Shown here: piece by piece, positions 1-64,000 of the stretch
How the letters are laid out: the number at the start of each line of letters is the position of its first letter
Numbering within the stretch: the stretch's first letter is position 1
The notes under the pieces: generated by a model
What the model saw: only the letters and a program-made list of their open reading frames with translations
What the model was told of the DNA's origin: nothing
Databases searched by the model: none
Program-made: the position numbers and the translations under genes
Source: a virus
Virus record (IMG/VR): IMGVR_UViG_3300020221_000005
Span: 39,352-103,351 of that record
Strand: one strand, 5' to 3'
DNA length: 64,000 bases

Positions 1-1
1 A

Positions 2-301
2 TTTTTGCGTGGGTTGAATTGGAATGCTAAAGTTATTATTTCAGATGAGTCGCAGAACATGACTACTAAAGAATTGGTGACATTGGTAACCAGAGTTGGA
101 GAGTTCAGCAAATTATTTATATTAGGTGATCCGGATCAATCTGATATTGGAAACAAGAGTGGGTTTAAAAAAATGATTGAATTGTTTTCGGATGAAGATA
201 GTCGAGAAAACGGAGTATATACTTTTGAATTTACTGAGGATGACATTGTTAGGTCTAAACTGGTTAAATTTTTAATTAAAAAAATGAAAAAGATGGGTTA
301 A
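2..301 (+). CDS. PhoH-like ATPase, C-terminal part (cut by window edge)
   Basis: The reading frame is open from the first bases of the window, so the start and the Walker A region lie upstream. The visible 99 residues carry the Walker B-like segment VIISDESQN, followed by TRVGEFSKLFILGDPDQSD, which matches the sensor/GDP.Q region of PhoH-family ATPases (family pattern DEAQN...TR.G...K....GD..Q.D). PhoH-like proteins are P-loop NTPases, often associated with RNA helicase activity, and are common in large marine phages. The gene ends 21 nt before the fibre gene start. The family call is firm from the two motifs; the role in this phage is unknown. Confidence 0.85.
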   Translation, partial: FLRGLNWNAKVIISDESQNMTTKELVTLVTRVGEFSKLFILGDPDQSDIGNKSGFKKMIELFSDEDSRENGVYTFEFTEDDIVRSKLVKFLIKKMKKMG

Positions 302-304
302 AGA

Positions 305-313
305 CTATTTATC
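305..313 (+). promoter_or_regulatory. Late-promoter-like motif CTATTTATC before the fibre gene
   Basis: CTATTTATC lies 9 nt before the ATG at 323. It is one base off the recurrent CTATTTATA motif found before many genes in this window. No Shine-Dalgarno sequence is present between the motif and the start codon. Confidence 0.45.
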
Positions 314-322
314 TTCTGATAT

Positions 323-2134
323 ATGTCTAATAAAAAAATTACTGAATTGACTCCAATGACGTCTGGAAGTCTTGATCCTCAGGACTTATTAGTGGTGGTA
401 GATAGAAGCTTCTCTGAGACCAAAAACATGAGCATACATGAGTTTTCTGGATATTTGTCCAAAAAAGTCATACCCGAAGAAGCCGTTCACGCATTAAATG
501 CGGAATCGGCTGAAATTTCTACTGTGTCAGAAAGAGCATTTATAGCAGACAGTGCTTTAACAGCAAACACCGCGTCTTTTTCTGATAAAGCGGAACTATC
601 TAGTGTGGCAGAGGTCGGCGGAACTCCTTTTAATTCGTTCCTCATACGTTCTTATACAACGCAAAACAGAGACGCTTTGCAGTTCACCACCAAAAACGGA
701 AGTATTATATATAATTCCGATACATCGGCATTTCAAGTGTTTGAAGGTGGTGTGTGGAAAAATTTAATAGTTAATTCTGCTGGAGATGGTAATTTTACCA
801 ATTTAACGGCGAGCAACATTCTTGCAATCAGTGCAATCAGTGGCAGTACGTTGCATGGCACCACATCGATCACGTCGCCGATAGGCAACTTCACCAACCT
901 TACATCGAACAATCTTACAGCGAACAATATTACATCTCCAACCGAAGCCTACGAAGCACGTATTGGAAATCCAAACCAAATAGCTCAGTTTCTTTATAGA
1001 AAAAATCAACCAAATTTTCTTAATGATAATCAAATAAATGCACTTGATTACTCATATGCGTCAGTTGTAATAGCAGCAACTGGCTCTGAAAATCTTGGAG
1101 GATTAAATATGGCGTTGGCAATTGGCGGAACCAGACGTGCAAAAAACGTGTTTCAGACAACCGGCGAATTAGGATTTCACATATTTGATAAAGCTGATCA
1201 AAAATTATCACAAAGCTTGATTGCATCTATAGGAGCATTTGCCGAATCTACTGCTAGTGGAGACAGAGGTGGAAATTTGGCATTTTTTACGGTAAAATCT
1301 GGATCCAATAACAATTCTCCAAAAGAAGCAAGAGTCGTAATTACACATGATGGAAAATTTGGAGTGGGAATAGTTCCAACAGCGTCAATGGGCGTGTGCA
1401 CAATAAGAGGAGACTCGTCCGTATTTAATGTTTTATCCAGCAGTGTGTTACACGTAATTAAACATGATGCGGAGTTGGGATTTGACGCGGGAATTTATAT
1501 CTCGTCAAATCCCCATAATCAAAACGCAGGAAGAGGTGGAGGTATTACATTTCAAAATTCCGATGTTTGTACTGCAGGTATTTATGGTTTAAGAACCTGC
1601 GGGCAGACGGGTGGACCTACCAATTGTTGGGGTAGCGCATTATCATTTTACACACATAATGACGTGGACTATAACGTATTTAACAGTACATTTACTGAAA
1701 AGATGCGTATCAATCATAAGGGTGATGTTAATATTCATAGTGGAAGTCTCAATGTCAATAGTGGAAGTCTCAATGTTAATGGTCAAATTGCAGGAAAATT
1801 TTTCACCTTGCCTGGTACGTTTGGCAATGCAAGCGTAACAACCGCTTCAGTTACAGCTTCTACTAATAGTGTGTTACAAATGACTGTAAGCGGCACATTT
1901 GCTATAATGATAACTTCTTCTGCGATTCCTTCGGCTGGCTCAAATTTTACTTTAATTTTAAACCATACTAGTCCTGGTTATACTGGAGCAATTACATTTT
2001 CGGCAGGTCAATTTGCTACCGGCAGTAACTACGTTCCTACGTCAACTTTAGTCAGACGTTCTGTTTTTGTTTTCGTTTCTGATGGATCCAAGCTTCTTGA
2101 ATGTTCTAGAAATACGGGTATTACTTCTTCCTGA
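323..2134 (+). CDS. Tail-fibre-like structural protein (603 aa)
   Basis: The N terminus (KITELTP...DLLVVVD...KNMSIHEF) is a layout often seen at the start of virion fibre/appendage proteins of large phages, and it is followed by Ala/Ser/Thr-rich ALTANTASF-type repeats. Around residues 155-205 it carries the GNFTNLTASN / ISGSTLHGTT / ITSPIGNF cassette that is repeated five times in the protein at 35098-37953. The middle (residues 210-470) is a beta-rich, Gly/Asn-rich region, and a short duplication SGSLNVN occurs near residue 475. The C-terminal part (about 490-603) is Ser/Thr/Gly-rich and could be the receptor-facing or trimerising tip. No S74-type chaperone/peptidase end was recognised. Fibre identity is inferred from composition and the shared cassette. 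Confidence 0.65.
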   Translation: MSNKKITELTPMTSGSLDPQDLLVVVDRSFSETKNMSIHEFSGYLSKKVIPEEAVHALNAESAEISTVSERAFIADSALTANTASFSDKAELSSVAEVGGTPFNSFLIRSYTTQNRDALQFTTKNGSIIYNSDTSAFQVFEGGVWKNLIVNSAGDGNFTNLTASNILAISAISGSTLHGTTSITSPIGNFTNLTSNNLTANNITSPTEAYEARIGNPNQIAQFLYRKNQPNFLNDNQINALDYSYASVVIAATGSENLGGLNMALAIGGTRRAKNVFQTTGELGFHIFDKADQKLSQSLIASIGAFAESTASGDRGGNLAFFTVKSGSNNNSPKEARVVITHDGKFGVGIVPTASMGVCTIRGDSSVFNVLSSSVLHVIKHDAELGFDAGIYISSNPHNQNAGRGGGITFQNSDVCTAGIYGLRTCGQTGGPTNCWGSALSFYTHNDVDYNVFNSTFTEKMRINHKGDVNIHSGSLNVNSGSLNVNGQIAGKFFTLPGTFGNASVTTASVTASTNSVLQMTVSGTFAIMITSSAIPSAGSNFTLILNHTSPGYTGAITFSAGQFATGSNYVPTSTLVRRSVFVFVSDGSKLLECSRNTGITSS

Positions 2135-2156
2135 TTAAGTCTTGATAATAATTTGT

Positions 2157-2303
2157 ATGGATTCTAACAATAAAAGTATAGATGATCTTTTAGAAGAAAT
2201 TTTAAAAATTTCATTTGAGAAGGCAAAGAATGGAGACGTTGATTTTGCTAAAATTAATGAGTTGGCGTATATTATAAAGAAAAAGTTATTGTATTTAAAA
2301 TAA
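2157..2303 (+). CDS. Small acidic/basic helical protein (48 aa)
   Basis: An uninterrupted ATG-to-TAA frame of 48 codons fills the gap between the fibre gene and the HD gene. The peptide (MDSNNKSIDDLLEEILK...KKKLLYLK) is predicted to be mainly helical, with an acidic first half and a Lys-rich end. There is no recognised family and no Shine-Dalgarno sequence. It is called because it fits the tight gene packing and has ordinary phage codon use, but it remains a hypothetical protein. Confidence 0.5.
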   Translation: MDSNNKSIDDLLEEILKISFEKAKNGDVDFAKINELAYIIKKKLLYLK

Positions 2304-2338
2304 GTTGAATAGTTATTGAATTGAGTTAATATGGGCGG

Positions 2339-3001
2339 ATGAAAGAATATACTGAGGTTGAATTACAAACAAACTACGAAAATTTTTTATCTTTAATAAA
2401 GTCTTTATTTTCGGGAGAGAGACTTGAAAGGTTGTTATATTTATACGATGAAGATCAGTTTGGATTGCGTTTGATTACCGCGCCGGCTTCTTCAAAGTTA
2501 CATTTTCACAATGCATATATTGGTGGTTATTTGGATCATATTAATAATGTATATCGGGCGTCTTTGGGGGTAAAGAAGTTGTGGGAAGTGATGGGGGCTA
2601 CGATAGATTTTACGGATGAGGAGTTGGCGTTTTCGGCGTTGCATCACGATTTAGGAAAGTTGGGTGACAAGCAGCAGGGAGAGTATTATTTGCCACAGGA
2701 TAACGATTGGTATATTAAAAATCGTGGTGAGGCATTTAAATTTAATTCAAATTTGCAATATATGGATGTTGCGGATAGGGCGTTATATATTTTGCAGCAA
2801 TATCAAATTAAGTGTAGTTGGAGAGAAACTTTGGCTATAAAGTTGTCGGATGGTTTATATAATGAGGCGAACACTTCTTATTTAAAGAATTACAATAATG
2901 ATCATGATTTAAAAAGCAATCTTCCTAGAATTATTCACCATGCGGATTATTTGGCGTGTAGGGTTGAATATGACGCGTGGAATTCTGTTAAAAATTCTTG
3001 A
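2339..3001 (+). CDS. HD-domain metal-dependent phosphohydrolase (220 aa)
   Basis: The protein has a histidine-rich metal site typical of the HD superfamily: KLHFHNAY (H55, H57), GGYLDHI (H67), then the signature ALHHDLGKLGD with H102, H103 and D104. A distal IIHHADYLACR segment (about residues 204-214) could supply the last ligand. HD proteins hydrolyse phosphoesters of nucleotides or signalling molecules; the substrate here cannot be read from sequence. An upstream ATG at 2331 is closed by a stop after two more codons, so 2339 is the first usable start. It lies in a cluster of small early-type genes. Confidence 0.8.
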   Translation: MKEYTEVELQTNYENFLSLIKSLFSGERLERLLYLYDEDQFGLRLITAPASSKLHFHNAYIGGYLDHINNVYRASLGVKKLWEVMGATIDFTDEELAFSALHHDLGKLGDKQQGEYYLPQDNDWYIKNRGEAFKFNSNLQYMDVADRALYILQQYQIKCSWRETLAIKLSDGLYNEANTSYLKNYNNDHDLKSNLPRIIHHADYLACRVEYDAWNSVKNS

Positions 3002-3079
3002 TATAATATTATTTTGGTATATATGTATATATGTCAACACCTATGTTGGGTTGGCACAGATGTATATCCATGTGGAGTA

Positions 3080-3087
3080 CATAAATA
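3080..3087 (+). promoter_or_regulatory. Possible late promoter CATAAATA before hsp20
   Basis: CATAAATA is one base from the T4 late promoter TATAAATA and lies 12 nt before the Hsp20 start at 3100. It sits in a 98-nt gap (3002-3099) that contains no other gene and is otherwise AT-rich with a run of TATATATG-like sequence near 3019-3033. Confidence 0.3.
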
Positions 3088-3099
3088 GAAAGATAAAAT

Positions 3100-3579
3100 A
3101 TGAATATTATAAAAAACAATCCGTTATTTCGTTACACATCTCGCGATGAATTTTTGACACCCTTTGATAAAATCTTTGATGATTTTTATAAAGCTACTTC
3201 TCCGAATTTTGGCAAGGAATTTGGGGTAGATTTTTTTGAAAAGGGTGCATATCCTAAGATAAATGTGACCGAGTACGAAAATTTGGTGATTATAGAGGCT
3301 GGTATTCCTGGTTTGACTAAAGCTGATATTAATGTGGAGATAGAAACGGGAGTGTTAACTATTACAGGAAATAAAGTTTCAAAAAATAACACAAACGATG
3401 TAATATGTAATTCGTATCGTGAATTAAAGCATAGTAGTTTTGTTCGTAGTTTTAGTTTGAGTGAAAATATTGATACTGATACAGTTGATGCGAAAGTTGA
3501 AAATGGGTTATTAACTATTGTGTTAAAAAAGTTAAAACCGACTAATATTTCCAACAAGAAAAAGGTTAATATTAGTTAA
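3100..3579 (+). CDS. Small heat shock protein, Hsp20/alpha-crystallin family (159 aa)
   Basis: The central part (about residues 50-145) follows the alpha-crystallin domain: PKINVTEYENLVIIEAGIPGLTKADINVEIETG, VLTITGNK, a basic linker with SYRELKHSSFVRSFSLSEN, and VDAKVENGLLTIVLKK near the end. The pattern G-L-T-I-V-L matches the conserved GxLxxxxPK-like end of the family, with the Pro displaced. The N-terminal arm (FDKIFDDFYKA) is the usual variable arm. Hsp20 proteins are ATP-independent chaperones and occur in many T4-like marine phages, where they are thought to help capsid or scaffold folding. A strong terminator follows directly, so this gene ends a transcription unit. Confidence 0.9.
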   Translation: MNIIKNNPLFRYTSRDEFLTPFDKIFDDFYKATSPNFGKEFGVDFFEKGAYPKINVTEYENLVIIEAGIPGLTKADINVEIETGVLTITGNKVSKNNTNDVICNSYRELKHSSFVRSFSLSENIDTDTVDAKVENGLLTIVLKKLKPTNISNKKKVNIS

Positions 3580-3583
3580 AAAT

Positions 3584-3632
3584 AAAGGTTATATTTGACC
3601 TTTAACCCTCGATCAAATCGAGGGTTTTTTTA
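3584..3632 (+). terminator. Double-hairpin intrinsic terminator after hsp20
   Basis: Two hairpins lie in tandem. The first is AAAGGT/ACCTTT (3584-3589 and 3598-3603). The second is a ten-base perfect stem AACCCTCGAT/ATCGAGGGTT (3604-3613 and 3617-3626) with a 3-nt loop, followed by a T tract. This is a classical Rho-independent terminator, and a motif-preceded gene starts right after it. Confidence 0.85.
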
Positions 3633-3640
3633 TTTTTACA

Positions 3641-3649
3641 CTATTTATA
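3641..3649 (+). promoter_or_regulatory. Late-promoter-like motif CTATTTATA
   Basis: An exact CTATTTATA copy directly after the terminator and only 4 nt before the ATG at 3654. Because a terminator precedes it, new transcription must start here, which supports the motif being a promoter. A start 5-6 nt downstream, as in T4 late promoters, would give a leaderless message. Confidence 0.6.
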
Positions 3650-3653
3650 AAAT

Positions 3654-4454
3654 ATGAATAAGTTTAATTTTAAAAATTTGGTAGGAATTACTTCATTATT
3701 TATTGCTGCGTGTGCGGCATATTTTTCTATAATTGGAATTGCGATGTTATTTTCTGGTTCTAAACAATCGGCTATAATCATGGCATTTTCGTTAGAGTTA
3801 GGTAAATTAGTAGCGACGAGTTATTTATTTAGATATTGGCAAGACACACGCCGGCTTTTAAAGTTTTATTTAACACTGAGTGTTATTGTATTAATGTTTA
3901 TAACGTCATTGGGTATCTTTGGTTATTTAAGTGCATCGTATCAACGGTCTTCGTTGGCAGATAAGGCTAACGAGGAAAAAATTCAAATATATGAATCTAA
4001 GAAAACCTCATATGTTGATAAAATTTCACAATCGAAATCGAGAATAAAAAGTCTTGAAGATTTGCGGATCTCACAGGAACGTAGATTGAGTGAGGCGATG
4101 ACGAATATATTTATAGCTAGAAATCCTATTCAGCTACAGGAGATACAGTCTCAAACGGTGGAGTTAATTTCTAGCAACGAAAAAAGTATTGAGGGAGAAA
4201 ACAAAAAAATTCAAGATGCCAACGATGAAATTTTTAAGTTAAATGAGACTATTAATCAGTTTAAATTATCGGGAAGAGAACAAAGTGATATAATTACCTT
4301 TAAATTTGTGGCAGATGAATTTAATTTAACGATGGATAGAGTAGTAAAGTGGTTTATTTCTATATTAATATCAGTTTTTGATCCGTTGGCTATTTGTTTG
4401 TTATTGGCGTATAACAACATTATATTTTTGGAAGACAAAAAAAAAATAATATAG
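3654..4454 (+). CDS. Membrane protein with periplasmic/cytoplasmic coiled coil (266 aa)
   Basis: The N-terminal half has three hydrophobic segments (about residues 8-33, 37-56 and 72-95), then a long charged coiled-coil stretch (about 100-210, rich in Lys/Glu with SQSKSRIKSLEDLR), then a last transmembrane segment (about 228-258). Coiled-coil membrane proteins of this layout are seen in several large phages; the function is unknown. The annotated stop follows a run of ten A (4437-4446). A -1 slip at that run would replace the last three residues and add a basic tail of about 45 residues (see separate entry and finding). Confidence 0.75.
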   Translation: MNKFNFKNLVGITSLFIAACAAYFSIIGIAMLFSGSKQSAIIMAFSLELGKLVATSYLFRYWQDTRRLLKFYLTLSVIVLMFITSLGIFGYLSASYQRSSLADKANEEKIQIYESKKTSYVDKISQSKSRIKSLEDLRISQERRLSEAMTNIFIARNPIQLQEIQSQTVELISSNEKSIEGENKKIQDANDEIFKLNETINQFKLSGREQSDIITFKFVADEFNLTMDRVVKWFISILISVFDPLAICLLLAYNNIIFLEDKKKII

Positions 4455-4582
4455 TTGGAGAGAAAATTATTGACAATAAAAGTTTACATAATACTGTAGG
4501 AAGAAATCTGAATGCGTCTAATGCTAAATATAAAAACGTTAGAAAGCATGATATTTTTTCTAGATTGTTTAGAAATAATTGA
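4445..4582 (+). other. Frame-shifted coding extension of the upstream membrane protein gene
   Basis: After the A10 run, the -1 frame stays open for 45 codons to TGA at 4580-4582. It encodes NNIVGEKIIDNK...VGRNLNASN...FSRLFRNN, a basic peptide with normal amino-acid composition. It contains no ATG. Either the membrane protein is made in two forms by slippage at the A run, or the assembly has a one-base homopolymer error and the true gene ends at 4582. The stretch has no other explanation. Confidence 0.4.
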
Positions 4583-4616
4583 TTTTGGAAAAAGATTTTA
4601 ATATATAGTTTATATT

Positions 4617-4754
4617 ATGGGTGATGAAAATATAACTGAGGTTTTAAGATTATTAAAGAAATCAATCAAAACAAAAGATTGGGAGTATGTTTTGGAGTCG
4701 ATAGACTATCTAGAAGAATATGTCGAAGACGATTCAGACGATGAAAAATACTAA
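4617..4754 (+). CDS. Small acidic protein (45 aa)
   Basis: An ATG-to-TAA frame of 45 codons in the gap between two membrane-protein genes. The peptide (MGDENITEVLRLLKK...EEYVEDDSDDEKY) is helical in character with a strongly acidic C terminus. No family was recognised. The following gene starts 5 nt after its stop, which fits normal operon packing. Confidence 0.55.
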   Translation: MGDENITEVLRLLKKSIKTKDWEYVLESIDYLEEYVEDDSDDEKY

Positions 4755-4759
4755 TTTAA

Positions 4760-5041
4760 ATGGATCATATTTTACTTATATTGTTTATAATTTCTTTAAT
4801 TGGAAATATTATATTATTTAAGTTATTTCGTATAAATTTAACTAAAGTGGATATTTACGAAGCTTGGATTTTAGGATATAAAAATCAAATTGAAGAAACG
4901 TATCAGGCGTTAAAATTTGTAGATGAAAAACAAATATTTGAAAAAGATGATGAAGTTGGTTTTGTATTTTCTGACATATTGAAAATTATCAAAGATTTAA
5001 GGACTAAAATTTATGAAGAAGAAACTACTAAAGAAGAATAA
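4760..5041 (+). CDS. Small single-pass membrane protein (93 aa)
   Basis: Residues 3-22 (ILLILFIISLIGNIILFKLF) form one hydrophobic segment, followed by a charged, soluble-looking domain of about 70 residues ending in EEETTKEE. Short proteins with one N-terminal helix like this are common beside the late sigma gene in marine T4-like phages, but the function is unknown. Its stop is almost joined to the sigma factor start. Confidence 0.7.
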   Translation: MDHILLILFIISLIGNIILFKLFRINLTKVDIYEAWILGYKNQIEETYQALKFVDEKQIFEKDDEVGFVFSDILKIIKDLRTKIYEEETTKEE

Positions 5042-5042
5042 A

Positions 5043-5876
5043 ATGCGAAAAGTGCGTAAAATAAGTAAACCCAAGTCTTTTTTAAAATCAAAAAAGTTTT
5101 TTAAAAAACAAAATAAAATAAAAAAAATTAAGGTGATAAATATAACCGACTCAGTTAGTTCTAACAATATTAAGCCGGTCGAAGTTGTTAGAAAACGTTC
5201 AGGAAAAGGAAAAATGTATTTTACAAAAGAAACTGAGGATGCAATTATTTCTTACAACAACGAGGTTGACGATCTTATAAAAAATCAAATTTTTGAGACT
5301 AAGATAAAATTTGCTTTGGAAAAATTGGTAGAGAATATATTTAATACTTTTAAATTTACGTATTTTGATGTAGGTCCGTTAGAAGTACAAAAAGAAACTT
5401 TATCTCATCTTGTAGCAAATCTGCATAAGTATGAATCTGGAAAAGGAAAAGCTTTTGCATATTTTAGTATAATAGCAAAAAACTATTTAATTTTTCATAA
5501 TAATACCAATTACAAGCGATATAATCAACATGTAGATATTAGCGAAGAAAATGAAGAAAACACGGTAAGATTACAATCTGAAGATTCTCACTATAAAAAT
5601 GTAGAGACACAACAGTTTATAAAGATGATGGTAGAATATTGGGAAAAAAATTTAAATGATATTTTTTCTAAAAAAAGAGATTTGAAAATTGCGGAAGCCG
5701 TTGTGGAGTTATTTAGAAATAGTGATCGAATAGATTATTTCAATAAAAAAGCATTATATCTTTATATTAGAGAAATTTCTTCTTGCAAAACGCAGCAGAT
5801 AACCAAAGTAATTAATAAAATGAAAGAGTATCAAGATAAAATAACGAGGTTATATATGGAACATGGAAAAATTTGA
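5043..5876 (+). CDS. T4 gp55-like late transcription sigma factor
   Basis: The central part (FTKETEDAIISYNN...FALEKLVENIFNTFKFTYF...LVANLHKYESGKGKAFAYFSIIAKNYLIFHN) follows the sigma-2-like region of phage late sigma factors: a helix before an A-F-x-Y-F-x-x-I-A-x-N segment that contacts the -10 box. The start is set at the ATG at 5043, just after the upstream stop; an ATG at 5013 in the same frame would add ten residues (MKKKLLKKNK) and overlap the neighbour by 29 nt. In T4, gp55 with sliding clamp and gp33 reads TATAAATA boxes; here it is the best candidate to read the recurrent CTATTTATA motif. The first 45 residues are extremely Lys-rich. Confidence is good for the family, moderate for the start. 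Confidence 0.75.
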   Translation: MRKVRKISKPKSFLKSKKFFKKQNKIKKIKVINITDSVSSNNIKPVEVVRKRSGKGKMYFTKETEDAIISYNNEVDDLIKNQIFETKIKFALEKLVENIFNTFKFTYFDVGPLEVQKETLSHLVANLHKYESGKGKAFAYFSIIAKNYLIFHNNTNYKRYNQHVDISEENEENTVRLQSEDSHYKNVETQQFIKMMVEYWEKNLNDIFSKKRDLKIAEAVVELFRNSDRIDYFNKKALYLYIREISSCKTQQITKVINKMKEYQDKITRLYMEHGKI

Positions 5877-6591
5877 TAATAAGTATTACGCTTATCAACT
5901 TGTCGATTCTTCTGACGGCAAGACTTTTTATGTTGGTAAAGGTTGTAAGAACCGAATGTATAAACATGAAAAGGATGTTAGATTAGGAAAAATTCCCAAT
6001 AAAACAAATTATAAATTATATTATAAAATAAAAAAATTAATTGACGAAAACATTCCTATATTGTACGAAAAATTAACCGAAAATGTTAATGAGTTAGAAG
6101 CTTTAGCCTTAGAATCTGCATTTATAGAATATTATGGAATAGAGAATTTATGTAATTATTTCAAAAGTTGGTCAGGAAAATCTTTCAGAAGCGAACAGAC
6201 TAGAAAAAAACAAAGTTTGGCGAATAAAGGACCAAACTCTTATATGTATGGCAAACCCAAAACGGCGGATCAAACTTTAAAAAATAAAATTGCTCACTTG
6301 GGAAAGAATAACTATAGATATATACATAAAAAGTATACATTTTATAATAAAAATCTTGATATATTAGAGACTTTAACTCCTTACGATTTTAGAAAAAAAT
6401 ATAACATAGATAGTGGCGGGTTACATTTATTTTTGAAAGGAAAACGTTTTTCTATAAAAGGCTGGACGTTAGGAATTCCACTGGAAGATATTGAAAAAAA
6501 CCGAAGATCCAAAATAAGTAAAAAATTAAAAGGAAAGGCTAAAACTATAACCCACCGTAAAAACTTATGGAAAAATCGAAAAAAAACTTGA
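5863..6591 (+). CDS. GIY-YIG homing-type endonuclease (242 aa)
   Basis: The N terminus has YYAYQLVD...KTFYVGKG, the variant GIY-YIG core with the two conserved Tyr strands, followed by RMYKH, and a conserved Glu in EALALESAFIEYYG near residue 85-95. Downstream, SEQTRKKQSLANKGPNSYMYGK and THRKNLWK resemble the short NUMOD-type DNA-binding repeats of free-standing homing enzymes. It overlaps the sigma factor gene by 14 nt, so it may be co-translated with it. Such genes spread by cutting related genomes that lack them. No intron was seen around it. Confidence 0.85.
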   Translation: MEKFDNKYYAYQLVDSSDGKTFYVGKGCKNRMYKHEKDVRLGKIPNKTNYKLYYKIKKLIDENIPILYEKLTENVNELEALALESAFIEYYGIENLCNYFKSWSGKSFRSEQTRKKQSLANKGPNSYMYGKPKTADQTLKNKIAHLGKNNYRYIHKKYTFYNKNLDILETLTPYDFRKKYNIDSGGLHLFLKGKRFSIKGWTLGIPLEDIEKNRRSKISKKLKGKAKTITHRKNLWKNRKKT

Positions 6592-6601
6592 TAATGTGAT
6601 A

Positions 6602-6609
6602 TATTTATA
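6602..6609 (+). promoter_or_regulatory. Late-promoter-like motif TATTTATA
   Basis: An exact TATTTATA copy 6 nt before the ATG at 6616, at the start of the long tail/baseplate block. No Shine-Dalgarno sequence is present. Confidence 0.5.
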
Positions 6610-6615
6610 AACATC

Positions 6616-6990
6616 ATGGATTTACAAGATATTGAAATATATAAAGGAAAGTCATTTTCTTCTTTATGTAAAGAGATTGTGGTTAATCAAAACGAAAAAA
6701 AGGACCAGTTAGACGTATTAATTAGCGAACTGCGGGCTTTAATTAAGACGGTTAATGATGCTATGATTATAGTTCCTTTAATTAAGGACTATATGGATGT
6801 GGGTGTAAAAAATGACGAACAGTTAGTTAAACTGGCGGCAGTTATTCAAAGAATATTATTAAGGCAAAATGAAAGTGGCGATGGATCAGTAGCCATGATA
6901 ACTGATGCAGAAAGAGAAGAATTAATGCGAGAAGTGGAAAATATTAAAGCCGGACATAATAGTTCTATAAAAATTAAGGATATATCATGA
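6616..6990 (+). CDS. Unknown small protein at head of the baseplate block (124 aa)
   Basis: A mostly helical, soluble protein: a first segment with SLCKEIVVNQNEKKDQLDVLISELRALIKTV looks like a short coiled coil, followed by AMIIVPLIKDYMDVGVKNDEQLVKLAAVIQRI. The end overlaps the next gene by 4 nt (ATGA), indicating translational coupling to the spike/hub protein. The family is not recognised. Position suggests a tail or baseplate assembly role, but nothing in the sequence proves it. Confidence 0.6.
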   Translation: MDLQDIEIYKGKSFSSLCKEIVVNQNEKKDQLDVLISELRALIKTVNDAMIIVPLIKDYMDVGVKNDEQLVKLAAVIQRILLRQNESGDGSVAMITDAEREELMREVENIKAGHNSSIKIKDIS

Positions 6991-8750
6991 GTTATACTGT
7001 AAATAATAACGTAGTTAATACGGCAAACGAAGATTATAACTTATTGTATACTCGTAGAGATGCTAAAAATCTTGTTGAAAATGTTTTTAGTTATCAGTTT
7101 GAACCGGGTTTGGTATTAGATGTTCTTTTAAACGATTCTCATCCCAAGTTTAAAAATGAAAAAATGGGAAAAATGAACGATCCACAAGATCGTCCTATTA
7201 ATTATAATGGAGAAGAAGCAAAAACTACAGATAACTCTTATTTTGTTATTGGCAGCGTTTTAGTAAGATTGTGTTATTCTCAACAAAAAAAAGATCAATC
7301 TGAATTAATTTGGGCCTGTCCGTTAGACAATTCATTTTCTACATTTCCACTTCTAAATGAAATAGTACACGTCGTAAAAATATTTGACACTTATTATTAT
7401 ACTAATAAAGTAAATACTAGAAATTTTTCTAATACATCTGCGGATTTTAGATATGAACAAACTTACGGAAAAAGATCTAGAAATACGTCTTACGAAGAAG
7501 TGACGTTAACCGGACCAGAATCAAAGCTAGATTCTACTAAAAATTCTAATCAGAACAGTTTTAACGGAATTTTAGGTAATTATTTTTGGTTTAATTCAAG
7601 AATAAGAAATTTAAGAAGATTCGAGGGTGACAGTGTATTTGAAAGTAGATTTGGACAAAGCATCAGGATGGGATCTTATGATGATAACAGAAGCAATGAC
7701 AAGGGAAACTATACTGATTACAAAAGTGGTAAAGATACACATGGTGGCGGAAATCCGATGATATTAATCCGAAATCGTCAACGTCCATTAACGCAAGATA
7801 AAAAACAGACGTTGCATCCACTTTTAAATACCATATCGGATATTTCTTCTTCATTAAATGAAAAAAATGTGGGCGGATACATGATTGAAGATATTAATAA
7901 CGATGGTTCATCAATTCATATAACTAGCGGACTTACTGTTTCAAAGTTTAGAACCACTTGTTATAAAAAATATTTTTCAACAGATAAACAAGAAGAACAG
8001 TTAAAGTTTATTCCGTCGGAAGCTACAAAATTTAAAACTCCGGTCTTTAATAAAGATCAAATTGTGATTCATAGTGATAGATTAATTTTTGCTTCTAGGT
8101 TTAACGAAACCATGCATTTTTCAAAGAAAAGATATATGATAACCACGGATAGTGAATACACCGTGGACGCGCACGATCAAATTGTATTGACTACAAATCA
8201 AAAAACTGTGATAAATTCGCCCGCGATTTATTTAGGCGAATATAATAATACCAATGAACCAGCGTTATTAGGTCAAACAACGGTGGATTGGTTATATGAT
8301 TTATGTTGTTGGTTAGAAGAACACGTTCATCACTATGAACATTCGCATTCTCATTCTGGTGAAGCGTCTCCATCAGACACTCAAGTTCCTGTTCAATTAA
8401 CAGAACTCCGTGCGTTGCGTGATCGATTACATACCTGTTTAAGCCGAAGAGTATTTTTAACAGGAGGTGGATATGCGACAGGAGCAAATGGAAAGTCTAT
8501 AACCGATGGAGTAAATCCTGTTTCAATAGAAAATATTGACAGTGAGATCGGGGTTTCAGGAATTCCTGGCGGTTGGACAGGTCGTAGCAGAAGATTAGAT
8601 GCTGTATTTGATGACGAAACTGTGAGTGCAGCAGAATCTCAAATAGAGTCTTCTATGAACGATATATTAGAGGAATTTGGAGAGACATTATCTCCTGCCG
8701 AATTGACCGTTTTATTGTCTGACGTAATAGATCAATCTTTAGCAGAATAA
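6987..8750 (+). CDS. Baseplate hub/spike-like protein with OB-fold type motif (587 aa)
   Basis: Residues about 212-230 read FEGDSVFESRFGQSIRMGS, a segment typical of the OB-fold part of T4 gp5-like hub/spike proteins of marine myophages. Around residues 446-458 a His cluster (HVHHYEHSHSHSG) resembles the metal-binding His-x-His tips of phage spikes. The Pro-rich repeat protein and gp25 follow directly, as expected for a central baseplate gene cluster. A lysozyme domain, present in T4 gp5, was not seen. The call as hub/spike component is an inference from these motifs and position. Confidence 0.6.
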   Translation: MSYTVNNNVVNTANEDYNLLYTRRDAKNLVENVFSYQFEPGLVLDVLLNDSHPKFKNEKMGKMNDPQDRPINYNGEEAKTTDNSYFVIGSVLVRLCYSQQKKDQSELIWACPLDNSFSTFPLLNEIVHVVKIFDTYYYTNKVNTRNFSNTSADFRYEQTYGKRSRNTSYEEVTLTGPESKLDSTKNSNQNSFNGILGNYFWFNSRIRNLRRFEGDSVFESRFGQSIRMGSYDDNRSNDKGNYTDYKSGKDTHGGGNPMILIRNRQRPLTQDKKQTLHPLLNTISDISSSLNEKNVGGYMIEDINNDGSSIHITSGLTVSKFRTTCYKKYFSTDKQEEQLKFIPSEATKFKTPVFNKDQIVIHSDRLIFASRFNETMHFSKKRYMITTDSEYTVDAHDQIVLTTNQKTVINSPAIYLGEYNNTNEPALLGQTTVDWLYDLCCWLEEHVHHYEHSHSHSGEASPSDTQVPVQLTELRALRDRLHTCLSRRVFLTGGGYATGANGKSITDGVNPVSIENIDSEIGVSGIPGGWTGRSRRLDAVFDDETVSAAESQIESSMNDILEEFGETLSPAELTVLLSDVIDQSLAE

Positions 8751-8755
8751 AAAAT

Positions 8756-9577
8756 ATGCCTACATATACAAATTTACCATCAACGCCAAGTTTACCATCG
8801 ATACCAAGTTTACCATCGATACCAAGTTTACCATCGATACCAAGTTTACCATCGATACCAAGTTTACCATCGATACCAAGTTTACCATCGATACCAAGTT
8901 TGCCATCGATACCAAGTTTACCATCGATACCAAGTTTACCATCGATACCAAGTTTGCCATCGATACCCGAATTTAAGGTTCCTAACATATCAGGCAATCT
9001 CAAATCTATAGCAGATAAAATTGATATTTCTAAAATAAAAATACCCAACGTATCTAAACTTTTAAATTCATTACCTAGTGTTTCTATAAAATCTCCAATT
9101 CCACGATTGCCATCTTTTACGTTGCCAAAATTATCGGCAAAGTTACCAGTTTTGAAATTATCTATACCCAAACTACCTTCAATACCAAATTTACCATCGA
9201 TACCAAGTTTACCATCGATACCAGGTTTACCATCGATACCAGGTTTACCATCGATACCAAGTTTACCGCCGATACCAAGTTTACCGCCGATACCAAGTTT
9301 ACCGCCGATACCAAAAGTCAACTTGCCAAACTTTAATAAAATGAAAAATACGATAGCTTCAAATTTAAAATCTAAAATTCCTAAAATGATTAACAATTTT
9401 AAATTAAACTCTAGCTTGCCTTCGCTTCCGAGCTTGCCTTCGCTTCCGAGCTTGCCTTCGGTTCCGAGTTTGCCTTCGGTTCCGAGTTTGCCTTCGGTTC
9501 CGAGTTTGCCTTCGGTTCCGAGTTTGCCTTCGGTTCCGAGTTTGCCTTCGGTTCCGAACATCTCTAGAATTGTTTAA
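8756..9577 (+). CDS. Pro-rich repeat protein, SLPSIP repeats (273 aa)
   Basis: Three repeat blocks make up most of the protein: SLPSIP (residues 12-71), a second block of SLPSIP, GLPSIP and SLPPIP (about 140-185), and SLPSLP/SLPSVP (about 220-270). They are separated by two non-repeat linkers rich in Lys, Ile and Asn (about 72-138 and 186-218). Strict six-residue spacing with Pro at two positions suggests an extended, rigid shaft. The coding strand is supported by its fit between the spike/hub and gp25 clusters, its ATG 5 nt after the previous stop, and the non-repeat linkers, which read as normal protein. No family is recognised. A role as a baseplate rod or tape-like element is possible. 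Confidence 0.6.
   Translation: MPTYTNLPSTPSLPSIPSLPSIPSLPSIPSLPSIPSLPSIPSLPSIPSLPSIPSLPSIPSLPSIPSLPSIPEFKVPNISGNLKSIADKIDISKIKIPNVSKLLNSLPSVSIKSPIPRLPSFTLPKLSAKLPVLKLSIPKLPSIPNLPSIPSLPSIPGLPSIPGLPSIPSLPPIPSLPPIPSLPPIPKVNLPNFNKMKNTIASNLKSKIPKMINNFKLNSSLPSLPSLPSLPSLPSVPSLPSVPSLPSVPSLPSVPSLPSVPSLPSVPNISRIV
8789..8968 (+). repeat. 18-bp tandem repeat, 10 units
   Basis: Ten near-identical units of agtttaccatcgatacca encode SLPSIP. Differences are nearly all synonymous single bases (tta/ttg). A second block with the same and related units lies at about 9160-9312, and a third with ttgccttcggttccgag-type units at about 9412-9558. The arrays should be prone to copy-number change. Confidence 0.95.
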
Positions 9578-9598
9578 TAGTTTATTTAAATAAGTTTA

Positions 9599-9606
9599 TA
9601 TTTATA
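9599..9606 (+). promoter_or_regulatory. Late-promoter-like motif TATTTATA
   Basis: An exact TATTTATA copy in the 33-nt gap after the repeat gene, 4 nt before the ATG at 9611. There is no ribosome binding site between motif and start. Confidence 0.5.
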
Positions 9607-9610
9607 ATAT

Positions 9611-10018
9611 ATGAATACTGAGACATTTAAGAAAATGATAAAAGAAACTGTAAATGAGGAATTAAAAGTTGTATTGCCGCAAATACTAAATGAGTTCTTT
9701 TCAAGAAACCTATCTTTACCTAAAAATAACGAGGGAAGTCTTAAAAAGATATTAGATGCTTCAAAAGGTGTAAAAGAAACAAAGACAAATTTAGAAAAAA
9801 AGACGTATATCAAAAATAATTCGGTGTTGAATGATATTTTGAATGAAACGGTTGTCAAAATTCCTAACGATAATGAAATATCTCCCATAACAAATTCCAC
9901 GCCGTCAGTCTTAAATAATACTGAAAACTTGCCTGATACGTTGTCTTCTGTTTTTACAAAAAATTACTCTTCTTTGTTAAAAGCTGTAGATGAGAAAGTC
10001 AAAGAAAAAAGATTATAA
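9611..10018 (+). CDS. Unknown protein before gp25 (135 aa)
   Basis: The first 25 residues (METFKKMIKETVNEELKV-like) form an amphipathic helix, a style shared with several small virion proteins in this window; the rest is polar, Asn/Thr-rich and low in complexity. It ends exactly at the base before the gp25 start, so the two are translationally linked. No family was recognised; a tail or baseplate role is only suggested by position. Confidence 0.6.
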   Translation: MNTETFKKMIKETVNEELKVVLPQILNEFFSRNLSLPKNNEGSLKKILDASKGVKETKTNLEKKTYIKNNSVLNDILNETVVKIPNDNEISPITNSTPSVLNNTENLPDTLSSVFTKNYSSLLKAVDEKVKEKRL

Positions 10019-10432
10019 ATGACTATAACTTCCTCATATTCTCCTATCGGATTAGAAGTGCCTTTTACAAGAGGTAATAATGGTTATTTTCAACAAACGT
10101 TCGATACTAACAGTCAAGTAAAACAAAATCTTTTAAATTTTTTAAAAACTAAAAAAGGAGAAAGACGAATGTTTCCTCAATTCGGCACTAAATTATATGA
10201 TGTAGCATTTGAACAAATTGATGAAACTACAATCGAAATAACAAAAAATATAATAAATGAAGAAATAAAATATTGGGTACCAGAGGTCACGATAGAGAAA
10301 ATTATAATTTCTGACAAATCTGATAGGGAAAATACTGACGGATATAAAATATACATTTCTTTAGATTTTATTATAAATAAAACTAATGAATCGGATAATT
10401 TAGTGTTGGAATTACAATCTAATAGAATTTAA
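10019..10432 (+). CDS. Baseplate wedge protein, T4 gp25-like (137 aa)
   Basis: Length and layout match the gp25/W family: an N-terminal segment leading to VKQNLLNFLKTKKGERRMFPQFGTKLYDVAFEQ, which contains the conserved K-G-E-R-x-x-x-P-x-F-G-T/S-x-L motif (residues about 43-58), followed by a C-terminal helix-strand part (IINEEIKYWVPEVTIEKI). In T4-like phages gp25 nucleates the sheath at the wedge and binds gp6. The gp6 homologue follows after 2 nt, as expected. Confidence 0.9.
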   Translation: MTITSSYSPIGLEVPFTRGNNGYFQQTFDTNSQVKQNLLNFLKTKKGERRMFPQFGTKLYDVAFEQIDETTIEITKNIINEEIKYWVPEVTIEKIIISDKSDRENTDGYKIYISLDFIINKTNESDNLVLELQSNRI

Positions 10433-10434
10433 TT

Positions 10435-12399
10435 ATGGCAACTATATTAGATAAAAATTTTAAACCTCAGGCAAGAGAAGTAAAATATCTCGGTCGAGAT
10501 TTTAATCAAATTAAACAAAATTTAATAAATTTTGCAAAACAATATTATCCTAAATCGTATAAAGATTTTAGTGAAGCTTCTCCTGGAATGATGTTTATAG
10601 ACATGGCATCATATGTCGGAGACGTTCTTTCTTTTTATATTGATTATCAGTTCAAAGAAGGACTTATAGAATTTTCAGAAGAACGAAAGAATGTAATAAA
10701 TTTGGCAAAATATTTAGGATATACTACAAAACCATCTAAACCATCAATTACTACTTTAGATTTATACATGATCGCTCCAGCCAAAAGAAATTTGGACGGA
10801 AAGTTTTCGCCCGACGAAAGATACATGGTAAGTATTTCGGAGGGAATGGAGGTTGTTTCTTCGACAGGAGTTTCATTTTTAACAACCGACGAGGTGAATT
10901 TTTCTTTAAAAAGTGAACTTTTTCCTAGAACCGATGAAGTATTTTCTAGAAATGATGTCGGTGAGCCTGAATTTTATTTATTAAAAAAGTCTGTTCAAGC
11001 TTATAGTGGTAAAAAAATAACTAAATCTGTTATAGTGGGATCTGACGAACCAAATTTAAGAATTGAATTCACTGAGAATAATATTATTAAAATTTTAAAT
11101 GTAAAAGATGCGGATAATAATACGTGGTATCAAGTAGATTATCTGGCTCAGGATTTAATTTCGTTATCGGTTGAAAATAACCAATACGATTTTGAAAAAT
11201 TTTCAAAGTTTAAATCTACCGTTCCTAATATTATAAGATTCTTACGGACCAATAGAAGATTTACAGTGAATGTAGATGAAAACAATAAAACGTTTTTACA
11301 ATTTGGTCCATCTACAGATAGTATAGAAGAAGAACTTTTGGTGCCAAATTCCGACAACATAGGAGTTGGTTTTTCAAATATAAGTAAATATAATTTGACA
11401 CTAGACCCTACTTCTTTTTTGAAGTCTAATGCATACGGATTGTCGCCGTTTAACACTACGTTAGAAATAACATATGTTGTTGGGGGTGGAATAGAATCTA
11501 ATGTAAACGTCGGCGATATTACAAAAGTAAGTAAAATAGAATTTATAGATTTACATGAATATTTACCGACCGAAGCGGCATTAATAGGCACTATAAAAAA
11601 TAGTTTAAAAGTTGAAAATTCAATTTCTGCTATAGGAGGTTCTGGACCCGAAACTATAGAAGAAATAAAAAATAATGCCATTTTTAATTTTGCTGCACAA
11701 GATAGAATAGTTACTAAAGAAGACTATATTGCTAGAGTTTTTAGTATGTCGCCTGAGTATGGAAAAATTGCTAAAGCATATGTTACAACGGAAAACGATT
11801 TATATACTAATAATACATCTTTTATTACAGGATTAATAGACAAAAATAATAACATAATTGTCGACGAAAAAAATAAAGATTTTAGAAAAATTAATTTAGA
11901 TGGTGTTAATCCGAATGCTATAAATTTATATGTATTAACATATAATGAAAATAAAAACTTAGAAGTAGCAAATGAAGCACTGACATACAATCTTAGAAAT
12001 TATCTATCTAGATATAGAATGTTATCTGATAGAATTAATATTATCGACGCGTTTATTATTAATATAGGAGTAAATTTTACATTGTTAACATATTCTAATT
12101 ATAATAAAAAAGAAGTATTAAATAACTGTATCGATGCAATAAAGAATTTTTTTAATATTGATTTGTGGCAAATTTCTCAACCAATAAATATAAATCAGTT
12201 GGAGTTGGAAATTGCAAAAATAGAAGGAGTTCAATCTGTGGCAGATATAGAGATTGTTAATATAATCGATTCCGGCTATTCAATTTGTGAATACGATTTG
12301 AAATCCGCCACTAAAAATAAAATAATATATCCTCCTATTGATCCTGCTATTTTTGAGATTAAAAATCCAGACATAGATATCAAGGGAAGGACATTATAA
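10435..12399 (+). CDS. Baseplate wedge protein, T4 gp6-like (654 aa)
   Basis: The N terminus (KYLGRDFNQIKQNLINFAKQYYP...DFSEASPGMMFIDMASYVGDVLSFYIDYQFKEG) is the signature opening of gp6/J-type wedge proteins: a helical region ending in the M-x-x-x-x-A-Y-x-G-D-x-L-x-x-Y motif. The C-terminal half has the conserved AQDRIVTKEDYIARVFSM and INQLELEIAKIEGVQSVADIEI segments. The length matches T4 gp6 (660 residues). gp6 dimers form the inner ring of the baseplate and clamp gp25, encoded just upstream. Confidence 0.9.
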   Translation: MATILDKNFKPQAREVKYLGRDFNQIKQNLINFAKQYYPKSYKDFSEASPGMMFIDMASYVGDVLSFYIDYQFKEGLIEFSEERKNVINLAKYLGYTTKPSKPSITTLDLYMIAPAKRNLDGKFSPDERYMVSISEGMEVVSSTGVSFLTTDEVNFSLKSELFPRTDEVFSRNDVGEPEFYLLKKSVQAYSGKKITKSVIVGSDEPNLRIEFTENNIIKILNVKDADNNTWYQVDYLAQDLISLSVENNQYDFEKFSKFKSTVPNIIRFLRTNRRFTVNVDENNKTFLQFGPSTDSIEEELLVPNSDNIGVGFSNISKYNLTLDPTSFLKSNAYGLSPFNTTLEITYVVGGGIESNVNVGDITKVSKIEFIDLHEYLPTEAALIGTIKNSLKVENSISAIGGSGPETIEEIKNNAIFNFAAQDRIVTKEDYIARVFSMSPEYGKIAKAYVTTENDLYTNNTSFITGLIDKNNNIIVDEKNKDFRKINLDGVNPNAINLYVLTYNENKNLEVANEALTYNLRNYLSRYRMLSDRINIIDAFIINIGVNFTLLTYSNYNKKEVLNNCIDAIKNFFNIDLWQISQPININQLELEIAKIEGVQSVADIEIVNIIDSGYSICEYDLKSATKNKIIYPPIDPAIFEIKNPDIDIKGRTL

Positions 12400-12686
12400 T
12401 GCATAAATTTATACATTGTTCTTCAGACTTTTTTATTTGGAATGATGGGGATTATATCTTGAAAAATTTTGGTCGAGACGAGATTTTAGAAGTTGAATCT
12501 GTTCATAGACCTATTAGAACATTTGTATATACCTCTTCAGCACAAATATCTTCTACGCGAGAACGAATAGGACTTTCTGTTTTAAATTTTTATGGATACA
12601 TTAACGGATGTATTACAGGATCCGGATTTGTTTCTGGAAGTGTATCTGGCAGTGGGATGTATATAGAGGATGTTCATACGTGTTAA
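12399..12686 (+). CDS. Small structural-type protein, first of a tandem paralogous pair (95 aa)
   Basis: The start overlaps the gp6 stop by one base (TAATG). The N-terminal half (MHKFIHCSSDFFIWND...KNFGRDEILEVESV) aligns with the next gene product (MHHFIFCKKDTLILND...KNFSLDKFLEIGAV), giving a shared M-H-x-F-I-x-C-x-x-D-x-x-I-x-N-D pattern. The C-terminal part is Gly/Ser-rich (ITGSGFVSGSVSGSG), as in the start of the protein at 13104. It is probably a minor baseplate or fibre-attachment component; the function is not known. Confidence 0.6.
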   Translation: MHKFIHCSSDFFIWNDGDYILKNFGRDEILEVESVHRPIRTFVYTSSAQISSTRERIGLSVLNFYGYINGCITGSGFVSGSVSGSGMYIEDVHTC

Positions 12687-12690
12687 ATAT

Positions 12691-13074
12691 ATGCACCATT
12701 TTATTTTTTGTAAAAAAGACACGCTTATATTAAACGATGAAGTTTTGTTTGATAAAAACTTTTCATTGGATAAATTTTTGGAAATTGGAGCGGTAAGCAA
12801 ATTGGATTTTAATTATGAAAAGTCTAATTTACAATCAATTTTTTCAAATAAATTAATTTCAGAAAATTTAATCAATTTTACTGGAAATTTTACAGGAAGT
12901 ATTCACTGTGCGTCTGGTTCCGTAAGTGGTATAATAAATTGTGTATCTATCAATCAACCCGGCGGAATTTGTGAGCCGGTTAATTCGGTTGACGATAATG
13001 GAAATATTATTGTCGATGAAAATGGTAATATAATTATACTTACTGGTCCTGAGGACTTCTATTATTTTCAATAA
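12691..13074 (+). CDS. Small structural-type protein, second of the tandem pair (127 aa)
   Basis: The start is placed at ATG 12691, where the similarity to the upstream protein begins; an ATG at 12670 in the same frame would overlap the upstream gene by 17 nt and add seven residues without similarity. The conserved M-H-x-F-I-x-C half is followed by TGNFTGSIHCASGSVSG and then a repeated VDDNGNIIVDENGNIIIL segment of extended strands. It appears to be a duplicated and diverged copy of the upstream gene. Confidence 0.6.
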   Translation: MHHFIFCKKDTLILNDEVLFDKNFSLDKFLEIGAVSKLDFNYEKSNLQSIFSNKLISENLINFTGNFTGSIHCASGSVSGIINCVSINQPGGICEPVNSVDDNGNIIVDENGNIIILTGPEDFYYFQ

Positions 13075-13103
13075 AATATAGATTAAATTTTATACTTATA
13101 AAT

Positions 13104-14345
13104 ATGGCATTAACTTTTACAGTAGATAGTTTTACAGGCGTGACAGGAAGTGCGTGTGTTTCAGGAACTTTATCAGGTTCTTTTACAGGTTCTGCGTGTG
13201 GATACACTGGAAGTTTAGTAAATTTTTCAGGAATTCTTACAGGATATATTTCAGGAACTTATTATGAAGTTGTAAACAGATATTTGACAAGTTTTAAATC
13301 TTTTTTAAAAAGGTCTATTTTAAAATTTGATTTAAGTTCTATAAGTGCTTCTATTTCTTCAGGATATATATCTAACCCTCGATTTATTTTAAATTTAAAA
13401 ACTATTGAATCTACGGAGGTTCCGTTGGATTATAAAATCTATGCGTTCCCTATAAGTCAAAGTTGGGATATGGGAATAGGCACTTTTGCGGCAGGCGGTG
13501 GAAATTCAGGAGTCAATTGGAAATATAGAAAATATCCGGACACTTCAAGTGTTTGGTATTCAAATATTGATATGGAGTCGGATATTTCGGGAATAGATTA
13601 TTTAAACTCCGCTTCTACCGCACCATTTACTAAAGGTGGTGGAACATGGTATTATTCTGCGCCCACCGACATAGTTAATAATTCACAAAGTTTTTGTGCA
13701 AATATTTCTGGAGCTAGTTATATTTGTACACAGTCATTTGAATATTCAAAATCTGATATTCAATTGGATATAACAAAAATATGTCAAGCGTGGATATGTG
13801 GATGTATACCTAATGAGGGACTTATAATTTTAACTTCGGATGAGCTAAACCCCAAAGCAACTAGCAATTTAAAGTTTTTTAGCAGAGAAAGTAATACGAT
13901 ATACTCTCCATACATAGACGTCCAATGGTCGGATTTTACTTTTGACACAGGTAGTTTATCTCCTATCACATCTAGCTTGGGAATTTCGGTTTCAATAAAA
14001 GGATTAAGAAAAGAATATAAAGGCGGATCAAAAGTGAAATTTACCGTTTTTGCACGTGAACAAAATCCAAAAAAACAATTTACTTCTTTTCAAACTTCAT
14101 ATTTAACACCAAAATATTTACCGACATCTAGCTTCTATTCTATAAAAGATAATGAAAGCGAAGAATCAATTATTGATTTTGATACTTATACTAAGTTAAG
14201 TTGCGACGAAAATGGAAATTATTTTTACTTAGATACCACGGGACTTCCGCAAGAAAGATATTACAGAATATTAATAAAAACTGAACTTTCTGACGGATCG
14301 ATTCAGATATTCGATAACGGAGACATTTTTAAAATTGTGAGATGA
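13104..14345 (+). CDS. DNRLRE-like structural protein of the baseplate block (413 aa)
   Basis: After a Gly/Ser/Thr/Cys-rich N-terminal stretch (VTGSACVSGTLSGSFTGSACG), residues about 60-260 follow a DNRLRE-like pattern: FKSFLKRSILKFDLSSISAS, RFILNLKTI, YKIYAFPISQSWDMGIGTF, and LDITKICQAWICG...EGLIILTSDE. This domain class forms beta-sandwich modules in surface and adhesive proteins. The C-terminal part is another beta-rich domain ending in ELSDGSIQIFDNGD. It is preceded by an overlapping TATAAATA at its own start (13097-13104). Position after gp6 suggests a wedge-associated or tail fibre-network protein. Domain identity is moderate and role is inferred. Confidence 0.5.
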   Translation: MALTFTVDSFTGVTGSACVSGTLSGSFTGSACGYTGSLVNFSGILTGYISGTYYEVVNRYLTSFKSFLKRSILKFDLSSISASISSGYISNPRFILNLKTIESTEVPLDYKIYAFPISQSWDMGIGTFAAGGGNSGVNWKYRKYPDTSSVWYSNIDMESDISGIDYLNSASTAPFTKGGGTWYYSAPTDIVNNSQSFCANISGASYICTQSFEYSKSDIQLDITKICQAWICGCIPNEGLIILTSDELNPKATSNLKFFSRESNTIYSPYIDVQWSDFTFDTGSLSPITSSLGISVSIKGLRKEYKGGSKVKFTVFAREQNPKKQFTSFQTSYLTPKYLPTSSFYSIKDNESEESIIDFDTYTKLSCDENGNYFYLDTTGLPQERYYRILIKTELSDGSIQIFDNGDIFKIVR

Positions 14346-14346
14346 T

Positions 14347-14820
14347 ATGGCCGATATAAATAAATTTGGAAACGATATTCAAACGTTTAGAAACGGATTA
14401 TTGAATTATACGCATAGTTTTAATTCTGTGGATAATTTATTTTTTAAATCTAACTCCTCAAAATTAAACCAACAGTTTCTGAAAGTGGACATAAAAAATT
14501 TAGAATATGATAACAAAAAAATATTGAAATTTTTTCCTATAGAATTTGAAGAATTTGTCACACGTGAACAAACAGATTCATCGAACACTACTTTAGCTGC
14601 CCAAAATGAAAAAATTACTGATTTGGAAAATCAGGTTGTGGACTTACAAACCCAATTAGAAGTTGCAAATCAATCGACGGCGGAAAAAGATGCAAAAAAC
14701 GCAGAAAAACTAGCTATAAAAGATGTTATAATTGAATTAAGAATTTTAAACGGCGAAGGTAAAAGTGCAACGGATTTTAGCGAAGATTTTCCGTATGTTT
14801 CTTTAGAAACTCCAGAATAA
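14347..14820 (+). CDS. Coiled-coil protein of the tail block (157 aa)
   Basis: Residues about 80-125 (NEKITDLENQVVDLQTQLEVANQSTAEKDAKNAEKL) form a clear heptad coiled coil. The N-terminal half (FGNDIQTFRNGLLNYTHSFNS) is polar and aromatic. It starts one base after the upstream stop. No family was recognised; a structural role linking neighbouring baseplate proteins is plausible from position only. Confidence 0.6.
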   Translation: MADINKFGNDIQTFRNGLLNYTHSFNSVDNLFFKSNSSKLNQQFLKVDIKNLEYDNKKILKFFPIEFEEFVTREQTDSSNTTLAAQNEKITDLENQVVDLQTQLEVANQSTAEKDAKNAEKLAIKDVIIELRILNGEGKSATDFSEDFPYVSLETPE

Positions 14821-14856
14821 TACCAAAAATATTAAATATATTTAATAGTTATTAAT

Positions 14857-17800
14857 ATGTTGAGTATTATTACACAGTCATCCGATAAAATCAATCAGAT
14901 AAGTTTTTTATCTCTAAAAGATTCGGAATTGTTATCTCTGAGTTCTTCTAGGGAATACTTCTTTGGAGAACAAGACACGGATTTAATTTCGGTGGGCATT
15001 TTTGATTCTCAAAAACAGTTGATTTCTTCAGGAGAAATAACGGGATCGTCATCTAACTTAAAGGTATATTATGATTATGAAGACGTCGATGGAAATATAT
15101 TTAAGGATTATTATTTTCCCATCAAATCAAATTTAATTCAAGATTTAAACAAAAATATATTGATTTCGATAGAAGATATTATAGATTCACAGTCTGTTAC
15201 AAATAATAATTTTTATCTATCGATTACGCCGACGTCTCCGTTTTTTTCTCAAAAAAATCCATTAATCATCAAAGAAATAAGTAATTCTAGAAAAGAAATA
15301 AAATTCATAAAAAACTTCGCAGATGAAAGTGTGATAAATGATATATCTGTTACGTTTAATGGTAATCAAATATTGCTTAATGGTAATCAAGAGATAAAAA
15401 TAAAAAAAGGAACCGTTTATAACTTAAATTTTACTAATCAAGATATAAATATAGTTAGATTTAGTAAAACTAAAGATGGAAAATTTTTTAGTGGTGGTTC
15501 AGATTATGTTAAAAATATATTATATAAACAATCCACAAAACAAATTATTTTAGACGCTACGGAAGATATTCCCAACACTTTATTTGTATACAATAGAAAT
15601 TTTAAAGATAATAACGCCATTATACAGTTTGAAGGAGAAGTTGATAGTAAAATTTTTAAATTAAATACCGAATTTTTAGCGTTAGAACAAAAAAGTTTTA
15701 TAAATAAAAAATTATGCAGCGAGTTTGAATATTATTTGAATTCATTTAGTTTATCAGAGATTTTTTCAAAAACAAAAGACAACTATGAAACTGAGATAAA
15801 TTCTTTGAAATTTTTATTTTCCTTAGTCGACGATGATGGTGTAATGGGAATACTACGTTCGATCTATTATGGAGAAAGTTATTATGATGCTACATTAAGA
15901 AAACAAAAAAAATTATTAGGTATTAAAGACTATATAATAAATTATCTCAAATTTAATTACGAATTTATCAATACATTTGATTATACACGAACAATTTTTT
16001 CTAACATTAATAATTTTACCTGTAATAAAAGATTATTATTTTTTAATCCAAATGTTAACATATCAAAACAATCCAAACAACAGTATGTTGATTCTTTTAG
16101 ATATGTGTCAACTGTAATGTCAGAATTCTTAACATATGTAATAAATTCAATCGAATTACAATATTTATCAAAATTTAAATCGCCACTAAAAAATACAATA
16201 AAATTTAAAGAAAATGAATTATTTTTTATTTTGAATTCGAAAATTCAAAATGATGAGTTTTTAGTAAAATTAAAAGATCCTATTCCAGATAACTATAACG
16301 CAGGAGATTTTTGTGAAATTTCAAATAATTCATATACCCCCTTCTTTCAAATAATTAATTTTGAAACTGATTCGATTAAATCAACTATAAAACTGACTCG
16401 GCCAAATTTTAATATAGACATAAATGAGCCGTCAACTAGAACTATCGGTTCTCAATATTTTAATAATAACGAGTTAAAATTAAACAGAATTGATAACAAT
16501 AAAATTAACGCGGATAAAAAAATTAAAAATATAAATGTTGATTATACAAATTTTAGCAATTTTGTGGTGTTTTCTTCGGCAAATTTACGTATTAAAATAT
16601 TTCAAAATAAAATAATAAAAGAAACTTTGTTGGATGAAGAAAATCAAAAATTGAAATCGTTAGATTCCAGTGGATCATCCGTAAATGATAAATTTAACGT
16701 TCATAAAAAAATTGAAGACAATAATAAAGAGATCGATGAAATATATTCTGGATTTGATGGATACGAATCATATCTTTATAATACAAATAAATTTATATAT
16801 AATTCGACTTTAAAAAAGTTTACGGAATCTAAAACAAATAAATCTTCTTCCGATTTCGTGGATCAATTATTAAACGATTCAACGTATTATGATAAAAATA
16901 ATAGAGACTCACTCATAAATAATACTCCTGAATATGTCTACCTAAATGAAAATAATGACGAATACTTGAAGTTTTTAAGTATGATAGGACATACTTTTGA
17001 TAACATTTATTTATACATATCATCCATAGGGATTTATAAAAAAGTTGGTGAAGATTATTCGACGGGAATTTCATCCGATTTTATAAATCATATTCTTTCT
17101 AGCTTTGGGTTTGATACGCCTCCAAATGTAAGTGGGATATTAGAAAATGCATCGATTGAAGAATGTTATTTGGACAAATTTAAAAAGGCCGATTTAAAAA
17201 ATTCTATATCTTTAGATAAAAAAACTAAAATTATATGGAAAAGAATATTAAATAATTTACCATCGATTTACAAAACTAAAGGAACTGAAGAATGTCTTAG
17301 ACAGATATTTTCAATTTATGGAATACCAAATAATATGATTTTGGTAAAAGAATTTGGCGGCGGTTATACAAAAAATGAAATAAGTTCTTCATATTTGGTA
17401 GATGAAAAAGAGTATTTGTTGGAGTTTGTTGGTGGAGACGACGAGTATGTTGAAATTAAAAATTTAACTCCCTATAAATCTATAGATTTTAAACTTTTTA
17501 TTGATAAAGAAAAATATAAAAATTTAAACAGACTGATTGTTCCTATTCACGGAACTTTCAACGATCTCGGTGATCCGGTTTACTCTTTAGGGTTCATAAA
17601 ATTTACCGAGAAGTTAGGCAGTTTATACTTCATAATAAAAAACGAAAATTTCTTGCCTGTCGTGTATATAACCTCTCCATTTTATATGTTTAACGGAGAA
17701 GTAATGAACATTTTATTAAGAAAAAACGAGGCTTCAAAAAAATTTGAGCATCCTATAGATGAAAATATATTACCTATTCAGTATGATATAGTCATACATC

Positions 17801-19800
17801 AAAATGAATTTTGCGTCGATCCAATTGACAAAAAATTTAGTTTTTATTTATCAGGATCATATAATGAAAAATTTAATAGTTTAGGTGCAATTACGGCTTT
17901 TGGAAATCCAAACGAAAAAATAGATTTAATTTCAGAACTTAGTAACATACCGATCGTTAGTAGAGAGGCCATTTTACAAGGGGTAATTTCTGAGAGTTTT
18001 GGTAACGTTGGTGATATAACCGATTTAGTTACAGAATTTGATTATAATGATTTCTTTAGATTTACGGAGTTGCAACAATATTCACTCAGTAAGTTTTATG
18101 GTTGTTTGGATAAAATTACCATACAAAAAACCCCGATTTCAGACGAGAACTTTTATACAAAATGTAAAAATTTTAATTCTTATTATCAGGGCCAACCGTC
18201 TTCGAGTTACGACGATATTTTGTTTAGATTTAATTTAGGCGTTCCGATAGATATTATTTCTGGTTCTTTTTTAGAAGACGGATATAAGGTAAATAATGTA
18301 AATCCACGTTATAATAACATATATGCAGCCGTTCATAATGTAGTGGGAAATAATTATTACAATCGTTTTAATACGTCAAGTTGTGTAAGCGAATCATATT
18401 CTATATTTCCGCATCAGACTCGTGAATTTAATATTAGGAACGAATATTTTACAGCAGAAATAGGTCCTAGTAGATTCGAAAATGATAAAGTAAATAAAAG
18501 TGTGAGATATACATACGATGGCACTCTTTCTCCATTGAAATCTCAAACTTATAAAAATAAGAATGAATACTATGTAGATACTAATAAAATTGGGGTGTTT
18601 TTATCTCCCATTCATGAGCGAAATAAATCTATATTAGATTTTTTTGGAAATTATGAAATTGTTTCTTCAATTTCAGATCCAAGAGAACGTTTTGGAAGAA
18701 AATATTTAGGGCTTGAGAAATTAAGAGAATATTATTATGGAGAAAATTACATAAATAAAATTTTATTTAACGAATTATTTACAATTTATAAAACGTATGT
18801 TGACGGAAGTATTTTTGATACTCTTAAAAACTTATTACCCGCTAGAAATAAAGTTTATACCGGGCTGTTAATAGAACCTACAATTTTAGAAAGAAATAGG
18901 ATTGAAGAAAAACCTGTCAATATAACCAATTTACACGTTTTAACTGCCAGTATTCAATTATCTAATATCTTAGGTGACGTAGATAGTTCTACTATTAGTT
19001 ATCTCACAAATTCTATTGTCGACTTAAAATTATATAAAAACAGTTTTGTGTTTGGTGATTATTCGTTTGAAGGATACAAATCTATAACTGATGTTCCTGA
19101 TTTGTATATGAATAATATATTTGTCGACCATAATGGATTGGCTGACGTAGATGGAAAAAAATATTTTGCATATAGTAAAATTAATAAAAAAACTGTGACT
19201 TATTCTTCGGATAATATTACGTCTTCAAATGTTACTAAAGATTTTATTTCTGTAGAATTAATTAATAGCGGCAGTTCGTTTACAACATCTTCTGCACATA
19301 ATATACTTTCTGATCTGCGAAATTTTCCACATATAAGTAGAAAAAATTTATCGCTTAGAAAAGAACTGTATTATGTTACAGGCAGTCTTGCTGACGTAGA
19401 TTTACCTCCGAGTTATTTCGGTAAAGGTAGACAAAATAGATTTACAACAATTAATGAATCTGGAAACGATAACCGAGAACCAATAATTAGAATTGATACT
19501 AGCCAAGCGGTGATAGGAACTCCGATCACCTCTTCAATATCTAGATTACAACTTCTACCTTGGTTTGGAAATCTAAGAAAACTACCGAGATTTGCTTCGC
19601 CATACCTTGGATCTGTAATAGACATAGAAACCAAAAATAGATTTAATACGGCTAAATTGTATATATCGAGTGGAGAAATAATCTTAAACGGCTCTCAATT
19701 AATAAATGAAAATTCCACCACGACTATAAAACAATATACTAAATATAGAATTCCAGAAGATTTTCAACCAAATGTGTTATTTGGTGGGAGAGGATTGTAA
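14857..19800 (+). CDS. Giant tail/baseplate structural protein (1647 aa)
   Basis: This is the longest protein in the window. Residues about 795-830 read NNLPSIYKTKGTEECLRQIFSIYGIPNNM...KEFGGGY, a K-T-K-G-T-x-x-x-x-R-x-x-F-x-x-Y-G-I-P motif found in tail proteins of large phages and related to P2 gpI-type baseplate proteins. The following region (about 840-1090) is beta-rich with alternating strands, possibly a lectin-like insertion. The N-terminal 750 residues are Asn/Lys/Ile-rich. Position after gp6 corresponds to the T4 gp7 region (outer wedge), but sequence alone does not prove equivalence. No catalytic motif was found. Confidence 0.6.
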   Translation: MLSIITQSSDKINQISFLSLKDSELLSLSSSREYFFGEQDTDLISVGIFDSQKQLISSGEITGSSSNLKVYYDYEDVDGNIFKDYYFPIKSNLIQDLNKNILISIEDIIDSQSVTNNNFYLSITPTSPFFSQKNPLIIKEISNSRKEIKFIKNFADESVINDISVTFNGNQILLNGNQEIKIKKGTVYNLNFTNQDINIVRFSKTKDGKFFSGGSDYVKNILYKQSTKQIILDATEDIPNTLFVYNRNFKDNNAIIQFEGEVDSKIFKLNTEFLALEQKSFINKKLCSEFEYYLNSFSLSEIFSKTKDNYETEINSLKFLFSLVDDDGVMGILRSIYYGESYYDATLRKQKKLLGIKDYIINYLKFNYEFINTFDYTRTIFSNINNFTCNKRLLFFNPNVNISKQSKQQYVDSFRYVSTVMSEFLTYVINSIELQYLSKFKSPLKNTIKFKENELFFILNSKIQNDEFLVKLKDPIPDNYNAGDFCEISNNSYTPFFQIINFETDSIKSTIKLTRPNFNIDINEPSTRTIGSQYFNNNELKLNRIDNNKINADKKIKNINVDYTNFSNFVVFSSANLRIKIFQNKIIKETLLDEENQKLKSLDSSGSSVNDKFNVHKKIEDNNKEIDEIYSGFDGYESYLYNTNKFIYNSTLKKFTESKTNKSSSDFVDQLLNDSTYYDKNNRDSLINNTPEYVYLNENNDEYLKFLSMIGHTFDNIYLYISSIGIYKKVGEDYSTGISSDFINHILSSFGFDTPPNVSGILENASIEECYLDKFKKADLKNSISLDKKTKIIWKRILNNLPSIYKTKGTEECLRQIFSIYGIPNNMILVKEFGGGYTKNEISSSYLVDEKEYLLEFVGGDDEYVEIKNLTPYKSIDFKLFIDKEKYKNLNRLIVPIHGTFNDLGDPVYSLGFIKFTEKLGSLYFIIKNENFLPVVYITSPFYMFNGEVMNILLRKNEASKKFEHPIDENILPIQYDIVIHQNEFCVDPIDKKFSFYLSGSYNEKFNSLGAITAFGNPNEKIDLISELSNIPIVSREAILQGVISESFGNVGDITDLVTEFDYNDFFRFTELQQYSLSKFYGCLDKITIQKTPISDENFYTKCKNFNSYYQGQPSSSYDDILFRFNLGVPIDIISGSFLEDGYKVNNVNPRYNNIYAAVHNVVGNNYYNRFNTSSCVSESYSIFPHQTREFNIRNEYFTAEIGPSRFENDKVNKSVRYTYDGTLSPLKSQTYKNKNEYYVDTNKIGVFLSPIHERNKSILDFFGNYEIVSSISDPRERFGRKYLGLEKLREYYYGENYINKILFNELFTIYKTYVDGSIFDTLKNLLPARNKVYTGLLIEPTILERNRIEEKPVNITNLHVLTASIQLSNILGDVDSSTISYLTNSIVDLKLYKNSFVFGDYSFEGYKSITDVPDLYMNNIFVDHNGLADVDGKKYFAYSKINKKTVTYSSDNITSSNVTKDFISVELINSGSSFTTSSAHNILSDLRNFPHISRKNLSLRKELYYVTGSLADVDLPPSYFGKGRQNRFTTINESGNDNREPIIRIDTSQAVIGTPITSSISRLQLLPWFGNLRKLPRFASPYLGSVIDIETKNRFNTAKLYISSGEIILNGSQLINENSTTTIKQYTKYRIPEDFQPNVLFGGRGL

Positions 19801-19830
19801 ATAAAAAATAATAAAAAATAAAATTTTGAA

Positions 19831-19839
19831 CTATTTATT
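19831..19839 (+). promoter_or_regulatory. Late-promoter-like motif CTATTTATT
   Basis: CTATTTATT sits 9 nt before the ATG at 19849 in a 48-nt AT-only gap, and differs from the consensus CTATTTATA at the last base. Confidence 0.45.
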
Positions 19840-19848
19840 AATTAAAAT

Positions 19849-20481
19849 ATGGCATACTTAGACAACAAATCCATCGTAGTTGATGCAGTTTTAACAAAAA
19901 AAGGTAGAGAACTTCTAGCCAAAAATGGAAGCTTACAAATAACATCGTTTGCATTAGCCGACGACGAAATAAATTATGGACTTTATAACGAAAACGCGGC
20001 ATCCGAGGACCTAAAGGAGATTGCTCTAATAAACACTCCTATTTTTGAACCTACGGTCGATGACACACAGACGATGAAATATAAGTTAGTTACCTTAGAT
20101 CAGGGAACTACATTTATTCCTACTGTTACAATCGCACAATCTTCAATTAGTGTGGTATCTACATATAACGGTCGTATCGTAATATCGCCATCGACCACAC
20201 CATCAAATTATAATGCTAATGGAGGATATACTGCGATATTGGGAAATTCTAAAGTTGGAACGTTGATTGTCACGATTGAAGCTCCCATAACCACCAACGT
20301 AGGTACAGTAACGGCGTTCGCTGGTGATCAATCTTCGGAAAATTCACAAGCTTTGGTAGGATTAGAATTTGCATTTACACCTTCTGCAAAATTATCACAG
20401 ACCACCACTACCACACTAACTATCATAGGAAACGAAAGTGGCGGTGGTGTAAGTATTCCTGTAACTATAACCGTCGAATAA
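19849..20481 (+). CDS. Virion structural protein (210 aa)
   Basis: The N terminus (YLDNKSIVVDAVLTKKGRELLAKNG...QITSFALADDEINY) matches a conserved module of structural proteins in large marine phages, with the pattern V-D-A-V-L-T-x-K-G-R-x-L-L. The C-terminal half (about 105-210) is a Thr/Ser-rich beta domain with Ig-like character (TVTIAQSSISVV...VSIPVTITVE). The exact location in the virion is unknown; neighbours suggest the baseplate or a fibre attachment. Confidence 0.65.
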   Translation: MAYLDNKSIVVDAVLTKKGRELLAKNGSLQITSFALADDEINYGLYNENAASEDLKEIALINTPIFEPTVDDTQTMKYKLVTLDQGTTFIPTVTIAQSSISVVSTYNGRIVISPSTTPSNYNANGGYTAILGNSKVGTLIVTIEAPITTNVGTVTAFAGDQSSENSQALVGLEFAFTPSAKLSQTTTTTLTIIGNESGGGVSIPVTITVE

Positions 20482-20485
20482 CTTT

Positions 20486-21577
20486 ATGGCAAATTTTAAA
20501 ATTTATCAACCATTTGAATCGACTGACATAATTTCAGGAAAAACCACAGGAGTTTCTAGCGGTTATTTTCCTGGAGGTGACATTAGTATTTCACAGTCTT
20601 TTTTTCTAACTTCAAGTGCTCAGACAAAATTAATAGGTTCAAATGGTAGTTATGATGTGTTAAATGGATTGTATTATACTAATGTATATAATAACAGTAT
20701 AAGTAATCCACAACTATTATTTTCGATTGCATATGGTTCTACAAGTGGCGGAGGAACAAGTACTGCCAACTCGGTATTTTCTAGTTCGGCCGCAATTTAC
20801 AATCAATATAAAAACATATTATTAGGAATTTCAGATTTAGATGGAAAATTTAGTTTTAAAACAGGTAGTATAGGTTCTTCTACTTTTATCACGAGTTCGG
20901 AAGTGTTTATAATTGCATTTAGTTCGGATTTGATGAAGGATCAAATTGATAGAGGTCAGTGGTCGTTTACTATTTCAGGTTCTTTTGGTTCTAGTAGTTT
21001 ATCTTTAATTGATGAATATCCTATTCTATCTTCAACGGAACAAAAGGAACAACGGTTGGTATATCAAGTTATTACTGGAAGTTATAACGCAGCTACAGGA
21101 CAGAATGGAACAATTTCTTCCCGCGAATATCATGGTTTGGGATTGTTTTATCCTAAAAACGGAATCATTGTTTTAAACGCAAACAAATTAGCACAATACG
21201 CCGGTCATGTTTTTGATAACACGACCGCCTCATCGATAATAAATCATCAAGAACTATTCAAAAAATTAAAAGGCGCGACTAATTCTGTAATGCGTGTAAG
21301 AAAAACTGAGGCGGTCCCATCAACACACTATTTTATTAGAGTTAAAAATCAAGACTATAATTTCTCAAATAATCCATCTTTTATTCATCAAACGACAGAT
21401 GCAAATACTACAAAGGGAGATATAATTAATGGTCTCCAAACTGAGCCCAAGACTTTTGTGACTACGGTGGGTTTGTATAACGACCTGAATGAATTGGTTG
21501 CAGTAGCTAAATTAAGTAGACCAACGAAAAAAGACTTTACCACGGAATTGTTGATTAGAGTGAGATTAGATTTCTAA
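20486..21577 (+). CDS. Virion structural protein with C-terminal GLYND module (363 aa)
   Basis: A Ser/Gly-rich beta protein starting 4 nt after the previous gene. Residues about 325-363 (VTTVGLYNDLNELVAVAKL...ELLIRVRLDF) match the last part of the protein at 25590-30071 (ITTIGLYNNLDLIGVVKL...LNFIIRFDI), suggesting a shared assembly or anchoring domain. The middle contains FIIAFSSDLMKDQIDRGQWSFTISGS. Such C-terminal modules recur in tail proteins of marine T4-like phages. A role as baseplate/fibre-adaptor component is inferred from the sharing. Confidence 0.6.
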   Translation: MANFKIYQPFESTDIISGKTTGVSSGYFPGGDISISQSFFLTSSAQTKLIGSNGSYDVLNGLYYTNVYNNSISNPQLLFSIAYGSTSGGGTSTANSVFSSSAAIYNQYKNILLGISDLDGKFSFKTGSIGSSTFITSSEVFIIAFSSDLMKDQIDRGQWSFTISGSFGSSSLSLIDEYPILSSTEQKEQRLVYQVITGSYNAATGQNGTISSREYHGLGLFYPKNGIIVLNANKLAQYAGHVFDNTTASSIINHQELFKKLKGATNSVMRVRKTEAVPSTHYFIRVKNQDYNFSNNPSFIHQTTDANTTKGDIINGLQTEPKTFVTTVGLYNDLNELVAVAKLSRPTKKDFTTELLIRVRLDF

Positions 21578-21594
21578 AATTACAATTCGATTGA

Positions 21595-21602
21595 TATTTA
21601 TG
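21595..21602 (+). promoter_or_regulatory. Late-promoter-like motif TATTTATG
   Basis: One base off TATTTATA, 5 nt before the ATG at 21608 in a short 30-nt gap before the giant propeller genes. Confidence 0.35.
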
Positions 21603-21607
21603 GTAGA

Positions 21608-24600
21608 ATGATTAAAAGTCTAAATAAAGATGACATAAATTCAGTTCCATTTGTTGTATCAAAAAGATGGAGAGCCACAAGCAAATCTAATATAAATTTA
21701 TTGGGGGATGTGGATTTCGAGTATCTATTTACTGACGCCAATTTTGTTTCAGAGTCTAAAACTCATAAATTTATATCAGAATCTAAATCTTTTACAAATA
21801 AGTTTGTTGCTGAAAATACGGTTCAGTCAGTTGGTTTGCTTTCAACAAAGCCGTTTGCTATAGAATATCTTGATTATGGTGATGGTTGGCAATTTGGTTG
21901 CACTTCTTCTTTGGTCGCCGAACCAACATATTCAATAATAATGGAAGATACAAGTAGTGGTCAAGTGGATTTGCATGTGCAGGGATCTTCGGATTATTGG
22001 TTACTCGAATCATATGCAGATATAAGTAACAGCAAATCTCCATACAACGGACCTTCGTATAGATTTGATTTGGCTATGGATGTGCCGTTTACAAATTCTA
22101 TATGTAATCTTTGTTTAGAACAAACGGAAGATAATTTTTTAACTATAGAAGATGGAATAAAGACTGAACAATTTATAAAATTCGATCCAGACATCGAGGT
22201 TCAAAATTTGAGTGATACATATAAAAGAATAATATACGATCAGACTAAAAATTTATTTTATAACGATTCTAAAGATCCAACTAAGTTATTGGGATTAGAA
22301 AATTTAGACGTGATTTTGGACGGAAAAAAAAGAGTTATATATGACAGAATTAAAGTAGTAACTATCCCACAAGCTTATTTTGGTGATAAAATAATGGAAA
22401 ATAGCGTGGAAATAATAGAAAATTCTAGCGATCAAACTTACACAGTAGTGGATGATGGCAAAGGCAATTTACATGTAAAAGAAAAAGTATTCGGCGTAAT
22501 TACATCGGATCAAAATAAAGATATAAACCATTTTAATTCTTGTTCTTGTGTAAATTTTGATGGGGTCGAATTCTTTTTAAACGAAGATTCTGTGACGGAA
22601 TTAAATTGGCAATATTACAAAAATAATATTCTTTTTGTCGATAGAAACTTCGCACACGATTTTTACATTTATGGATATGATACTACAAATAAAATAAAAC
22701 CAAAAGAAGTAGAGTCTTATCTAATGTATATTGGAGATGCTGGTTTTGACGTTGGCGGTGGAATACAACACAGCGAAAACTCTGATAGTGCTTCGGTTAT
22801 GGCTATGGCTATACAAACCGATGACAAAGTGCTTATCGGCGGAAGATTCACCAGTTACAACAATACACCAAGCTCTATTCTCGCTCGAATAAACATTGAC
22901 GGTACTTTGGATGGACCCTTCAACAACAATCTTAATCTTTCCTTCAGAGGTAACGTATATAACTATGTTACATCTATTTTGATTTATCCGACGAGCAGTA
23001 ATAATTCAGGCAAAATTCTTATCGGCGGCAATTTCATTTATTCCGGAAAGCAAGGAATTGTTCGAATTAACTCCAATGGTACGCTTGATGAGACATTCAA
23101 CGGTGTAGGTGTTGGATTTAATAACGTAGTGACTGATATCGCATTACAGTCTGATGAAAAAATCATTGCGGTTGGGAGTTTCACCAGTTACAATGGTTAC
23201 ACCGTTCCTTCAATAGTTAGATTGAATAAAAATGGCGAAATCGACACCACGTTTACATCTTCTGGCTACTGGACAAATCAACCCAATCCACCTACTCCAG
23301 CCTTGAATATTCTGAACAAGGTAATTGTCTATCCCACGGGAAATAATACAGACAAAATTTTGATCGGTGGAGAGTTTATTGCTCTTACATCATCGGGCGG
23401 GCCTGTTAACCGCGATCGGTATCTTATACGACTCAAAAAAGACGGTGAGTTTGACAACGACTTCGGATATTACAACCACGCGGGTGGAATTAATGATATG
23501 GTATTATTACCAGATGAAAAAATAATTATTGCCGGCAGTTTCGGTTCTAATCCACACGGAATTCAACGACTTAAACCGCCGACGACGAACATAACGGTTA
23601 GCCGTGATGAAACCTTTAACATTCCACCGACACAGACTGGCACTGAAGCTTATCCTTCAAGATCATTTTCTGTTGCTTTACAGTCGGACGGTAAAATACT
23701 TCTCGGCGGCATTTTCAATAGATATGATAACACACCAGAACAACATAGTATCCTTCGTCTAAACTCTGATGGTGAGCTCGACACTACCTTTAGGAGCGGG
23801 TTGCCGCTCGCCGAGGGGCTGCTTAAAGCTGTTGATTCCATCAAACCACTGTCAGATGGTAGAATAATGATAGGCGGAAAGTTTTCCACATATGATGGTC
23901 AGAGTGTCAATAATATTGCTCGGCTTAATAACAACGGAAGGCTTCAAACTACGCAGTCGGTTTCGTTAACTAAAATACCTCACGATGAACTTTTGGGTAA
24001 TTTTAGAAAAATAGAGTGTGGAGATAATTTTGCCGCAATTTTAAAAACAAACGGTCAGTTAGTTGTTTGGGGAGAAAGTGAGGTGTCTAAATCTGTTCCA
24101 ATTTTTGGTGGCCTACTTATTGATATATCGGCGGGAGATCATCATATGATTGCTTTAGATGAAAACGGTAAAGTTTATGTTTGGGGAAATTCGTTGTATA
24201 CTGGTTCTATACCAACTTTTGTCGATAATAATTACTCTTATATAAAAGCAGGTCCAAGTGGAAGTGTGATTATTCATAAAAACGGATCAATTTATGGATT
24301 TGGACACAACAGTTTAACAAGTTCATTTTTTACCGCATCAAAAATTCCACAAAAATCTAATGTTAAAAAAATATCATTTGGAAAATCGCATGGAATGATT
24401 TTAGATAATGATGGTAATTTGTATTCTTGGGGGGCGAACGATACATACAGTCAATCAAAAATTCCAAATTTAGAAAATGTCAACATATCGGATGTTCAAT
24501 GTGGAGATGATCATACTATTATTTTAAAAAATAATGGTGAGTGTGTGGCGTGGGGAAAAAATGATTATTCACAATCTTTTATACCGTTTGGACAAAATAT

Positions 24601-25597
24601 TAATTCGTCGTGGTCTAATCCTCCTCCGCCAACGTCGGTCGCGACAAAGGGTTTAATTGATGGAGTTTCGATTGACGCTAAAGCCGACAGAAGTGCGGTT
24701 TATATAAAAAAATATACAGATGTTAGTCTGTTGCAATCTGAATTTGGACATGCATTTAAATTTGGATTTTCTTGGGGTGAACATCCTTTTGTAACAAAAT
24801 ACATGTTTAAAAGTATTGGTTTGGGTAGAAATTTTACTTTTTTAGACCCAAATATAAGATATCAAAAATTTATTTATAATAATGATTATACTTCGCCTAA
24901 AGTGATGAAAGGAACTTTTGATTTTTTTACCGACGTCAATTTTACTATAAATTTAAATACTACAAAACAATATAATTTAACCAACTATGACGTTAAAATT
25001 CTACCCACGCACGAACCGCATGGAACTCGACTATTTTCAGGATTAGAAATTTTAACTAAAAAATATAATAATAAAGAAAAATATTCATATATTGCTTCAA
25101 ATAAAGCACAATCTAATTTTGAAAATGAGATACCAAATATAAATAACATTTCTATGTCAGTGGGTGTCAAGGAATTTTATTTAAATACAGGATCTTTGAA
25201 TTTAGCGGATTTACATTATGGTGGTTATAGAAACGTTCCCGTTTATATTACACAACTAACAAGTGACATTTCAATGGGACAAACAGGTTCTAGAAATTAT
25301 AATGTAACTATGACAGGAAAGTTTTTAAATTATAATAAATCTCAGAATAAATTAACTGTATATATTGATTCGGCGACAGACAACTTGGTTCATAACAATT
25401 GGGCAATAGATTTTGAAAAAATTAACGTATATGAAATTATAGATGAACTTGATTTATCCAATTCTAAATTTGATAAATTTTATTTTAATGAAATATTTTT
25501 ATATACAACGTCATCTAATATGAATTCCATAATAAATGATGAACAATTTTTTATTAAATATATAAAGAATAATACAAGTGATAATGTATATGCATAA
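21608..25597 (+). CDS. Giant adhesin-like virion protein: delta-60 propeller plus RCC1 repeats (1329 aa)
   Basis: Residues 1-375 form an Asn/Asp-rich N-terminal region. About 385-785 contain seven delta-60-type repeats (pattern D-x-K-I-L-I-G-G-x-F-x-x-Y-x-x-x-x-x-x-x-x-R-L-N-x-D-G-x-x-D-x-x-F), the number expected for a seven-bladed propeller. About 795-1035 hold five to six degenerate RCC1 repeats (CGDNFAAILKTNGQLVVWG, AGDHHMIALDENGKVYVWG, CGDDHTIILKNNGECVAWG). The remaining 295 residues are beta-rich and unassigned. Delta-60 and RCC1 propellers are typical of bacterial surface proteins, so a receptor-binding or adhesive tail role is likely. The delta-60 part has visibly higher GC than its flanks. 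It overlaps the next gene slightly. Confidence 0.75.
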   Translation: MIKSLNKDDINSVPFVVSKRWRATSKSNINLLGDVDFEYLFTDANFVSESKTHKFISESKSFTNKFVAENTVQSVGLLSTKPFAIEYLDYGDGWQFGCTSSLVAEPTYSIIMEDTSSGQVDLHVQGSSDYWLLESYADISNSKSPYNGPSYRFDLAMDVPFTNSICNLCLEQTEDNFLTIEDGIKTEQFIKFDPDIEVQNLSDTYKRIIYDQTKNLFYNDSKDPTKLLGLENLDVILDGKKRVIYDRIKVVTIPQAYFGDKIMENSVEIIENSSDQTYTVVDDGKGNLHVKEKVFGVITSDQNKDINHFNSCSCVNFDGVEFFLNEDSVTELNWQYYKNNILFVDRNFAHDFYIYGYDTTNKIKPKEVESYLMYIGDAGFDVGGGIQHSENSDSASVMAMAIQTDDKVLIGGRFTSYNNTPSSILARINIDGTLDGPFNNNLNLSFRGNVYNYVTSILIYPTSSNNSGKILIGGNFIYSGKQGIVRINSNGTLDETFNGVGVGFNNVVTDIALQSDEKIIAVGSFTSYNGYTVPSIVRLNKNGEIDTTFTSSGYWTNQPNPPTPALNILNKVIVYPTGNNTDKILIGGEFIALTSSGGPVNRDRYLIRLKKDGEFDNDFGYYNHAGGINDMVLLPDEKIIIAGSFGSNPHGIQRLKPPTTNITVSRDETFNIPPTQTGTEAYPSRSFSVALQSDGKILLGGIFNRYDNTPEQHSILRLNSDGELDTTFRSGLPLAEGLLKAVDSIKPLSDGRIMIGGKFSTYDGQSVNNIARLNNNGRLQTTQSVSLTKIPHDELLGNFRKIECGDNFAAILKTNGQLVVWGESEVSKSVPIFGGLLIDISAGDHHMIALDENGKVYVWGNSLYTGSIPTFVDNNYSYIKAGPSGSVIIHKNGSIYGFGHNSLTSSFFTASKIPQKSNVKKISFGKSHGMILDNDGNLYSWGANDTYSQSKIPNLENVNISDVQCGDDHTIILKNNGECVAWGKNDYSQSFIPFGQNINSSWSNPPPPTSVATKGLIDGVSIDAKADRSAVYIKKYTDVSLLQSEFGHAFKFGFSWGEHPFVTKYMFKSIGLGRNFTFLDPNIRYQKFIYNNDYTSPKVMKGTFDFFTDVNFTINLNTTKQYNLTNYDVKILPTHEPHGTRLFSGLEILTKKYNNKEKYSYIASNKAQSNFENEIPNINNISMSVGVKEFYLNTGSLNLADLHYGGYRNVPVYITQLTSDISMGQTGSRNYNVTMTGKFLNYNKSQNKLTVYIDSATDNLVHNNWAIDFEKINVYEIIDELDLSNSKFDKFYFNEIFLYTTSSNMNSIINDEQFFIKYIKNNTSDNVYA

Positions 25598-28500
25598 AAA
25601 TATTTACATAGATAAAAAAGATTTTGGTTATTCGGTAGCTATAAGCGACGTATACGCTTTAATAGGAAATCCATCTTTTGAGTCTTTTAACAGTTCATCT
25701 GCAAATCCAATTTTAGAAGAGGGTTCGGTGGATGTGTATAAATATAATTCTAATACTAGTTCAACTTTTATATATGATAGAACAATAAAATTATCTTCTT
25801 TGAAAGAAGATTATTATGCGTTATATACAGAAAATTATACCACAAGCTCAAACTCTATTGCGTCACTATCGGGAAGTTATTCGTTATCGACAGAAACGAA
25901 CACTTCAGGTTCTAATTCTGGATCTGTTGCCATATTTAACAACTATGAATTTTTATTAGCAAACTCAGAAGACATGTTTACATTATCATCTGACTTTGGT
26001 AGAAGTTTAGATATATATGAAAATTTATGTGCGATAGGTTGTACTAGAATGACTTATACGTTTTTAAACATGGATGAAGTAATTAGAAACGAAGAAGGTT
26101 GCATAGAAATTCACGATCTTTCAAAAGAAAAATCAAAGACTCAAACTATATTTGCTCCTATCAATTCGTCGTTTTTAAATTTTACATCTATAGATACAGG
26201 ATCAAATTCATTTGGATGGTCAGTATCTATCAATAAAGATTTTCTTGTGGTGGGAAGTCCTTATACAAAGAATAGTGGGTCGGTTTTTATATTTAAACGT
26301 GACTCGGACGAATATACCTATCATAGTTACATTACTTCTAGCGGACAAAACTTGTTTGGTTCTTGTTTGAAATTAGACAAAAACTTTAATAAGTTGATAG
26401 TAGGAAATGGAAGTATTATCGATAATAATTCAAAAGCTTATTTATATGAATATGTATTAACCACAGATAAATGGGAGTTAATTCAAGAATTTACATCTAA
26501 TAAAACCGTCGAAAATCTAAAAATTTTACCCGTACCACAACACGATCCTGTAATTGCTCTTCCTGACGGATATGGCAATTCAGTATCTATTTACTGTTCT
26601 TCTTCTACAGATGTGGCGGTCGCGGTTGGTGCGCCATACGACAGAATTTATAAAGAATTTAGTGGTTCAAATTGTTATCGAGATGGTTGTGTATATGTTT
26701 ACAATTCAAAAAATTGTATATTGCCAAGCGGAAAGTGCGAATCTACTATTGTCGGATCAAATATAGTTAAGGGGTTATTTCATTTTCCAAATGTGTTTCA
26801 TAGTGCGAGAGCCGTTCTTGTTCAGCCAGATGATTCGATATTTATTGGTGGAGAATTCATATATTATAATGCTGAATCTAACTTTCGTAATCGACTGGTA
26901 AAACTTTCTAAAGACGGCGAACTTACATCTTTAACCGCTTCACTTTTCGGTAGCACCGTGCGCGACCTGATTAAAACCGGTAGTAAAATAATTACAAGAG
27001 GTATACATCCTCGTTTGGGTCGGTTTAATTCTAGCGACGGTAGCACCGATAACGATGATAATACGTTTTTTAATAATGTCGAGTCTGTTATAGCTGACGG
27101 TAACGGTTTGAGCTGTGTCGCGGTTACCGCTGACAATAAGATTTTAATTAGTGGAAATTTTACTAGAGGTGTGAAAGAAATCACAGCAGGTTTTTATCAC
27201 ACCGTGGTTATAAAACGAGATAACACCGTAGCGGCGTGGGGATTAAACAACGAGGGCCAAACCACCGGCACACCAACAACCGCCCCGCCTCACATCGAGA
27301 CGGGAAATCCGGTCACATTGAGCGGCCAGGTTTTGAGAAACGTGGTGGCCATCGCGGCGGGTTGGGCTCACACCGTGGCCTTGAAGTCGGATGGCACCGT
27401 GGTGGCGTGGGGAAGCAACGACTATGGCCAAACCACCGTGCCCTTCAACCTGAGCGGCGTGGTGGCCATCGCGGCGGGTGAGAATCACACCGTGGCCTTG
27501 AAGTCGGATGGCACCGTGGTGGCGTGGGGAAACAACTACTTTGGCCAAACTACCGGCACACCAACAACCGCCGCTCCTTACACCGCGACGGCAAATCCGG
27601 TCACATTGAACGGCCAGATTTTGAGCGACGTGGTGGCCATCGCGGGGGGTTTGTATAACACCGTGGCCTTGAAGTTGGATGGCACCGTGGTGGCGTGGGG
27701 CTCTGGCCAAACCACCGTGCCCGCCGGCCTGAGCGGCGTGGTGGCCATCGCGGCGGGTGAGGAGCACACCGTGGCCTTGAAATCGAATGGCACCGTGGTG
27801 GCGTGGGGAGCCAACTACGCTGGCCAAACCACCGTGCCCGACGGACTGAGCGGCGTGGTGGCCATCGCGGGGGGTGAGCGTCACACCGTGGCCTTGAAGT
27901 CGGATGGCACCGTGGTGGCGTGGGGAGGGAACGACTTTAGCCAAAGCACCGTGCCGTCAGTCATCAACAACACTACTACAGGAAGCAATTACATATCTAG
28001 AATAAACGGCACCACGGGTGAAATTGACCCTACATTTTCACATACAGGTTCAGGACCATTTAGGCCTGCGCAGCGTCGGCCTGTCCCCGCCCCGGCAATT
28101 AGTGCTATTCTTCCGTTATCAAACAATAAAATACTTGTCGGAGGTCATTTACCGTTTTACGACAATGTAACGACGGACCATATCGTTCGGCTCAACTCGG
28201 ACGGCACCCTCGACCAAACTTTTACGGCAAAATGTAAAGGAGGCATAGTAAACACAATAGTCGGACAAATCGATAATAAAATACTTGTCGGAGGAAGTTT
28301 CACTTCTGTTAGTATCGATGGGGTTAACTATTCCAAAAGAGGAATATTTCGACTTAATGAAAACGGCACGTTTGACACTTCTTTCGTCGGGTCAGGAATA
28401 GGTGCTGGTCAAGATATTCATAAAATTTTTACTGTTCCATCCTCCGGTAAAATTATGATTATTGGCTCCTTCACCACATTCAACGGCATATCAATTAATA

Positions 28501-30071
28501 AGATCGCGCGACTACACAACAATGGTGATCTTGATACTAGTTTTAATCCTGGCGAATCAACAAACGCAATCATTCTTGATCTTGATTTTCAAAGTGATGG
28601 TAAAATGGTTCTTGTCGGAGATTTTTCTAAGTATAATGGAAAAAATTGTAATCGAGTAGTTAGAATCACTCGTAACGGTGATTTTGATAGTTCGTTTTTA
28701 GAAACTTTTTTATATAATACTCCGTCGACCTGTTCAGTTAATGAGTTGGGTTGGAAAGAGACAAAATTATTTGGTGATGTAGATTCGTTTAAGTTTAATA
28801 GATTTGGTCATTCGGTAGACATCTCCGAAGACAAACTTTTAATTTCTTGTCCCAAGTTTTTATCTGAATTTTCATCTTCTTACGTACAAAATACTTTATT
28901 TAAATCAGTCGATTGTGATGATCTTACCGAAAATGATTATTTGGGAATGTTTTATATATATGATAAACAAGAAGAAAATTGGAACAATATATATGCTAAA
29001 TTTAAACCTAGAAAAAGATTTGGTTATCCGTTTAACTTTTTTGCACATGATGTTTCTATACATAAAAAAAACTTGATTGTGGGATCTCCCATAGCTTTGA
29101 CCGACTCGAATAGAATCATTGAAATAGTTGAAGATAAAGAAAACGTCGCGGAAAATTTACATGGAAATTTTTCTATTTTTAATTTAAATGAATTTGAATC
29201 ACACCATCATGTGGGAAATGTGTTTTATAGAAATGGTAAAATGGTATTTTCAAATTCGGCGTCTGTATTTGATAATATGTTTAATAACGATGTAAACGAT
29301 GAACCAGTTTATGATATTTCATATAACAGCAAAACTTCTTTGTATGAAAAACAAATAATTTGTACGGTGAGTCCAGGCGAGTTTAATTATTCTACAAATC
29401 CGACTGCCCATGTTCCAAGTTTGATTCAATTGGATTTGAACAAAAACGGAAAATTTGATTTTCAAGACTGCGACAAAATTTTGAGGGGTATATATAAAAA
29501 GTTCAACGGAAATGAACAGTGGTGGAATTTGTTACAATTGGAATATCCAATTGGGTTTGAAAATGTTGTAGAAAAGAGTAAATTTGAATATTATCTAACA
29601 CAATCAATAAAGAACGAAACTTTGTATAATTTAACAGATTCTATACTTACTACCGAAGAATATAATTATATTGTTAATAATTTAGATAGCACTTTGGATA
29701 TAAACCAAGATGGTTTGACTGATAATATGGATTTAACTATACTGTGGAAATATTTCGCAGATACTTTGACCGCTGATAACTATGAAATGTTCACTACTAG
29801 TAAATCTACGAGCTCACGGAGTATATATTCAGTGGCTAGGGACTATTTGGATACAATTACTGGCAAAAGTCATAAACATCTAATCAAAGATGTATTTCAT
29901 CGTCGATATGTTACAAGTTCAAATTTTACTACACAGTCATTTTTATCTCCATATATTACCACTATAGGATTATATAATAACTTAGATTTGATTGGCGTGG
30001 TAAAGTTAGGGACGCCTATAAAAAACGAAGGAAAATTTCCTTTAAATTTTATAATACGTTTTGATATTTAA
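25590..30071 (+). CDS. Giant virion protein with nested FG-GAP, delta-60 and RCC1 propellers and dockerin-like repeats (1493 aa)
   Basis: The start is put at ATG 25590 (MHKNIYIDKKDFG), overlapping the upstream gene by 8 nt; GTG 25578 and ATG 25584 are in frame. FG-GAP-type blades (FGYSVAIS...VDVYKY, FGWSVSINKDFLVVGSP..GSVFIF) fill about residues 10-385. Delta-60 repeats begin at about 405, one is cut by six RCC1 repeats (about 525-790; VVAIAAG...HTVALKSDGTVVAWG), and resume to about 1040. Two further FG-GAP-like blades follow (RFGHSVDISEDKLLIS, FFAHDVSIHKKNLIVGSP). Two dockerin/EF-hand-like loops (DLNKNGKFDFQDCD, DINQDGLTDNMDL) lie near 1280 and 1370. The end carries the GLYN module shared with the protein at 20486. 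It is likely a tail fibre or adhesin that binds the host surface. Confidence 0.75.
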   Translation: MHKNIYIDKKDFGYSVAISDVYALIGNPSFESFNSSSANPILEEGSVDVYKYNSNTSSTFIYDRTIKLSSLKEDYYALYTENYTTSSNSIASLSGSYSLSTETNTSGSNSGSVAIFNNYEFLLANSEDMFTLSSDFGRSLDIYENLCAIGCTRMTYTFLNMDEVIRNEEGCIEIHDLSKEKSKTQTIFAPINSSFLNFTSIDTGSNSFGWSVSINKDFLVVGSPYTKNSGSVFIFKRDSDEYTYHSYITSSGQNLFGSCLKLDKNFNKLIVGNGSIIDNNSKAYLYEYVLTTDKWELIQEFTSNKTVENLKILPVPQHDPVIALPDGYGNSVSIYCSSSTDVAVAVGAPYDRIYKEFSGSNCYRDGCVYVYNSKNCILPSGKCESTIVGSNIVKGLFHFPNVFHSARAVLVQPDDSIFIGGEFIYYNAESNFRNRLVKLSKDGELTSLTASLFGSTVRDLIKTGSKIITRGIHPRLGRFNSSDGSTDNDDNTFFNNVESVIADGNGLSCVAVTADNKILISGNFTRGVKEITAGFYHTVVIKRDNTVAAWGLNNEGQTTGTPTTAPPHIETGNPVTLSGQVLRNVVAIAAGWAHTVALKSDGTVVAWGSNDYGQTTVPFNLSGVVAIAAGENHTVALKSDGTVVAWGNNYFGQTTGTPTTAAPYTATANPVTLNGQILSDVVAIAGGLYNTVALKLDGTVVAWGSGQTTVPAGLSGVVAIAAGEEHTVALKSNGTVVAWGANYAGQTTVPDGLSGVVAIAGGERHTVALKSDGTVVAWGGNDFSQSTVPSVINNTTTGSNYISRINGTTGEIDPTFSHTGSGPFRPAQRRPVPAPAISAILPLSNNKILVGGHLPFYDNVTTDHIVRLNSDGTLDQTFTAKCKGGIVNTIVGQIDNKILVGGSFTSVSIDGVNYSKRGIFRLNENGTFDTSFVGSGIGAGQDIHKIFTVPSSGKIMIIGSFTTFNGISINKIARLHNNGDLDTSFNPGESTNAIILDLDFQSDGKMVLVGDFSKYNGKNCNRVVRITRNGDFDSSFLETFLYNTPSTCSVNELGWKETKLFGDVDSFKFNRFGHSVDISEDKLLISCPKFLSEFSSSYVQNTLFKSVDCDDLTENDYLGMFYIYDKQEENWNNIYAKFKPRKRFGYPFNFFAHDVSIHKKNLIVGSPIALTDSNRIIEIVEDKENVAENLHGNFSIFNLNEFESHHHVGNVFYRNGKMVFSNSASVFDNMFNNDVNDEPVYDISYNSKTSLYEKQIICTVSPGEFNYSTNPTAHVPSLIQLDLNKNGKFDFQDCDKILRGIYKKFNGNEQWWNLLQLEYPIGFENVVEKSKFEYYLTQSIKNETLYNLTDSILTTEEYNYIVNNLDSTLDINQDGLTDNMDLTILWKYFADTLTADNYEMFTTSKSTSSRSIYSVARDYLDTITGKSHKHLIKDVFHRRYVTSSNFTTQSFLSPYITTIGLYNNLDLIGVVKLGTPIKNEGKFPLNFIIRFDI
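27230..27955 (+). repeat. GC-rich RCC1 repeat cassette inside the propeller gene
   Basis: Near-identical stretches such as accgtggccttgaagtcgg and ggcaccgtggtggcgtgggg recur five to six times with spacing of about 110 to 170 bp. By eye this stretch is far richer in G and C than the roughly 30 percent typical of its surroundings. The units encode the RCC1-like consensus VVAIAAG.xHTVALKSDGTVVAWG. The high mutual identity suggests recent amplification. Confidence 0.9.
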
Positions 30072-30075
30072 ATGA

Positions 30076-30083
30076 TATTTATA
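30076..30083 (+). promoter_or_regulatory. Late-promoter-like motif TATTTATA
   Basis: An exact TATTTATA copy in the 16-nt gap after the giant gene, 4 nt before the ATG at 30088. Confidence 0.5.
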
Positions 30084-30087
30084 ATAT

Positions 30088-30357
30088 ATGGCAAATACAC
30101 CTATAGAGAGAAAATCAATAGACACACCACTGGAAAAAAGATACCTATCGGATACGACTGGTGGAGCATATGATGCTAAAACCGCCGGCGCGTCGACAAT
30201 TCCAACGAGTCTTCAAGAAAAAACATTCACCTCGGCTGAAGGATTCAAAACTAAGGCTCCGTTAAATCAAAGCGAATTCAAAGATGCGCAAGGAACAAAA
30301 TCTAAAGAACTATCTTCTTTTATAAAAGGGTTCTCTAATAAAAAATATAAACCCTAA
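30088..30357 (+). CDS. Small polar protein (89 aa)
   Basis: A Thr/Ser/Lys/Ala-rich, probably disordered protein (MANTPIERKSIDTPLEKRYLSD...KELSSFIKGFSNKKYKP) that closes the tail block. It has its own motif-type promoter. No family is recognised. It may be a minor virion protein, judged only by promoter type and position. Confidence 0.55.
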   Translation: MANTPIERKSIDTPLEKRYLSDTTGGAYDAKTAGASTIPTSLQEKTFTSAEGFKTKAPLNQSEFKDAQGTKSKELSSFIKGFSNKKYKP

Positions 30358-30378
30358 AAATAATACTATATATCTTAT

Positions 30379-30876
30379 ATGGTATTAGGTTTTGATGCTT
30401 CAACGTCAACCGTTGGTTGGGCGTTTTCTGAAAATAAAAATATTGTGGATGCTGGATTTATAAATATAAAATCTGGCCTCACATATAAAGATAAATCATT
30501 TTTGGTAATAAATCACATAGAAAAAAATAAAAATTTTTCAGCCGTAAATAAAATTTACTTGGAATCGGCTTTAAGTGGTTTTGCGGGTGGATTTACTTCT
30601 CAACAAGTTATAATAACTCTATCAAGATTTAACGCGGTATTTGAATATATTTTGACTGAACGTTGGAACGTTGATTTAGAACTATTAAATGTCAATACGG
30701 CTAGAAAAAAAGTGATAGGAAAGTGTCGTGAAAAAGGAATGAAATCTAAAGAGTTTGTAAAAACATATTTGGAGAAAATTCATCCGATTCATGACTTTGA
30801 CGTTTTAAACGCTAAAGGAAGTTGGGATAAAAGAAATGCGGACATGTATGATGCTATGGTGTTGTCTTTATTTTAA
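30379..30876 (+). CDS. RuvC-like Holliday junction resolvase (165 aa)
   Basis: The fold signature of RuvC-type nucleases is visible: LGFDASTSTVGWA at the N terminus (catalytic D6), KIYLESALSG with E62, and the C-terminal NADMYDAMVLSLF with D155 and D158. The length is that of phage RuvC homologues. These enzymes cut four-way junctions formed during recombination-dependent replication and packaging; in T4 the unrelated gp49 does this job. The primase and the Mre11-Rad50 fusion follow on the same strand, which makes a recombination/replication cluster. Confidence 0.85.
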   Translation: MVLGFDASTSTVGWAFSENKNIVDAGFINIKSGLTYKDKSFLVINHIEKNKNFSAVNKIYLESALSGFAGGFTSQQVIITLSRFNAVFEYILTERWNVDLELLNVNTARKKVIGKCREKGMKSKEFVKTYLEKIHPIHDFDVLNAKGSWDKRNADMYDAMVLSLF

Positions 30877-30912
30877 ATTGACGAATTTAGTTTCGAGTTT
30901 ATGTTATAACGT

Positions 30913-31878
30913 ATGTTGCTTCAGAATGAGATTGTAGGCATTTTAAATAAAGCTTTAAATCAAAAAGCTAAAATTAGAAAAGGAACCGATGCGGTTTATT
31001 TTTGTCCAAGTTGTAAACATTATAAAAGAAAATTAGAAATAAATTTGCTTACGGGAAAATATAACTGCTGGGTTTGTAATTTTTCAGGAACAAGTTTTAA
31101 AAGTTTATTTAAAAAACTAAATCTATCTTGCGAGTTATATAATTTAATAAAACCAAATTCACGTTCAGACAATCTGTCTTCAAATGACGCAATCGATCTC
31201 GATAATTTATTCAAAGAACACGTTGAGAGTTCTACGGAAATACAAAAACTGCCTACAGAATATATTCCTTTATATGAATATAGAAATTCTATAGAATATA
31301 AAAATGCAATAAAATATTTATTGTCTAGAAACGTAACTAAACACGATATATATCGTTATCAAATTGGCTATTGTGAAAGTGGAATTTTTAGACAAAGAAT
31401 TATTGTTCCGTCTTTTGATAAAGATAATCTTTTAAATTTCTTTATAGGTAGAAGTTACTATGAAGACGTGAATTTTAAATATAATAATTGTGAATTTAGC
31501 AAAAATATTATAGGATTTGAATCGTTGGTAGATTTTTCTCAAGAAATTACTTTGGTGGAAGGTGTATTTGACGCTTTTGCTGTGAGATATAATTGCATTC
31601 CTTTATTTGGAAAAACGTTGTCAAAAAAATTAAAAGAATCGTTAATTATAAATAAAGTTTTGACTGTAAATTTATTACTAGATAACGACGCTGTAAAAGA
31701 ATCTATTAAAATTTTAGAATTTTTAATAAAAAACGATATTAAAACTAAATTTGTGACATTAAATGGCAAAGACCCGTCTGAAATCGGATTTGAGAAAACT
31801 TGGGAAGCAATTAAATCGGCAAAAATTGTAAGCTTCGATGAGTTGTTAAAATTGAAATTAACTTATGAACGTAACTAA
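30913..31878 (+). CDS. DNA primase with zinc ribbon and TOPRIM domain (321 aa)
   Basis: An N-terminal zinc ribbon is formed by CPSCKH (C31, C34) and CWVC (C52, C55). The TOPRIM core is seen as TLVEGVFDAFAV with catalytic E216 and LLLDNDA with D257 and D259, followed by VTLNGKDPSEIGFE. The arrangement matches DnaG/T4 gp61-type primases, which make RNA primers for lagging-strand synthesis with the replicative helicase. The end overlaps the start of the next gene by 14 nt, so they are probably translated together. Confidence 0.85.
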   Translation: MLLQNEIVGILNKALNQKAKIRKGTDAVYFCPSCKHYKRKLEINLLTGKYNCWVCNFSGTSFKSLFKKLNLSCELYNLIKPNSRSDNLSSNDAIDLDNLFKEHVESSTEIQKLPTEYIPLYEYRNSIEYKNAIKYLLSRNVTKHDIYRYQIGYCESGIFRQRIIVPSFDKDNLLNFFIGRSYYEDVNFKYNNCEFSKNIIGFESLVDFSQEITLVEGVFDAFAVRYNCIPLFGKTLSKKLKESLIINKVLTVNLLLDNDAVKESIKILEFLIKNDIKTKFVTLNGKDPSEIGFEKTWEAIKSAKIVSFDELLKLKLTYERN

Positions 31879-34800
31879 ATTAAATTGTGATGTAAAAAAT
31901 TTTATAGGAATATTACACGTCGCAGATATACATATTAGATTAACAAAACGACATGAAGAATATCTGTCTGTATTTAAAAAGCTATATGATGTAGCGCATA
32001 AAACTCCTCCTAACACCTGTATTGCGGTTTTGGGTGATGTATTTCATTCTAAATCGGATTTAAGTCCTGAATGCGTTAAGCTGGCCTCAGATTTTTTAAA
32101 AAGTCTGGCTGATATTCGTCCCACCGTGGTCATAGCAGGCAATCACGATGCTACATTAAACAATAAAAACAGACTCGATAGCCTGAGTCCAATTATTGAT
32201 GCGTTACAACATAAAAATTTGTTTTATTTAAAAGATACTGGCCTCTTTATTTTAGGAGACATATTGTTTAATCACATGTCTGTATTTGATACGATGGAAA
32301 ATTATATAAAATCTTCGGACATCCCAAGTATTTATAAAAATGATACTAAATATTTAATTGGATTATTTCACGGATCTATTCACATGGCAATAACTGATAT
32401 GGGATATTATGTGAGTAACAGTTTGATAAAGCCTGAGTTATTTGATGGCCACGATTTGGTGTTGGTTGGAGATATTCACAAACATCAGGTGTTGGAAACT
32501 CCAAATACCAAAACCAAAATTGTATATCCAGGCAGTTTAATTCAACAAAATCACGGTGAAGAATTATTGGGACACGGATATGTGATGTGGAATTTAAATC
32601 AAAAAACTTTTAAACAATTGGACATTGAAAATGAATATGGTTTTTATACTGTGGATGTTAATAAAGGAAAATTGGTCACCGATCTATCCAATTTGCCTAA
32701 AAAAGCAAGACTAAGGGTTAAATGTTTTGAATCGGTTTCGTCGGAAGTAAAGTCGATAGTTTCTAAGATAAAAGAAAATTATGATATAGCTGAATTAACG
32801 TATGTAAGAGTTGACGTGGATCAACATTTATCAAAAAATATAGTAAATTCTACCTCTTTAAAATTAACTGATTTATCGTCGGCGGATTATCAAAACCAGC
32901 TTATTAAATCTTATTTAAATAAACAATTACCTAACCAAAAATTATCCGAAGAAATGTTTGAAAATATATTTGAAATAAATAAACACTATAATCAAAACAT
33001 TGACAGAGATAAATTAACCAGAAATATTCGATGGAAACCTAAAAAATTTGAGTTTAGCAATATGTTTAGTTACGGTGAAAATAATGTAATTGACTTTTCA
33101 AAGATGAAAGATACCGTGGGATTATTTGCTTCAAATGCATCAGGAAAATCTTCTATATTATCGGCGTTGAGTTTTTGTATATTTGACAAATGTGACAGAG
33201 CCTTTAAGGCTTCTCACATATTAAATTCACAAAAGGTAGGTTTTAATTGTAAATTTAATTTTGAAATAGATAAGGTTGATTATTTTATAGAAAGATCGGG
33301 CAAATCAGATAAAAAAGGAAATGTGAAAGTTGATGTGAAATTTTGGAAAGAAGAAGACAAAAAAATTATAGAATTAAATGGAGAAGCTCGCAGAAGTACT
33401 AACGATATGATTCGTGACTATTTGGGATCTTATGAAGATTTTATTTTAACAGTACTGTCTATTCAAAACAATAAAAGCGGAACTTTTGTAGATATGGGAC
33501 AAACAGAACGTAAAGATTTGATTTCTCAGTTTATGGGAATAAATATTTTTGACATGTTGTATCAAAAATCATCCGACGCATTGAAGGAACTATCAATCGA
33601 ATTAAAATCTTTAAATAAAGATATCGATCAAAATATTATTGCCGATATGGAAGTTGATTTAGAAAATTTAAAAACAAATTTAGTCTCGATCCGAAAAAAA
33701 CTTGATGAGTTTAATAAAACAAAACAAAATGAAGATGAAAATCTATTGGAAGAAACTAAGAAGTTAGTTAAATTAGATTCGTCTATCGCCACCAATCTAA
33801 TCAAAATGCAGTCTGAAAGTCAAACCTTGAATTCAGACATTTCAAAATTGAAATCTACAAAAAATTTACAAGAAAATAAATTTGTTGAGTTAATGTCGGA
33901 AAAAGAAAAATTAGATTTAGAAATTAAACAAATAGAGTCTTCTGATGTAACAGTAAAACATCAACAACTTATAGAATTAAAAAACAAACTTTCTAATTTA
34001 AAACACGAGATTGAAAAGAAAAAAATTTTCATAACATCTAAGGTAGATAAAATACATAAATTAAAATCACATCAATATGATCCGAATTGCAAATATTGTA
34101 TTAATAATAGTTTTGTAAAAGATGCAATTGAAGCTCAAAATTCTTTGGGTCAAGATAAAATTGAAGCGGACCAAATTATTAAAGATTACAACGAACTAAA
34201 TATTCAAATTCAAGAATTAAATGATGTCTCGGAGTTATATAACAAATATGAGTTATTAAAAAATAGCAAATTAAAAACAGAAACCGAGTGTGGTGTATTA
34301 ACTAATAATATTTTGAAATTAGATAATAATATACAAATAATCGGATCTAAATTAGAAAAGGTTGAAATTGATCTTAAAAACTACTTTGAACAAGAATCAA
34401 ATATAAAACACAATCAACTGATAGATAAAAACATGCGAGATATTCAAGGGAAAATTAAAACGTTGGGAATAGATATAAAAAGAAATACAGATGAACTTGT
34501 TTTTTTATCTTCAAAAATTACAGCTATAGAAAAAGATTTGTTATATAAAAAATCTGCCATAGAAAAAATAAAAACAATTCAGAAAAAAATAGATGCATAT
34601 ACGTTGTATGTTCAGTCAGTTTCTCGTGACGGCATCCCATTTGAATTGATTACCAATATAGTACCTGTTATAGAAAAAGAAGTAAACTCGATATTAAATC
34701 AGATAGTAGAATTTTCTGTTAATATACAAACCGATGGAAAAAATGTTATGACATATTTGGTTTACAATGATAAAAAGTGGGCGTTAGAGTTATCTAGTGG

Positions 34801-35068
34801 TTTAGAAAAATTTTTAACATCTTTAGCGATAAGAGTTGCATTGATAAATGTATCAAATTTACCCAGGCCGAACTTTATAGCCGTCGATGAGGGGTGGGGA
34901 ACAATGGATGGAACAAATCTTTCGGCGGTTAGCCCTCTATTTTCTATATTAAAAAATAGTTTTGATTTTATTTTAGTGATCTCACATATAGACTCAATGA
35001 AAGATGCAGTAGATAATCATTTAGAAATAAACAAAATAGATGGATTTTCTTCCGTTAAATTCATATGA
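31865..35068 (+). CDS. Mre11-Rad50 (SbcD-SbcC, T4 gp47-gp46) fusion protein (1067 aa)
   Basis: Residues 1-250 are a complete calcineurin-like nuclease: ADIHI (D21, H23), LGDVFH (D58), GNHD (N93, H94, D95), LFHGSIH (H169), GDIHKHQ (H205, H207) and PGS. Residues from about 393 are the Rad50 ATPase: Walker A-type ASNASGKSS (422-430, first Gly replaced by Ala), coiled coils with a CKYC zinc hook (C742, C745), signature LSSGLEKF (976-983) and Walker B FIAVDEGWG (D1008, E1009), then SHIDS. In T4 and bacteria these are two proteins forming a complex that resects DNA ends for recombination; here one chain carries both. There is no sign of a lost stop: the linker (about 250-392) reads as normal protein. 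Confidence 0.92.
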   Translation: MNVTKLNCDVKNFIGILHVADIHIRLTKRHEEYLSVFKKLYDVAHKTPPNTCIAVLGDVFHSKSDLSPECVKLASDFLKSLADIRPTVVIAGNHDATLNNKNRLDSLSPIIDALQHKNLFYLKDTGLFILGDILFNHMSVFDTMENYIKSSDIPSIYKNDTKYLIGLFHGSIHMAITDMGYYVSNSLIKPELFDGHDLVLVGDIHKHQVLETPNTKTKIVYPGSLIQQNHGEELLGHGYVMWNLNQKTFKQLDIENEYGFYTVDVNKGKLVTDLSNLPKKARLRVKCFESVSSEVKSIVSKIKENYDIAELTYVRVDVDQHLSKNIVNSTSLKLTDLSSADYQNQLIKSYLNKQLPNQKLSEEMFENIFEINKHYNQNIDRDKLTRNIRWKPKKFEFSNMFSYGENNVIDFSKMKDTVGLFASNASGKSSILSALSFCIFDKCDRAFKASHILNSQKVGFNCKFNFEIDKVDYFIERSGKSDKKGNVKVDVKFWKEEDKKIIELNGEARRSTNDMIRDYLGSYEDFILTVLSIQNNKSGTFVDMGQTERKDLISQFMGINIFDMLYQKSSDALKELSIELKSLNKDIDQNIIADMEVDLENLKTNLVSIRKKLDEFNKTKQNEDENLLEETKKLVKLDSSIATNLIKMQSESQTLNSDISKLKSTKNLQENKFVELMSEKEKLDLEIKQIESSDVTVKHQQLIELKNKLSNLKHEIEKKKIFITSKVDKIHKLKSHQYDPNCKYCINNSFVKDAIEAQNSLGQDKIEADQIIKDYNELNIQIQELNDVSELYNKYELLKNSKLKTETECGVLTNNILKLDNNIQIIGSKLEKVEIDLKNYFEQESNIKHNQLIDKNMRDIQGKIKTLGIDIKRNTDELVFLSSKITAIEKDLLYKKSAIEKIKTIQKKIDAYTLYVQSVSRDGIPFELITNIVPVIEKEVNSILNQIVEFSVNIQTDGKNVMTYLVYNDKKWALELSSGLEKFLTSLAIRVALINVSNLPRPNFIAVDEGWGTMDGTNLSAVSPLFSILKNSFDFILVISHIDSMKDAVDNHLEINKIDGFSSVKFI

Positions 35069-35071
35069 TTG

Positions 35072-35089
35072 ATACCTATTTATAGGTAT
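35072..35089 (+). promoter_or_regulatory. Late-promoter-like motif inside an 18-bp inverted repeat
   Basis: ATACCTAT (35072-35079) and ATAGGTAT (35082-35089) are perfect inverse complements around a two-base centre, and the embedded TATTTATA (35077-35084) is the recurrent motif. It lies 8 to 25 nt before the ATG at 35098. The extra symmetry could be an operator or a short hairpin at the 5' end of the message. Confidence 0.45.
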
Positions 35090-35097
35090 TATAAAAT

Positions 35098-37953
35098 ATG
35101 CATGGTGGTAACAAAAAGGGAACAGTATACAATTTATTAAGTCGTGATGTGGATATCATCGACAAATCTTATAGATCCGACTATTTTATTGTGTCGGACT
35201 TGGGTTATACATTGACATCAGGAAAAAACTTTTTTACTATAAATGGTTCGAATAAATTAAAACCTAACGCGGCAATATTATTAGAAATTGTCGACTCTGA
35301 AAATAACGTTTTATATTATGAAACTGCAAAAAGTGGTTATTTCAAATATTTAGATACTACAGATTTGATCGTTGGCGTACATGTATATGAATCTACGCCT
35401 ATTGGGTTTGGCACAGTAACATTACTTGGAACAACGGTAGATGGGAAGTCAGTTCGATGGTCTACAAATATAAAAATAAACTCTAAATTAGAAAACTCTT
35501 CTAGAGTAGTGTTTTTCCAGGATCCAAAAATTGAGATTTCTGAATTTTTGTCATTTATTTTAAATCAAAATATCTCTCAACAGCAACAATTTATTAATGA
35601 AATTTCAGGAAATATATATTGTTATAGTAATTTTCCAAAAGCATATTCAGATATTAAATCTATAGATTTTACTAAATTTGATTCCGATTATCGATTACGT
35701 TATATAGATACTTCTTCTGTGAATTTTTTAAACTTATTTTCTAAAGATAATATAAATAATGAAATAATTCTTAATATAAAAGAAATAGCTTATTTAGATA
35801 ATAATGTATTAAAAACAGCTTCGTTAAATATCACAGAGTCTTTTAATGTAAAAAACGTAATAAATAATTTTGAATTGCAATTAGATAGACCATTTATATA
35901 TAAAATAAACACCGTTAATCAAGTTGTGCCAATTATTTCCGCGTCTTTTAATCATAAATTCTTTTCGAATATATATATCACTTCATCGGGTCTTACAGGA
36001 AGTGGAGATGGAACTCCTGCTCCGACTGTTTTTTTAAATCAACAAATAGAAGGTGAAACTAAATTTTTAAAAGAATCATTTTTAGATGTAACTTATAAAA
36101 ATTTAAAAACTCTTACAGGAAAAGTTCATCGTCACAAAATTTATAGACGAAGTTTAAATAAAGCCTCTGATTTTGAATGTATTGCGGATGAACCGTTGTT
36201 GGAAAAAGAATTTATAGCCGATACCTCCACGATCAACCGATTTTATTCAAATATAGGAGAATTTTATAATTTAGACCACATAAATAGATATTATTATACA
36301 AGTTCTTCAGATTTATCACTGTCACACAGTTCGGTTGAAGTTTTAAATTCTCTTGTGTGTAATATAAAAGATTTGAATCTTGACCAATCTAGATACATCA
36401 TCATAAAAAATGACACGTCTTTGAAAACTAAAAATGAACATTCTTCATCATATATAGACTATGACGATGCATCATTTTTAATTCAAACAGGATCATCATA
36501 TGATTCTAATTTTATAAAATTATATAAAAATGCTGATTATTTATTCTCGGCTAATTTAGAAATTGAAAAAATCTCTGCATCTTTAGAAAGTAAGCTATTA
36601 TTTTATTTTACTGGCTCCTACAACACTTCATCTGCGATAGTAGAAAAAAATTATTCGGTGGATAAAGGATTAATTTTACATCAATATGTTTTACCAATAG
36701 GAACTAATTTTAAAAGATTTACTAAAAAAGATTTTAACGAATTGTATTTTTTAAACGATTATGTTGGTACTATCGTAATTGTTCCTGTAAACATTAAAAA
36801 ATTTAGATTGGATAATCTTTCTTTGAAGTCTCATGCAGAACGTGGATTTTCTACTGATTCTTTTTTTACAAGAATTTCCTGTCCCGTCACAATTAAAAAC
36901 GAACAATTTGAAATAAAATCGGAGTTGTTGGATATTAATAATAATTCTATATATTCCGATTTAAACAAGATTATAGCCGTGGATAAATCCGGCGAAACTT
37001 TATTTAGAAATATCTCGGGCGTTGTTAATGCAAATGCTGAAACTGTACTCAATCTTATCGGATCCGGATCAGGAAAAATAAGTTTTAGCGCATCTCGCGA
37101 TGGCCAAGCGGCAACTTTATCTGTTATAGAAAGCTTTGATGTGATAATGGGCAGCCTTAATGGGGCTAGATTTTTTCAAGTGGAAAAATCGGGAAATGAA
37201 ACTTATATGAAGTTGTCTGGATCTTTTTATTTAACAGGTTCTCAATATATAAAAGATGGAGGCATCAGTGCTAGCGGTGCAATCAGTGGTAGCACGTTAC
37301 ATGGCACCACATTAATTACGTCGCCGATAGGCAACTTCATCAATTTAACAGCAAGCAACATCAGTGCCAGTAACTTAATCAGTGGTAGCACGTTACATGG
37401 CACCACATTAATTACGTCGCCGATAGGCAACTTCATCAATTTAACAGCAAGCAACATCAGTGCCAGTAACTTAATCAGTGGTAGCAAGTTACATGGCACC
37501 ACATTAATTACGTCGCCGATAGGCAACTTCATCAATTTAACAGCAAGCAACATCAGTGCCAGTAACTTAATCAGTGGTAGCACGTTATATGGCACCACAT
37601 TAATTACGTCGCCGATAGGCAACTTCATCAATTTAACAGCAAGCAACATCAGTGCCAGTAACTTAATCAGTGGTAGCAAGTTACATGGCACCACATTAAT
37701 TACGTCGCCGATAGGCAACTTCATCAATTTAACAGCAAGCAACATCAGTGCCAGTAACTCAATTAGCGGAAATTTATTTGGAACAAGTAGTTATGCTAAA
37801 ACCAGCAGTCTCGGTTATTTTGTGTTTAATCATGGGCATAATAATAATTTTACCGCTTCTAATTTCGGTCAGTCTGCCAGAACTGCGTCTGGATATATTA
37901 GAGCGAATGTAAATGGATCAGATATTTATATACCGTATTATTCAAATATATAA
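35098..37953 (+). CDS. Tail-fibre-like structural protein with five 32-residue repeats (951 aa)
   Basis: The N-terminal 700 residues are a beta-rich virion-type region (DYFIVSDLGYTLTSGKNFF..., IGFGTVTLLGTTVDGKSVRWS) without a recognised family. Residues about 729-888 contain five near-perfect copies of a 32-residue unit (ISGSTLHGTTLITSPIG / NFINLTASNISASNL), the same cassette as one copy in the protein at 323-2134. The last 60 residues (SSYAKTSSLGYFVFNHGHNN...IYIPYYSNI) look like a compact tip domain. Repeated shaft units plus a tip fit a trimeric fibre. Which phage organelle carries it is unknown. Confidence 0.65.
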   Translation: MHGGNKKGTVYNLLSRDVDIIDKSYRSDYFIVSDLGYTLTSGKNFFTINGSNKLKPNAAILLEIVDSENNVLYYETAKSGYFKYLDTTDLIVGVHVYESTPIGFGTVTLLGTTVDGKSVRWSTNIKINSKLENSSRVVFFQDPKIEISEFLSFILNQNISQQQQFINEISGNIYCYSNFPKAYSDIKSIDFTKFDSDYRLRYIDTSSVNFLNLFSKDNINNEIILNIKEIAYLDNNVLKTASLNITESFNVKNVINNFELQLDRPFIYKINTVNQVVPIISASFNHKFFSNIYITSSGLTGSGDGTPAPTVFLNQQIEGETKFLKESFLDVTYKNLKTLTGKVHRHKIYRRSLNKASDFECIADEPLLEKEFIADTSTINRFYSNIGEFYNLDHINRYYYTSSSDLSLSHSSVEVLNSLVCNIKDLNLDQSRYIIIKNDTSLKTKNEHSSSYIDYDDASFLIQTGSSYDSNFIKLYKNADYLFSANLEIEKISASLESKLLFYFTGSYNTSSAIVEKNYSVDKGLILHQYVLPIGTNFKRFTKKDFNELYFLNDYVGTIVIVPVNIKKFRLDNLSLKSHAERGFSTDSFFTRISCPVTIKNEQFEIKSELLDINNNSIYSDLNKIIAVDKSGETLFRNISGVVNANAETVLNLIGSGSGKISFSASRDGQAATLSVIESFDVIMGSLNGARFFQVEKSGNETYMKLSGSFYLTGSQYIKDGGISASGAISGSTLHGTTLITSPIGNFINLTASNISASNLISGSTLHGTTLITSPIGNFINLTASNISASNLISGSKLHGTTLITSPIGNFINLTASNISASNLISGSTLYGTTLITSPIGNFINLTASNISASNLISGSKLHGTTLITSPIGNFINLTASNISASNSISGNLFGTSSYAKTSSLGYFVFNHGHNNNFTASNFGQSARTASGYIRANVNGSDIYIPYYSNI
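37282..37761 (+). repeat. Five tandem 96-bp repeats in a fibre gene
   Basis: Copies begin at 37282, 37378, 37474, 37570 and 37666 and are nearly identical; most differences are at one codon (cacg/caag) and cat/tat. Each encodes one 32-residue shaft unit. A related single copy lies at about 836-925, with identical runs such as cgtcgccgataggcaacttc. Confidence 0.97.
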
Positions 37954-37964
37954 TATATATACAT

Positions 37965-38735
37965 ATGTCGCACATAAGTTTAATTAATCTTATAAAAGAA
38001 ACCAGATTGGCATCTAACCCTAAAGATCTGGAAAAAAATTCTGATAGATTAGAAACTTCTATAAATTTTCTTAAAAGCAAAAATAAAGTGTTGATTTTAG
38101 CCACGTCAAATCGATGGGAAGGGCACAAAGATGACGAAGCGAAATCTACGGTTTTAGCTAAAATTGTTCATGATAGATTGGGGTCTGATAAATCCACATT
38201 TATTGATGTTTCTAAATTAAATATTTTTGTTTGCGAAGGAAATGTTTCTACAAAGTGGGGTAACAATTGTGGGGTCAAAGAATCGATTTTAAAAGATAAA
38301 GATAAAAATCCTACTGGACAATTAAGATGCTGGGCTAGTGTTAATAATAAATCAGATGAGCTTTGGAAAATTTCAAAGGTGTTATTTGAGAGCGACTGCA
38401 TTCTTTTTTTCACTTCAATTCGGTGGGGGCAAACTAACAGCATATATCAAAAATTAATAGAGAGATTGACGTGGTTAGAAAATCGACACACTACGTTAGG
38501 CGAGTCTAATATATTAAAAGATAAAGATGCGGGTATGATTGCTATAGGTCAAAACTGGAACGGTAGTCGGGTAATAGATACTCAAAAAGATATTTTTAAT
38601 CATTTCGGATTTAATGTTCCTGCGGAAATTTCTTGGAACTGGCAGTATACGGAAGATAAATATGATGAAACTAAAAATTCATATAAAAAAGCAATAACTA
38701 CATTTAATGACACGTTTAAATCGCATGAAAAATAA
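37965..38735 (+). CDS. Flavodoxin-like / NADPH-dependent FMN reductase-type protein (256 aa)
   Basis: The fold pattern is strand VLILATSNRWEGH at about residues 42-54 (phosphate-binding loop position), helix DEAKSTVLAKIVHDRL, strand for FIDVSKL, and ESDCILFFTSIRWGQTNSIYQKLIERLTWL, which matches the W-G-x-x-x-x-x-x-K-x-x-x-D-R region of flavodoxin-like reductases. AGMIAIGQNWNGS gives the next strand. Such proteins use FMN and NAD(P)H. The role in infection is not known. The start of the next gene lies inside its end (11-nt overlap), indicating coupling to the nucleotidyltransferase protein. Confidence 0.6.
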   Translation: MSHISLINLIKETRLASNPKDLEKNSDRLETSINFLKSKNKVLILATSNRWEGHKDDEAKSTVLAKIVHDRLGSDKSTFIDVSKLNIFVCEGNVSTKWGNNCGVKESILKDKDKNPTGQLRCWASVNNKSDELWKISKVLFESDCILFFTSIRWGQTNSIYQKLIERLTWLENRHTTLGESNILKDKDAGMIAIGQNWNGSRVIDTQKDIFNHFGFNVPAEISWNWQYTEDKYDETKNSYKKAITTFNDTFKSHEK

Positions 38736-41583
38736 ATACTATGAAATTTTAAAATCTGAAATTGATGAAATAGTTGAAGAATACATACAACATATTTTGT
38801 CAGAAAGTTTAGACGTTAGTATTAAACATTTAAATAAAGAAATAGACACAATTCAAAAAGCGTCTAACTTTATCAGTAAAAAGTTACATGTAGAAGAAAA
38901 AATAGATGGTACAAAACTAATTTTAGTAAGAAAAAATACAGATTCTTCAAATTATTCGGATAATTGGATTGTATCTTATAAAGGAAATATTTTGCATCCT
39001 GAAGAATTTGAACATTTTAATGAGAAGGATATAAAAGACATAAGTTCTAAATCTATAGGTATTTCTCAGTATAAAAATGTTTTTGAAAAGCTTAAAAAAA
39101 TAAATGATAAAATTTCTTTGGTTCCAAAAAATACTGCGTTTAGTTTAGAATTTGCTCAAAATAAAGACACATTGACTCGAACATATGTAACTACTCAAGC
39201 TTTATTTTTACGGTCTTTTGCGAATGTAAAATATTATGTAAATGACGGATTTTTGACTATTTCTAGTACAAGCGGAGAAATTACAGATTTTAATAGTATA
39301 AATGATATGGCTCGAATACTGGATATCTATACTTTTCCGGTAATTTTAGACGGATATATTAATACTAGAGAAAATTTTATTTCTGCAATAAAGTCTGATG
39401 AACTTCTTGGTATTTTTAATAAAACCGAAATAAATTTCGACGATTCTCTTGATATAATTTCTAAATTTTCTAAAATGATGGTATCGTTTTCATCTAAGTT
39501 AGGCGGAAAGCCAGAAGGCGTGGTGATACATACTTCAGATAATAAATTATATAAAGTTACACAGTCGGATCAATACGATTTAACCGTTAGGAGTAATAAA
39601 AAATTATCATCTCAGATGGATGCTGAATCTGAAAAAGAATATCAAAATAAAATTTCTGAACTTGCAAGGGGATTTGTAGATAGACTTGATTTTAGTAATT
39701 CGGTTGAAAATTTATTAAAAACGTATAATGATTTTATTAAAAAAGTTGATTTAGAAAAAATACACCATTCTAAAAAATCTCGTATAAATAAGATCGACGA
39801 TCTCATGTTAGCGGGAAAGTTTTTAATACAGAGATACGTTTTTTCTGGAAGAAATACAAAAACTTTGGGATTGGTTCCAATGGCAGCAAAACCTGTACAT
39901 TTGGGCCATTGGAAGTTAATACAACTCGCGTCGAAAGAAAATAATAATGTGATTGTTTATATTAGCGAAAAAGATCGTATCAAAAAAGGAGAGTATCCTA
40001 TAACAGGAAATCAAATGATACAGATATGGAATGAAATCTTAAAACGATATCTGCCAAATAATGTAAAAATAAAATTTGTAGACAGTCCTGTTTCTGCGGT
40101 TCGTTATATGCTTTTAGATTTAGATAAAGAATTTAATGAATCGCCTATCGTGAACATATATTCCGACATAGACGACATAAATTCATATAACTCAGAAGAA
40201 TTCAAATCAAAATATAAAAATTTATTTGGTTTAAATAAAATTAAATTAAGAGGGATAGAACGTTCTCACACGGTTGATATAAGTGGAACAAAAATGCGTG
40301 AATTTTTACAAAATGATGATAAACTTTCATTTACTAAAAATTTGCCCGATATTTCTGATTTAGACAAAGAGAAAATATATAACTTAATAAAAAATATTTC
40401 AAGATCAAAAACTTTGAACGAAAGTGGTCAATCGATTGCATCGATTGATCCTAAGACTCCTAAAACAGTTAACGGCAAAACTGCTAGAGCTGATAAAAAA
40501 CTCAATATTTCTGGTGGAAATAGAACAATTATTTCTGACCATATAAGAGATTTAGCTATTACCTTAAATAAACATATAAATTTTTGGAATCCAAACAATC
40601 CATATATTAAAAGCGGTTATATCTTTAATGGAAGTTCACAGCATCTAATGAATCCTGATGTGGATGATATATTAAGGAAAAAAACCGGCGATCCTGACAT
40701 TTCTTTGGAAAAAATAAAATCTGATTACGGTGATATAGATATTATTGTTCCTATAACTAAACTAGATGAACTTAAGAAATTTTTAGACACAAAGGATGAT
40801 AATAAAAGTGAATGGGAACCTGGATCAGAAAATAAAATAACCGACCAATTTTTTTATGTCGGTAGAACAAAGAGTGCCGCAGCAATACCTGATCAATTAG
40901 TTACTATTTTTTGGTACAAACCAAATAATCAAATTGTTCAGGTTGATTTCGAGGGAGACAATATGGTTAAAGATCAGCAAGGTTATGAGAAACCTTCTGA
41001 ATGGACTAAATTTTCAAAAGATTCTCCATTAGATGATTTGGCTAAAGGAATTAAAGGATTGGCAGGCGCAATTTTATTACGGTCATTAGCTAGAGGAACT
41101 ACCAGATTAGAAAATGTAATAGTTCTGACTCCCGGCGGAGTCAAAAAATATAAAGAAAAAAAAGAAATAACAGACAGGGAAATTTCTAAAAATAAAAGAG
41201 ACTCTATTCCATCTGAATATACTCTAAATACAGGCGGCGGAGGTGCAGGAATAAGAAAAGCTTATAACTATGTTGGAAAAATAAATAATAAAGATGCTTA
41301 TGAGTTTGTAGAAGCGCGAACGGCAAAAGATATGGGAGAAAAATTTGTATCAATTACAAATTTATCAAAAATATTTGAAATAATTTTTAAAAAATCTCCC
41401 ACATCGGATGACTTAAATAACTTTAGAAGTTTTCAGGGTCTTTTAAAAATGATGCGAGATAACTTAGACAAAAAAACTATAAATATTGTATTGAACAGAT
41501 TCGTGGAGATTATAAAAACCGAAAATATTTCTTCTACTGAAAAATCTGCTATAGAAGACATGATTAAATCTACTTTAACATAA
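38725..41583 (+). CDS. Three-domain protein: ATP-dependent RNA/DNA ligase-type, HIGH-type nucleotidyltransferase, Pol-beta-type nucleotidyltransferase (952 aa)
   Basis: Start set at ATG 38725; ATG 38707 in frame would add six residues. Domain 1 (about 45-300) has ligase motif I EEKIDGTKL (K59), FSLEFA, EGVVIHT and KLYKVTQ with K277, the covalent nucleotidyltransferase set. Domain 2 (about 378-540) has LGLVPMAAKPVHLGHWK (H392, H395; HxGH) and DISGTKMR, the pair that defines NMN adenylyltransferase/cytidylyltransferase-type enzymes. Domain 3 (about 600-860) has FNGSS, YGDIDIIV (D670, D672) and VQVDFEG (D741), the three-Asp pattern of Pol-beta nucleotidyltransferases. The substrates are not readable; RNA end repair or NAD-linked chemistry are candidates. 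Confidence 0.75.
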   Translation: MKNKYYEILKSEIDEIVEEYIQHILSESLDVSIKHLNKEIDTIQKASNFISKKLHVEEKIDGTKLILVRKNTDSSNYSDNWIVSYKGNILHPEEFEHFNEKDIKDISSKSIGISQYKNVFEKLKKINDKISLVPKNTAFSLEFAQNKDTLTRTYVTTQALFLRSFANVKYYVNDGFLTISSTSGEITDFNSINDMARILDIYTFPVILDGYINTRENFISAIKSDELLGIFNKTEINFDDSLDIISKFSKMMVSFSSKLGGKPEGVVIHTSDNKLYKVTQSDQYDLTVRSNKKLSSQMDAESEKEYQNKISELARGFVDRLDFSNSVENLLKTYNDFIKKVDLEKIHHSKKSRINKIDDLMLAGKFLIQRYVFSGRNTKTLGLVPMAAKPVHLGHWKLIQLASKENNNVIVYISEKDRIKKGEYPITGNQMIQIWNEILKRYLPNNVKIKFVDSPVSAVRYMLLDLDKEFNESPIVNIYSDIDDINSYNSEEFKSKYKNLFGLNKIKLRGIERSHTVDISGTKMREFLQNDDKLSFTKNLPDISDLDKEKIYNLIKNISRSKTLNESGQSIASIDPKTPKTVNGKTARADKKLNISGGNRTIISDHIRDLAITLNKHINFWNPNNPYIKSGYIFNGSSQHLMNPDVDDILRKKTGDPDISLEKIKSDYGDIDIIVPITKLDELKKFLDTKDDNKSEWEPGSENKITDQFFYVGRTKSAAAIPDQLVTIFWYKPNNQIVQVDFEGDNMVKDQQGYEKPSEWTKFSKDSPLDDLAKGIKGLAGAILLRSLARGTTRLENVIVLTPGGVKKYKEKKEITDREISKNKRDSIPSEYTLNTGGGGAGIRKAYNYVGKINNKDAYEFVEARTAKDMGEKFVSITNLSKIFEIIFKKSPTSDDLNNFRSFQGLLKMMRDNLDKKTINIVLNRFVEIIKTENISSTEKSAIEDMIKSTLT

Positions 41584-41648
41584 TAAAATGTAGTGAGTTT
41601 TATTTTTTTTAAGAAAATTCATTATATATATCAACGGTTATTTAAATT

Positions 41649-42248
41649 ATGAAGCGTGCAAAAAATAAAAGTAATATTGATATTATAAAAGGTTATTTAT
41701 CCGGAGAAAGGCCATTTGTTCAAGTGGGATATAATTCTGATATGTCAGAAAGAAAAGAAGGTGAGACTTGGACAGATGCTGGAGGTAAATGTTGGATTTA
41801 TAAAAACGGAAGAAAACGGCGGATAAATACTCCGCAGAAAATAAATCCTGATATTATTAGATTGCGTTGTAAAGACTGTGATATGGATATGAAGTGGGGT
41901 AATTATTTGGACGACAAAATCTTTCCAAAAACAGGAAGATGTTACGATTGTAATATAAAATTTGAAACAAAATTAAAATTAGAAAATAAGTTTGAAGATT
42001 ATGAAAAAATAAAAGTTTTTAACAATCAAAAAAGTTTTTGCTTAGATTTAAAATCTAAATTAGAAGAGACTATAAAATATTTAGAAACCGCATCAAATGA
42101 TATTGTTTATTTAAATGAAGATGGTAGTAAAGAAATTTGGAAAGATACTACTAAAGAAAAAGTATTATCTGATGCTAAAAATGATTATAAGGAGTGTTTA
42201 GACGCACTAGATAGAATTGAAAATCAACTTAAAGCTTTAAATGGGTGA
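41649..42248 (+). CDS. Zinc-ribbon protein overlapping terL, possible small terminase-region protein (199 aa)
   Basis: A CKDC...CYDC arrangement (about residues 76-102, LRCKDCDMDMKWGN...GRCYDCNIKFE) suggests a zinc ribbon. The N-terminal GETWTDAGGKCWIYKNGRKRR is basic and aromatic, and the C-terminal 80 residues are helical and probably coiled. Its end overlaps the large terminase start by 8 nt, the position of the small terminase in T4-like genomes. T4 gp16 itself lacks an obvious zinc ribbon, so equivalence is a guess from position. Confidence 0.45.
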   Translation: MKRAKNKSNIDIIKGYLSGERPFVQVGYNSDMSERKEGETWTDAGGKCWIYKNGRKRRINTPQKINPDIIRLRCKDCDMDMKWGNYLDDKIFPKTGRCYDCNIKFETKLKLENKFEDYEKIKVFNNQKSFCLDLKSKLEETIKYLETASNDIVYLNEDGSKEIWKDTTKEKVLSDAKNDYKECLDALDRIENQLKALNG

Positions 42249-43857
42249 AACGAAACCAAATTTAAGAGAGATAATAAAGGAGGAATACAAACGATGTTTG
42301 TCTGATCCACTTTATTTCATGAGAAAATATGTAAAAATTCAACATCCGTTAAGAGGAACTCTTCCGTTTGATTTATTTCCGTTCCAAGAAGATGCTTTAA
42401 AAGGATTAATAAATAATAACTATAATATAATTTTAAAGTCAAGACAGATGGGTATTACTACTCTTACGTCAGCCTATGCTTTATGGTTAATGCTGTTTCA
42501 CAGTGATAAAAACATTTTGTGTATTAGTATAAAACAAGAAACGGCAAAAGAAATAATAACGCGAGTTAGATTTGCTAATAATAATTTGCCGTCTTGGTTA
42601 AAGGTTCAATGTATAGAAGATAATCGTTTATCTTTAAGATTGAAAAATGGTTCGCAAATAAAAGCCGTGTCTTCTTCAGGAGATGCGGGTCGTTCGTCGG
42701 CTCTTTCTTTATTAATAATAGATGAAGCCGCATATATAGATAATATAGAAGAAATTTGGCTATCTGCACAGCCAACTCTTTCTACCGGCGGTCGAGCAAT
42801 TTTACTGAGCACCCCAAATGGCGTAGGAAACTTTTTTCATAAAACGTGGGTCGGCGCAGAATCAAAACAGAACGAATTTAATACAATAAAATTACCATGG
42901 CAGCTTCATCCAGAACGTGACCAGTCTTGGAGAAACAAACAAACAGAATTGTCCGGAATAAAAGGTTCAGCTCAAGAATGCGACTGTGATTTTACTACTA
43001 CAGGTCATACAGTAATTGATACTGACACATTAAAGTGGGTCCAAGAAAAATGCATAAGAGACCCTTTGGAAAAAAGATTCGCCAATCAATCTTTGTGGAT
43101 TTGGGAATATCCTAATTATAGTAAACAATACATAGTGTGCGCAGATGTGGCTAGAGGCGATGGGGGTGACTATTCCGCATTTCATGTTTTAGAAATAAAT
43201 GATTTAAAACAAGTAGCAGAATTTAAAGGCTCGGTTGATACAAAAACGTATGGAAATATACTGGTGAGTGTGGCTAACGAATTTAACCGAGCAATACTTG
43301 TTATAGAAAATAATAGTTATGGTTGGGCTACCATTCAACAAGTTATAGATTTACAATATCCTAACACGTTTTATAGCAGCGCAGATTTATTATACGTCGA
43401 TTTAGAAAAACAGATGAATAATAAAATAAATCGTGCTGAAAAAAATATGGTTCCAGGATTTACTACAACAAATAAAACTCGTCCGCTTATAATTTCAAAA
43501 TTGGAATCTTACTTTAGAGAAAGATCAATAATAACAAATTCGGTGAGATTATATGAAGAGTTATCAGTATTCATTTGGAATGGAAGTAAACCAGAGGCAA
43601 TGGGTGGTTACAATGATGATTTAGTTACAAGCTTGGGGATGGGACTGTGGGTGAGAGATACCGCTTTGAGATTACAAACTCAAAGTGGAGAATATACTAA
43701 AAACTTAATCGATGCAATTAGTAGAACCGGTGGAGGATCTGCAATTTATACTTCAAAGACACAAGAATCAGAAAATTATTGGAGTATGCCGCTTCCTTCT
43801 CAAGGAAATAATAACGGAATTAATAAACAAAGAGAAGATTTAAAGTGGTTATTATAA
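42241..43857 (+). CDS. Terminase large subunit, T4 gp17-like (538 aa)
   Basis: The ATPase domain has Walker A-type SRQMGITT (67-74), Walker B LLIIDEAAYID (D161, E162) and motif III LLSTPNG (189-194). The C-terminal RNase H-like nuclease has VCADVARGDGGDYSAF (D302, D307/D310), LVIENNSYGW with E356, and GGYNDDLVTSLGMG with the final acidic pair. The length is close to T4 gp17 (610). This motor packages DNA through the portal encoded next. It overlaps the upstream gene by 8 nt. Confidence 0.95.
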   Translation: MGETKPNLREIIKEEYKRCLSDPLYFMRKYVKIQHPLRGTLPFDLFPFQEDALKGLINNNYNIILKSRQMGITTLTSAYALWLMLFHSDKNILCISIKQETAKEIITRVRFANNNLPSWLKVQCIEDNRLSLRLKNGSQIKAVSSSGDAGRSSALSLLIIDEAAYIDNIEEIWLSAQPTLSTGGRAILLSTPNGVGNFFHKTWVGAESKQNEFNTIKLPWQLHPERDQSWRNKQTELSGIKGSAQECDCDFTTTGHTVIDTDTLKWVQEKCIRDPLEKRFANQSLWIWEYPNYSKQYIVCADVARGDGGDYSAFHVLEINDLKQVAEFKGSVDTKTYGNILVSVANEFNRAILVIENNSYGWATIQQVIDLQYPNTFYSSADLLYVDLEKQMNNKINRAEKNMVPGFTTTNKTRPLIISKLESYFRERSIITNSVRLYEELSVFIWNGSKPEAMGGYNDDLVTSLGMGLWVRDTALRLQTQSGEYTKNLIDAISRTGGGSAIYTSKTQESENYWSMPLPSQGNNNGINKQREDLKWLL

Positions 43858-43867
43858 TTCTTTTTAA

Positions 43868-43876
43868 CTATTTATT
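43868..43876 (+). promoter_or_regulatory. Late-promoter-like motif CTATTTATT
   Basis: CTATTTATT 11 nt before the portal ATG (43888), in the short gap after terL. There is no Shine-Dalgarno sequence. Confidence 0.45.
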
Positions 43877-43887
43877 TTTATAAAAAT

Positions 43888-45822
43888 ATGGATTCGAACG
43901 ACGCCAAAAAACCAATAGATTTAAAATCAAAAAGTCTTTTTGCAAAATTAAAAAGGTTGTTTTCCACGGATGTAGTGGTAAGAAATGTTGGTGGAAAAAT
44001 GTTAAAGATAAAGGATACTGATCAGATTCAGTATGCCACCGATAGAAATACTCTCAGAGATAGATTTAATAGAATACGTACTTCTGGCTATAGTCAATAT
44101 AGTCGTGATTTTACGATGGCGTATCAGTCGTCTAGAATAGAATTATTCCGCGATTATGATGTTATGGATATGGATCCAATAATATCATCCGCACTTGATA
44201 TTTACGCAGATGAGTGTCTTACGCAAAATGAAATGGGTTATGTTCTTAATGTAAAGGCCGATGATAATAATGTTAAAAGAATACTAGAAAATCTGTATTA
44301 TGATATTCTTAACATAGAATTCAATTTATGGAGTTGGACACGAAATATGTGTAAATATGGAGATTTTTATTTAAAATTACACATTAGTCCTGAATATGGA
44401 ATTTATTTGGTTGAACCGTTATCCGCATACAATGTTTCTCGTGTAGAAAATAGTGATCCGATGAACAAAAATTACATCAAATATCAAGTTAACTTTGAAA
44501 GTGGTGTAATGGAAGAGTTAGAAAATTATCAAGTGGCACATTTTAGATTATTATCTGATAGTAATTTTCTTCCATATGGCAAATCTATGGTTGAAGGATC
44601 TAGACGTGTTTGGAAACAATTAAGTTTAATGGAAGATGCGATGTTAATACATCGTATTATGCGGGCTCCTGAAAAAAGAGTATTTAAAATTGACGTAGGA
44701 AATATACCTCCCGGAGAAATTGATAATTTTATGGAACGTACCATGAATAAAATGAAAAAGGTTCCTTATATAGATGAAAAAACCGGCGATTATAATCTCA
44801 GATTTAATTTACAAAACATGGTGGAAGATTTTTATTTGCCTGTTCGTGGTGGAGATAGTGGAACTGATATTCAACCTTTATCCGGCATGGAATTTACCGG
44901 TACGGATGATATTGAGTATTTAAGAAATAAAATGATGGCCGCTTTAAAAATTCCCAAAGCTTTTTTGGGATATGAAGAAGATCTATCTGGAAAAGCCACA
45001 TTAGCGGCTGAAGACGTTAGATTTGGTCGAACCATTCACCGTATTCAAAAAATATTGATTAGCGAATTGACAAAGCTCGGCGTAGTTCATTTATACTCTC
45101 AAGGATTTACTGATGAAAATTTGGTTAATTTTAGCTTAGAATTAACAAATCCATCAACTATCTTTGAAAAAGAAAAAATTGATATTTGGGGAAATAAAGT
45201 GACGGTGGCCAAAGATATGATGGAAAATAAATTGTTTTCTAAAGATTGGATATATAAAAATATTTTTAATATGTCGGATGAGGACGTATTGAATACAAAT
45301 AGCGAAGTTGTAGAAGATGCCAAACAGAGTTGGAGGTTTAAACAAATAGAAGAAGAAGGTAATGACCCCGCATCTTCTTTACAAAAAATAAATAAAGATG
45401 GAGAATCGGAAGACGCGGGCGGTGGTTCTGATGAAACTTCTAGCGAAACTTCTAGCGAAACCCCTAGCGAAACCCCTAGCGAAACCCCTAGCGAAACCCC
45501 TAGCGAAACCCCTAGCGAACCTGCTAGCGCAGCTCCGCCATTAGCCGAAAAAACAGATCGACCTTCTCAAAAAGGGAAAAAAGACGCAAGAAATTACCCA
45601 TTTGGAGAAGATCCGCTGGGAAGATTAGAGAATCGAGCCGATTATCGTAAAAATCCGATTTCCCATAAATATAAAAATCAATCACCGTTAGGGTTTGAAT
45701 CTTTAAATTTAGGTAAATTATCAGATTTTTTGGCTAAAGATGATAAAAAAGAAAAATTGAAAGAATCTTCAAAAGTTAAATCTTTATTAGATGAGAATAA
45801 TATAATAGATAATTTAAAATAA
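43888..45822 (+). CDS. Portal protein, T4 gp20-like (644 aa)
   Basis: The central part contains the family segments DYDVMDMDPIISSALDIYADECLT, VNFESGVMEELENYQVAHFRL, YGKSMVEGSRRVWKQLSLMEDAMLIHRIMRAPEKRVFKIDVGN and EYLRNKMMAALKIPKAFLGYEEDLSGKATLAAEDVRF. The gene lies between terminase and protease as in T4. Portal dodecamers form the DNA channel. An unusual Ser/Glu/Thr/Pro repeat (residues about 516-547) sits in a C-terminal extension beyond the crown; most of the extra length compared with T4 gp20 (524) is in this tail. Confidence 0.95.
   Translation: MDSNDAKKPIDLKSKSLFAKLKRLFSTDVVVRNVGGKMLKIKDTDQIQYATDRNTLRDRFNRIRTSGYSQYSRDFTMAYQSSRIELFRDYDVMDMDPIISSALDIYADECLTQNEMGYVLNVKADDNNVKRILENLYYDILNIEFNLWSWTRNMCKYGDFYLKLHISPEYGIYLVEPLSAYNVSRVENSDPMNKNYIKYQVNFESGVMEELENYQVAHFRLLSDSNFLPYGKSMVEGSRRVWKQLSLMEDAMLIHRIMRAPEKRVFKIDVGNIPPGEIDNFMERTMNKMKKVPYIDEKTGDYNLRFNLQNMVEDFYLPVRGGDSGTDIQPLSGMEFTGTDDIEYLRNKMMAALKIPKAFLGYEEDLSGKATLAAEDVRFGRTIHRIQKILISELTKLGVVHLYSQGFTDENLVNFSLELTNPSTIFEKEKIDIWGNKVTVAKDMMENKLFSKDWIYKNIFNMSDEDVLNTNSEVVEDAKQSWRFKQIEEEGNDPASSLQKINKDGESEDAGGGSDETSSETSSETPSETPSETPSETPSETPSEPASAAPPLAEKTDRPSQKGKKDARNYPFGEDPLGRLENRADYRKNPISHKYKNQSPLGFESLNLGKLSDFLAKDDKKEKLKESSKVKSLLDENNIIDNLK
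45433..45528 (+). repeat. 12-bp tandem repeat in the portal C-terminal extension, 8 units
   Basis: Units of gaaacttctagc, gaaacccctagc and a last gaacctgctagc encode (E-T-S/P-S) repeats. The middle five units are identical, which points to recent slippage expansion. Confidence 0.95.
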
Positions 45823-45858
45823 ATACACTATAAATGTGTTTTTTTTAAAAGACTAATA

Positions 45859-45866
45859 TATTTATA
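45859..45866 (+). promoter_or_regulatory. Late-promoter-like motif TATTTATA
   Basis: An exact TATTTATA copy 20 nt before the ATG at 45887, in the 64-nt gap after the portal gene. Confidence 0.45.
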
Positions 45867-45886
45867 AACTAAAGTAGTTAGATAAT

Positions 45887-46753
45887 ATGCATAAATCTAA
45901 ACATTCTAAATTCAAAAATACAGGTATATTATTTGAATTATTAACACGGCAAATTACTGCGGATATTTTGGCAGGAAAAGATGAGTCTAAAGCAAAGGAT
46001 ATTTTGTTCAAATATTTTAAAGAACACACTCAGTTAGGAAAGGAATGGCAACTTTATAATTTTTTAGTAAATGAACAATTTTTAGATGATACAAAAGCGG
46101 ATAGAGCAATTTCTGTGGTTTTAAAATCAAGAGAAAAAATAAATAACAAAAAATTAATTCAAGAAAAATACGAACTGATAAAAGAAATAAAAGATACCTA
46201 CCCAATTGATAAATTTTTAAAGTCAGGAATAAAAAATTATAAAATATACGCGTCTATTTATAAAGTTTTTGAAAGTCACGTTGGAAATATTTCTTTTAGA
46301 GCCGATGAAATATTTCAAGCAAAAAATTGTTTGATTGAGAGTCTTGTCTCCGTTAAAAACTCAGTTGAATCTAAAGAAGATTCATTGCTCAGTCGATATA
46401 AAAAAGAAAGTGAAGAAGTTAGATTATTAGCCTATAAGTTTTTAATAGAAAATCTAAATAAAAAATATAGTGCATTAGATGATAATCAAAAAAATATATT
46501 AAAAGAATATATTAATGGAATTTCAACCGCAGGCTCTATAACCCACTTTATACTTGAAGAAAAAAATAAAGTTAAATCCGAACTTTCTTATTTGATTGAA
46601 AAGATAGATTCTCAAGTCATAAAAATTAAAATAAATGAAGTGTTAAATCAATTATCTAAAATAAACACTGATAAAGGCGTGCGAGATAATCATGTAATGG
46701 TATTGCTTCTCTCTCACGAATTAGTTAAAGAAATAAAAAATCATATAACATGA
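45887..46753 (+). CDS. Unknown helical protein between portal and protease (288 aa)
   Basis: An almost entirely helical, Lys/Glu-rich protein (KFKNTGILFELLTRQITADILAG..., YNFLVNEQFLDDTKADRAISVVL..., NHVMVLLLSHELVKEIKNHIT). Proteins of this kind occupy the same place in other marine T4-like phages and are thought to be head-assembly or prohead core components, but no family motif with known function is visible here. It overlaps the next gene by 4 nt (ATGA). Confidence 0.6.
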   Translation: MHKSKHSKFKNTGILFELLTRQITADILAGKDESKAKDILFKYFKEHTQLGKEWQLYNFLVNEQFLDDTKADRAISVVLKSREKINNKKLIQEKYELIKEIKDTYPIDKFLKSGIKNYKIYASIYKVFESHVGNISFRADEIFQAKNCLIESLVSVKNSVESKEDSLLSRYKKESEEVRLLAYKFLIENLNKKYSALDDNQKNILKEYINGISTAGSITHFILEEKNKVKSELSYLIEKIDSQVIKIKINEVLNQLSKINTDKGVRDNHVMVLLLSHELVKEIKNHIT

Positions 46754-47562
46754 GTAAATTAAAAAACATCATAAAAGAACTTACCAAAGAAATAATGGAT
46801 GAAATGTCCACTACGGGAGGCGTGGCCGGCTATTCTACACCTTTTGCTTTTAGTAAAGGTGGAAAAAATAAAGCTACTAAAGCTATGGAAAAGTTGGGAT
46901 TTAAAACTGTAGAAGAAAAAATGGATCCGGTTGGAAAAGAGGATAGCGATATTAATAATGATGGAAAAGTGAATAAACAAGATAAATATCTTTTAAATCG
47001 TAGAAAAAAAATCGGTCACGCAATTGCACGTAGAAACAGCGGTAGGTTAGATGAAGAAACGGTTGATATTTCTGCGACAATTATAGACCCCCTTAAAAAA
47101 ACAGCGGAAACTTTAGATAAAGAACAAAAAACTAAGCTAGAAGCTAAATTAAAAGAGTTTGAGACTCAGTTACAACAAAAAATTTCTGGAAAAATTATAA
47201 ATTTTAAAGGTAAAAAGGGTGACCCTTATCAATCAGTAAAAGATTATCGCGTAAGACTATCACCGTATGCAGCAACTCCGATTGAAATTGAAAACTGGCC
47301 AAGTAAAAATAATCCTTTAAATTTTCAAATAAAAATTATAGGAAAGCAAATTTCAGATACTGGAAAGGAATTCGGCGTCGAGTCAGGATTTTTTATAGAT
47401 TTTTCTCTTCCGAATTCATTTTCAATTGGAGATGCAGCTCAACCGGCTGCTCAACCAGCTGCTCAACCGGCTGCTCAACCAGCTGCTCAACCGGCTGCTC
47501 AACCAGCTGCTCAACCAGCTGCTCAACCAGCAAATACTCTTGATGGACAAGTTGCCAGATAA
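46750..47562 (+). CDS. Prohead-core-type protein with EF-hand-like loop and AAQP repeats (270 aa)
   Basis: The N-terminal helix (SKLKNIIKELTKEIMDEMSTTGG) is a style shared by marine phage head proteins. Residues about 64-82 read KEDSDINNDGKVNKQDKYLLN, an EF-hand/dockerin-like calcium loop (D-x-N-x-D-G-x-x-x-x-x-D). A beta-type middle domain (about 110-215) follows, then eight AAQP units and the end ANTLDGQVAR. Its position between portal and protease suggests a prohead core or vertex-associated protein; the function is unproven. Confidence 0.55.
   Translation: MSKLKNIIKELTKEIMDEMSTTGGVAGYSTPFAFSKGGKNKATKAMEKLGFKTVEEKMDPVGKEDSDINNDGKVNKQDKYLLNRRKKIGHAIARRNSGRLDEETVDISATIIDPLKKTAETLDKEQKTKLEAKLKEFETQLQQKISGKIINFKGKKGDPYQSVKDYRVRLSPYAATPIEIENWPSKNNPLNFQIKIIGKQISDTGKEFGVESGFFIDFSLPNSFSIGDAAQPAAQPAAQPAAQPAAQPAAQPAAQPAAQPANTLDGQVAR
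47434..47529 (+). repeat. 12-bp tandem repeat encoding AAQP, 8 units
   Basis: Units alternate between gctgctcaaccg and gctgctcaacca. It is a simple in-frame minisatellite close to the end of the gene, likely variable in copy number. Confidence 0.95.
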
Positions 47563-47566
47563 AATT

Positions 47567-48181
47567 ATGAATAAACAATTATTAACAAATTGTATTCCTT
47601 TTCAAACAGTAAAAACTACGCTGAATGAATCTACGTCGGTAGCAGGAAAAATGGTGGTCTCAGGAATTTTACAAAGAGCCAATGCAAAAAATCAAAATGG
47701 TAGAATTTATCCATTAGATGTTCTTAAACGAGAGGTTGAAAAGTATAATCAAACTTTTGTAAAAGAAAAACGTGCGGTAGGAGAACTTGATCATCCAGAT
47801 AGTGAAGTTGTAAATCTTAAAAATGTTTCTCATAATATTACTAAAACTTGGTGGGACAATAACGATTTAATGGGTGAAGTGGAAATTTTAACTACTCCGA
47901 GTGGAAATATTTTAAAAGAACTATTAAAGTGTGGAATTACCGTTGGAATTTCCAGCCGAGGATCAGGTTCGGTAAAAAAAGTAAATGAAAGTACTGTTGA
48001 AGTCAACGATGACTTCTCACTAATAGCTTTTGACTTTGTTAGCAATCCTTCGACTGTTGGAGCTTTTATGTTACCCGAGTCTCCTTTGAATGAATCTGTA
48101 AAAATTTTACAAAATCCCATTACTAACAAATGGGAAACTGTGGAAAAAATAATACGTGATATTATTAACGAAATAAAATAA
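47567..48181 (+). CDS. Prohead maturation protease, T4 gp21-like (204 aa)
   Basis: The start is placed at ATG 47567, 4 nt after the upstream stop; a longer frame reaches back to 47426 but only translates the neighbour's repeat out of frame. The protein has RANAKNQNGRIYP, AVGELDHPDS (His76) and VGISSRGSGSV (Ser129/130), the His-Ser signature of the S77/gp21 protease fold, followed by DFVSNPST. Length is close to T4 gp21 (212). It cleaves scaffold and capsid precursors, both encoded downstream. Confidence 0.92.
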   Translation: MNKQLLTNCIPFQTVKTTLNESTSVAGKMVVSGILQRANAKNQNGRIYPLDVLKREVEKYNQTFVKEKRAVGELDHPDSEVVNLKNVSHNITKTWWDNNDLMGEVEILTTPSGNILKELLKCGITVGISSRGSGSVKKVNESTVEVNDDFSLIAFDFVSNPSTVGAFMLPESPLNESVKILQNPITNKWETVEKIIRDIINEIK

Positions 48182-48200
48182 TCTTATAAAGTAAATTTAA

Positions 48201-48229
48201 TTGGTTAGTTTATTGTTCTACTATATAAT
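48201..48229 (+). promoter_or_regulatory. Sigma-70-like promoter before the homing-type endonuclease gene
   Basis: TATAAT (48224-48229) lies 17 bp after TTGGTT (48201-48206). A purine-rich AAAGGGT (48243-48249) lies 7 nt before the ATG at 48256. The -10 is perfect, the -35 is weak. This type of signal is not seen before the structural genes. Confidence 0.5.
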
Positions 48230-48255
48230 TATACTCAAAATCAAAGGGTATAAGT

Positions 48256-49923
48256 ATGATCGACTGGATTCGAGAAAAGGTAATTGTAAATGGTAAATTG
48301 TTGCCTGAAAGAAGTAAGAAGTCGTGGTTTATAAAAAATGGTCACTGCGATCGATATGATGAAATAGTCAGTCAAACTTCTTTCTTAAAAGATCCCACTT
48401 TTGCACAAAGAATTTGGCACGTTTATCACAATCAATCTTTTCTTTCAAAATGTTGTAATCCTAAATGTGAAAGAATTCCAAAGTTCTTTTCTTTTTCTAA
48501 AGGTTATTTAAGAACGTGTTCATCAACATGCGCGCAACATGATCCACAAACAATAAATAAAATTAAATCTACAAACATTAAAAAATATGGAGTGGAGTAT
48601 GGATTAAGCAACAAAGAAATAAAAGAAAAAATAAATAAAACAGTAAAACAAAAGTATGGTGTAGATAACGTTTCACAATTAAAAGAAATATCGGAAAAGA
48701 AAGTAAAAACTTGTTTTGAAAATTATGGAGTAAAGTGGATATTGAGTGATCAAAAAAGAAAAGAAAAAAGTATATACAAAAAGTATGGCGTTAAAAATGT
48801 TAGAAATTTAAAAAATGTGAACGATAAAATTTCTGCCACTCGTCGTGGCGGTTTTTACGATTACTTGTTTGTGTCAGATAGATTAAGAGGCAAGGTTTTA
48901 CCTTTATTTACAAAAGAGGAATACGTAAATGGGGGTTATTATTCTGACTACAAATTTAAATGTTGTAAATGTAATGTTGAATTTGTGGATTGTTTGGAAG
49001 ACGGAGACATCCCTCGATGTAATGTTTGTTATAAAAATTCATCGTTGTTTGAGAAAGAAATTGTAGATTTTGTTAGGGCGACATTGATCAACGAAGTGGT
49101 CGAAGAGAATAATAAAAAAATATTAAATGGTTATGAGATTGATGTGTATGTTCCTTCAAAGAAAATCGCAATAGAATGTGATGGATTATTTTGGCATGGA
49201 GAAATCAATGGTCTAAAAGATAAAAACTATCATTTAAATAAAACAAAAGAATGTTTGGATAAAGGTATAAGATTAATTCATATATTTGAAGACGAGTGGT
49301 TGTTTAATAAAGAGATCGTTAAGAATAGACTAAAATATATGTTGGGTTGTGAAACAAATAAAATTTATGCGAGAAATTGTAATGTTAGAATTATAGACTC
49401 TAAAAAATGTTGTGACTTTTTAGAAAAATATCACATTCAAGGAAAAGATTCTAGTAGTATAAAATTGGGGTTGTTTCTTGGAGAGGAGTTAGTATCCACG
49501 ATGACGTTCGGAAATATGAGAACGTGCCTTGGAAATAAAAATAATAATTCTGAATACGAATTATATAGGTTTTGTAATAAAAACATCAGCGTCGTGGGTG
49601 GATTCAGTAAATTATTGAATTTTTTTATAAAAACATACAATCCAAATAAAATTATTAGTTATGTCGATCGAAGGTGGAACGATGGAAAATCATATGAAAC
49701 GGTCGGATTTAAATTTGTGAAATCTACACCGCCGAATTATTGGTATTTTGGTAAAAACAAAAATTATAAAAGACATCACAGATTTAATTTTGCAAAACAC
49801 ACATTAAAGAATAAGTTGTCTAATTTTGATAATAATTTAACTGAGTGGGAGAACATGAAAAATAACGGATATGATAGAATTTGGGACTGTGGCAATATAA
49901 AATACGAATTATTTTATAAATAA
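48256..49923 (+). CDS. Vsr/EDxHD-like homing-type endonuclease (555 aa)
   Basis: Order of parts: N-terminal zinc-type region (CCNPKCERIPKFF...TCSSTCAQ), four to five repeats of the K-K-Y-G-V-x-x form (residues about 105-190), a second Cys cluster (CCKCNVEFVDC..PRCNVC), a nuclease core GYEIDVYVPSKKIAIECDGLFWHGE...KTKECLDKGIRLIHIFEDEW (about 294-350), and a C-terminal domain YHIQGKDSSSIKLGLF...STMTFGNMR...DRRWNDG...WENMKNNGYDRIWDCGN. The core resembles very-short-patch-repair-type nucleases used by free-standing homing genes. A paralogue is encoded on the other strand at 51301-53079. Its own promoter and ribosome site suggest independent expression. Confidence 0.75.
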   Translation: MIDWIREKVIVNGKLLPERSKKSWFIKNGHCDRYDEIVSQTSFLKDPTFAQRIWHVYHNQSFLSKCCNPKCERIPKFFSFSKGYLRTCSSTCAQHDPQTINKIKSTNIKKYGVEYGLSNKEIKEKINKTVKQKYGVDNVSQLKEISEKKVKTCFENYGVKWILSDQKRKEKSIYKKYGVKNVRNLKNVNDKISATRRGGFYDYLFVSDRLRGKVLPLFTKEEYVNGGYYSDYKFKCCKCNVEFVDCLEDGDIPRCNVCYKNSSLFEKEIVDFVRATLINEVVEENNKKILNGYEIDVYVPSKKIAIECDGLFWHGEINGLKDKNYHLNKTKECLDKGIRLIHIFEDEWLFNKEIVKNRLKYMLGCETNKIYARNCNVRIIDSKKCCDFLEKYHIQGKDSSSIKLGLFLGEELVSTMTFGNMRTCLGNKNNNSEYELYRFCNKNISVVGGFSKLLNFFIKTYNPNKIISYVDRRWNDGKSYETVGFKFVKSTPPNYWYFGKNKNYKRHHRFNFAKHTLKNKLSNFDNNLTEWENMKNNGYDRIWDCGNIKYELFYK

Positions 49924-49926
49924 ATA

Positions 49927-49947
49927 CTATTTATAGTCGTATAAATA
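49927..49947 (+). promoter_or_regulatory. Two stacked late-promoter-like boxes, CTATTTATA and TATAAATA
   Basis: CTATTTATA (49927-49935) is followed by an exact T4-type TATAAATA (49940-49947), the latter 9 nt before the ATG at 49957. This is one of the few places with the canonical T4 late box in the window. Confidence 0.5.
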
Positions 49948-49956
49948 TTAAAATAT

Positions 49957-50571
49957 ATGCCCGCAAAAAGTGAAAAACAAGCTAGATTTTTTAGGTTGGT
50001 AAAAGGCGTTCAGTCAGGAAATGTATCGCCTTCTAAAGTGTCAAAAAATGTTAAAAACGTAGCTAACACTATGAGTAAAAAAAGCGTAAATGATTTTACC
50101 AAACTAAAAGAATATATAAAAAAACAAGTATCAGAGATTATTTGTGAAATAGATAATCCTGTGGTGAAAAATGTGGAAGCGGTTGACAATTTTGACGAAT
50201 TCGTTTCTCGTCCTGAAAATCAAGGTGTAAATTTTACTGACGACGAGTTGTCGGCGGTTGATACTATTTCTAATAAACCCGACGAAAAAACTCCTAATAA
50301 AATTAGTTACAATTCTACAGAAACAACTACAGGTAATAATAAACAATTGATTGTAATTAAAAAAGCCACTCCAAAAAAGGTATATATAGCGATTTGTTGC
50401 CCAAATAGATCTCCGGTGAATATAAGTGATACCGATTCGTCAAAATCTGATTCAAAAAATAAAAAAGATAAAATAATTATTAAGATAAGTAAAAATTATG
50501 AAGATTCAGAGAATTGCTCGGTTCTTTATAATTTTATAAATTATATAATTAAAGAATATAATATAACGTGA
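49957..50571 (+). CDS. MPAKS-type conserved phage protein (204 aa)
   Basis: The first 55 residues (MPAKSEKQARFFRLVKGVQSGN...VSKNVKNVANTMSKKSVNDF) follow a short conserved phage domain with the pattern M-P-A-K-S-x-x-Q-x-x-F, found in many large phages with unknown function (it resembles DUF3008). The rest is polar, acidic and low in complexity with a folded-looking end (KVYIAICCPNRSP...KIIIKISKNYEDSENC). Its stop overlaps the next gene's GTG start. Confidence 0.6.
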   Translation: MPAKSEKQARFFRLVKGVQSGNVSPSKVSKNVKNVANTMSKKSVNDFTKLKEYIKKQVSEIICEIDNPVVKNVEAVDNFDEFVSRPENQGVNFTDDELSAVDTISNKPDEKTPNKISYNSTETTTGNNKQLIVIKKATPKKVYIAICCPNRSPVNISDTDSSKSDSKNKKDKIIIKISKNYEDSENCSVLYNFINYIIKEYNIT

Positions 50572-50885
50572 ATATTTTAAATCTAAAGGATATTAAAGAC
50601 TCTGATATGATTCCTCCTGACGATTGGAATTATCACTGTTGGCAGATCCTTGATGATTTGGGATTTAAATTAGATGGTTCTTTTAAAATGTCATTGGATC
50701 ATAAAGACGACTTTGAAGGCATAAAAAAAATGATGAAGATGATAGTATTTAAAAAGAAAGACGGTTGGTATCTTGAGTATATAAAAAATAATAATGATAT
50801 TGATGGAGAACCAGTTAAAATAGAACAAATAAAAAAATTCTCGGATTTAACAGAAATAATACATGATATTTTTCAAAAATTTTAA
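50568..50885 (+). CDS. Unknown small protein, GTG start (105 aa)
   Basis: GTG at 50568 overlaps the previous stop (GTGA). The protein (DDWNYHCWQILDDLGFKLDGSFKMS...VFKKKDGWYLEYIKN) looks globular with several Trp residues. The family is not recognised. Its coupling to the MPAKS-type gene suggests co-expression in the head-assembly region. Confidence 0.55.
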   Translation: MNILNLKDIKDSDMIPPDDWNYHCWQILDDLGFKLDGSFKMSLDHKDDFEGIKKMMKMIVFKKKDGWYLEYIKNNNDIDGEPVKIEQIKKFSDLTEIIHDIFQKF

Positions 50886-50894
50886 CTATTTATA
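50886..50894 (+). promoter_or_regulatory. Late-promoter-like motif CTATTTATA, 3 nt before a start codon
   Basis: An exact CTATTTATA copy with only three bases before the ATG at 50898. If transcription begins 5 to 6 nt downstream of the box as in T4, the message starts at or just inside the start codon. Confidence 0.55.
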
Positions 50895-50897
50895 ATC

Positions 50898-51311
50898 ATG
50901 ATACAGTTAAAAAATTTATTGCCTGAAAACACTCAAGCTCCACAACCACAAGAAAATCAAAGTGGTGTTTCGGAAACTTCTTCCAAATTGACCATCGAAC
51001 AAAAAAGAAAATTATCGGAGATGGTATCCCGATATAATGAATATGGAAAAATACTTTATCGTGAGAAAAAAATAACGGAGATTGCTCAGAATTTACAAGA
51101 AATCTCCGATTTAGCAGAAAACTATGCTTTAAATGAATGTGGTGATTGGTTTGAGGAGAATATAGTTAAAAGAAACTTTCAAGAAATGAAAAAATATTGT
51201 GAACAGTTTGGAAAATTAGCAAAAGAAACTCAATCCAAACAACATCAAATGGAAGCTCTATACGAAGATATGGGACATATCTTAGAGAGATATTTTGAAA
51301 TTAAAGGTTAA
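50898..51311 (+). CDS. Helical protein before the scaffold region (137 aa)
   Basis: A Pro/Gln-rich N-terminal linker (LPENTQAPQPQENQS) precedes a helical bundle or coiled coil (TIEQKRKLSEMVSRYNEYGKILYREKK...KLAKETQSKQHQMEALYEDMGHILERYF). The size and position match small prohead core proteins of T4-like phages, but no motif confirms it. Its last 11 nt overlap the end of the minus-strand endonuclease gene. Confidence 0.55.
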   Translation: MIQLKNLLPENTQAPQPQENQSGVSETSSKLTIEQKRKLSEMVSRYNEYGKILYREKKITEIAQNLQEISDLAENYALNECGDWFEENIVKRNFQEMKKYCEQFGKLAKETQSKQHQMEALYEDMGHILERYFEIKG

Positions 51312-53079
51312 GTTCGTATTTAAGATTTCCGCAATCCCAAATTCTATCATATCCATTTAATTGCATATTTTCCCATTCTGTCAGTGATGAATCGAAATTA
51401 TTTAATCTGTTTTTCAATTCCGATTTTCTAAATGTAAATCTGTGGAACCTTTGTAGATAATTTTTCTTATTGACGTAAAAATAATTTGGGCTAGTTTTTT
51501 TACAAAAAATGAATCCCAGTTTTTTGTAAAGATTATTTAAATTAAACGACCATCTTCTGTCTGCGTAGCTTATAATTTTTTTGGGATTGTAATTTTTAAT
51601 AAAATTGTTTAGTAATTTTTCGGCTCCGCCTATAACAACATTTTCCGAACAATATCTTATTAATTCGTATTCGTTATTATTGACGTTAATATTTCCTGTG
51701 ACACGCCTAAGTTGTCCGAATGACATTGTGGATATTAATTTATCTTTAAAAAATAATCCTAATTTTATTTTTGCCGGCGTAAATCCTTGCAAATGATTAT
51801 TTTCTATAAATTCACGATATTCTTTCGTTGATATTGTTTTTACAATACAATTTCTTGCATATATTTTTTCAACTTTTCCTATTTTTAGTATACTTTTTAT
51901 ACGATTTATTATAATATTCTGTTTTAAACGCCATTCATCTTCAAATATATGAATTAGTCTTATATTCTTGGATTCACATAATTCGGTTTTATTTATGTGA
52001 TATTGTTTATTCTTTAAGCCACCAAGTTCACTGTGAAAATAATTTCCGTTCATTTCTATAGCGACTCCCTTATCTGGAAAATAAATGTCTAATTCTAGTC
52101 CATCACACACAACTTTATCATTAAAAATTAAATTTTTTAATCCTAAATCATCTATTAAAAAATTCTTTAGTTCAGATTCCATCAAGGATTTTTCTTTCTT
52201 AGAAGGATTACATTTTAAACATTGTGGAAAATTGCCGTCATCTAATGTGTCCAGAAATTCTTGATTGCATTTCATGCACTGAAATTTATATTTATGGCCG
52301 ACTCCTTCATAATCTTCAATTGAAAATAAAGGTTTATATAATTTTTTGAGTCTTTCTCCATTAATCAGTGAGTTATATAATTTCAACAAAGATCTTTTCT
52401 TGCTTTTTTTTCTGGCCTCTTCTGTTTGAGAATAACAATTTACATTAAAGTTTTTTTTATAAAAATTTTTGGTTTTTTCTTTCTTATCGTTTGAAGATAA
52501 ATAATATTCGGTTCCATATTTTTTTAAATTTGTATTTTTTGATTTATCTAAAAATATTTTATCCTTCATCGGATGTTCTACCCCATATTTTTTAATACAT
52601 GTTTGTTTACACTTTTCTTTATATTCTTGAGTTTGCGAATAAAATTCTACTCCGTATTTTTTAATATTCTTTAATTTCAAATCACGTTTAAAGTTTTCAG
52701 TTTTAAAGATATTATCAACTCCATATTTTTTAACAATCGCATCTTTAGATTTATTTTTAACATCGTTTGATTGCATTGCATCTTTAACGCCGTATTTAGA
52801 CAAACAAGTTAATTGTGCTTTTTCTCTTAACTCTGACGACATTCCAGCGTTTTTAACTCCATACTTTTTAAGCATTGTGTCTTCTCTTTTTAACTTGATG
52901 CATGAAATGTTTTCACACACATCAATATCAGATTTTGAATTTTTTCTGGCAGAATATATGTTTAAAGATTTTTTTTCAAAAATACACCCGCATAAATCAC
53001 ACTTAACGACGATGTGTTTTATCGAAAACTTAGAAGGTATTTCTCCAAATTTTTTAATGGTTAATTCATTATCAATCAT
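51301..53079 (-). CDS. Vsr/EDxHD-like homing-type endonuclease, minus strand (592 aa)
   Basis: The start is ATG at 53079 with AGGAG five bases upstream; the open frame extends further to 54066 only as antisense of the scaffold gene. The parts match the paralogue at 48256: Cys pair near the start (CDLCGC), about six K-K-Y-G-V repeats (residues 100-260), a CMKCNQEF..CLKC cluster, a nuclease core LELDIYFPDKGVAIEMNGNYFHSE..IRLIHIFEDEW, and the same C-terminal domain ending WENMQLNGYDRIWDCGN. It faces against the late genes and separates a small core protein from the scaffold/capsid operon, typical of a mobile insertion. Confidence 0.75.
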   Translation of the reverse strand: MIDNELTIKKFGEIPSKFSIKHIVVKCDLCGCIFEKKSLNIYSARKNSKSDIDVCENISCIKLKREDTMLKKYGVKNAGMSSELREKAQLTCLSKYGVKDAMQSNDVKNKSKDAIVKKYGVDNIFKTENFKRDLKLKNIKKYGVEFYSQTQEYKEKCKQTCIKKYGVEHPMKDKIFLDKSKNTNLKKYGTEYYLSSNDKKEKTKNFYKKNFNVNCYSQTEEARKKSKKRSLLKLYNSLINGERLKKLYKPLFSIEDYEGVGHKYKFQCMKCNQEFLDTLDDGNFPQCLKCNPSKKEKSLMESELKNFLIDDLGLKNLIFNDKVVCDGLELDIYFPDKGVAIEMNGNYFHSELGGLKNKQYHINKTELCESKNIRLIHIFEDEWRLKQNIIINRIKSILKIGKVEKIYARNCIVKTISTKEYREFIENNHLQGFTPAKIKLGLFFKDKLISTMSFGQLRRVTGNINVNNNEYELIRYCSENVVIGGAEKLLNNFIKNYNPKKIISYADRRWSFNLNNLYKKLGFIFCKKTSPNYFYVNKKNYLQRFHRFTFRKSELKNRLNNFDSSLTEWENMQLNGYDRIWDCGNLKYELNL

Positions 53080-53329
53080 AATATCTCCTATATCTACATA
53101 TAGTATACATATTGTTACGTTAATAAAATAATTTAATTTTTTTTGTTTTTTATTTATTTTATTTATATTTATAGTCAATGGGTGTGGAACCATCCTAAAT
53201 AAACTAAGTAGAAATTGTCTACAGTAGTTCCTGTTTAAATACAATATCTTCATATATTGTTGAATGAAATTTAACTTCAATTGAAGTTCAACAATAACTT
53301 CATAAAAATTAAAAACATAAATTAAAATT
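53080..53329 (+). promoter_or_regulatory. Capsid-operon leader region with late promoter, mini-ORF and hairpins
   Basis: The 250-nt gap has no gene. It holds the minus-strand endonuclease's AGGAG (53085-53089) and -10-like TATACT (53102-53107, minus), a late-promoter-type TATTTATA (53166-53173), and 4 nt after it a six-codon ORF MGVEPS (53178-53198). Further on are a hairpin GTAGA/TCTAC (53208-53222), and nested inverted repeats: TTGTTGAA (53257-53264) with TTCAACAA (53287-53294), and the 16-bp palindrome AACTTCAATTGAAGTT (53273-53288). A transcript from the box would have a leader of about 150 nt, unlike other late genes here. Confidence 0.5.
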
Positions 53330-54493
53330 ATGACAAGTGAACTCTTAAAAGAGGCAATTGCTGACGCCAAGGCCGTCCGTGCAACTGCCATTGCAAATGC
53401 AAAACTCGCATTGGAAGAAGCCTTTACTCCAAGATTACAATCCATGTTAGGGCAAAAACTTCGTGAAGAACTTGATGAGAACGAATTGGAAGAATCCTCT
53501 GATGATACGACTGAAAATATCACTTCGGAAGAAGTTGATGAAATGTTAAAAGAGCTTGATGTGGAGAAAGCAGATGAAAATGCCGCCCCTGCTGCTACCG
53601 TTGCTGCAGATCCTACTGCCGCTCCTGTTGCTGCCGATCCTGCTGCCGCTCCTGCTGCTGCCGCTCCTGCTGCTGCCGCTCCTGCTGCTGCCGCTCCTGC
53701 TGTTGCCGATCCTGCTGCTGCCGCTCCTGCTGCCGCTCCTGCTGTTGTCGCTCCTGCTGTTGCCGCTCCTGCTGCCGATCCTGCTGCCGATCCTGCTGCC
53801 GCTCCTGCTGTTGCCGCTCCTGCTGTTGCCGCTCCTGCTGCCGATCCTGCTGCCGATCCTGCTGCCGCTCCTGCTATTGATTCCAAGACTGTTTCTGAAA
53901 GCGACGATTCGGATGAGGTTGATTTAGAGGAACTTCTCGCTGAAATAAATGAGATGGACGTCGACAGTATGACTGAGGAAGACGACGGCATGACTGAGGA
54001 AAACGACAGTATGACTGAGGTTGATTTAGATGAACTTCTCGCTGAACTAAATAAAGAGGGAGACACAGAACACGATGAAGACGATGATACTAAAACCTCA
54101 GAAGCCGTTAAATCTGAATTAAATGAGGCTTTGAAAACCGTAGAGTTTTTAAAAACTCAGTTAAATGAAGTGAATTTGTTGAATGCGAAATTGCTTTATA
54201 CCAATAAATTATTTAAAGCACATGCATTAGACAACAACCAAAAAATGAAGATTATTGAAGCGTTTGATTTGACCAAGTCCGTCCGTGAAGTCAAATTGAC
54301 CTACAATAATTTGTCTGAAGCATTGAATCTTAGCAAAGTGAAGACTGCTCCTAAGAAGTCTCCGATTGCTGAAGGCTTCGCATCAAATACAACTGGAACA
54401 ACCAAGCCCGTTCAGGCAGAGAAATCTGTCATTTCGGAGTCGGTTAACGGACAGGTTTCGAGATTCCAAAAACTCGCTGGAATTAAGAAATAA
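53330..54493 (+). CDS. Prohead scaffold protein, T4 gp22-like (387 aa)
   Basis: The protein is highly acidic and helical and lies directly before the major capsid gene, downstream of the gp21-like protease. The N-terminal helix (ELLKEAIADAKAVRATAIANAKLALEEAF) and the C-terminal part (EALKTVEFLKTQLNEVNLLNAKLLYTNKLFKAHALDNNQKMKIIEAFDLTKSVREVKLTYNNL) follow the pattern of gp22-type scaffolds in marine myophages. Residues about 84-183 are an Ala/Pro/Asp-rich low-complexity insertion. The end reads SVNGQVSRFQKLAGIKK, a likely capsid-contact tail. It should be degraded by the protease. Confidence 0.8.
   Translation: MTSELLKEAIADAKAVRATAIANAKLALEEAFTPRLQSMLGQKLREELDENELEESSDDTTENITSEEVDEMLKELDVEKADENAAPAATVAADPTAAPVAADPAAAPAAAAPAAAAPAAAAPAVADPAAAAPAAAPAVVAPAVAAPAADPAADPAAAPAVAAPAVAAPAADPAADPAAAPAIDSKTVSESDDSDEVDLEELLAEINEMDVDSMTEEDDGMTEENDSMTEVDLDELLAELNKEGDTEHDEDDDTKTSEAVKSELNEALKTVEFLKTQLNEVNLLNAKLLYTNKLFKAHALDNNQKMKIIEAFDLTKSVREVKLTYNNLSEALNLSKVKTAPKKSPIAEGFASNTTGTTKPVQAEKSVISESVNGQVSRFQKLAGIKK
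53581..53877 (+). repeat. Ala/Pro/Asp tandem repeat in the scaffold gene
   Basis: Units of 9-15 bp such as gctgctgccgctcct and gctgccgatcct recur in mixed order for about 300 bp, encoding AAAP, AVAP and AADP runs. A 60-bp-scale segment appears twice (around 53760 and 53820), indicating internal duplication. Confidence 0.9.
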
Positions 54494-54532
54494 AAAAATT
54501 TGCGTAAAAAACAGTAAAACAAAAACAAAAAT

Positions 54533-56194
54533 ATGAGTGATATTAAAGAATTGTTAACTAACAATACGAATCCTATGAGCCGCCTCTTGGAGGAGACTCG
54601 TGGATTACAAGGCAAGTGGGAAAAAACCGGCTTGCTCGAGGGGTTGGCTGGTACCGAAAAGGCTCAAATGTCTGTATTGCTTGAGAACCAAGCACAGCAG
54701 TTGATCAAAGAGGCTACCTCAACCGGAACTAGCGCAAACAGTGAACAGTGGGCAGGCGTAGCTCTTCCGCTCGTTCGCCGTGTGTTCGCTGAAATCGCTG
54801 CGAAGGAATTCGTAAGCGTTCAACCAATGAATCTTCCAAGTGGACTTATCTTTTACTTGGATTTCAAATATGGTAATACTAAATCAGGAGTCACGAGTGG
54901 AGATAGTCTATTCGGCGGAACTTTAAAGAAACTTGGTTCTACTGACAGTGCCGTTAATGGTTTGTATGGTGCCGGTCGTTTTGGATACACCATTAATCCT
55001 GTTTCTGTAGCAGCTACATTAAATACAGGCTCCACATCAGGTTTGACTGTCTGGGAAGCTTGTAATTTTGATGCAGACTTCAGCGCAAGTGCTGCTGCCG
55101 GAACTTATCAAAAATTCACAATTAACTTAGCTTCAAACTCTGATAATTTAGATTTGAACGCGATTAGAAGTTTCAACTTCTTCTCTGCTTCTGTAGATTG
55201 TGGAGTTTTGGATCAGTTCACAAAAGTTTACAATACTGGCTCTGCAACATCTCCATATTATGTAGTTACTGGAGTGGGATTAAGCAGCGTAATTGATCAC
55301 GCAGCTGGAGCTTACAGCGTAACTATTTCTGGAAGCAAACAGCCAACAGATTCTACTCGTGGTGACTTTGAAGATAAAAACAGCACCGGTGATAGCACCA
55401 CAGCTGTTGGTATTCCTGAGGTCAACCTTGAACTCAAGAGCGAACCGATCGTGGCTAAGACCCGCAAGTTAAAAGCAGTCTGGACTCCAGAGCTTGCTCA
55501 GGACTTGAATGCCTACCACAGCATTGATGCTGAGGCAGAATTGACTGCTCTCTTGAGTGAGTATGTTTCTATGGAAATCGATCTCGAAATCCTCGACATG
55601 CTGTTGGTTTCTGCTCCTGGAACAACCACCGAAGCTTGGAGTGCTAAAATTGGCGTAGAGTTTACCAAAACTCTCGATAGCGATGGTAATGCTTCATTTA
55701 CTCGCCTTGACGACAGTTCTCCAAACAGAACCGCCTATGTCAAGAGTTCTTGGTTCCAGACCCTCGGAAGCAAGATTCAACGTGTCTCTAACAAGATTCA
55801 TCAGTTGACTCTCCGTGGTGGAGCTAACTTCTTGGTTTGTTCTCCAGATGTCGCAACCGTCCTCGAATCAATTCCTGGATTCGTTGCTTCAACCGATGGT
55901 GATAGTGCTAAGTTCGCAATGGGTGTAAGCAAAGTTGGTAGCTTCGCAAGTCGCTTCCAGGTTTACAAGAACCCATACATGGTTGAAAACCAAATCTTGG
56001 TTGGATTCCGTGGAAGTAACTTCCTCGAAACTGGCGCAGTCTATTCGCCATATATTCCTCTCGTTCAGACACCACTCGTGTATGATCCAGTCAACTTCAC
56101 GCCACGCCGTGGGGTAATGACAAGATATGCGAAGAAAGTCGTTCGTCCGGAATTTTATGGTCGTATTCAGGTTGCTGACTTGAACCACGTCTAA
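54533..56194 (+). CDS. Major capsid protein, T4 gp23-like (553 aa)
   Basis: Family features include the N-terminal MSVLLENQAQQLIKEAT, WAGVALPLVRRVFAEIAAKEFVSVQPMNLPSGLIFYLDFKYG (residues about 73-115), KTRKLKAVWTPELAQDLNAYHSIDAEAELTALLSEYVSMEIDLEILDML, and SNFLETGAVYSPYIPLVQTPLVYDPVNFTPRRGVMTRYAKKVVRPEFYG at the end. TGLLEGLAG (E36/G37) fits the L-x-E/G cleavage rule of T4-type prohead proteases. Codon use is visibly more GC-rich than that of neighbours, as in highly expressed genes. A strong terminator follows. Confidence 0.95.
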   Translation: MSDIKELLTNNTNPMSRLLEETRGLQGKWEKTGLLEGLAGTEKAQMSVLLENQAQQLIKEATSTGTSANSEQWAGVALPLVRRVFAEIAAKEFVSVQPMNLPSGLIFYLDFKYGNTKSGVTSGDSLFGGTLKKLGSTDSAVNGLYGAGRFGYTINPVSVAATLNTGSTSGLTVWEACNFDADFSASAAAGTYQKFTINLASNSDNLDLNAIRSFNFFSASVDCGVLDQFTKVYNTGSATSPYYVVTGVGLSSVIDHAAGAYSVTISGSKQPTDSTRGDFEDKNSTGDSTTAVGIPEVNLELKSEPIVAKTRKLKAVWTPELAQDLNAYHSIDAEAELTALLSEYVSMEIDLEILDMLLVSAPGTTTEAWSAKIGVEFTKTLDSDGNASFTRLDDSSPNRTAYVKSSWFQTLGSKIQRVSNKIHQLTLRGGANFLVCSPDVATVLESIPGFVASTDGDSAKFAMGVSKVGSFASRFQVYKNPYMVENQILVGFRGSNFLETGAVYSPYIPLVQTPLVYDPVNFTPRRGVMTRYAKKVVRPEFYGRIQVADLNHV

Positions 56195-56216
56195 TTCGTA
56201 GTTGATTAAACTCAAA

Positions 56217-56259
56217 AGAACCCTCCTTGAAGAAATTCTTGGAGGGTTCTTCTTTTTTT
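56217..56259 (+). terminator. Intrinsic terminator after the major capsid gene
   Basis: A perfect ten-base stem AGAACCCTCC (56217-56226) and GGAGGGTTCT (56241-56250) with a 14-nt loop is followed by TCTTTTTTTG. On the other strand four T follow the stem, so it may also stop the convergent minus-strand operon ending at 56301. Confidence 0.92.
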
Positions 56260-56300
56260 GTGTAAAAACTTTCCTTATTTATTTCTGATTAAATAAATTT

Positions 56301-56495
56301 TTATTTTCTAAAACTTTTAATGATTATACTGATTGGAAGCCAAATTGGTACGGTTAAGACAGACCACTTGATAAAAAAGAATGCTAAATACACCAGCGCT
56401 GGGATACACAACCAATAATACATCCAAGGTTGGGAAAGGACTTCAATATCATACTTCCAAAGATTGAATAGAATTTCTATTATTTTATCGTTCAT
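56301..56495 (-). CDS. Small membrane protein (64 aa)
   Basis: Two hydrophobic segments (about residues 24-43 and 44-60: YWLCIPALVYLAFFFIKWSVLTVPIWLPISIII) in a 64-residue protein with a short charged N terminus. The start overlaps the GMP reductase stop by 4 nt (ATGA), so it is the last gene of the minus-strand operon. No family is recognised. Confidence 0.6.
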   Translation of the reverse strand: MNDKIIEILFNLWKYDIEVLSQPWMYYWLCIPALVYLAFFFIKWSVLTVPIWLPISIIIKSFRK

Positions 56496-57484
56496 CTTGA
56501 TTTAGGAGGTAGACTGTTTTCTTTTATTTCAAATACCCCATTTCCTATAAAAGACTCTAATGTATTATATCCACTGTAGCTCACACAACTACTTATACCA
56601 CCCCACAATTCTTTTACAAGTTCTTTTAAAGGAACAATGTCGTCTTCTATTTTATATACCTTTCCCTCACTATGACGTTTGACTCCCCCAAATAGTTCTT
56701 GTTGTTTTTTACTAGCACCGCCCCAATAAGTTCCGTCTTTTATAATATGGGTTTCCGCTTCCGTTGCTTTTGAAAAAAATCCGCCCATCATAACATAATC
56801 AGCCCCAGCTCCAAACGCTTTTGAAGCATAATTTCCATTCTTGATGCCACCGTCGGCTATCAAATAAAAATTGTCAATTTTATGTTTGTCAATATATTCT
56901 TTACATTCAATAATTTCAGTTATTTGTCCACGATTCACTCCGGTTGCATCCGAAGTGCTGCAAGCGGATCCGCAAGCAATTCCCACTCTGAAATATACTT
57001 TAAATTGTTCTTTTAAGAGAGAGTTATAAATTTTAATTCCTTCTTTTGAGTGGATGTTTCCTATGATCAAATTTCTGATTGATGCTTCTGATTTAAGTTT
57101 TGATATAACGTCTAATATCTGTTTAGACATGTATCCATTTGCACAATCTATAATCCAATTGTAGGTATAATCTCTGAGTAGATGAACTCTGTCCCAGTCA
57201 TTTAAACCTATGCTTACATAGGTATTTTTATTATCATGCGTCGAACATTTGACCATTTCTATTTGAGTGACAATATCGCAGAATCTATGAATTCCAACCG
57301 ATAAACCAATGTCAGTAGCTTCTTTAATAAAAGACTTCCCTACTACCGCTGACATGGGGGACACAAAAATTCTATCTAAAGACATAGGAATATCTGCACG
57401 ACTTTTTAAGTCCAGATGTGTAGGTTGTGCAATCAAATTGCAATCATTATAATAAATTGATTTTGTATTTAAAATTGTTGGCAT
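56492..57484 (-). CDS. GMP reductase / IMP dehydrogenase-family protein (330 aa)
   Basis: The TIM-barrel markers of this family are present: FVSPMSAVVGK near residues 40-50, IIDCANGYMSK (about 111-121), the catalytic loop RVGIACGSACSTSDATGVNRGQ (Cys175 in the position of the catalytic Cys), LIADGGIKNGNYASKAFGAGADYVMMGGFF, and a C-terminal WGGISSCVSYSGYNTLESF typical of GMP reductase. The lack of a CBS insert also favours GMP reductase, which converts GMP to IMP with NADPH. It would change purine pools in the infected cell. It is unusual in phages and is paired with a macro domain gene 3 nt upstream. Confidence 0.8.
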   Translation of the reverse strand: MPTILNTKSIYYNDCNLIAQPTHLDLKSRADIPMSLDRIFVSPMSAVVGKSFIKEATDIGLSVGIHRFCDIVTQIEMVKCSTHDNKNTYVSIGLNDWDRVHLLRDYTYNWIIDCANGYMSKQILDVISKLKSEASIRNLIIGNIHSKEGIKIYNSLLKEQFKVYFRVGIACGSACSTSDATGVNRGQITEIIECKEYIDKHKIDNFYLIADGGIKNGNYASKAFGAGADYVMMGGFFSKATEAETHIIKDGTYWGGASKKQQELFGGVKRHSEGKVYKIEDDIVPLKELVKELWGGISSCVSYSGYNTLESFIGNGVFEIKENSLPPKSR

Positions 57485-57487
57485 AAA

Positions 57488-57961
57488 TTATTCAGTATAC
57501 TCGCAGATGTATGTGGTTATTGGAGTTTTATCGTAAATTGTATTAATCATTGTGGATACAATCTGCCAATTTCCTCCTGCTAATCCACATCCCATGTATT
57601 TTGGAAATCCAACTTTTTTTATATTTTTTTCTATACAATCTTTTTTCATAGAATCGATTGCAGTATATATGGCTTCATAATTTAAATTTCTTTCGTTAGA
57701 TCCATAGTAATACTGGCCATATAAATTATATACATATTTTATTGAAGAGTTTTCTTTAAATTTCTTAATTTCGGCCAAAGAAAACGTTCCTAATTTATTT
57801 TTATTTCCCGCGATTGTTTTTAAATCTGACTCATATGTTTCAGGCATTTTATTTTTTAATTGAAATGCAATTCCTCCGCCCATTGTACAAAAACAATTTG
57901 CACAATGTCCGATTGCGTCTACTTCGCATTTTAATAGATCACATTTTATATTAATTACCAT
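57488..57961 (-). CDS. Macro domain protein, ADP-ribose-1''-phosphatase-like (157 aa)
   Basis: Start placed at ATG 57961; a TTG one codon earlier is also open. The family pattern is clear: VINIKCDLLKCEVDAIGHCANCFCTMGGGIAFQLKNKMP (ligand-binding loop GGGIA), VYNLYGQYYYG, then VGFPKYMGCGLAGGNWQIVSTMI, the G-C-G-L-A-G-G-x-W signature of the Poa1p-like ADP-ribose-1''-phosphatase branch. Macro domains bind or hydrolyse ADP-ribose and derivatives. In a phage this could process tRNA-splicing by-products, remove ADP-ribose marks or soak up NAD-derived signals; none of these is shown by the sequence alone. Confidence 0.85.
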   Translation of the reverse strand: MVINIKCDLLKCEVDAIGHCANCFCTMGGGIAFQLKNKMPETYESDLKTIAGNKNKLGTFSLAEIKKFKENSSIKYVYNLYGQYYYGSNERNLNYEAIYTAIDSMKKDCIEKNIKKVGFPKYMGCGLAGGNWQIVSTMINTIYDKTPITTYICEYTE

Positions 57962-58015
57962 CAATTTGATGATATAGATAACTTAATAAAATTCAATATT
58001 TTATATTTGTTAAAA

Positions 58016-58028
58016 CTATTTATTTATA
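58016..58028 (+). promoter_or_regulatory. Late-promoter-like motif CTATTTATTTATA
   Basis: CTATTTATT (58016-58024) overlaps a second TATTTATA (58021-58028) whose last base is the A of the ATG at 58028. The minus-strand macro domain gene starts at 57961, so this 66-nt gap is a divergent promoter region. Confidence 0.5.
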
Positions 58029-58228
58029 TGATTAAATTGCGTGAATTAGTTGAAAATGAAAAATCTGATTTAACCGTGATTGGACCTAATACTGTTAATG
58101 CTTCATTGGTAGCGATCGATTCTAAAACTAATGAAGAATCCAACTTTGTGATTTCTAATTTAACAAGGCAACCTTTAACTATTAAAGTTAAAGTAATTAA
58201 CGGTGCATATTTTGTTGATATAAAATAA
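58028..58228 (+). CDS. Small unknown protein (66 aa)
   Basis: The ATG at 58028 follows the late-type motif; a TTG at 58007 in the same frame is upstream of the motif and unlikely. The peptide (MIKLRELVENEKSDLTVIGPNTVNASLV...ISNLTRQPLTIKVKVINGAYFVDIK) looks like a small beta-rich fold. It starts with MIKLREL, a form repeated at the start of several nearby proteins. No family. Confidence 0.55.
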   Translation: MIKLRELVENEKSDLTVIGPNTVNASLVAIDSKTNEESNFVISNLTRQPLTIKVKVINGAYFVDIK

Positions 58229-58232
58229 TTTT

Positions 58233-58835
58233 ATGAAACTTTTAGAAATTTTACATGATTTATTATTTCATGCGCCGATGAAACTTACAGGTGAAGATAT
58301 TGTGTCGGTTGAACTACAATATCATTTAAATAAAAAAATATCTCTAAGTGAAAATGTTTTTAGGACATATAGTGAAAAATATTTTCAACTAATAGAAGAA
58401 GTCAGAAGATTATATTTTGATAATAAAATAGAATTAAACGATGATGATGCTGAGTTGGTAGAGAGCGATTTGGGTAAAATGTCTATTTATGAAGGTCGAG
58501 AAGTTTATTTAGATGCTCCTATTGAAGAAGAAGAAGATACGTTGTTGGAAGCAAAACATCGTGGAAGAACAGTTAAATTAAATCGTCCGTTTAGAACTCC
58601 GGGTGGTCCAAAAAAATATTCGGTATATGTCACAAACAAAAAAGGAAACATTGTAAAAGTTTCTTTCGGAGATCCTAATTTAAGAGTTAGAGGTCGTAGC
58701 GCGGCAAGAAGAAAGAGTTTTGCCGCTCGGCATAAGTGCAGTCAGAAAAAAGATAGAACTACAGCGGGATATTGGAGTTGTCGCAGTCATAGAATTCGTT
58801 CTTTGGGAAACAAAGGTAAAGGAAAGTATTGGTGA
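58233..58835 (+). CDS. Conserved phage protein with basic C-terminal DUF5872-like domain (200 aa)
   Basis: The C-terminal half (KLNRPFRTPGGPKKYSVYVTNKKGNIVKVSFGDPNLRVRGRSAARRKSFAARHKCSQKKDRTTAGYWSCR) matches a domain seen in many large marine phages, with R-P-x-R-T-P-G-G-P-K-K and two Cys that may bind metal. The N-terminal part is helical and acidic (LVESDLGKMSIYEGREVYLDAPIEEEED). The function is unknown; its place by the neck genes hints at head or neck morphogenesis. Confidence 0.6.
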   Translation: MKLLEILHDLLFHAPMKLTGEDIVSVELQYHLNKKISLSENVFRTYSEKYFQLIEEVRRLYFDNKIELNDDDAELVESDLGKMSIYEGREVYLDAPIEEEEDTLLEAKHRGRTVKLNRPFRTPGGPKKYSVYVTNKKGNIVKVSFGDPNLRVRGRSAARRKSFAARHKCSQKKDRTTAGYWSCRSHRIRSLGNKGKGKYW

Positions 58836-58836
58836 T

Positions 58837-59646
58837 ATGATTAAATTAAAAAATATTTTAAATAATAAAATTTTGAATGAAAGCATGACTTTATATGTTA
58901 AAGACACAAATTATCAAAGATTTGATAATTTGATGGATTTGTCTTTTCATTTACAAAGAATTGCTTATAAAATTTTAGAGTCTTTGCCAGAGGATCAAAT
59001 TAATTATTTTAGAAAAAACCGCCCAACCGAACTTTTGGTGGTTGATGGCCAAAGCAATATAGACAGTTCCGTTGGAACGTTGAATTTATATTATAGTGGA
59101 TATACAAATTCAACACTCAAAAAAATGTTGAGAGAAATATTGGCGGAACTTAAAAAATTAAATATTGAACATGGAAAACTTAAATTGGAAGATAGTAACT
59201 CTTACAAATATAAAGTAGTGAGAATTCCAATTGTTAAAAATGAACACAAATATACAGGAGCTCCCGAGGTGAATTTTTCAAATCGAAACGCTTACCATAT
59301 ATATAAAAACATACTTCAATTTGAACCTGATGATGACACCAACAGCGGTTTTAGTTTTACTGCCGACGAACTTAAACGAAGAGTAGAATCGGTTTTAAAA
59401 TATGATCCCGATTGGATTTCCAAACATACAATTTCAAAACATGATAGTTCTATACCTGATGTAGAACAAGACACTCAAAAAGATTTTGAAAATCCTCATG
59501 ATGAATTTTCTAAAAAAATAGCTGGTAATGCTAGAATTATAAATATGGGATTGAGTGAATCGGATATTAAACAAAGACTTTATTCTATTTTAGATGTGGC
59601 TAATTGGGCTATAAAAAATAATAAAAAAGAGTTATATGTCGCATAA
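58837..59646 (+). CDS. Unknown protein before the neck genes (269 aa)
   Basis: Start chosen at ATG 58837, two nt after the upstream stop (TGATATG). The first part (MIKLKNILNNKILNESMTLYV) shares the MIKLKN-type start of other proteins here. The middle holds LMDLSFHLQRIAYKILESLPEDQINYFRKNRP and TLKKMLREILAELKKLNIEHGKLKL, mostly helical. No catalytic motif or family is recognised. Confidence 0.6.
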   Translation: MIKLKNILNNKILNESMTLYVKDTNYQRFDNLMDLSFHLQRIAYKILESLPEDQINYFRKNRPTELLVVDGQSNIDSSVGTLNLYYSGYTNSTLKKMLREILAELKKLNIEHGKLKLEDSNSYKYKVVRIPIVKNEHKYTGAPEVNFSNRNAYHIYKNILQFEPDDDTNSGFSFTADELKRRVESVLKYDPDWISKHTISKHDSSIPDVEQDTQKDFENPHDEFSKKIAGNARIINMGLSESDIKQRLYSILDVANWAIKNNKKELYVA

Positions 59647-59813
59647 TGTTTCTCTTTTAAATTTAATTTTTGAATTAAAATTGTTGACAGACTCGGAAAT
59701 CTAATTTTAAAAAAGATACGTTAATTTAAAACCGTGAAGATGGGTATTTTATATATTTGTATATATAAAAATAATTTTTAGTTTAACCGAGTCTGATAAA
59801 TTATATAAACTAT
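59647..59813 (+). other. Structured intergenic region
   Basis: A 167-nt gap without a gene. It has a nine-base long-range inverted repeat CAGACTCGG (59688-59696) and CCGAGTCTG (59787-59795) enclosing 90 nt, with an inner AT stem TATTTTATATA/TATATAAAAATA around 59745-59772. TTGACA (59684-59689) overlaps the left arm, but no good -10 lies at 16-18 bp. It may be a structured 5' leader or a protein-binding site for the cupin-like gene. Confidence 0.4.
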
Positions 59814-60092
59814 ATGATTGAGTTTAATAATCATCCATATAAAGAAATAAATTTAGCTCATAATCAATATATACGTGAATTTGATTCTGATGTAAATGAA
59901 CATGAATTAGAGTGGCATTTAGATAAAGAAGATAGATTTGTAGAGGTACTTGAAAATAAAGGTAATTGGATGTTTCAATTAGATAATCAATTGCCTATAT
60001 TGTTAGAGGAACGTATATTTATTCCAAAAGAAACATATCATAGGATTATAAAAGGCAGTAAAAATCTAATAGTTAAAATAACGAAACTATAG
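59814..60092 (+). CDS. Small cupin-like protein (92 aa)
   Basis: The pattern HELEWHLDKEDRFVEVLENKGNWMFQLDNQLPILLEERIFIPKETYHRIIKGSKNLIVKI follows short cupin-like phage proteins: His/Glu ligand-like positions in E-W-H-x-D-x-E-D-R and a second His in Y-H-R. It probably forms a small beta-barrel; whether it binds metal is not certain. It is found alone behind the structured intergenic region. Confidence 0.6.
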   Translation: MIEFNNHPYKEINLAHNQYIREFDSDVNEHELEWHLDKEDRFVEVLENKGNWMFQLDNQLPILLEERIFIPKETYHRIIKGSKNLIVKITKL

Positions 60093-60114
60093 ACATGTTT
60101 ATTTTATATTTTAA

Positions 60115-60123
60115 CTATTTATA
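60115..60123 (+). promoter_or_regulatory. Late-promoter-like motif CTATTTATA
   Basis: An exact CTATTTATA copy (with AA before it) 6 nt before the ATG at 60130, at the start of the neck/tail-completion operon. Confidence 0.55.
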
Positions 60124-60129
60124 AGATAT

Positions 60130-61302
60130 ATGTCTATTGGAATCGATCAGGATAGAATAAGATGGCCAGGAAGTGGTTCCGCAGTATCAGGATCCACTCC
60201 ATTTGGATTTTATGATGCGGATTCTTCCTTTACTTTAGAATGTTATAATTCAGCAAAATGGGCCGCAACTCGTTTAGGTTATCCGGTCGTAGACATAGAA
60301 TTAAGAGATGTAAATTTTTACGCGTGTTTTGAAGAAGCAGTATCCGAATACGGTGCTCAGGTGAATCAATTTAATATAAAAAATAATTATTTAAATTTAA
60401 TTGGCCAGTCGACTTCAGTAAATATAGGTGGAAAGCCTATTGTTGACACAGGTTTGAATTATTTAATAAAATTAGCAGGTGGTTACGGTACGGAAGCATT
60501 GGTTGGCGGTAATGTGACCCTTAAAAAAGGTTGTATTGACATAGCTACTAATCAACAAACATACGATCTACAAACATTATGGGGAAACGTATCTGAAAGT
60601 TATAACCGATTAGAAATAAAAAAAATATATCATGGTCCCTCCCCCGCATTTGCTCGTATTTACGATCCTTTCAGCATGACTGGAATGAGTTACAGCAATG
60701 TGTTAAATGAAATGGGATTTGCGGGTTATTCTCCTGCTACGCAATTTTTAATGACTCCAATATTTGAAGATTTGCTTCGTGGACAAGCTATAGAATTTAA
60801 TGATATGGTAAGAAAAAGTGGTTATAGTTTTGAATTAATAAATAATAGACTTAAAATATTTCCTATACCCACTACAAATTTTAAATTATATTTTGAGTAC
60901 TATCTTGAAAATGAAAAAGCTAATTCTGTATTCATTTCTGGATCGACTCCATACTCAAGTTCATCTGATTATTCTAATATTCCATATCAAAATATTCCTT
61001 ACTTTAGTATAAATTCAGTTGGAAGACAATGGATTAAAAAATACTTTTTAGCTTTATGTAAAGAATTGTTAGGCGCAATTCGTCAGAAATATTCAACCGT
61101 CCCTATACCTGGCGGAGAAGTAACACTCGATGGCTCCGAACTAAGAAGTGAAGCTAATACAGAAAAAGAAGCATTAATTACACAATTGCGTGAAATGTTA
61201 GAAGCTACTACGCTAGATAAACAACTAGAATCTAATGCAAATAAGGTGGAAAAAACTATGACGGCATTAAAATCGGTACCTAATTTAATTTATATTGGAT
61301 GA
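60130..61302 (+). CDS. Neck/head-completion structural protein, T4 gp13-like region (390 aa)
   Basis: The N terminus (IRWPGSGSAVSGSTPFGFYDADSSFTLECYNSAKWAATRLGYPVVDIELRDVNFYACFEEAVSEYGAQVNQFNIKNNYLNL) is a conserved segment of neck proteins in marine T4-like phages, with F-E-E-A-V-x-E-Y near residue 70. The C-terminal part (WIKKYFLALCKELLGAIRQKYSTVPIPGGEVTLDGSELRSEANTEKEALITQLREML) is helical. In T4, gp13 and gp14 seal the head after packaging. The following two genes are gp14- and gp15-like, supporting the assignment. Confidence 0.7.
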   Translation: MSIGIDQDRIRWPGSGSAVSGSTPFGFYDADSSFTLECYNSAKWAATRLGYPVVDIELRDVNFYACFEEAVSEYGAQVNQFNIKNNYLNLIGQSTSVNIGGKPIVDTGLNYLIKLAGGYGTEALVGGNVTLKKGCIDIATNQQTYDLQTLWGNVSESYNRLEIKKIYHGPSPAFARIYDPFSMTGMSYSNVLNEMGFAGYSPATQFLMTPIFEDLLRGQAIEFNDMVRKSGYSFELINNRLKIFPIPTTNFKLYFEYYLENEKANSVFISGSTPYSSSSDYSNIPYQNIPYFSINSVGRQWIKKYFLALCKELLGAIRQKYSTVPIPGGEVTLDGSELRSEANTEKEALITQLREMLEATTLDKQLESNANKVEKTMTALKSVPNLIYIG

Positions 61303-61308
61303 TGTACT

Positions 61309-61785
61309 ATGGCTGACTATTCAGGAAGATATTTTTCTAGTCGAGATCAACTTTTGTTAAATTCTTTTAATGCAGAGTTGTTGGGTGATATTATTCAAAC
61401 AATTGTACTTTTATATAAAATTGCGCCGACTGAAACCAAAACTAATGTATACGGTGAAACAAACCAAACTACTGGTAAATTTTACTATCCTGCCGTGGAG
61501 ATGTCCGCTTTGATTGAAAGAACTGATATATCTTCTGAAGACGAGGGGTTTGGACCTGATAGGAAACAGTCGGTGGTATTTAAATTTAGAGAATTAATGC
61601 TTAAAGAAGTGAACTTTTTCCCCCAACTTGGCGATTTGGTCCTTTTTAACGAACGTTATCATGAAATTGATAATGTTGTTCAAGAACAATTTGATGGTGG
61701 CCAGCCTGAAAAAAGTCGTTCGATAATTTGTAATACACATTATAGTCGATTTAGCAAAATAAATTTAATAGATAGACAAGGGTAA
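61309..61785 (+). CDS. Neck protein, T4 gp14-like region (158 aa)
   Basis: The protein (MADYSGRYFSSRDQLLLNSFNAELLGDIIQTIVLLYKIAPTETKTNVYGETNQTTGKFYYPAVEMSALIERTD..., FKFRELMLKEVNFFPQLGDLVLFNERYHEIDNV) has the style of the gp14/head-tail connector family: short linker to the collar, then an F-x-P-x-x-G-D-x-V-x-x-x-x-x-x-Y-E-I beta unit. Located between gp13- and gp15-like genes. Assignment by pattern and order rather than by a unique motif. Confidence 0.6.
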   Translation: MADYSGRYFSSRDQLLLNSFNAELLGDIIQTIVLLYKIAPTETKTNVYGETNQTTGKFYYPAVEMSALIERTDISSEDEGFGPDRKQSVVFKFRELMLKEVNFFPQLGDLVLFNERYHEIDNVVQEQFDGGQPEKSRSIICNTHYSRFSKINLIDRQG

Positions 61786-61789
61786 TATT

Positions 61790-62989
61790 ATGGCTTGGAA
61801 AGGAAATATAGATAATCCCGTTCCCAATAATATTCAATTGGGTAACAATGTAAATGACATTAAATTGTCCGAAAATCGTGCGTTAAATGTTCGTCGAGAT
61901 GATGATGTTAATAAAGATTTTACTGTTAATTTAATCGACATAGATACTGCGATTTATAATTATATAGATAAAAATATAAATATACAAGTCGTGGATAATG
62001 GCACGAATATAAAAGTGCCGATTTATTATGCTTCTCCTGAAAAATGGAAGGCCATTCAACAAGATGGTGTGTTACGTGATCAACAAGGAAAAATACAACT
62101 GCCTGTGATGGTTTTTAAAAGAAATTCTTTTTCAAAAAATTCAAGTTTAATGACGTTGAATAGACATTTAACATATCCGGTTATGAAAAAATTTGATGAA
62201 AAAAATAAATACGACAAATTCTCTTTGTTGAATAATCATGTCGCTCCTGTTCACCAAATTTTTGGCGTCACTCTTCCTGATCATATTGATGTAACATATG
62301 AATTTACATGTTGGTGTGAATATATCGAACAATTAAATAAAATAGTTCAGAAAATTAATTTTGCTTGTGAAGAATATTGGGGCGATCCAAAGCGGTTCAA
62401 ATTTCGTGTATACGCTAATGATTATAGTTTTACTACCGAAACAAGTACGGATGCTGATAGATTGGTCAGATCTACTTTTAGTTTAAAAGTAAAAGCCTAT
62501 CTTTTGGAAGAATCTCTAGAAAATAGACAAAACACTGTGAAACGAAGTCTCACTCCGCGAGTTATAAAAATAGGTACCGAAATTGTTTCTGGTGAACAAA
62601 TGGATCAAATAAATAAAAATTTAAAGAAAACTTCTTATAAAAAACCCACCGATTACCATTACGTAAACCCGTTGGTTCCTGATGATGAAACCTTTAGGAC
62701 GCCTAAAATTAATGTGGATGGGGCTACGGCGGACGTATCTAACCAAGATGTAGTCGCAATTCGTAGTTATTACGACAATCTCATTCAATCCACTAATACG
62801 GCTAATATCGTAGCGGTAGGATCTACAGGTGGACCTTTAATTAATTATACGGATATTTGGAAATCTGCTCCTGTTTCTTCTTCAGATCCTGGTCAAGAGG
62901 GGTGGATGGCATTTGATGGCAATTTTCACTATATTTATGTAAATGGAAGATGGAAACGAAAGTCTATAGCAGATTGGTCTTCTTTTTAA
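61790..62989 (+). CDS. Tail completion / proximal sheath-stabilising protein, T4 gp15-like region (399 aa)
   Basis: A conserved core reads FGVTLPDHIDVTYEFTCWCEYIEQLNKIVQKINFACEEYWGDPKRFKFRVYANDYSFTTETSTDADRLVRSTFSLKVKAYLL (about residues 160-240), a typical segment of tail terminator/completion proteins in T4-like phages, with the W-G-D-P-x-R-F-K-F element. The C-terminal 130 residues are an extra, less conserved region ending GNFHYIYVNGRWKRKSIADW. It would cap the tail for joining to the neck. Confidence 0.7.
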   Translation: MAWKGNIDNPVPNNIQLGNNVNDIKLSENRALNVRRDDDVNKDFTVNLIDIDTAIYNYIDKNINIQVVDNGTNIKVPIYYASPEKWKAIQQDGVLRDQQGKIQLPVMVFKRNSFSKNSSLMTLNRHLTYPVMKKFDEKNKYDKFSLLNNHVAPVHQIFGVTLPDHIDVTYEFTCWCEYIEQLNKIVQKINFACEEYWGDPKRFKFRVYANDYSFTTETSTDADRLVRSTFSLKVKAYLLEESLENRQNTVKRSLTPRVIKIGTEIVSGEQMDQINKNLKKTSYKKPTDYHYVNPLVPDDETFRTPKINVDGATADVSNQDVVAIRSYYDNLIQSTNTANIVAVGSTGGPLINYTDIWKSAPVSSSDPGQEGWMAFDGNFHYIYVNGRWKRKSIADWSSF

Positions 62990-63019
62990 AAACAAATACA
63001 TATTACTTGTAGGGTTTTA

Positions 63020-63027
63020 TATTTATA
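63020..63027 (+). promoter_or_regulatory. Late-promoter-like motif TATTTATA
   Basis: An exact TATTTATA copy 11 nt before the ATG at 63039, in the 49-nt gap before the collagen-like fibre gene. Confidence 0.5.
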
Positions 63028-63038
63028 TGATATAAAAT

Positions 63039-64000
63039 ATGGCAATCAATCCTTTAGATTTTTTATTTAATAGAAAAAATGCGGGAAATACGTCATTTCA
63101 AGAAGTAATTTTAAAAAATGCGTCTAGTTCGGTGGTTATTTTTGATGATACTTCTTCTTTAACTAGTAAAACGTTTGGTGAAATGGGATCGCTCATTACA
63201 CCGAAAACATCTTCTTATGCCATTACCGCTAGTTACGCAGATAATGCGGGTTCTTCTATTGTTACAGGTTCGCTTTATCCAATAACAAGTAGTTGGAGCT
63301 TAAATTCTATATCATCGTCTTATGCTTTAACGGCTAGTTATGCGTTGAATTCTAATGGAACATCAGGTACTAGTGGTACATCCGGTATAAGTGGAACGTC
63401 TGGAATAGATGGATCTTTTTTAGGTACGCACGGAACTTCTGGAACATCAGGCACAAATGGGACGAGTGGCACCAATGGAACCAGTGGCACTAATGGAACC
63501 AGTGGCACTAATGGAACAAGCGGCACCAACGGAACCAGTGGCACCGACGGAACAAATGGCACCAATGGAACTTCAGGTACGAGCGGAACTTCAGGTACTA
63601 ATGGAACAAGTGGCACCAATGGAACAAGTGGCACCAATGGAACAAGTGGCACCAATGGAACAAGTGGCACTGATGGAACCGACGGAACTTCTGGAACCAG
63701 TGGCACCAGTGGCACCAGTGGCATCAATGGAACTGATGGAACCGACGGAACTTCTGGTACCAGTGGCACCAATGGAACTTCTGGAACCGATGGAACAAGT
63801 GGCACCGATGGAACTTCTGGAACCGATGGAACAAGTGGCACCGATGGAACAAGTGGCACCAATGGAACTTCTGGAACCGATGGAACAAGTGGCACCGATG
63901 GAACAAGTGGCACCGATGGAACTTCTGGAACCGATGGAACAAGTGGCACCAATGGAACTTCTGGTACCGATGGAACAAGTGGCACCGATGGAACTTCTGG
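63039..64000 (+). CDS. Collagen-like tail fibre protein, 5' part (runs off the window)
   Basis: The frame opens at ATG 63039 and stays open to the window end (320 codons seen). The first 105 residues (MAINPLDFLFNRKNAGNTSFQEVILKN...) include the SSYAITASYADN / SSWSLN / SSYALTASYALN repeats typical of fibre shafts. From residue 107 a strict three-residue pattern G-T-S, G-T-N, G-T-D runs to the edge, interrupted once by GIDGSFLGTHG (about residues 123-133). Gly at every third position fits a collagen-like triple helix, with Thr instead of Pro. The C-terminal tip is outside the window. Confidence 0.75.
   Translation, partial: MAINPLDFLFNRKNAGNTSFQEVILKNASSSVVIFDDTSSLTSKTFGEMGSLITPKTSSYAITASYADNAGSSIVTGSLYPITSSWSLNSISSSYALTASYALNSNGTSGTSGTSGISGTSGIDGSFLGTHGTSGTSGTNGTSGTNGTSGTNGTSGTNGTSGTNGTSGTDGTNGTNGTSGTSGTSGTNGTSGTNGTSGTNGTSGTNGTSGTDGTDGTSGTSGTSGTSGINGTDGTDGTSGTSGTNGTSGTDGTSGTDGTSGTDGTSGTDGTSGTNGTSGTDGTSGTDGTSGTDGTSGTDGTSGTNGTSGTDGTSGTDGTS
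63358..64000 (+). repeat. Gly-Thr-X coding tandem repeat
   Basis: Nine-base units such as ggaacaagt, ggcaccaat, ggcaccgat and ggaacttct repeat in mixed order for at least 640 bp and continue past the window edge. Both strands stay open in some frames because of the simple sequence. Larger duplicated segments of 40 to 60 bp are visible after 63780. Confidence 0.95.

Follow-up and report, generated by a model that had tools for sequence, protein, structure and literature searches.

The window, by which we mean the whole stretch of 64,000 nucleotides that was analysed, carries on its plus strand, at 38707..41583, a gene for a putative polyprotein with RNA-ligase-like, HIGH adenylyltransferase and Pol-beta-type nucleotidyltransferase (NTase) domains, as delimited from the ORF list, the AF2 model and the homologues. 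The ORF ends at 41583 and encodes 958 residues from its first ATG (38707) or 952 from the second (38725); the numbering of the 958-residue form is used throughout, so that K59 and K277 of an earlier note on this DNA are K65 and K283 here. An FMN-reductase-like gene (37965..38735, plus strand; PF03358, sub-threshold E 3.1e-4) lies upstream and overlaps the polyprotein start. The same strand holds a T4 gp21-type prohead protease (Peptidase_S77; 47567..48181; PF03420, E 3.9e-30; phrog_207), which is the predicted processing enzyme, and a gp23-type major capsid protein (54533..56194; PF07068, E 6.3e-76). Furthermore, tRNAs and a tmRNA are encoded by this T4-like phage, and PADLOC gave no match to a defence system. 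An identical ORF (100% identity) is present in other IMG/VR contigs, where further relatives are found at 78% and 40-55%.

With the whole polyprotein, Pfam and NCBIfam returned nothing beyond sub-threshold HIGH matches and a single-sequence PDB search was uninformative. AF2 modelling (mean pLDDT 84.9), Foldseek and a PDB profile search confirmed that the chain is made of a Trl1/Rnl2-like RNA ligase, a NadM/NadR-like HIGH domain and, less certainly by fold, a divergent Pol-beta-type NTase. This bears out the proposal of the earlier note that three nucleotidyl-transfer folds lie on one chain, the Pol-beta match being the weakest, and its reading of the catalytic residues as intact also holds, the active sites being kept in about 50 homologues for each of the three domains.

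The ligase domain, with its helical C-terminal part, spans approximately residues 34-378 (38806..39840, plus strand) as judged by Foldseek and conservation. It shows KxDG and motifs III, IV and V of covalent RNA ligases: motif I K65-I-D-G (K65, D67, G68), E148, E270-G271 and K283 are invariant in all homologues covering the position (51 non-redundant sequences, one of them gapped at motif I). The best Foldseek neighbour of this part is fungal Trl1 (9r3w, E 9.5e-7), T4 Rnl2 is found at E 6.5e-6, the leading matches, with E from 1e-6 to 1e-3, are RNA ligases, and no DNA ligase appears among the top 50. We infer that the substrate of the ligase is probably RNA.

The HIGH domain follows at approximately residues 379-562 (39841..40392, plus strand; PDB profile search, Foldseek, PHROGs and conservation) with the motifs H398-L-G-H401 (HLGH, 398-401) and ISGTKMR (525-531), of which H401 and S526 are present in 56/56 sequences. 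A profile of the ligase-HIGH alignment finds an NMN adenylyltransferase in the PDB (9x6f, E 6.6e-9), and the structure matches NMNAT, NadM and NadR by Foldseek. Both motifs, (H/T)xGH and ISxTxxR, are complete in the window protein and in 12/12 fusions, and the ISxTxxR arginine is missing in 34 of the 44 split homologues. To our knowledge, no role in RNA repair is known for a NadR-like domain.

Residues 573-958 (40423..41580, plus strand) form the NTase domain, which belongs to phrog_19290 and was assigned from an AF2 model of the domain alone (pLDDT 91.9), Foldseek and conservation. Its motif residues are GS at 642-643, D676-x-D678 and D747; the three aspartates are found in 48/48 sequences and GS in 46/48. 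Foldseek matches the model to Pol beta and mu with a probability of about 0.9 but at a weak E of 0.06-0.09, and its fold is therefore less securely assigned than those of the other two domains. An NTase profile found no relative among PDB sequences. An assignment to RlaP (PF10127) was rejected, as 7/8 module phages gave no PF10127 match and the match in the eighth (G007) lies in a separate gene, other than the module NTase.

The same set of domains recurs in other phages, fused or split. Indeed, of the 43 non-redundant loci whose flanks were long enough, 39 have the NTase either joined to the ligase-HIGH protein or in a gene close by, and for two others it is found at another place in the genome. 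Vibrio, Campylobacter, Stenotrophomonas and Xanthomonas phages have the split form, sometimes with a PNK-like kinase (L076, L093, L094 and L104) or a nuclease-like gene between the module genes. Alignment of the intervening genes showed no common family, at least two groups being present besides the kinase; PD-(D/E)XK-like nuclease motifs were read in some of them by eye. In one locus (L027) a PARP-domain protein adjoins the NTase. A scan of genome_contigs with degenerate ligase patterns yielded one small MAG contig and no more. Folds, conserved active sites and co-occurrence are all computational results, and ligase, HIGH domain and NTase form a real module. The combination, which the earlier note did not recognise as described, was likewise not found in the open-access papers searched, nor in the passages found in the jumbo-phage and NAD-ADPr surveys.

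A point new to this analysis is that the gene product looks like a prohead polyprotein, as judged from sequence features. The cleavage motif of T4 gp21-type proteases is L/I-x-E (PMC9026906), and only two [LI]xE[ASG] motifs exist in the 958 residues, ILSE/SLDVSIK and TLNE/SGQS (the slash marks the predicted cut), both at domain boundaries and both within low-confidence linkers of the AF2 model. The former, predicted site 1 (ILSE/S), ends a capsid-targeting-like N-terminal propeptide (residues 1-33; 38707..38805, plus strand), proposed from sequence, masses, homologous propeptides and the T4 motif. The latter, predicted site 2 (TLNE/S), ends a linker (residues 563-572; 40393..40422, plus strand), delimited from sequence, the low pLDDT at 565-583 and homologous sites. 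Moreover, the gp23-type protein of the same phage reads LIKE/ATSTG, a candidate site displaying the protease motif.

The homologues give further indications. Propeptides such as MKTFKQYITE/A nearly copy the capsid-targeting sequence of T4 IPIII, MKTYQEFIAE/A, a close match to the T4 peptide stands in L105, and such T4-like peptides are found on ligases, NTases and kinases of relatives. In extended NTases a hydrophobic-x-E stands where the M-GGN homologues begin in 36/36 (background 0.8%), four rows having been scored by hand, namely the window protein with its internal GGN and the overcalled starts L010, L064 and L088. Extended ligases show a targeting propeptide ending in L/I-x-E in 28/36; the motif scan gave no site in the other 8, some through overcalled starts. 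Many fusion relatives lack an N-terminal targeting peptide, their chain beginning directly at MDISIK, and the Moby/X1 versions show no clear protease site. In CP220 the module proteins are not among 11 named virion bands. Virions of cyanophages yielded a related HIGH-type cytidylyltransferase, the authors of that study cautioning about carry-over (PMC10665884). By its sequence, packaging and cleavage of the polyprotein are strongly suggested.

We therefore favour, with a probability of roughly 0.55, the explanation that the gene encodes a prohead polyprotein and that the enzymes made from it are packaged in the capsid and injected as a kit for repairing nucleic-acid ends, probably those of RNA or tRNA. 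The N-terminal propeptide would direct the polyprotein to the T4-type prohead core, where the gp21-type protease would cleave after E33 and E572 and release two products, an RNA-ligase/HIGH enzyme of 62 kDa and a Pol-beta-type NTase of 43 kDa, each with a predicted pI of about 9. Both products would remain with the packaged DNA and then be injected, as the T4 precedent suggests. In the host they would work jointly at the ends of broken nucleic acids, cleaved tRNA or other RNA being the most likely substrate: the NTase would restore or add nucleotides at a 3' end, the ligase would seal through lysyl-AMP at K65, the HIGH domain might adenylylate either a small molecule or an end bearing a 5'-phosphate, and the PNK-like kinase of some relatives could supply 5'-phosphates. 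The RNA end-repair device proposed by the earlier note is supported in its composition (RNA-ligase fold, NTase and, in some relatives, PNK-like kinase); predicted cleavage into ligase-HIGH and NTase by the prohead protease and packaging in the head are points that the note had not seen. More tentatively, and with odds clearly below even, in T4-like phages of several host groups such a packaged, polyprotein-matured machine (ligase, HIGH adenylyltransferase, Pol-beta NTase, sometimes kinase and nuclease) may repair tRNA or RNA damage by host defence before phage gene expression.

Other explanations were weighed against this one. DNA end repair in an NHEJ-like manner, in which the packaged ligase, a PolX-like NTase and the PD-(D/E)XK-like nucleases of relatives would trim, fill in and join breaks in the incoming phage genome or in other DNA, would fit the DNA polymerases beta and mu as best structural neighbours of the NTase, the nuclease-like motifs read by eye in intervening genes and the prediction that the module proteins travel alongside DNA. 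It is nevertheless unlikely, given that the ligase fold is that of RNA ligases and not DNA ligases, that the scheme leaves the HIGH domain without a role and that T4-like phages already possess their own DNA ligase (T4 gp30). We hold it improbable that NAD+ synthesis from NMN by the HIGH domain counters an NAD-depleting defence, with ligase and NTase secondary. The NMN adenylyltransferase profile and structure matches and the intact HLGH and ISGTKMR of the window protein speak for it, but NadV is missing from 12/15 module-bearing records, some of them fragments (the partial record G000 also lacks it), whereas phages with NadM always carry NadV according to PMC9503650. The link between NAD metabolism and ligation raised in the earlier note is thus weakened, because of the missing NadV and the loss of the motif arginine in most split homologues.

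The absence of targeting peptides from several versions would agree with LxE motifs that are ordinary linkers and with unpackaged, late RNA-repair enzymes acting only in the producing cell; the probability of this is low, however, as cut and uncut N-termini converge precisely in all the extended NTases and T4-like targeting peptides occur on three kinds of enzyme. Improbable too, finally, is that the transferases are injected effectors which, much as T4 Alt does, modify host proteins, here by nucleotidylylation, instead of repairing nucleic acids: Alt offers an example of a transferase packaged in the head (PMC9026906) and a PARP-domain protein stands beside one NTase (L027), but the RNA-ligase fold and the PNK-like kinase neighbours indicate nucleic-acid ends.

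The favoured injected repair kit resembles the T4 internal head proteins IPI-III and Alt, which have a capsid-targeting sequence, are processed by gp21 and are injected, in its short N-terminal propeptide ending in L/I-x-E, its basic pI, the gp21-type protease and gp23 encoded by the phage and the near-identical targeting peptides of homologues. It is unrelated to them in sequence and differs by having three enzyme domains on one chain and an internal cleavage site, and its presence in the virion is predicted. T4 RNA-repair enzymes are made after infection; the module shares with phage RNA repair, as represented by T4 Rnl1/Rnl2 with PseT and by RNA ligase with an RlaP NTase, the RNA-ligase fold, a Pol-beta-type NTase and, in some relatives, a PNK-like kinase. 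The pairing of ligase and RlaP (PMC7824862) follows the same idea, but the module NTase is not RlaP, a HIGH domain is added and capsid packaging is predicted. Fungal tRNA ligase Trl1, structurally the closest to the ligase domain, has kinase and phosphodiesterase domains and no HIGH or Pol-beta domain. Phage NadM/NadR NMN adenylyltransferases resemble the HIGH domain by profile and structure, yet here it is fused to an RNA ligase, not to a Nudix or riboside kinase domain, and NadV is mostly absent.

The cyanophage DUF6267-cytidyltransferase cluster (phrog_1462, phrog_455 and phrog_3041/395) also pairs a KxDG protein with a HIGH protein, the two being fused in phrog_455, and has phrog_1462 in common with genes between NTase and ligase-HIGH (L102/L103). 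The stretch examined contained no Pol-beta NTase, and DUF6267 gave no significant sequence match to the module ligase domain. If packaged, the enzymes of the polyprotein module would be active from time zero, ahead of any halt of translation by anticodon nucleases or other defences that cut RNA. T4-type protein injection would then cover, beyond single inhibitors (IPI) and Alt, a kit of several enzymes for nucleic-acid repair, and a function would be suggested for phrog_27149, phrog_19290 and phrog_12709, which are labelled as unknown, and possibly for phrog_1462 and DUF6267.

The upstream FMN-reductase-like protein has by motif scan a targeting-like N-terminus, MSHISLINLIKE/T, and might possibly be co-packaged. 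Its homologue in L002 reads LIKE/A.

The open reading frame reported in the earlier note, a 952-aa protein from the ATG at 38725, is real; from the first ATG it covers 38707-41583 on the + strand and encodes 958 aa. The window belongs to a virus record of 103,351 bases, and the gene sits there in a T4-like head region, with genes for the terminase large subunit, portal, gp21-type prohead protease and gp23 capsid protein downstream. The protein is present at 100% identity on other IMG/VR contigs, and relatives are found at 78% and 40-55%.

The folds and the conservation given here for the polyprotein come from computation. The AlphaFold2 model (21 rows) has a mean pLDDT of 84.9, with values < 50 at residues 1-8, 23-32, 426-429 and 565-583. 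On Foldseek against the PDB the ligase domain matches fungal Trl1 (E 9.5e-7) and T4 Rnl2 (6.5e-6), as well as archaeal and Naegleria ligases and REL1, and no DNA ligase is found among its top 50 matches. The second domain matches NMN adenylyltransferase, NadM, ATP sulfurylase, NadR and PPAT, and the alignment profile of the ligase and HIGH part (Lig-HIGH) retrieves NMN adenylyltransferase from the PDB with an E of 6.6e-9. Modelled alone (AlphaFold2, 41 rows), the third domain reaches a pLDDT of 91.9 and a pTM of 0.88, and the best meaningful structural matches it gives, to DNA polymerases beta and mu, have a probability of ~ 0.9 but an E of 0.06-0.09. Together with the GS, DxD and third Asp, which are all invariant, these matches make it a putative, very divergent Pol-beta-type nucleotidyltransferase (NTase). 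An identity as RlaP was rejected, as the domain has no PF10127 membership. The catalytic residues hardly vary across the non-redundant homologues, namely K65, D67, E148, E270 and K283 of the ligase (51 homologues), H401 and S526 of the HIGH domain (56) and D676, D678 and D747 of the NTase (48), while the ISxTxxR arginine is found in 12/12 fusion proteins versus 10/44 split ones. The three nucleotidyl transfer folds with intact-looking active sites described in the earlier note are all matched, the Pol-beta one most weakly.

Conserved co-occurrence in other phages, named there as support, was also found: of the 43 non-redundant Lig-HIGH loci whose flanks were long enough, 39 have the NTase either fused (14) or at the same locus (25), and two of the remaining four have it elsewhere in the genome. 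The three-domain set recurs as a module and is not confined to one unusual chain. Vibrio phages encode Lig-HIGH separately, ~ 1.3 kb downstream of the NTase gene. The pair is widely separated in Campylobacter group II phages, and a row of NTase, unknown gene, KxDG protein and HIGH protein is seen in the phages Moby (Stenotrophomonas) and X1 (Xanthomonas). Between NTase and Lig-HIGH, four loci (L076, L093, L094 and L104) encode a P-loop kinase, which matches PF13671 (E 1.8e-9) and is a polynucleotide kinase by phrog, and some encode proteins with PD-(D/E)XK-like motifs, seen by eye only. When bacterial and archaeal genomes were scanned, one small MAG contig came up, and the module therefore appears phage-borne. 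By eye, Pol-beta-like motifs also mark an additional segment that separates HIGH from NTase in 17 distinct fusion sequences; in one locus (L015 3223-7143) and ~ 16 similar fusions this segment is preceded by a [LF]xE|GGW site, where | marks the predicted cut. Two other loci (L023, L024) carry two MGGN NTase genes in tandem. In another (L027 7381-11238), the gene between an NTase gene and a HIGH gene encodes 1285 aa that weakly match a PARP catalytic domain (E 4.1e-4); its product is a candidate Alt-like protein.

The T4 prohead protease gp21 cleaves after L/I-x-E (PMC9026906). NTases of the module either start with M-GGN or bear an extension ending in hydrophobic-x-E directly before GGN, which in the fusions is replaced by SG[QK]S or AEGKS. 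Hydrophobic-x-E occurs at this point in 36/36 genuinely extended NTases, 33 of them strictly [LI]xE, against a background of 0.8%, four rows having been corrected by hand and the rows being non-independent, though ~ 10 lineages are just distantly related. As the extensions end exactly where the M-GGN forms start, cut and uncut NTases would share one mature N-terminus. The window protein has only two [LI]xE[ASG] motifs, ILSE|SLDVSIK and TLNE|SGQS, each at a low-confidence linker, and cutting there is predicted to release a Lig-HIGH of 62.1 kDa and an NTase of 43.4 kDa, each with a pI of ~ 9.

For the T4 internal protein IPIII, the first ten residues are enough for head targeting, residues 4 and 7 serving targeting and 8 and 10 processing (PMC9026906). 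IPIII and IPII start with MKTYQEFIAE|A and IPI with MKTFKEF...ITE|A. Similar peptides stand just ahead of the conserved ligase-domain start, for instance MKTFKQYITE|AKAMLDISI (L105), MKRFSDLIFE|AANKTKLDISI (L076) and MKLRDFINE|SKEQLDISI (L104), and such a site is present in 28/36 longer ligase starts. The N-terminal peptide is absent in many fusion relatives, and no clear cleavage site was seen in the Moby and X1 versions. The phage of the window encodes both a prohead protease and gp23. From these sequence features we strongly infer packaging and prohead cleavage of the window protein; injection into the host would follow by T4 precedent. Module proteins are not among the 11 named virion bands of CP220. 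Support from elsewhere comes from cyanophage virion proteomes, in which HIGH-type cytidyltransferases are frequently detected, the authors cautioning about carry-over (PMC10665884). The cluster gp143-145 of cyanophage S-H9-1 (L116 632-4061) consists of phrog_1462, DUF6267 (KWDG) and a cytidyltransferase, and because phrog_1462 is common to it and two of the compared loci (L102/L103), it may be a relative of the module and a lead for DUF6267 function.

The best reading is an injected nucleic-acid end-repair kit, probably acting on RNA or tRNA. RNA is the substrate we infer from the ligase fold, the PNK-like kinase partners and the tRNA genes and tmRNA of the phage, of which 8 and one, respectively, are predicted in the record's first 39 kb (stretches L037 and L038; tmRNA gene at L038 17225-17600). 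The weakest link of this scheme is the HIGH step. This domain could adenylylate a 5'-phosphate end, which is chemically like NMN + ATP, or it could make NAD+; the latter is counted against by NadV, the partner of NadM in phage NAD+ salvage, which was not found in 12/15 module-bearing records, some of them fragments. The earlier proposal of RNA end repair or an NAD link to ligation stands in part, and is extended by the predicted packaging and cleavage. The polyprotein would combine known kinds, phage RNA repair and T4-type packaged proteins, and its interest lies in this joining.

Several other genes were also observed. An FMN-reductase-like ORF (37965-38735) overlaps the polyprotein start. 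Its N-terminus resembles a targeting peptide, reading LINLIKE|T here and LIKE|A in L002, and its product is a possible additional packaged protein. Small proteins of the same genome (L037 486-953, 10489-11373 and 11333-11620; L038 16955-17194) start with a recurring MKKSELKQLIRECxxE-like sequence, which may be the phage group's own targeting peptide. Just upstream of the polyprotein region, a fibre-like ORF (35098-37953) contains tandem protein repeats (HGTTLITSPIGNFINLTASNISASNLISGS) at 37242-37745. Beside the capsid gene, on the - strand, a macro-domain-like protein (57488-57964) and a GMP-reductase-like enzyme (56492-57484) were recognised by eye. Two ORFs among the head genes, 48256-49923 and 51301-54066 (- strand, overlapping 53330-54493), are alike, with ends ...NGYDRIWDCGN(L/I)KYEL and KYGV repeats, and are perhaps mobile or homing genes. 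The portal genes of two compared contigs (L002 6074-7648 and L014 9517-12330) are interrupted in frame by intein-like insertions, which in L002 read CVGPDTVIPLPDG...CFVSN; none is present in the portal gene of the window (43888-45822), and a similar insertion is found in a gp47-like gene (L013 7113-11261).
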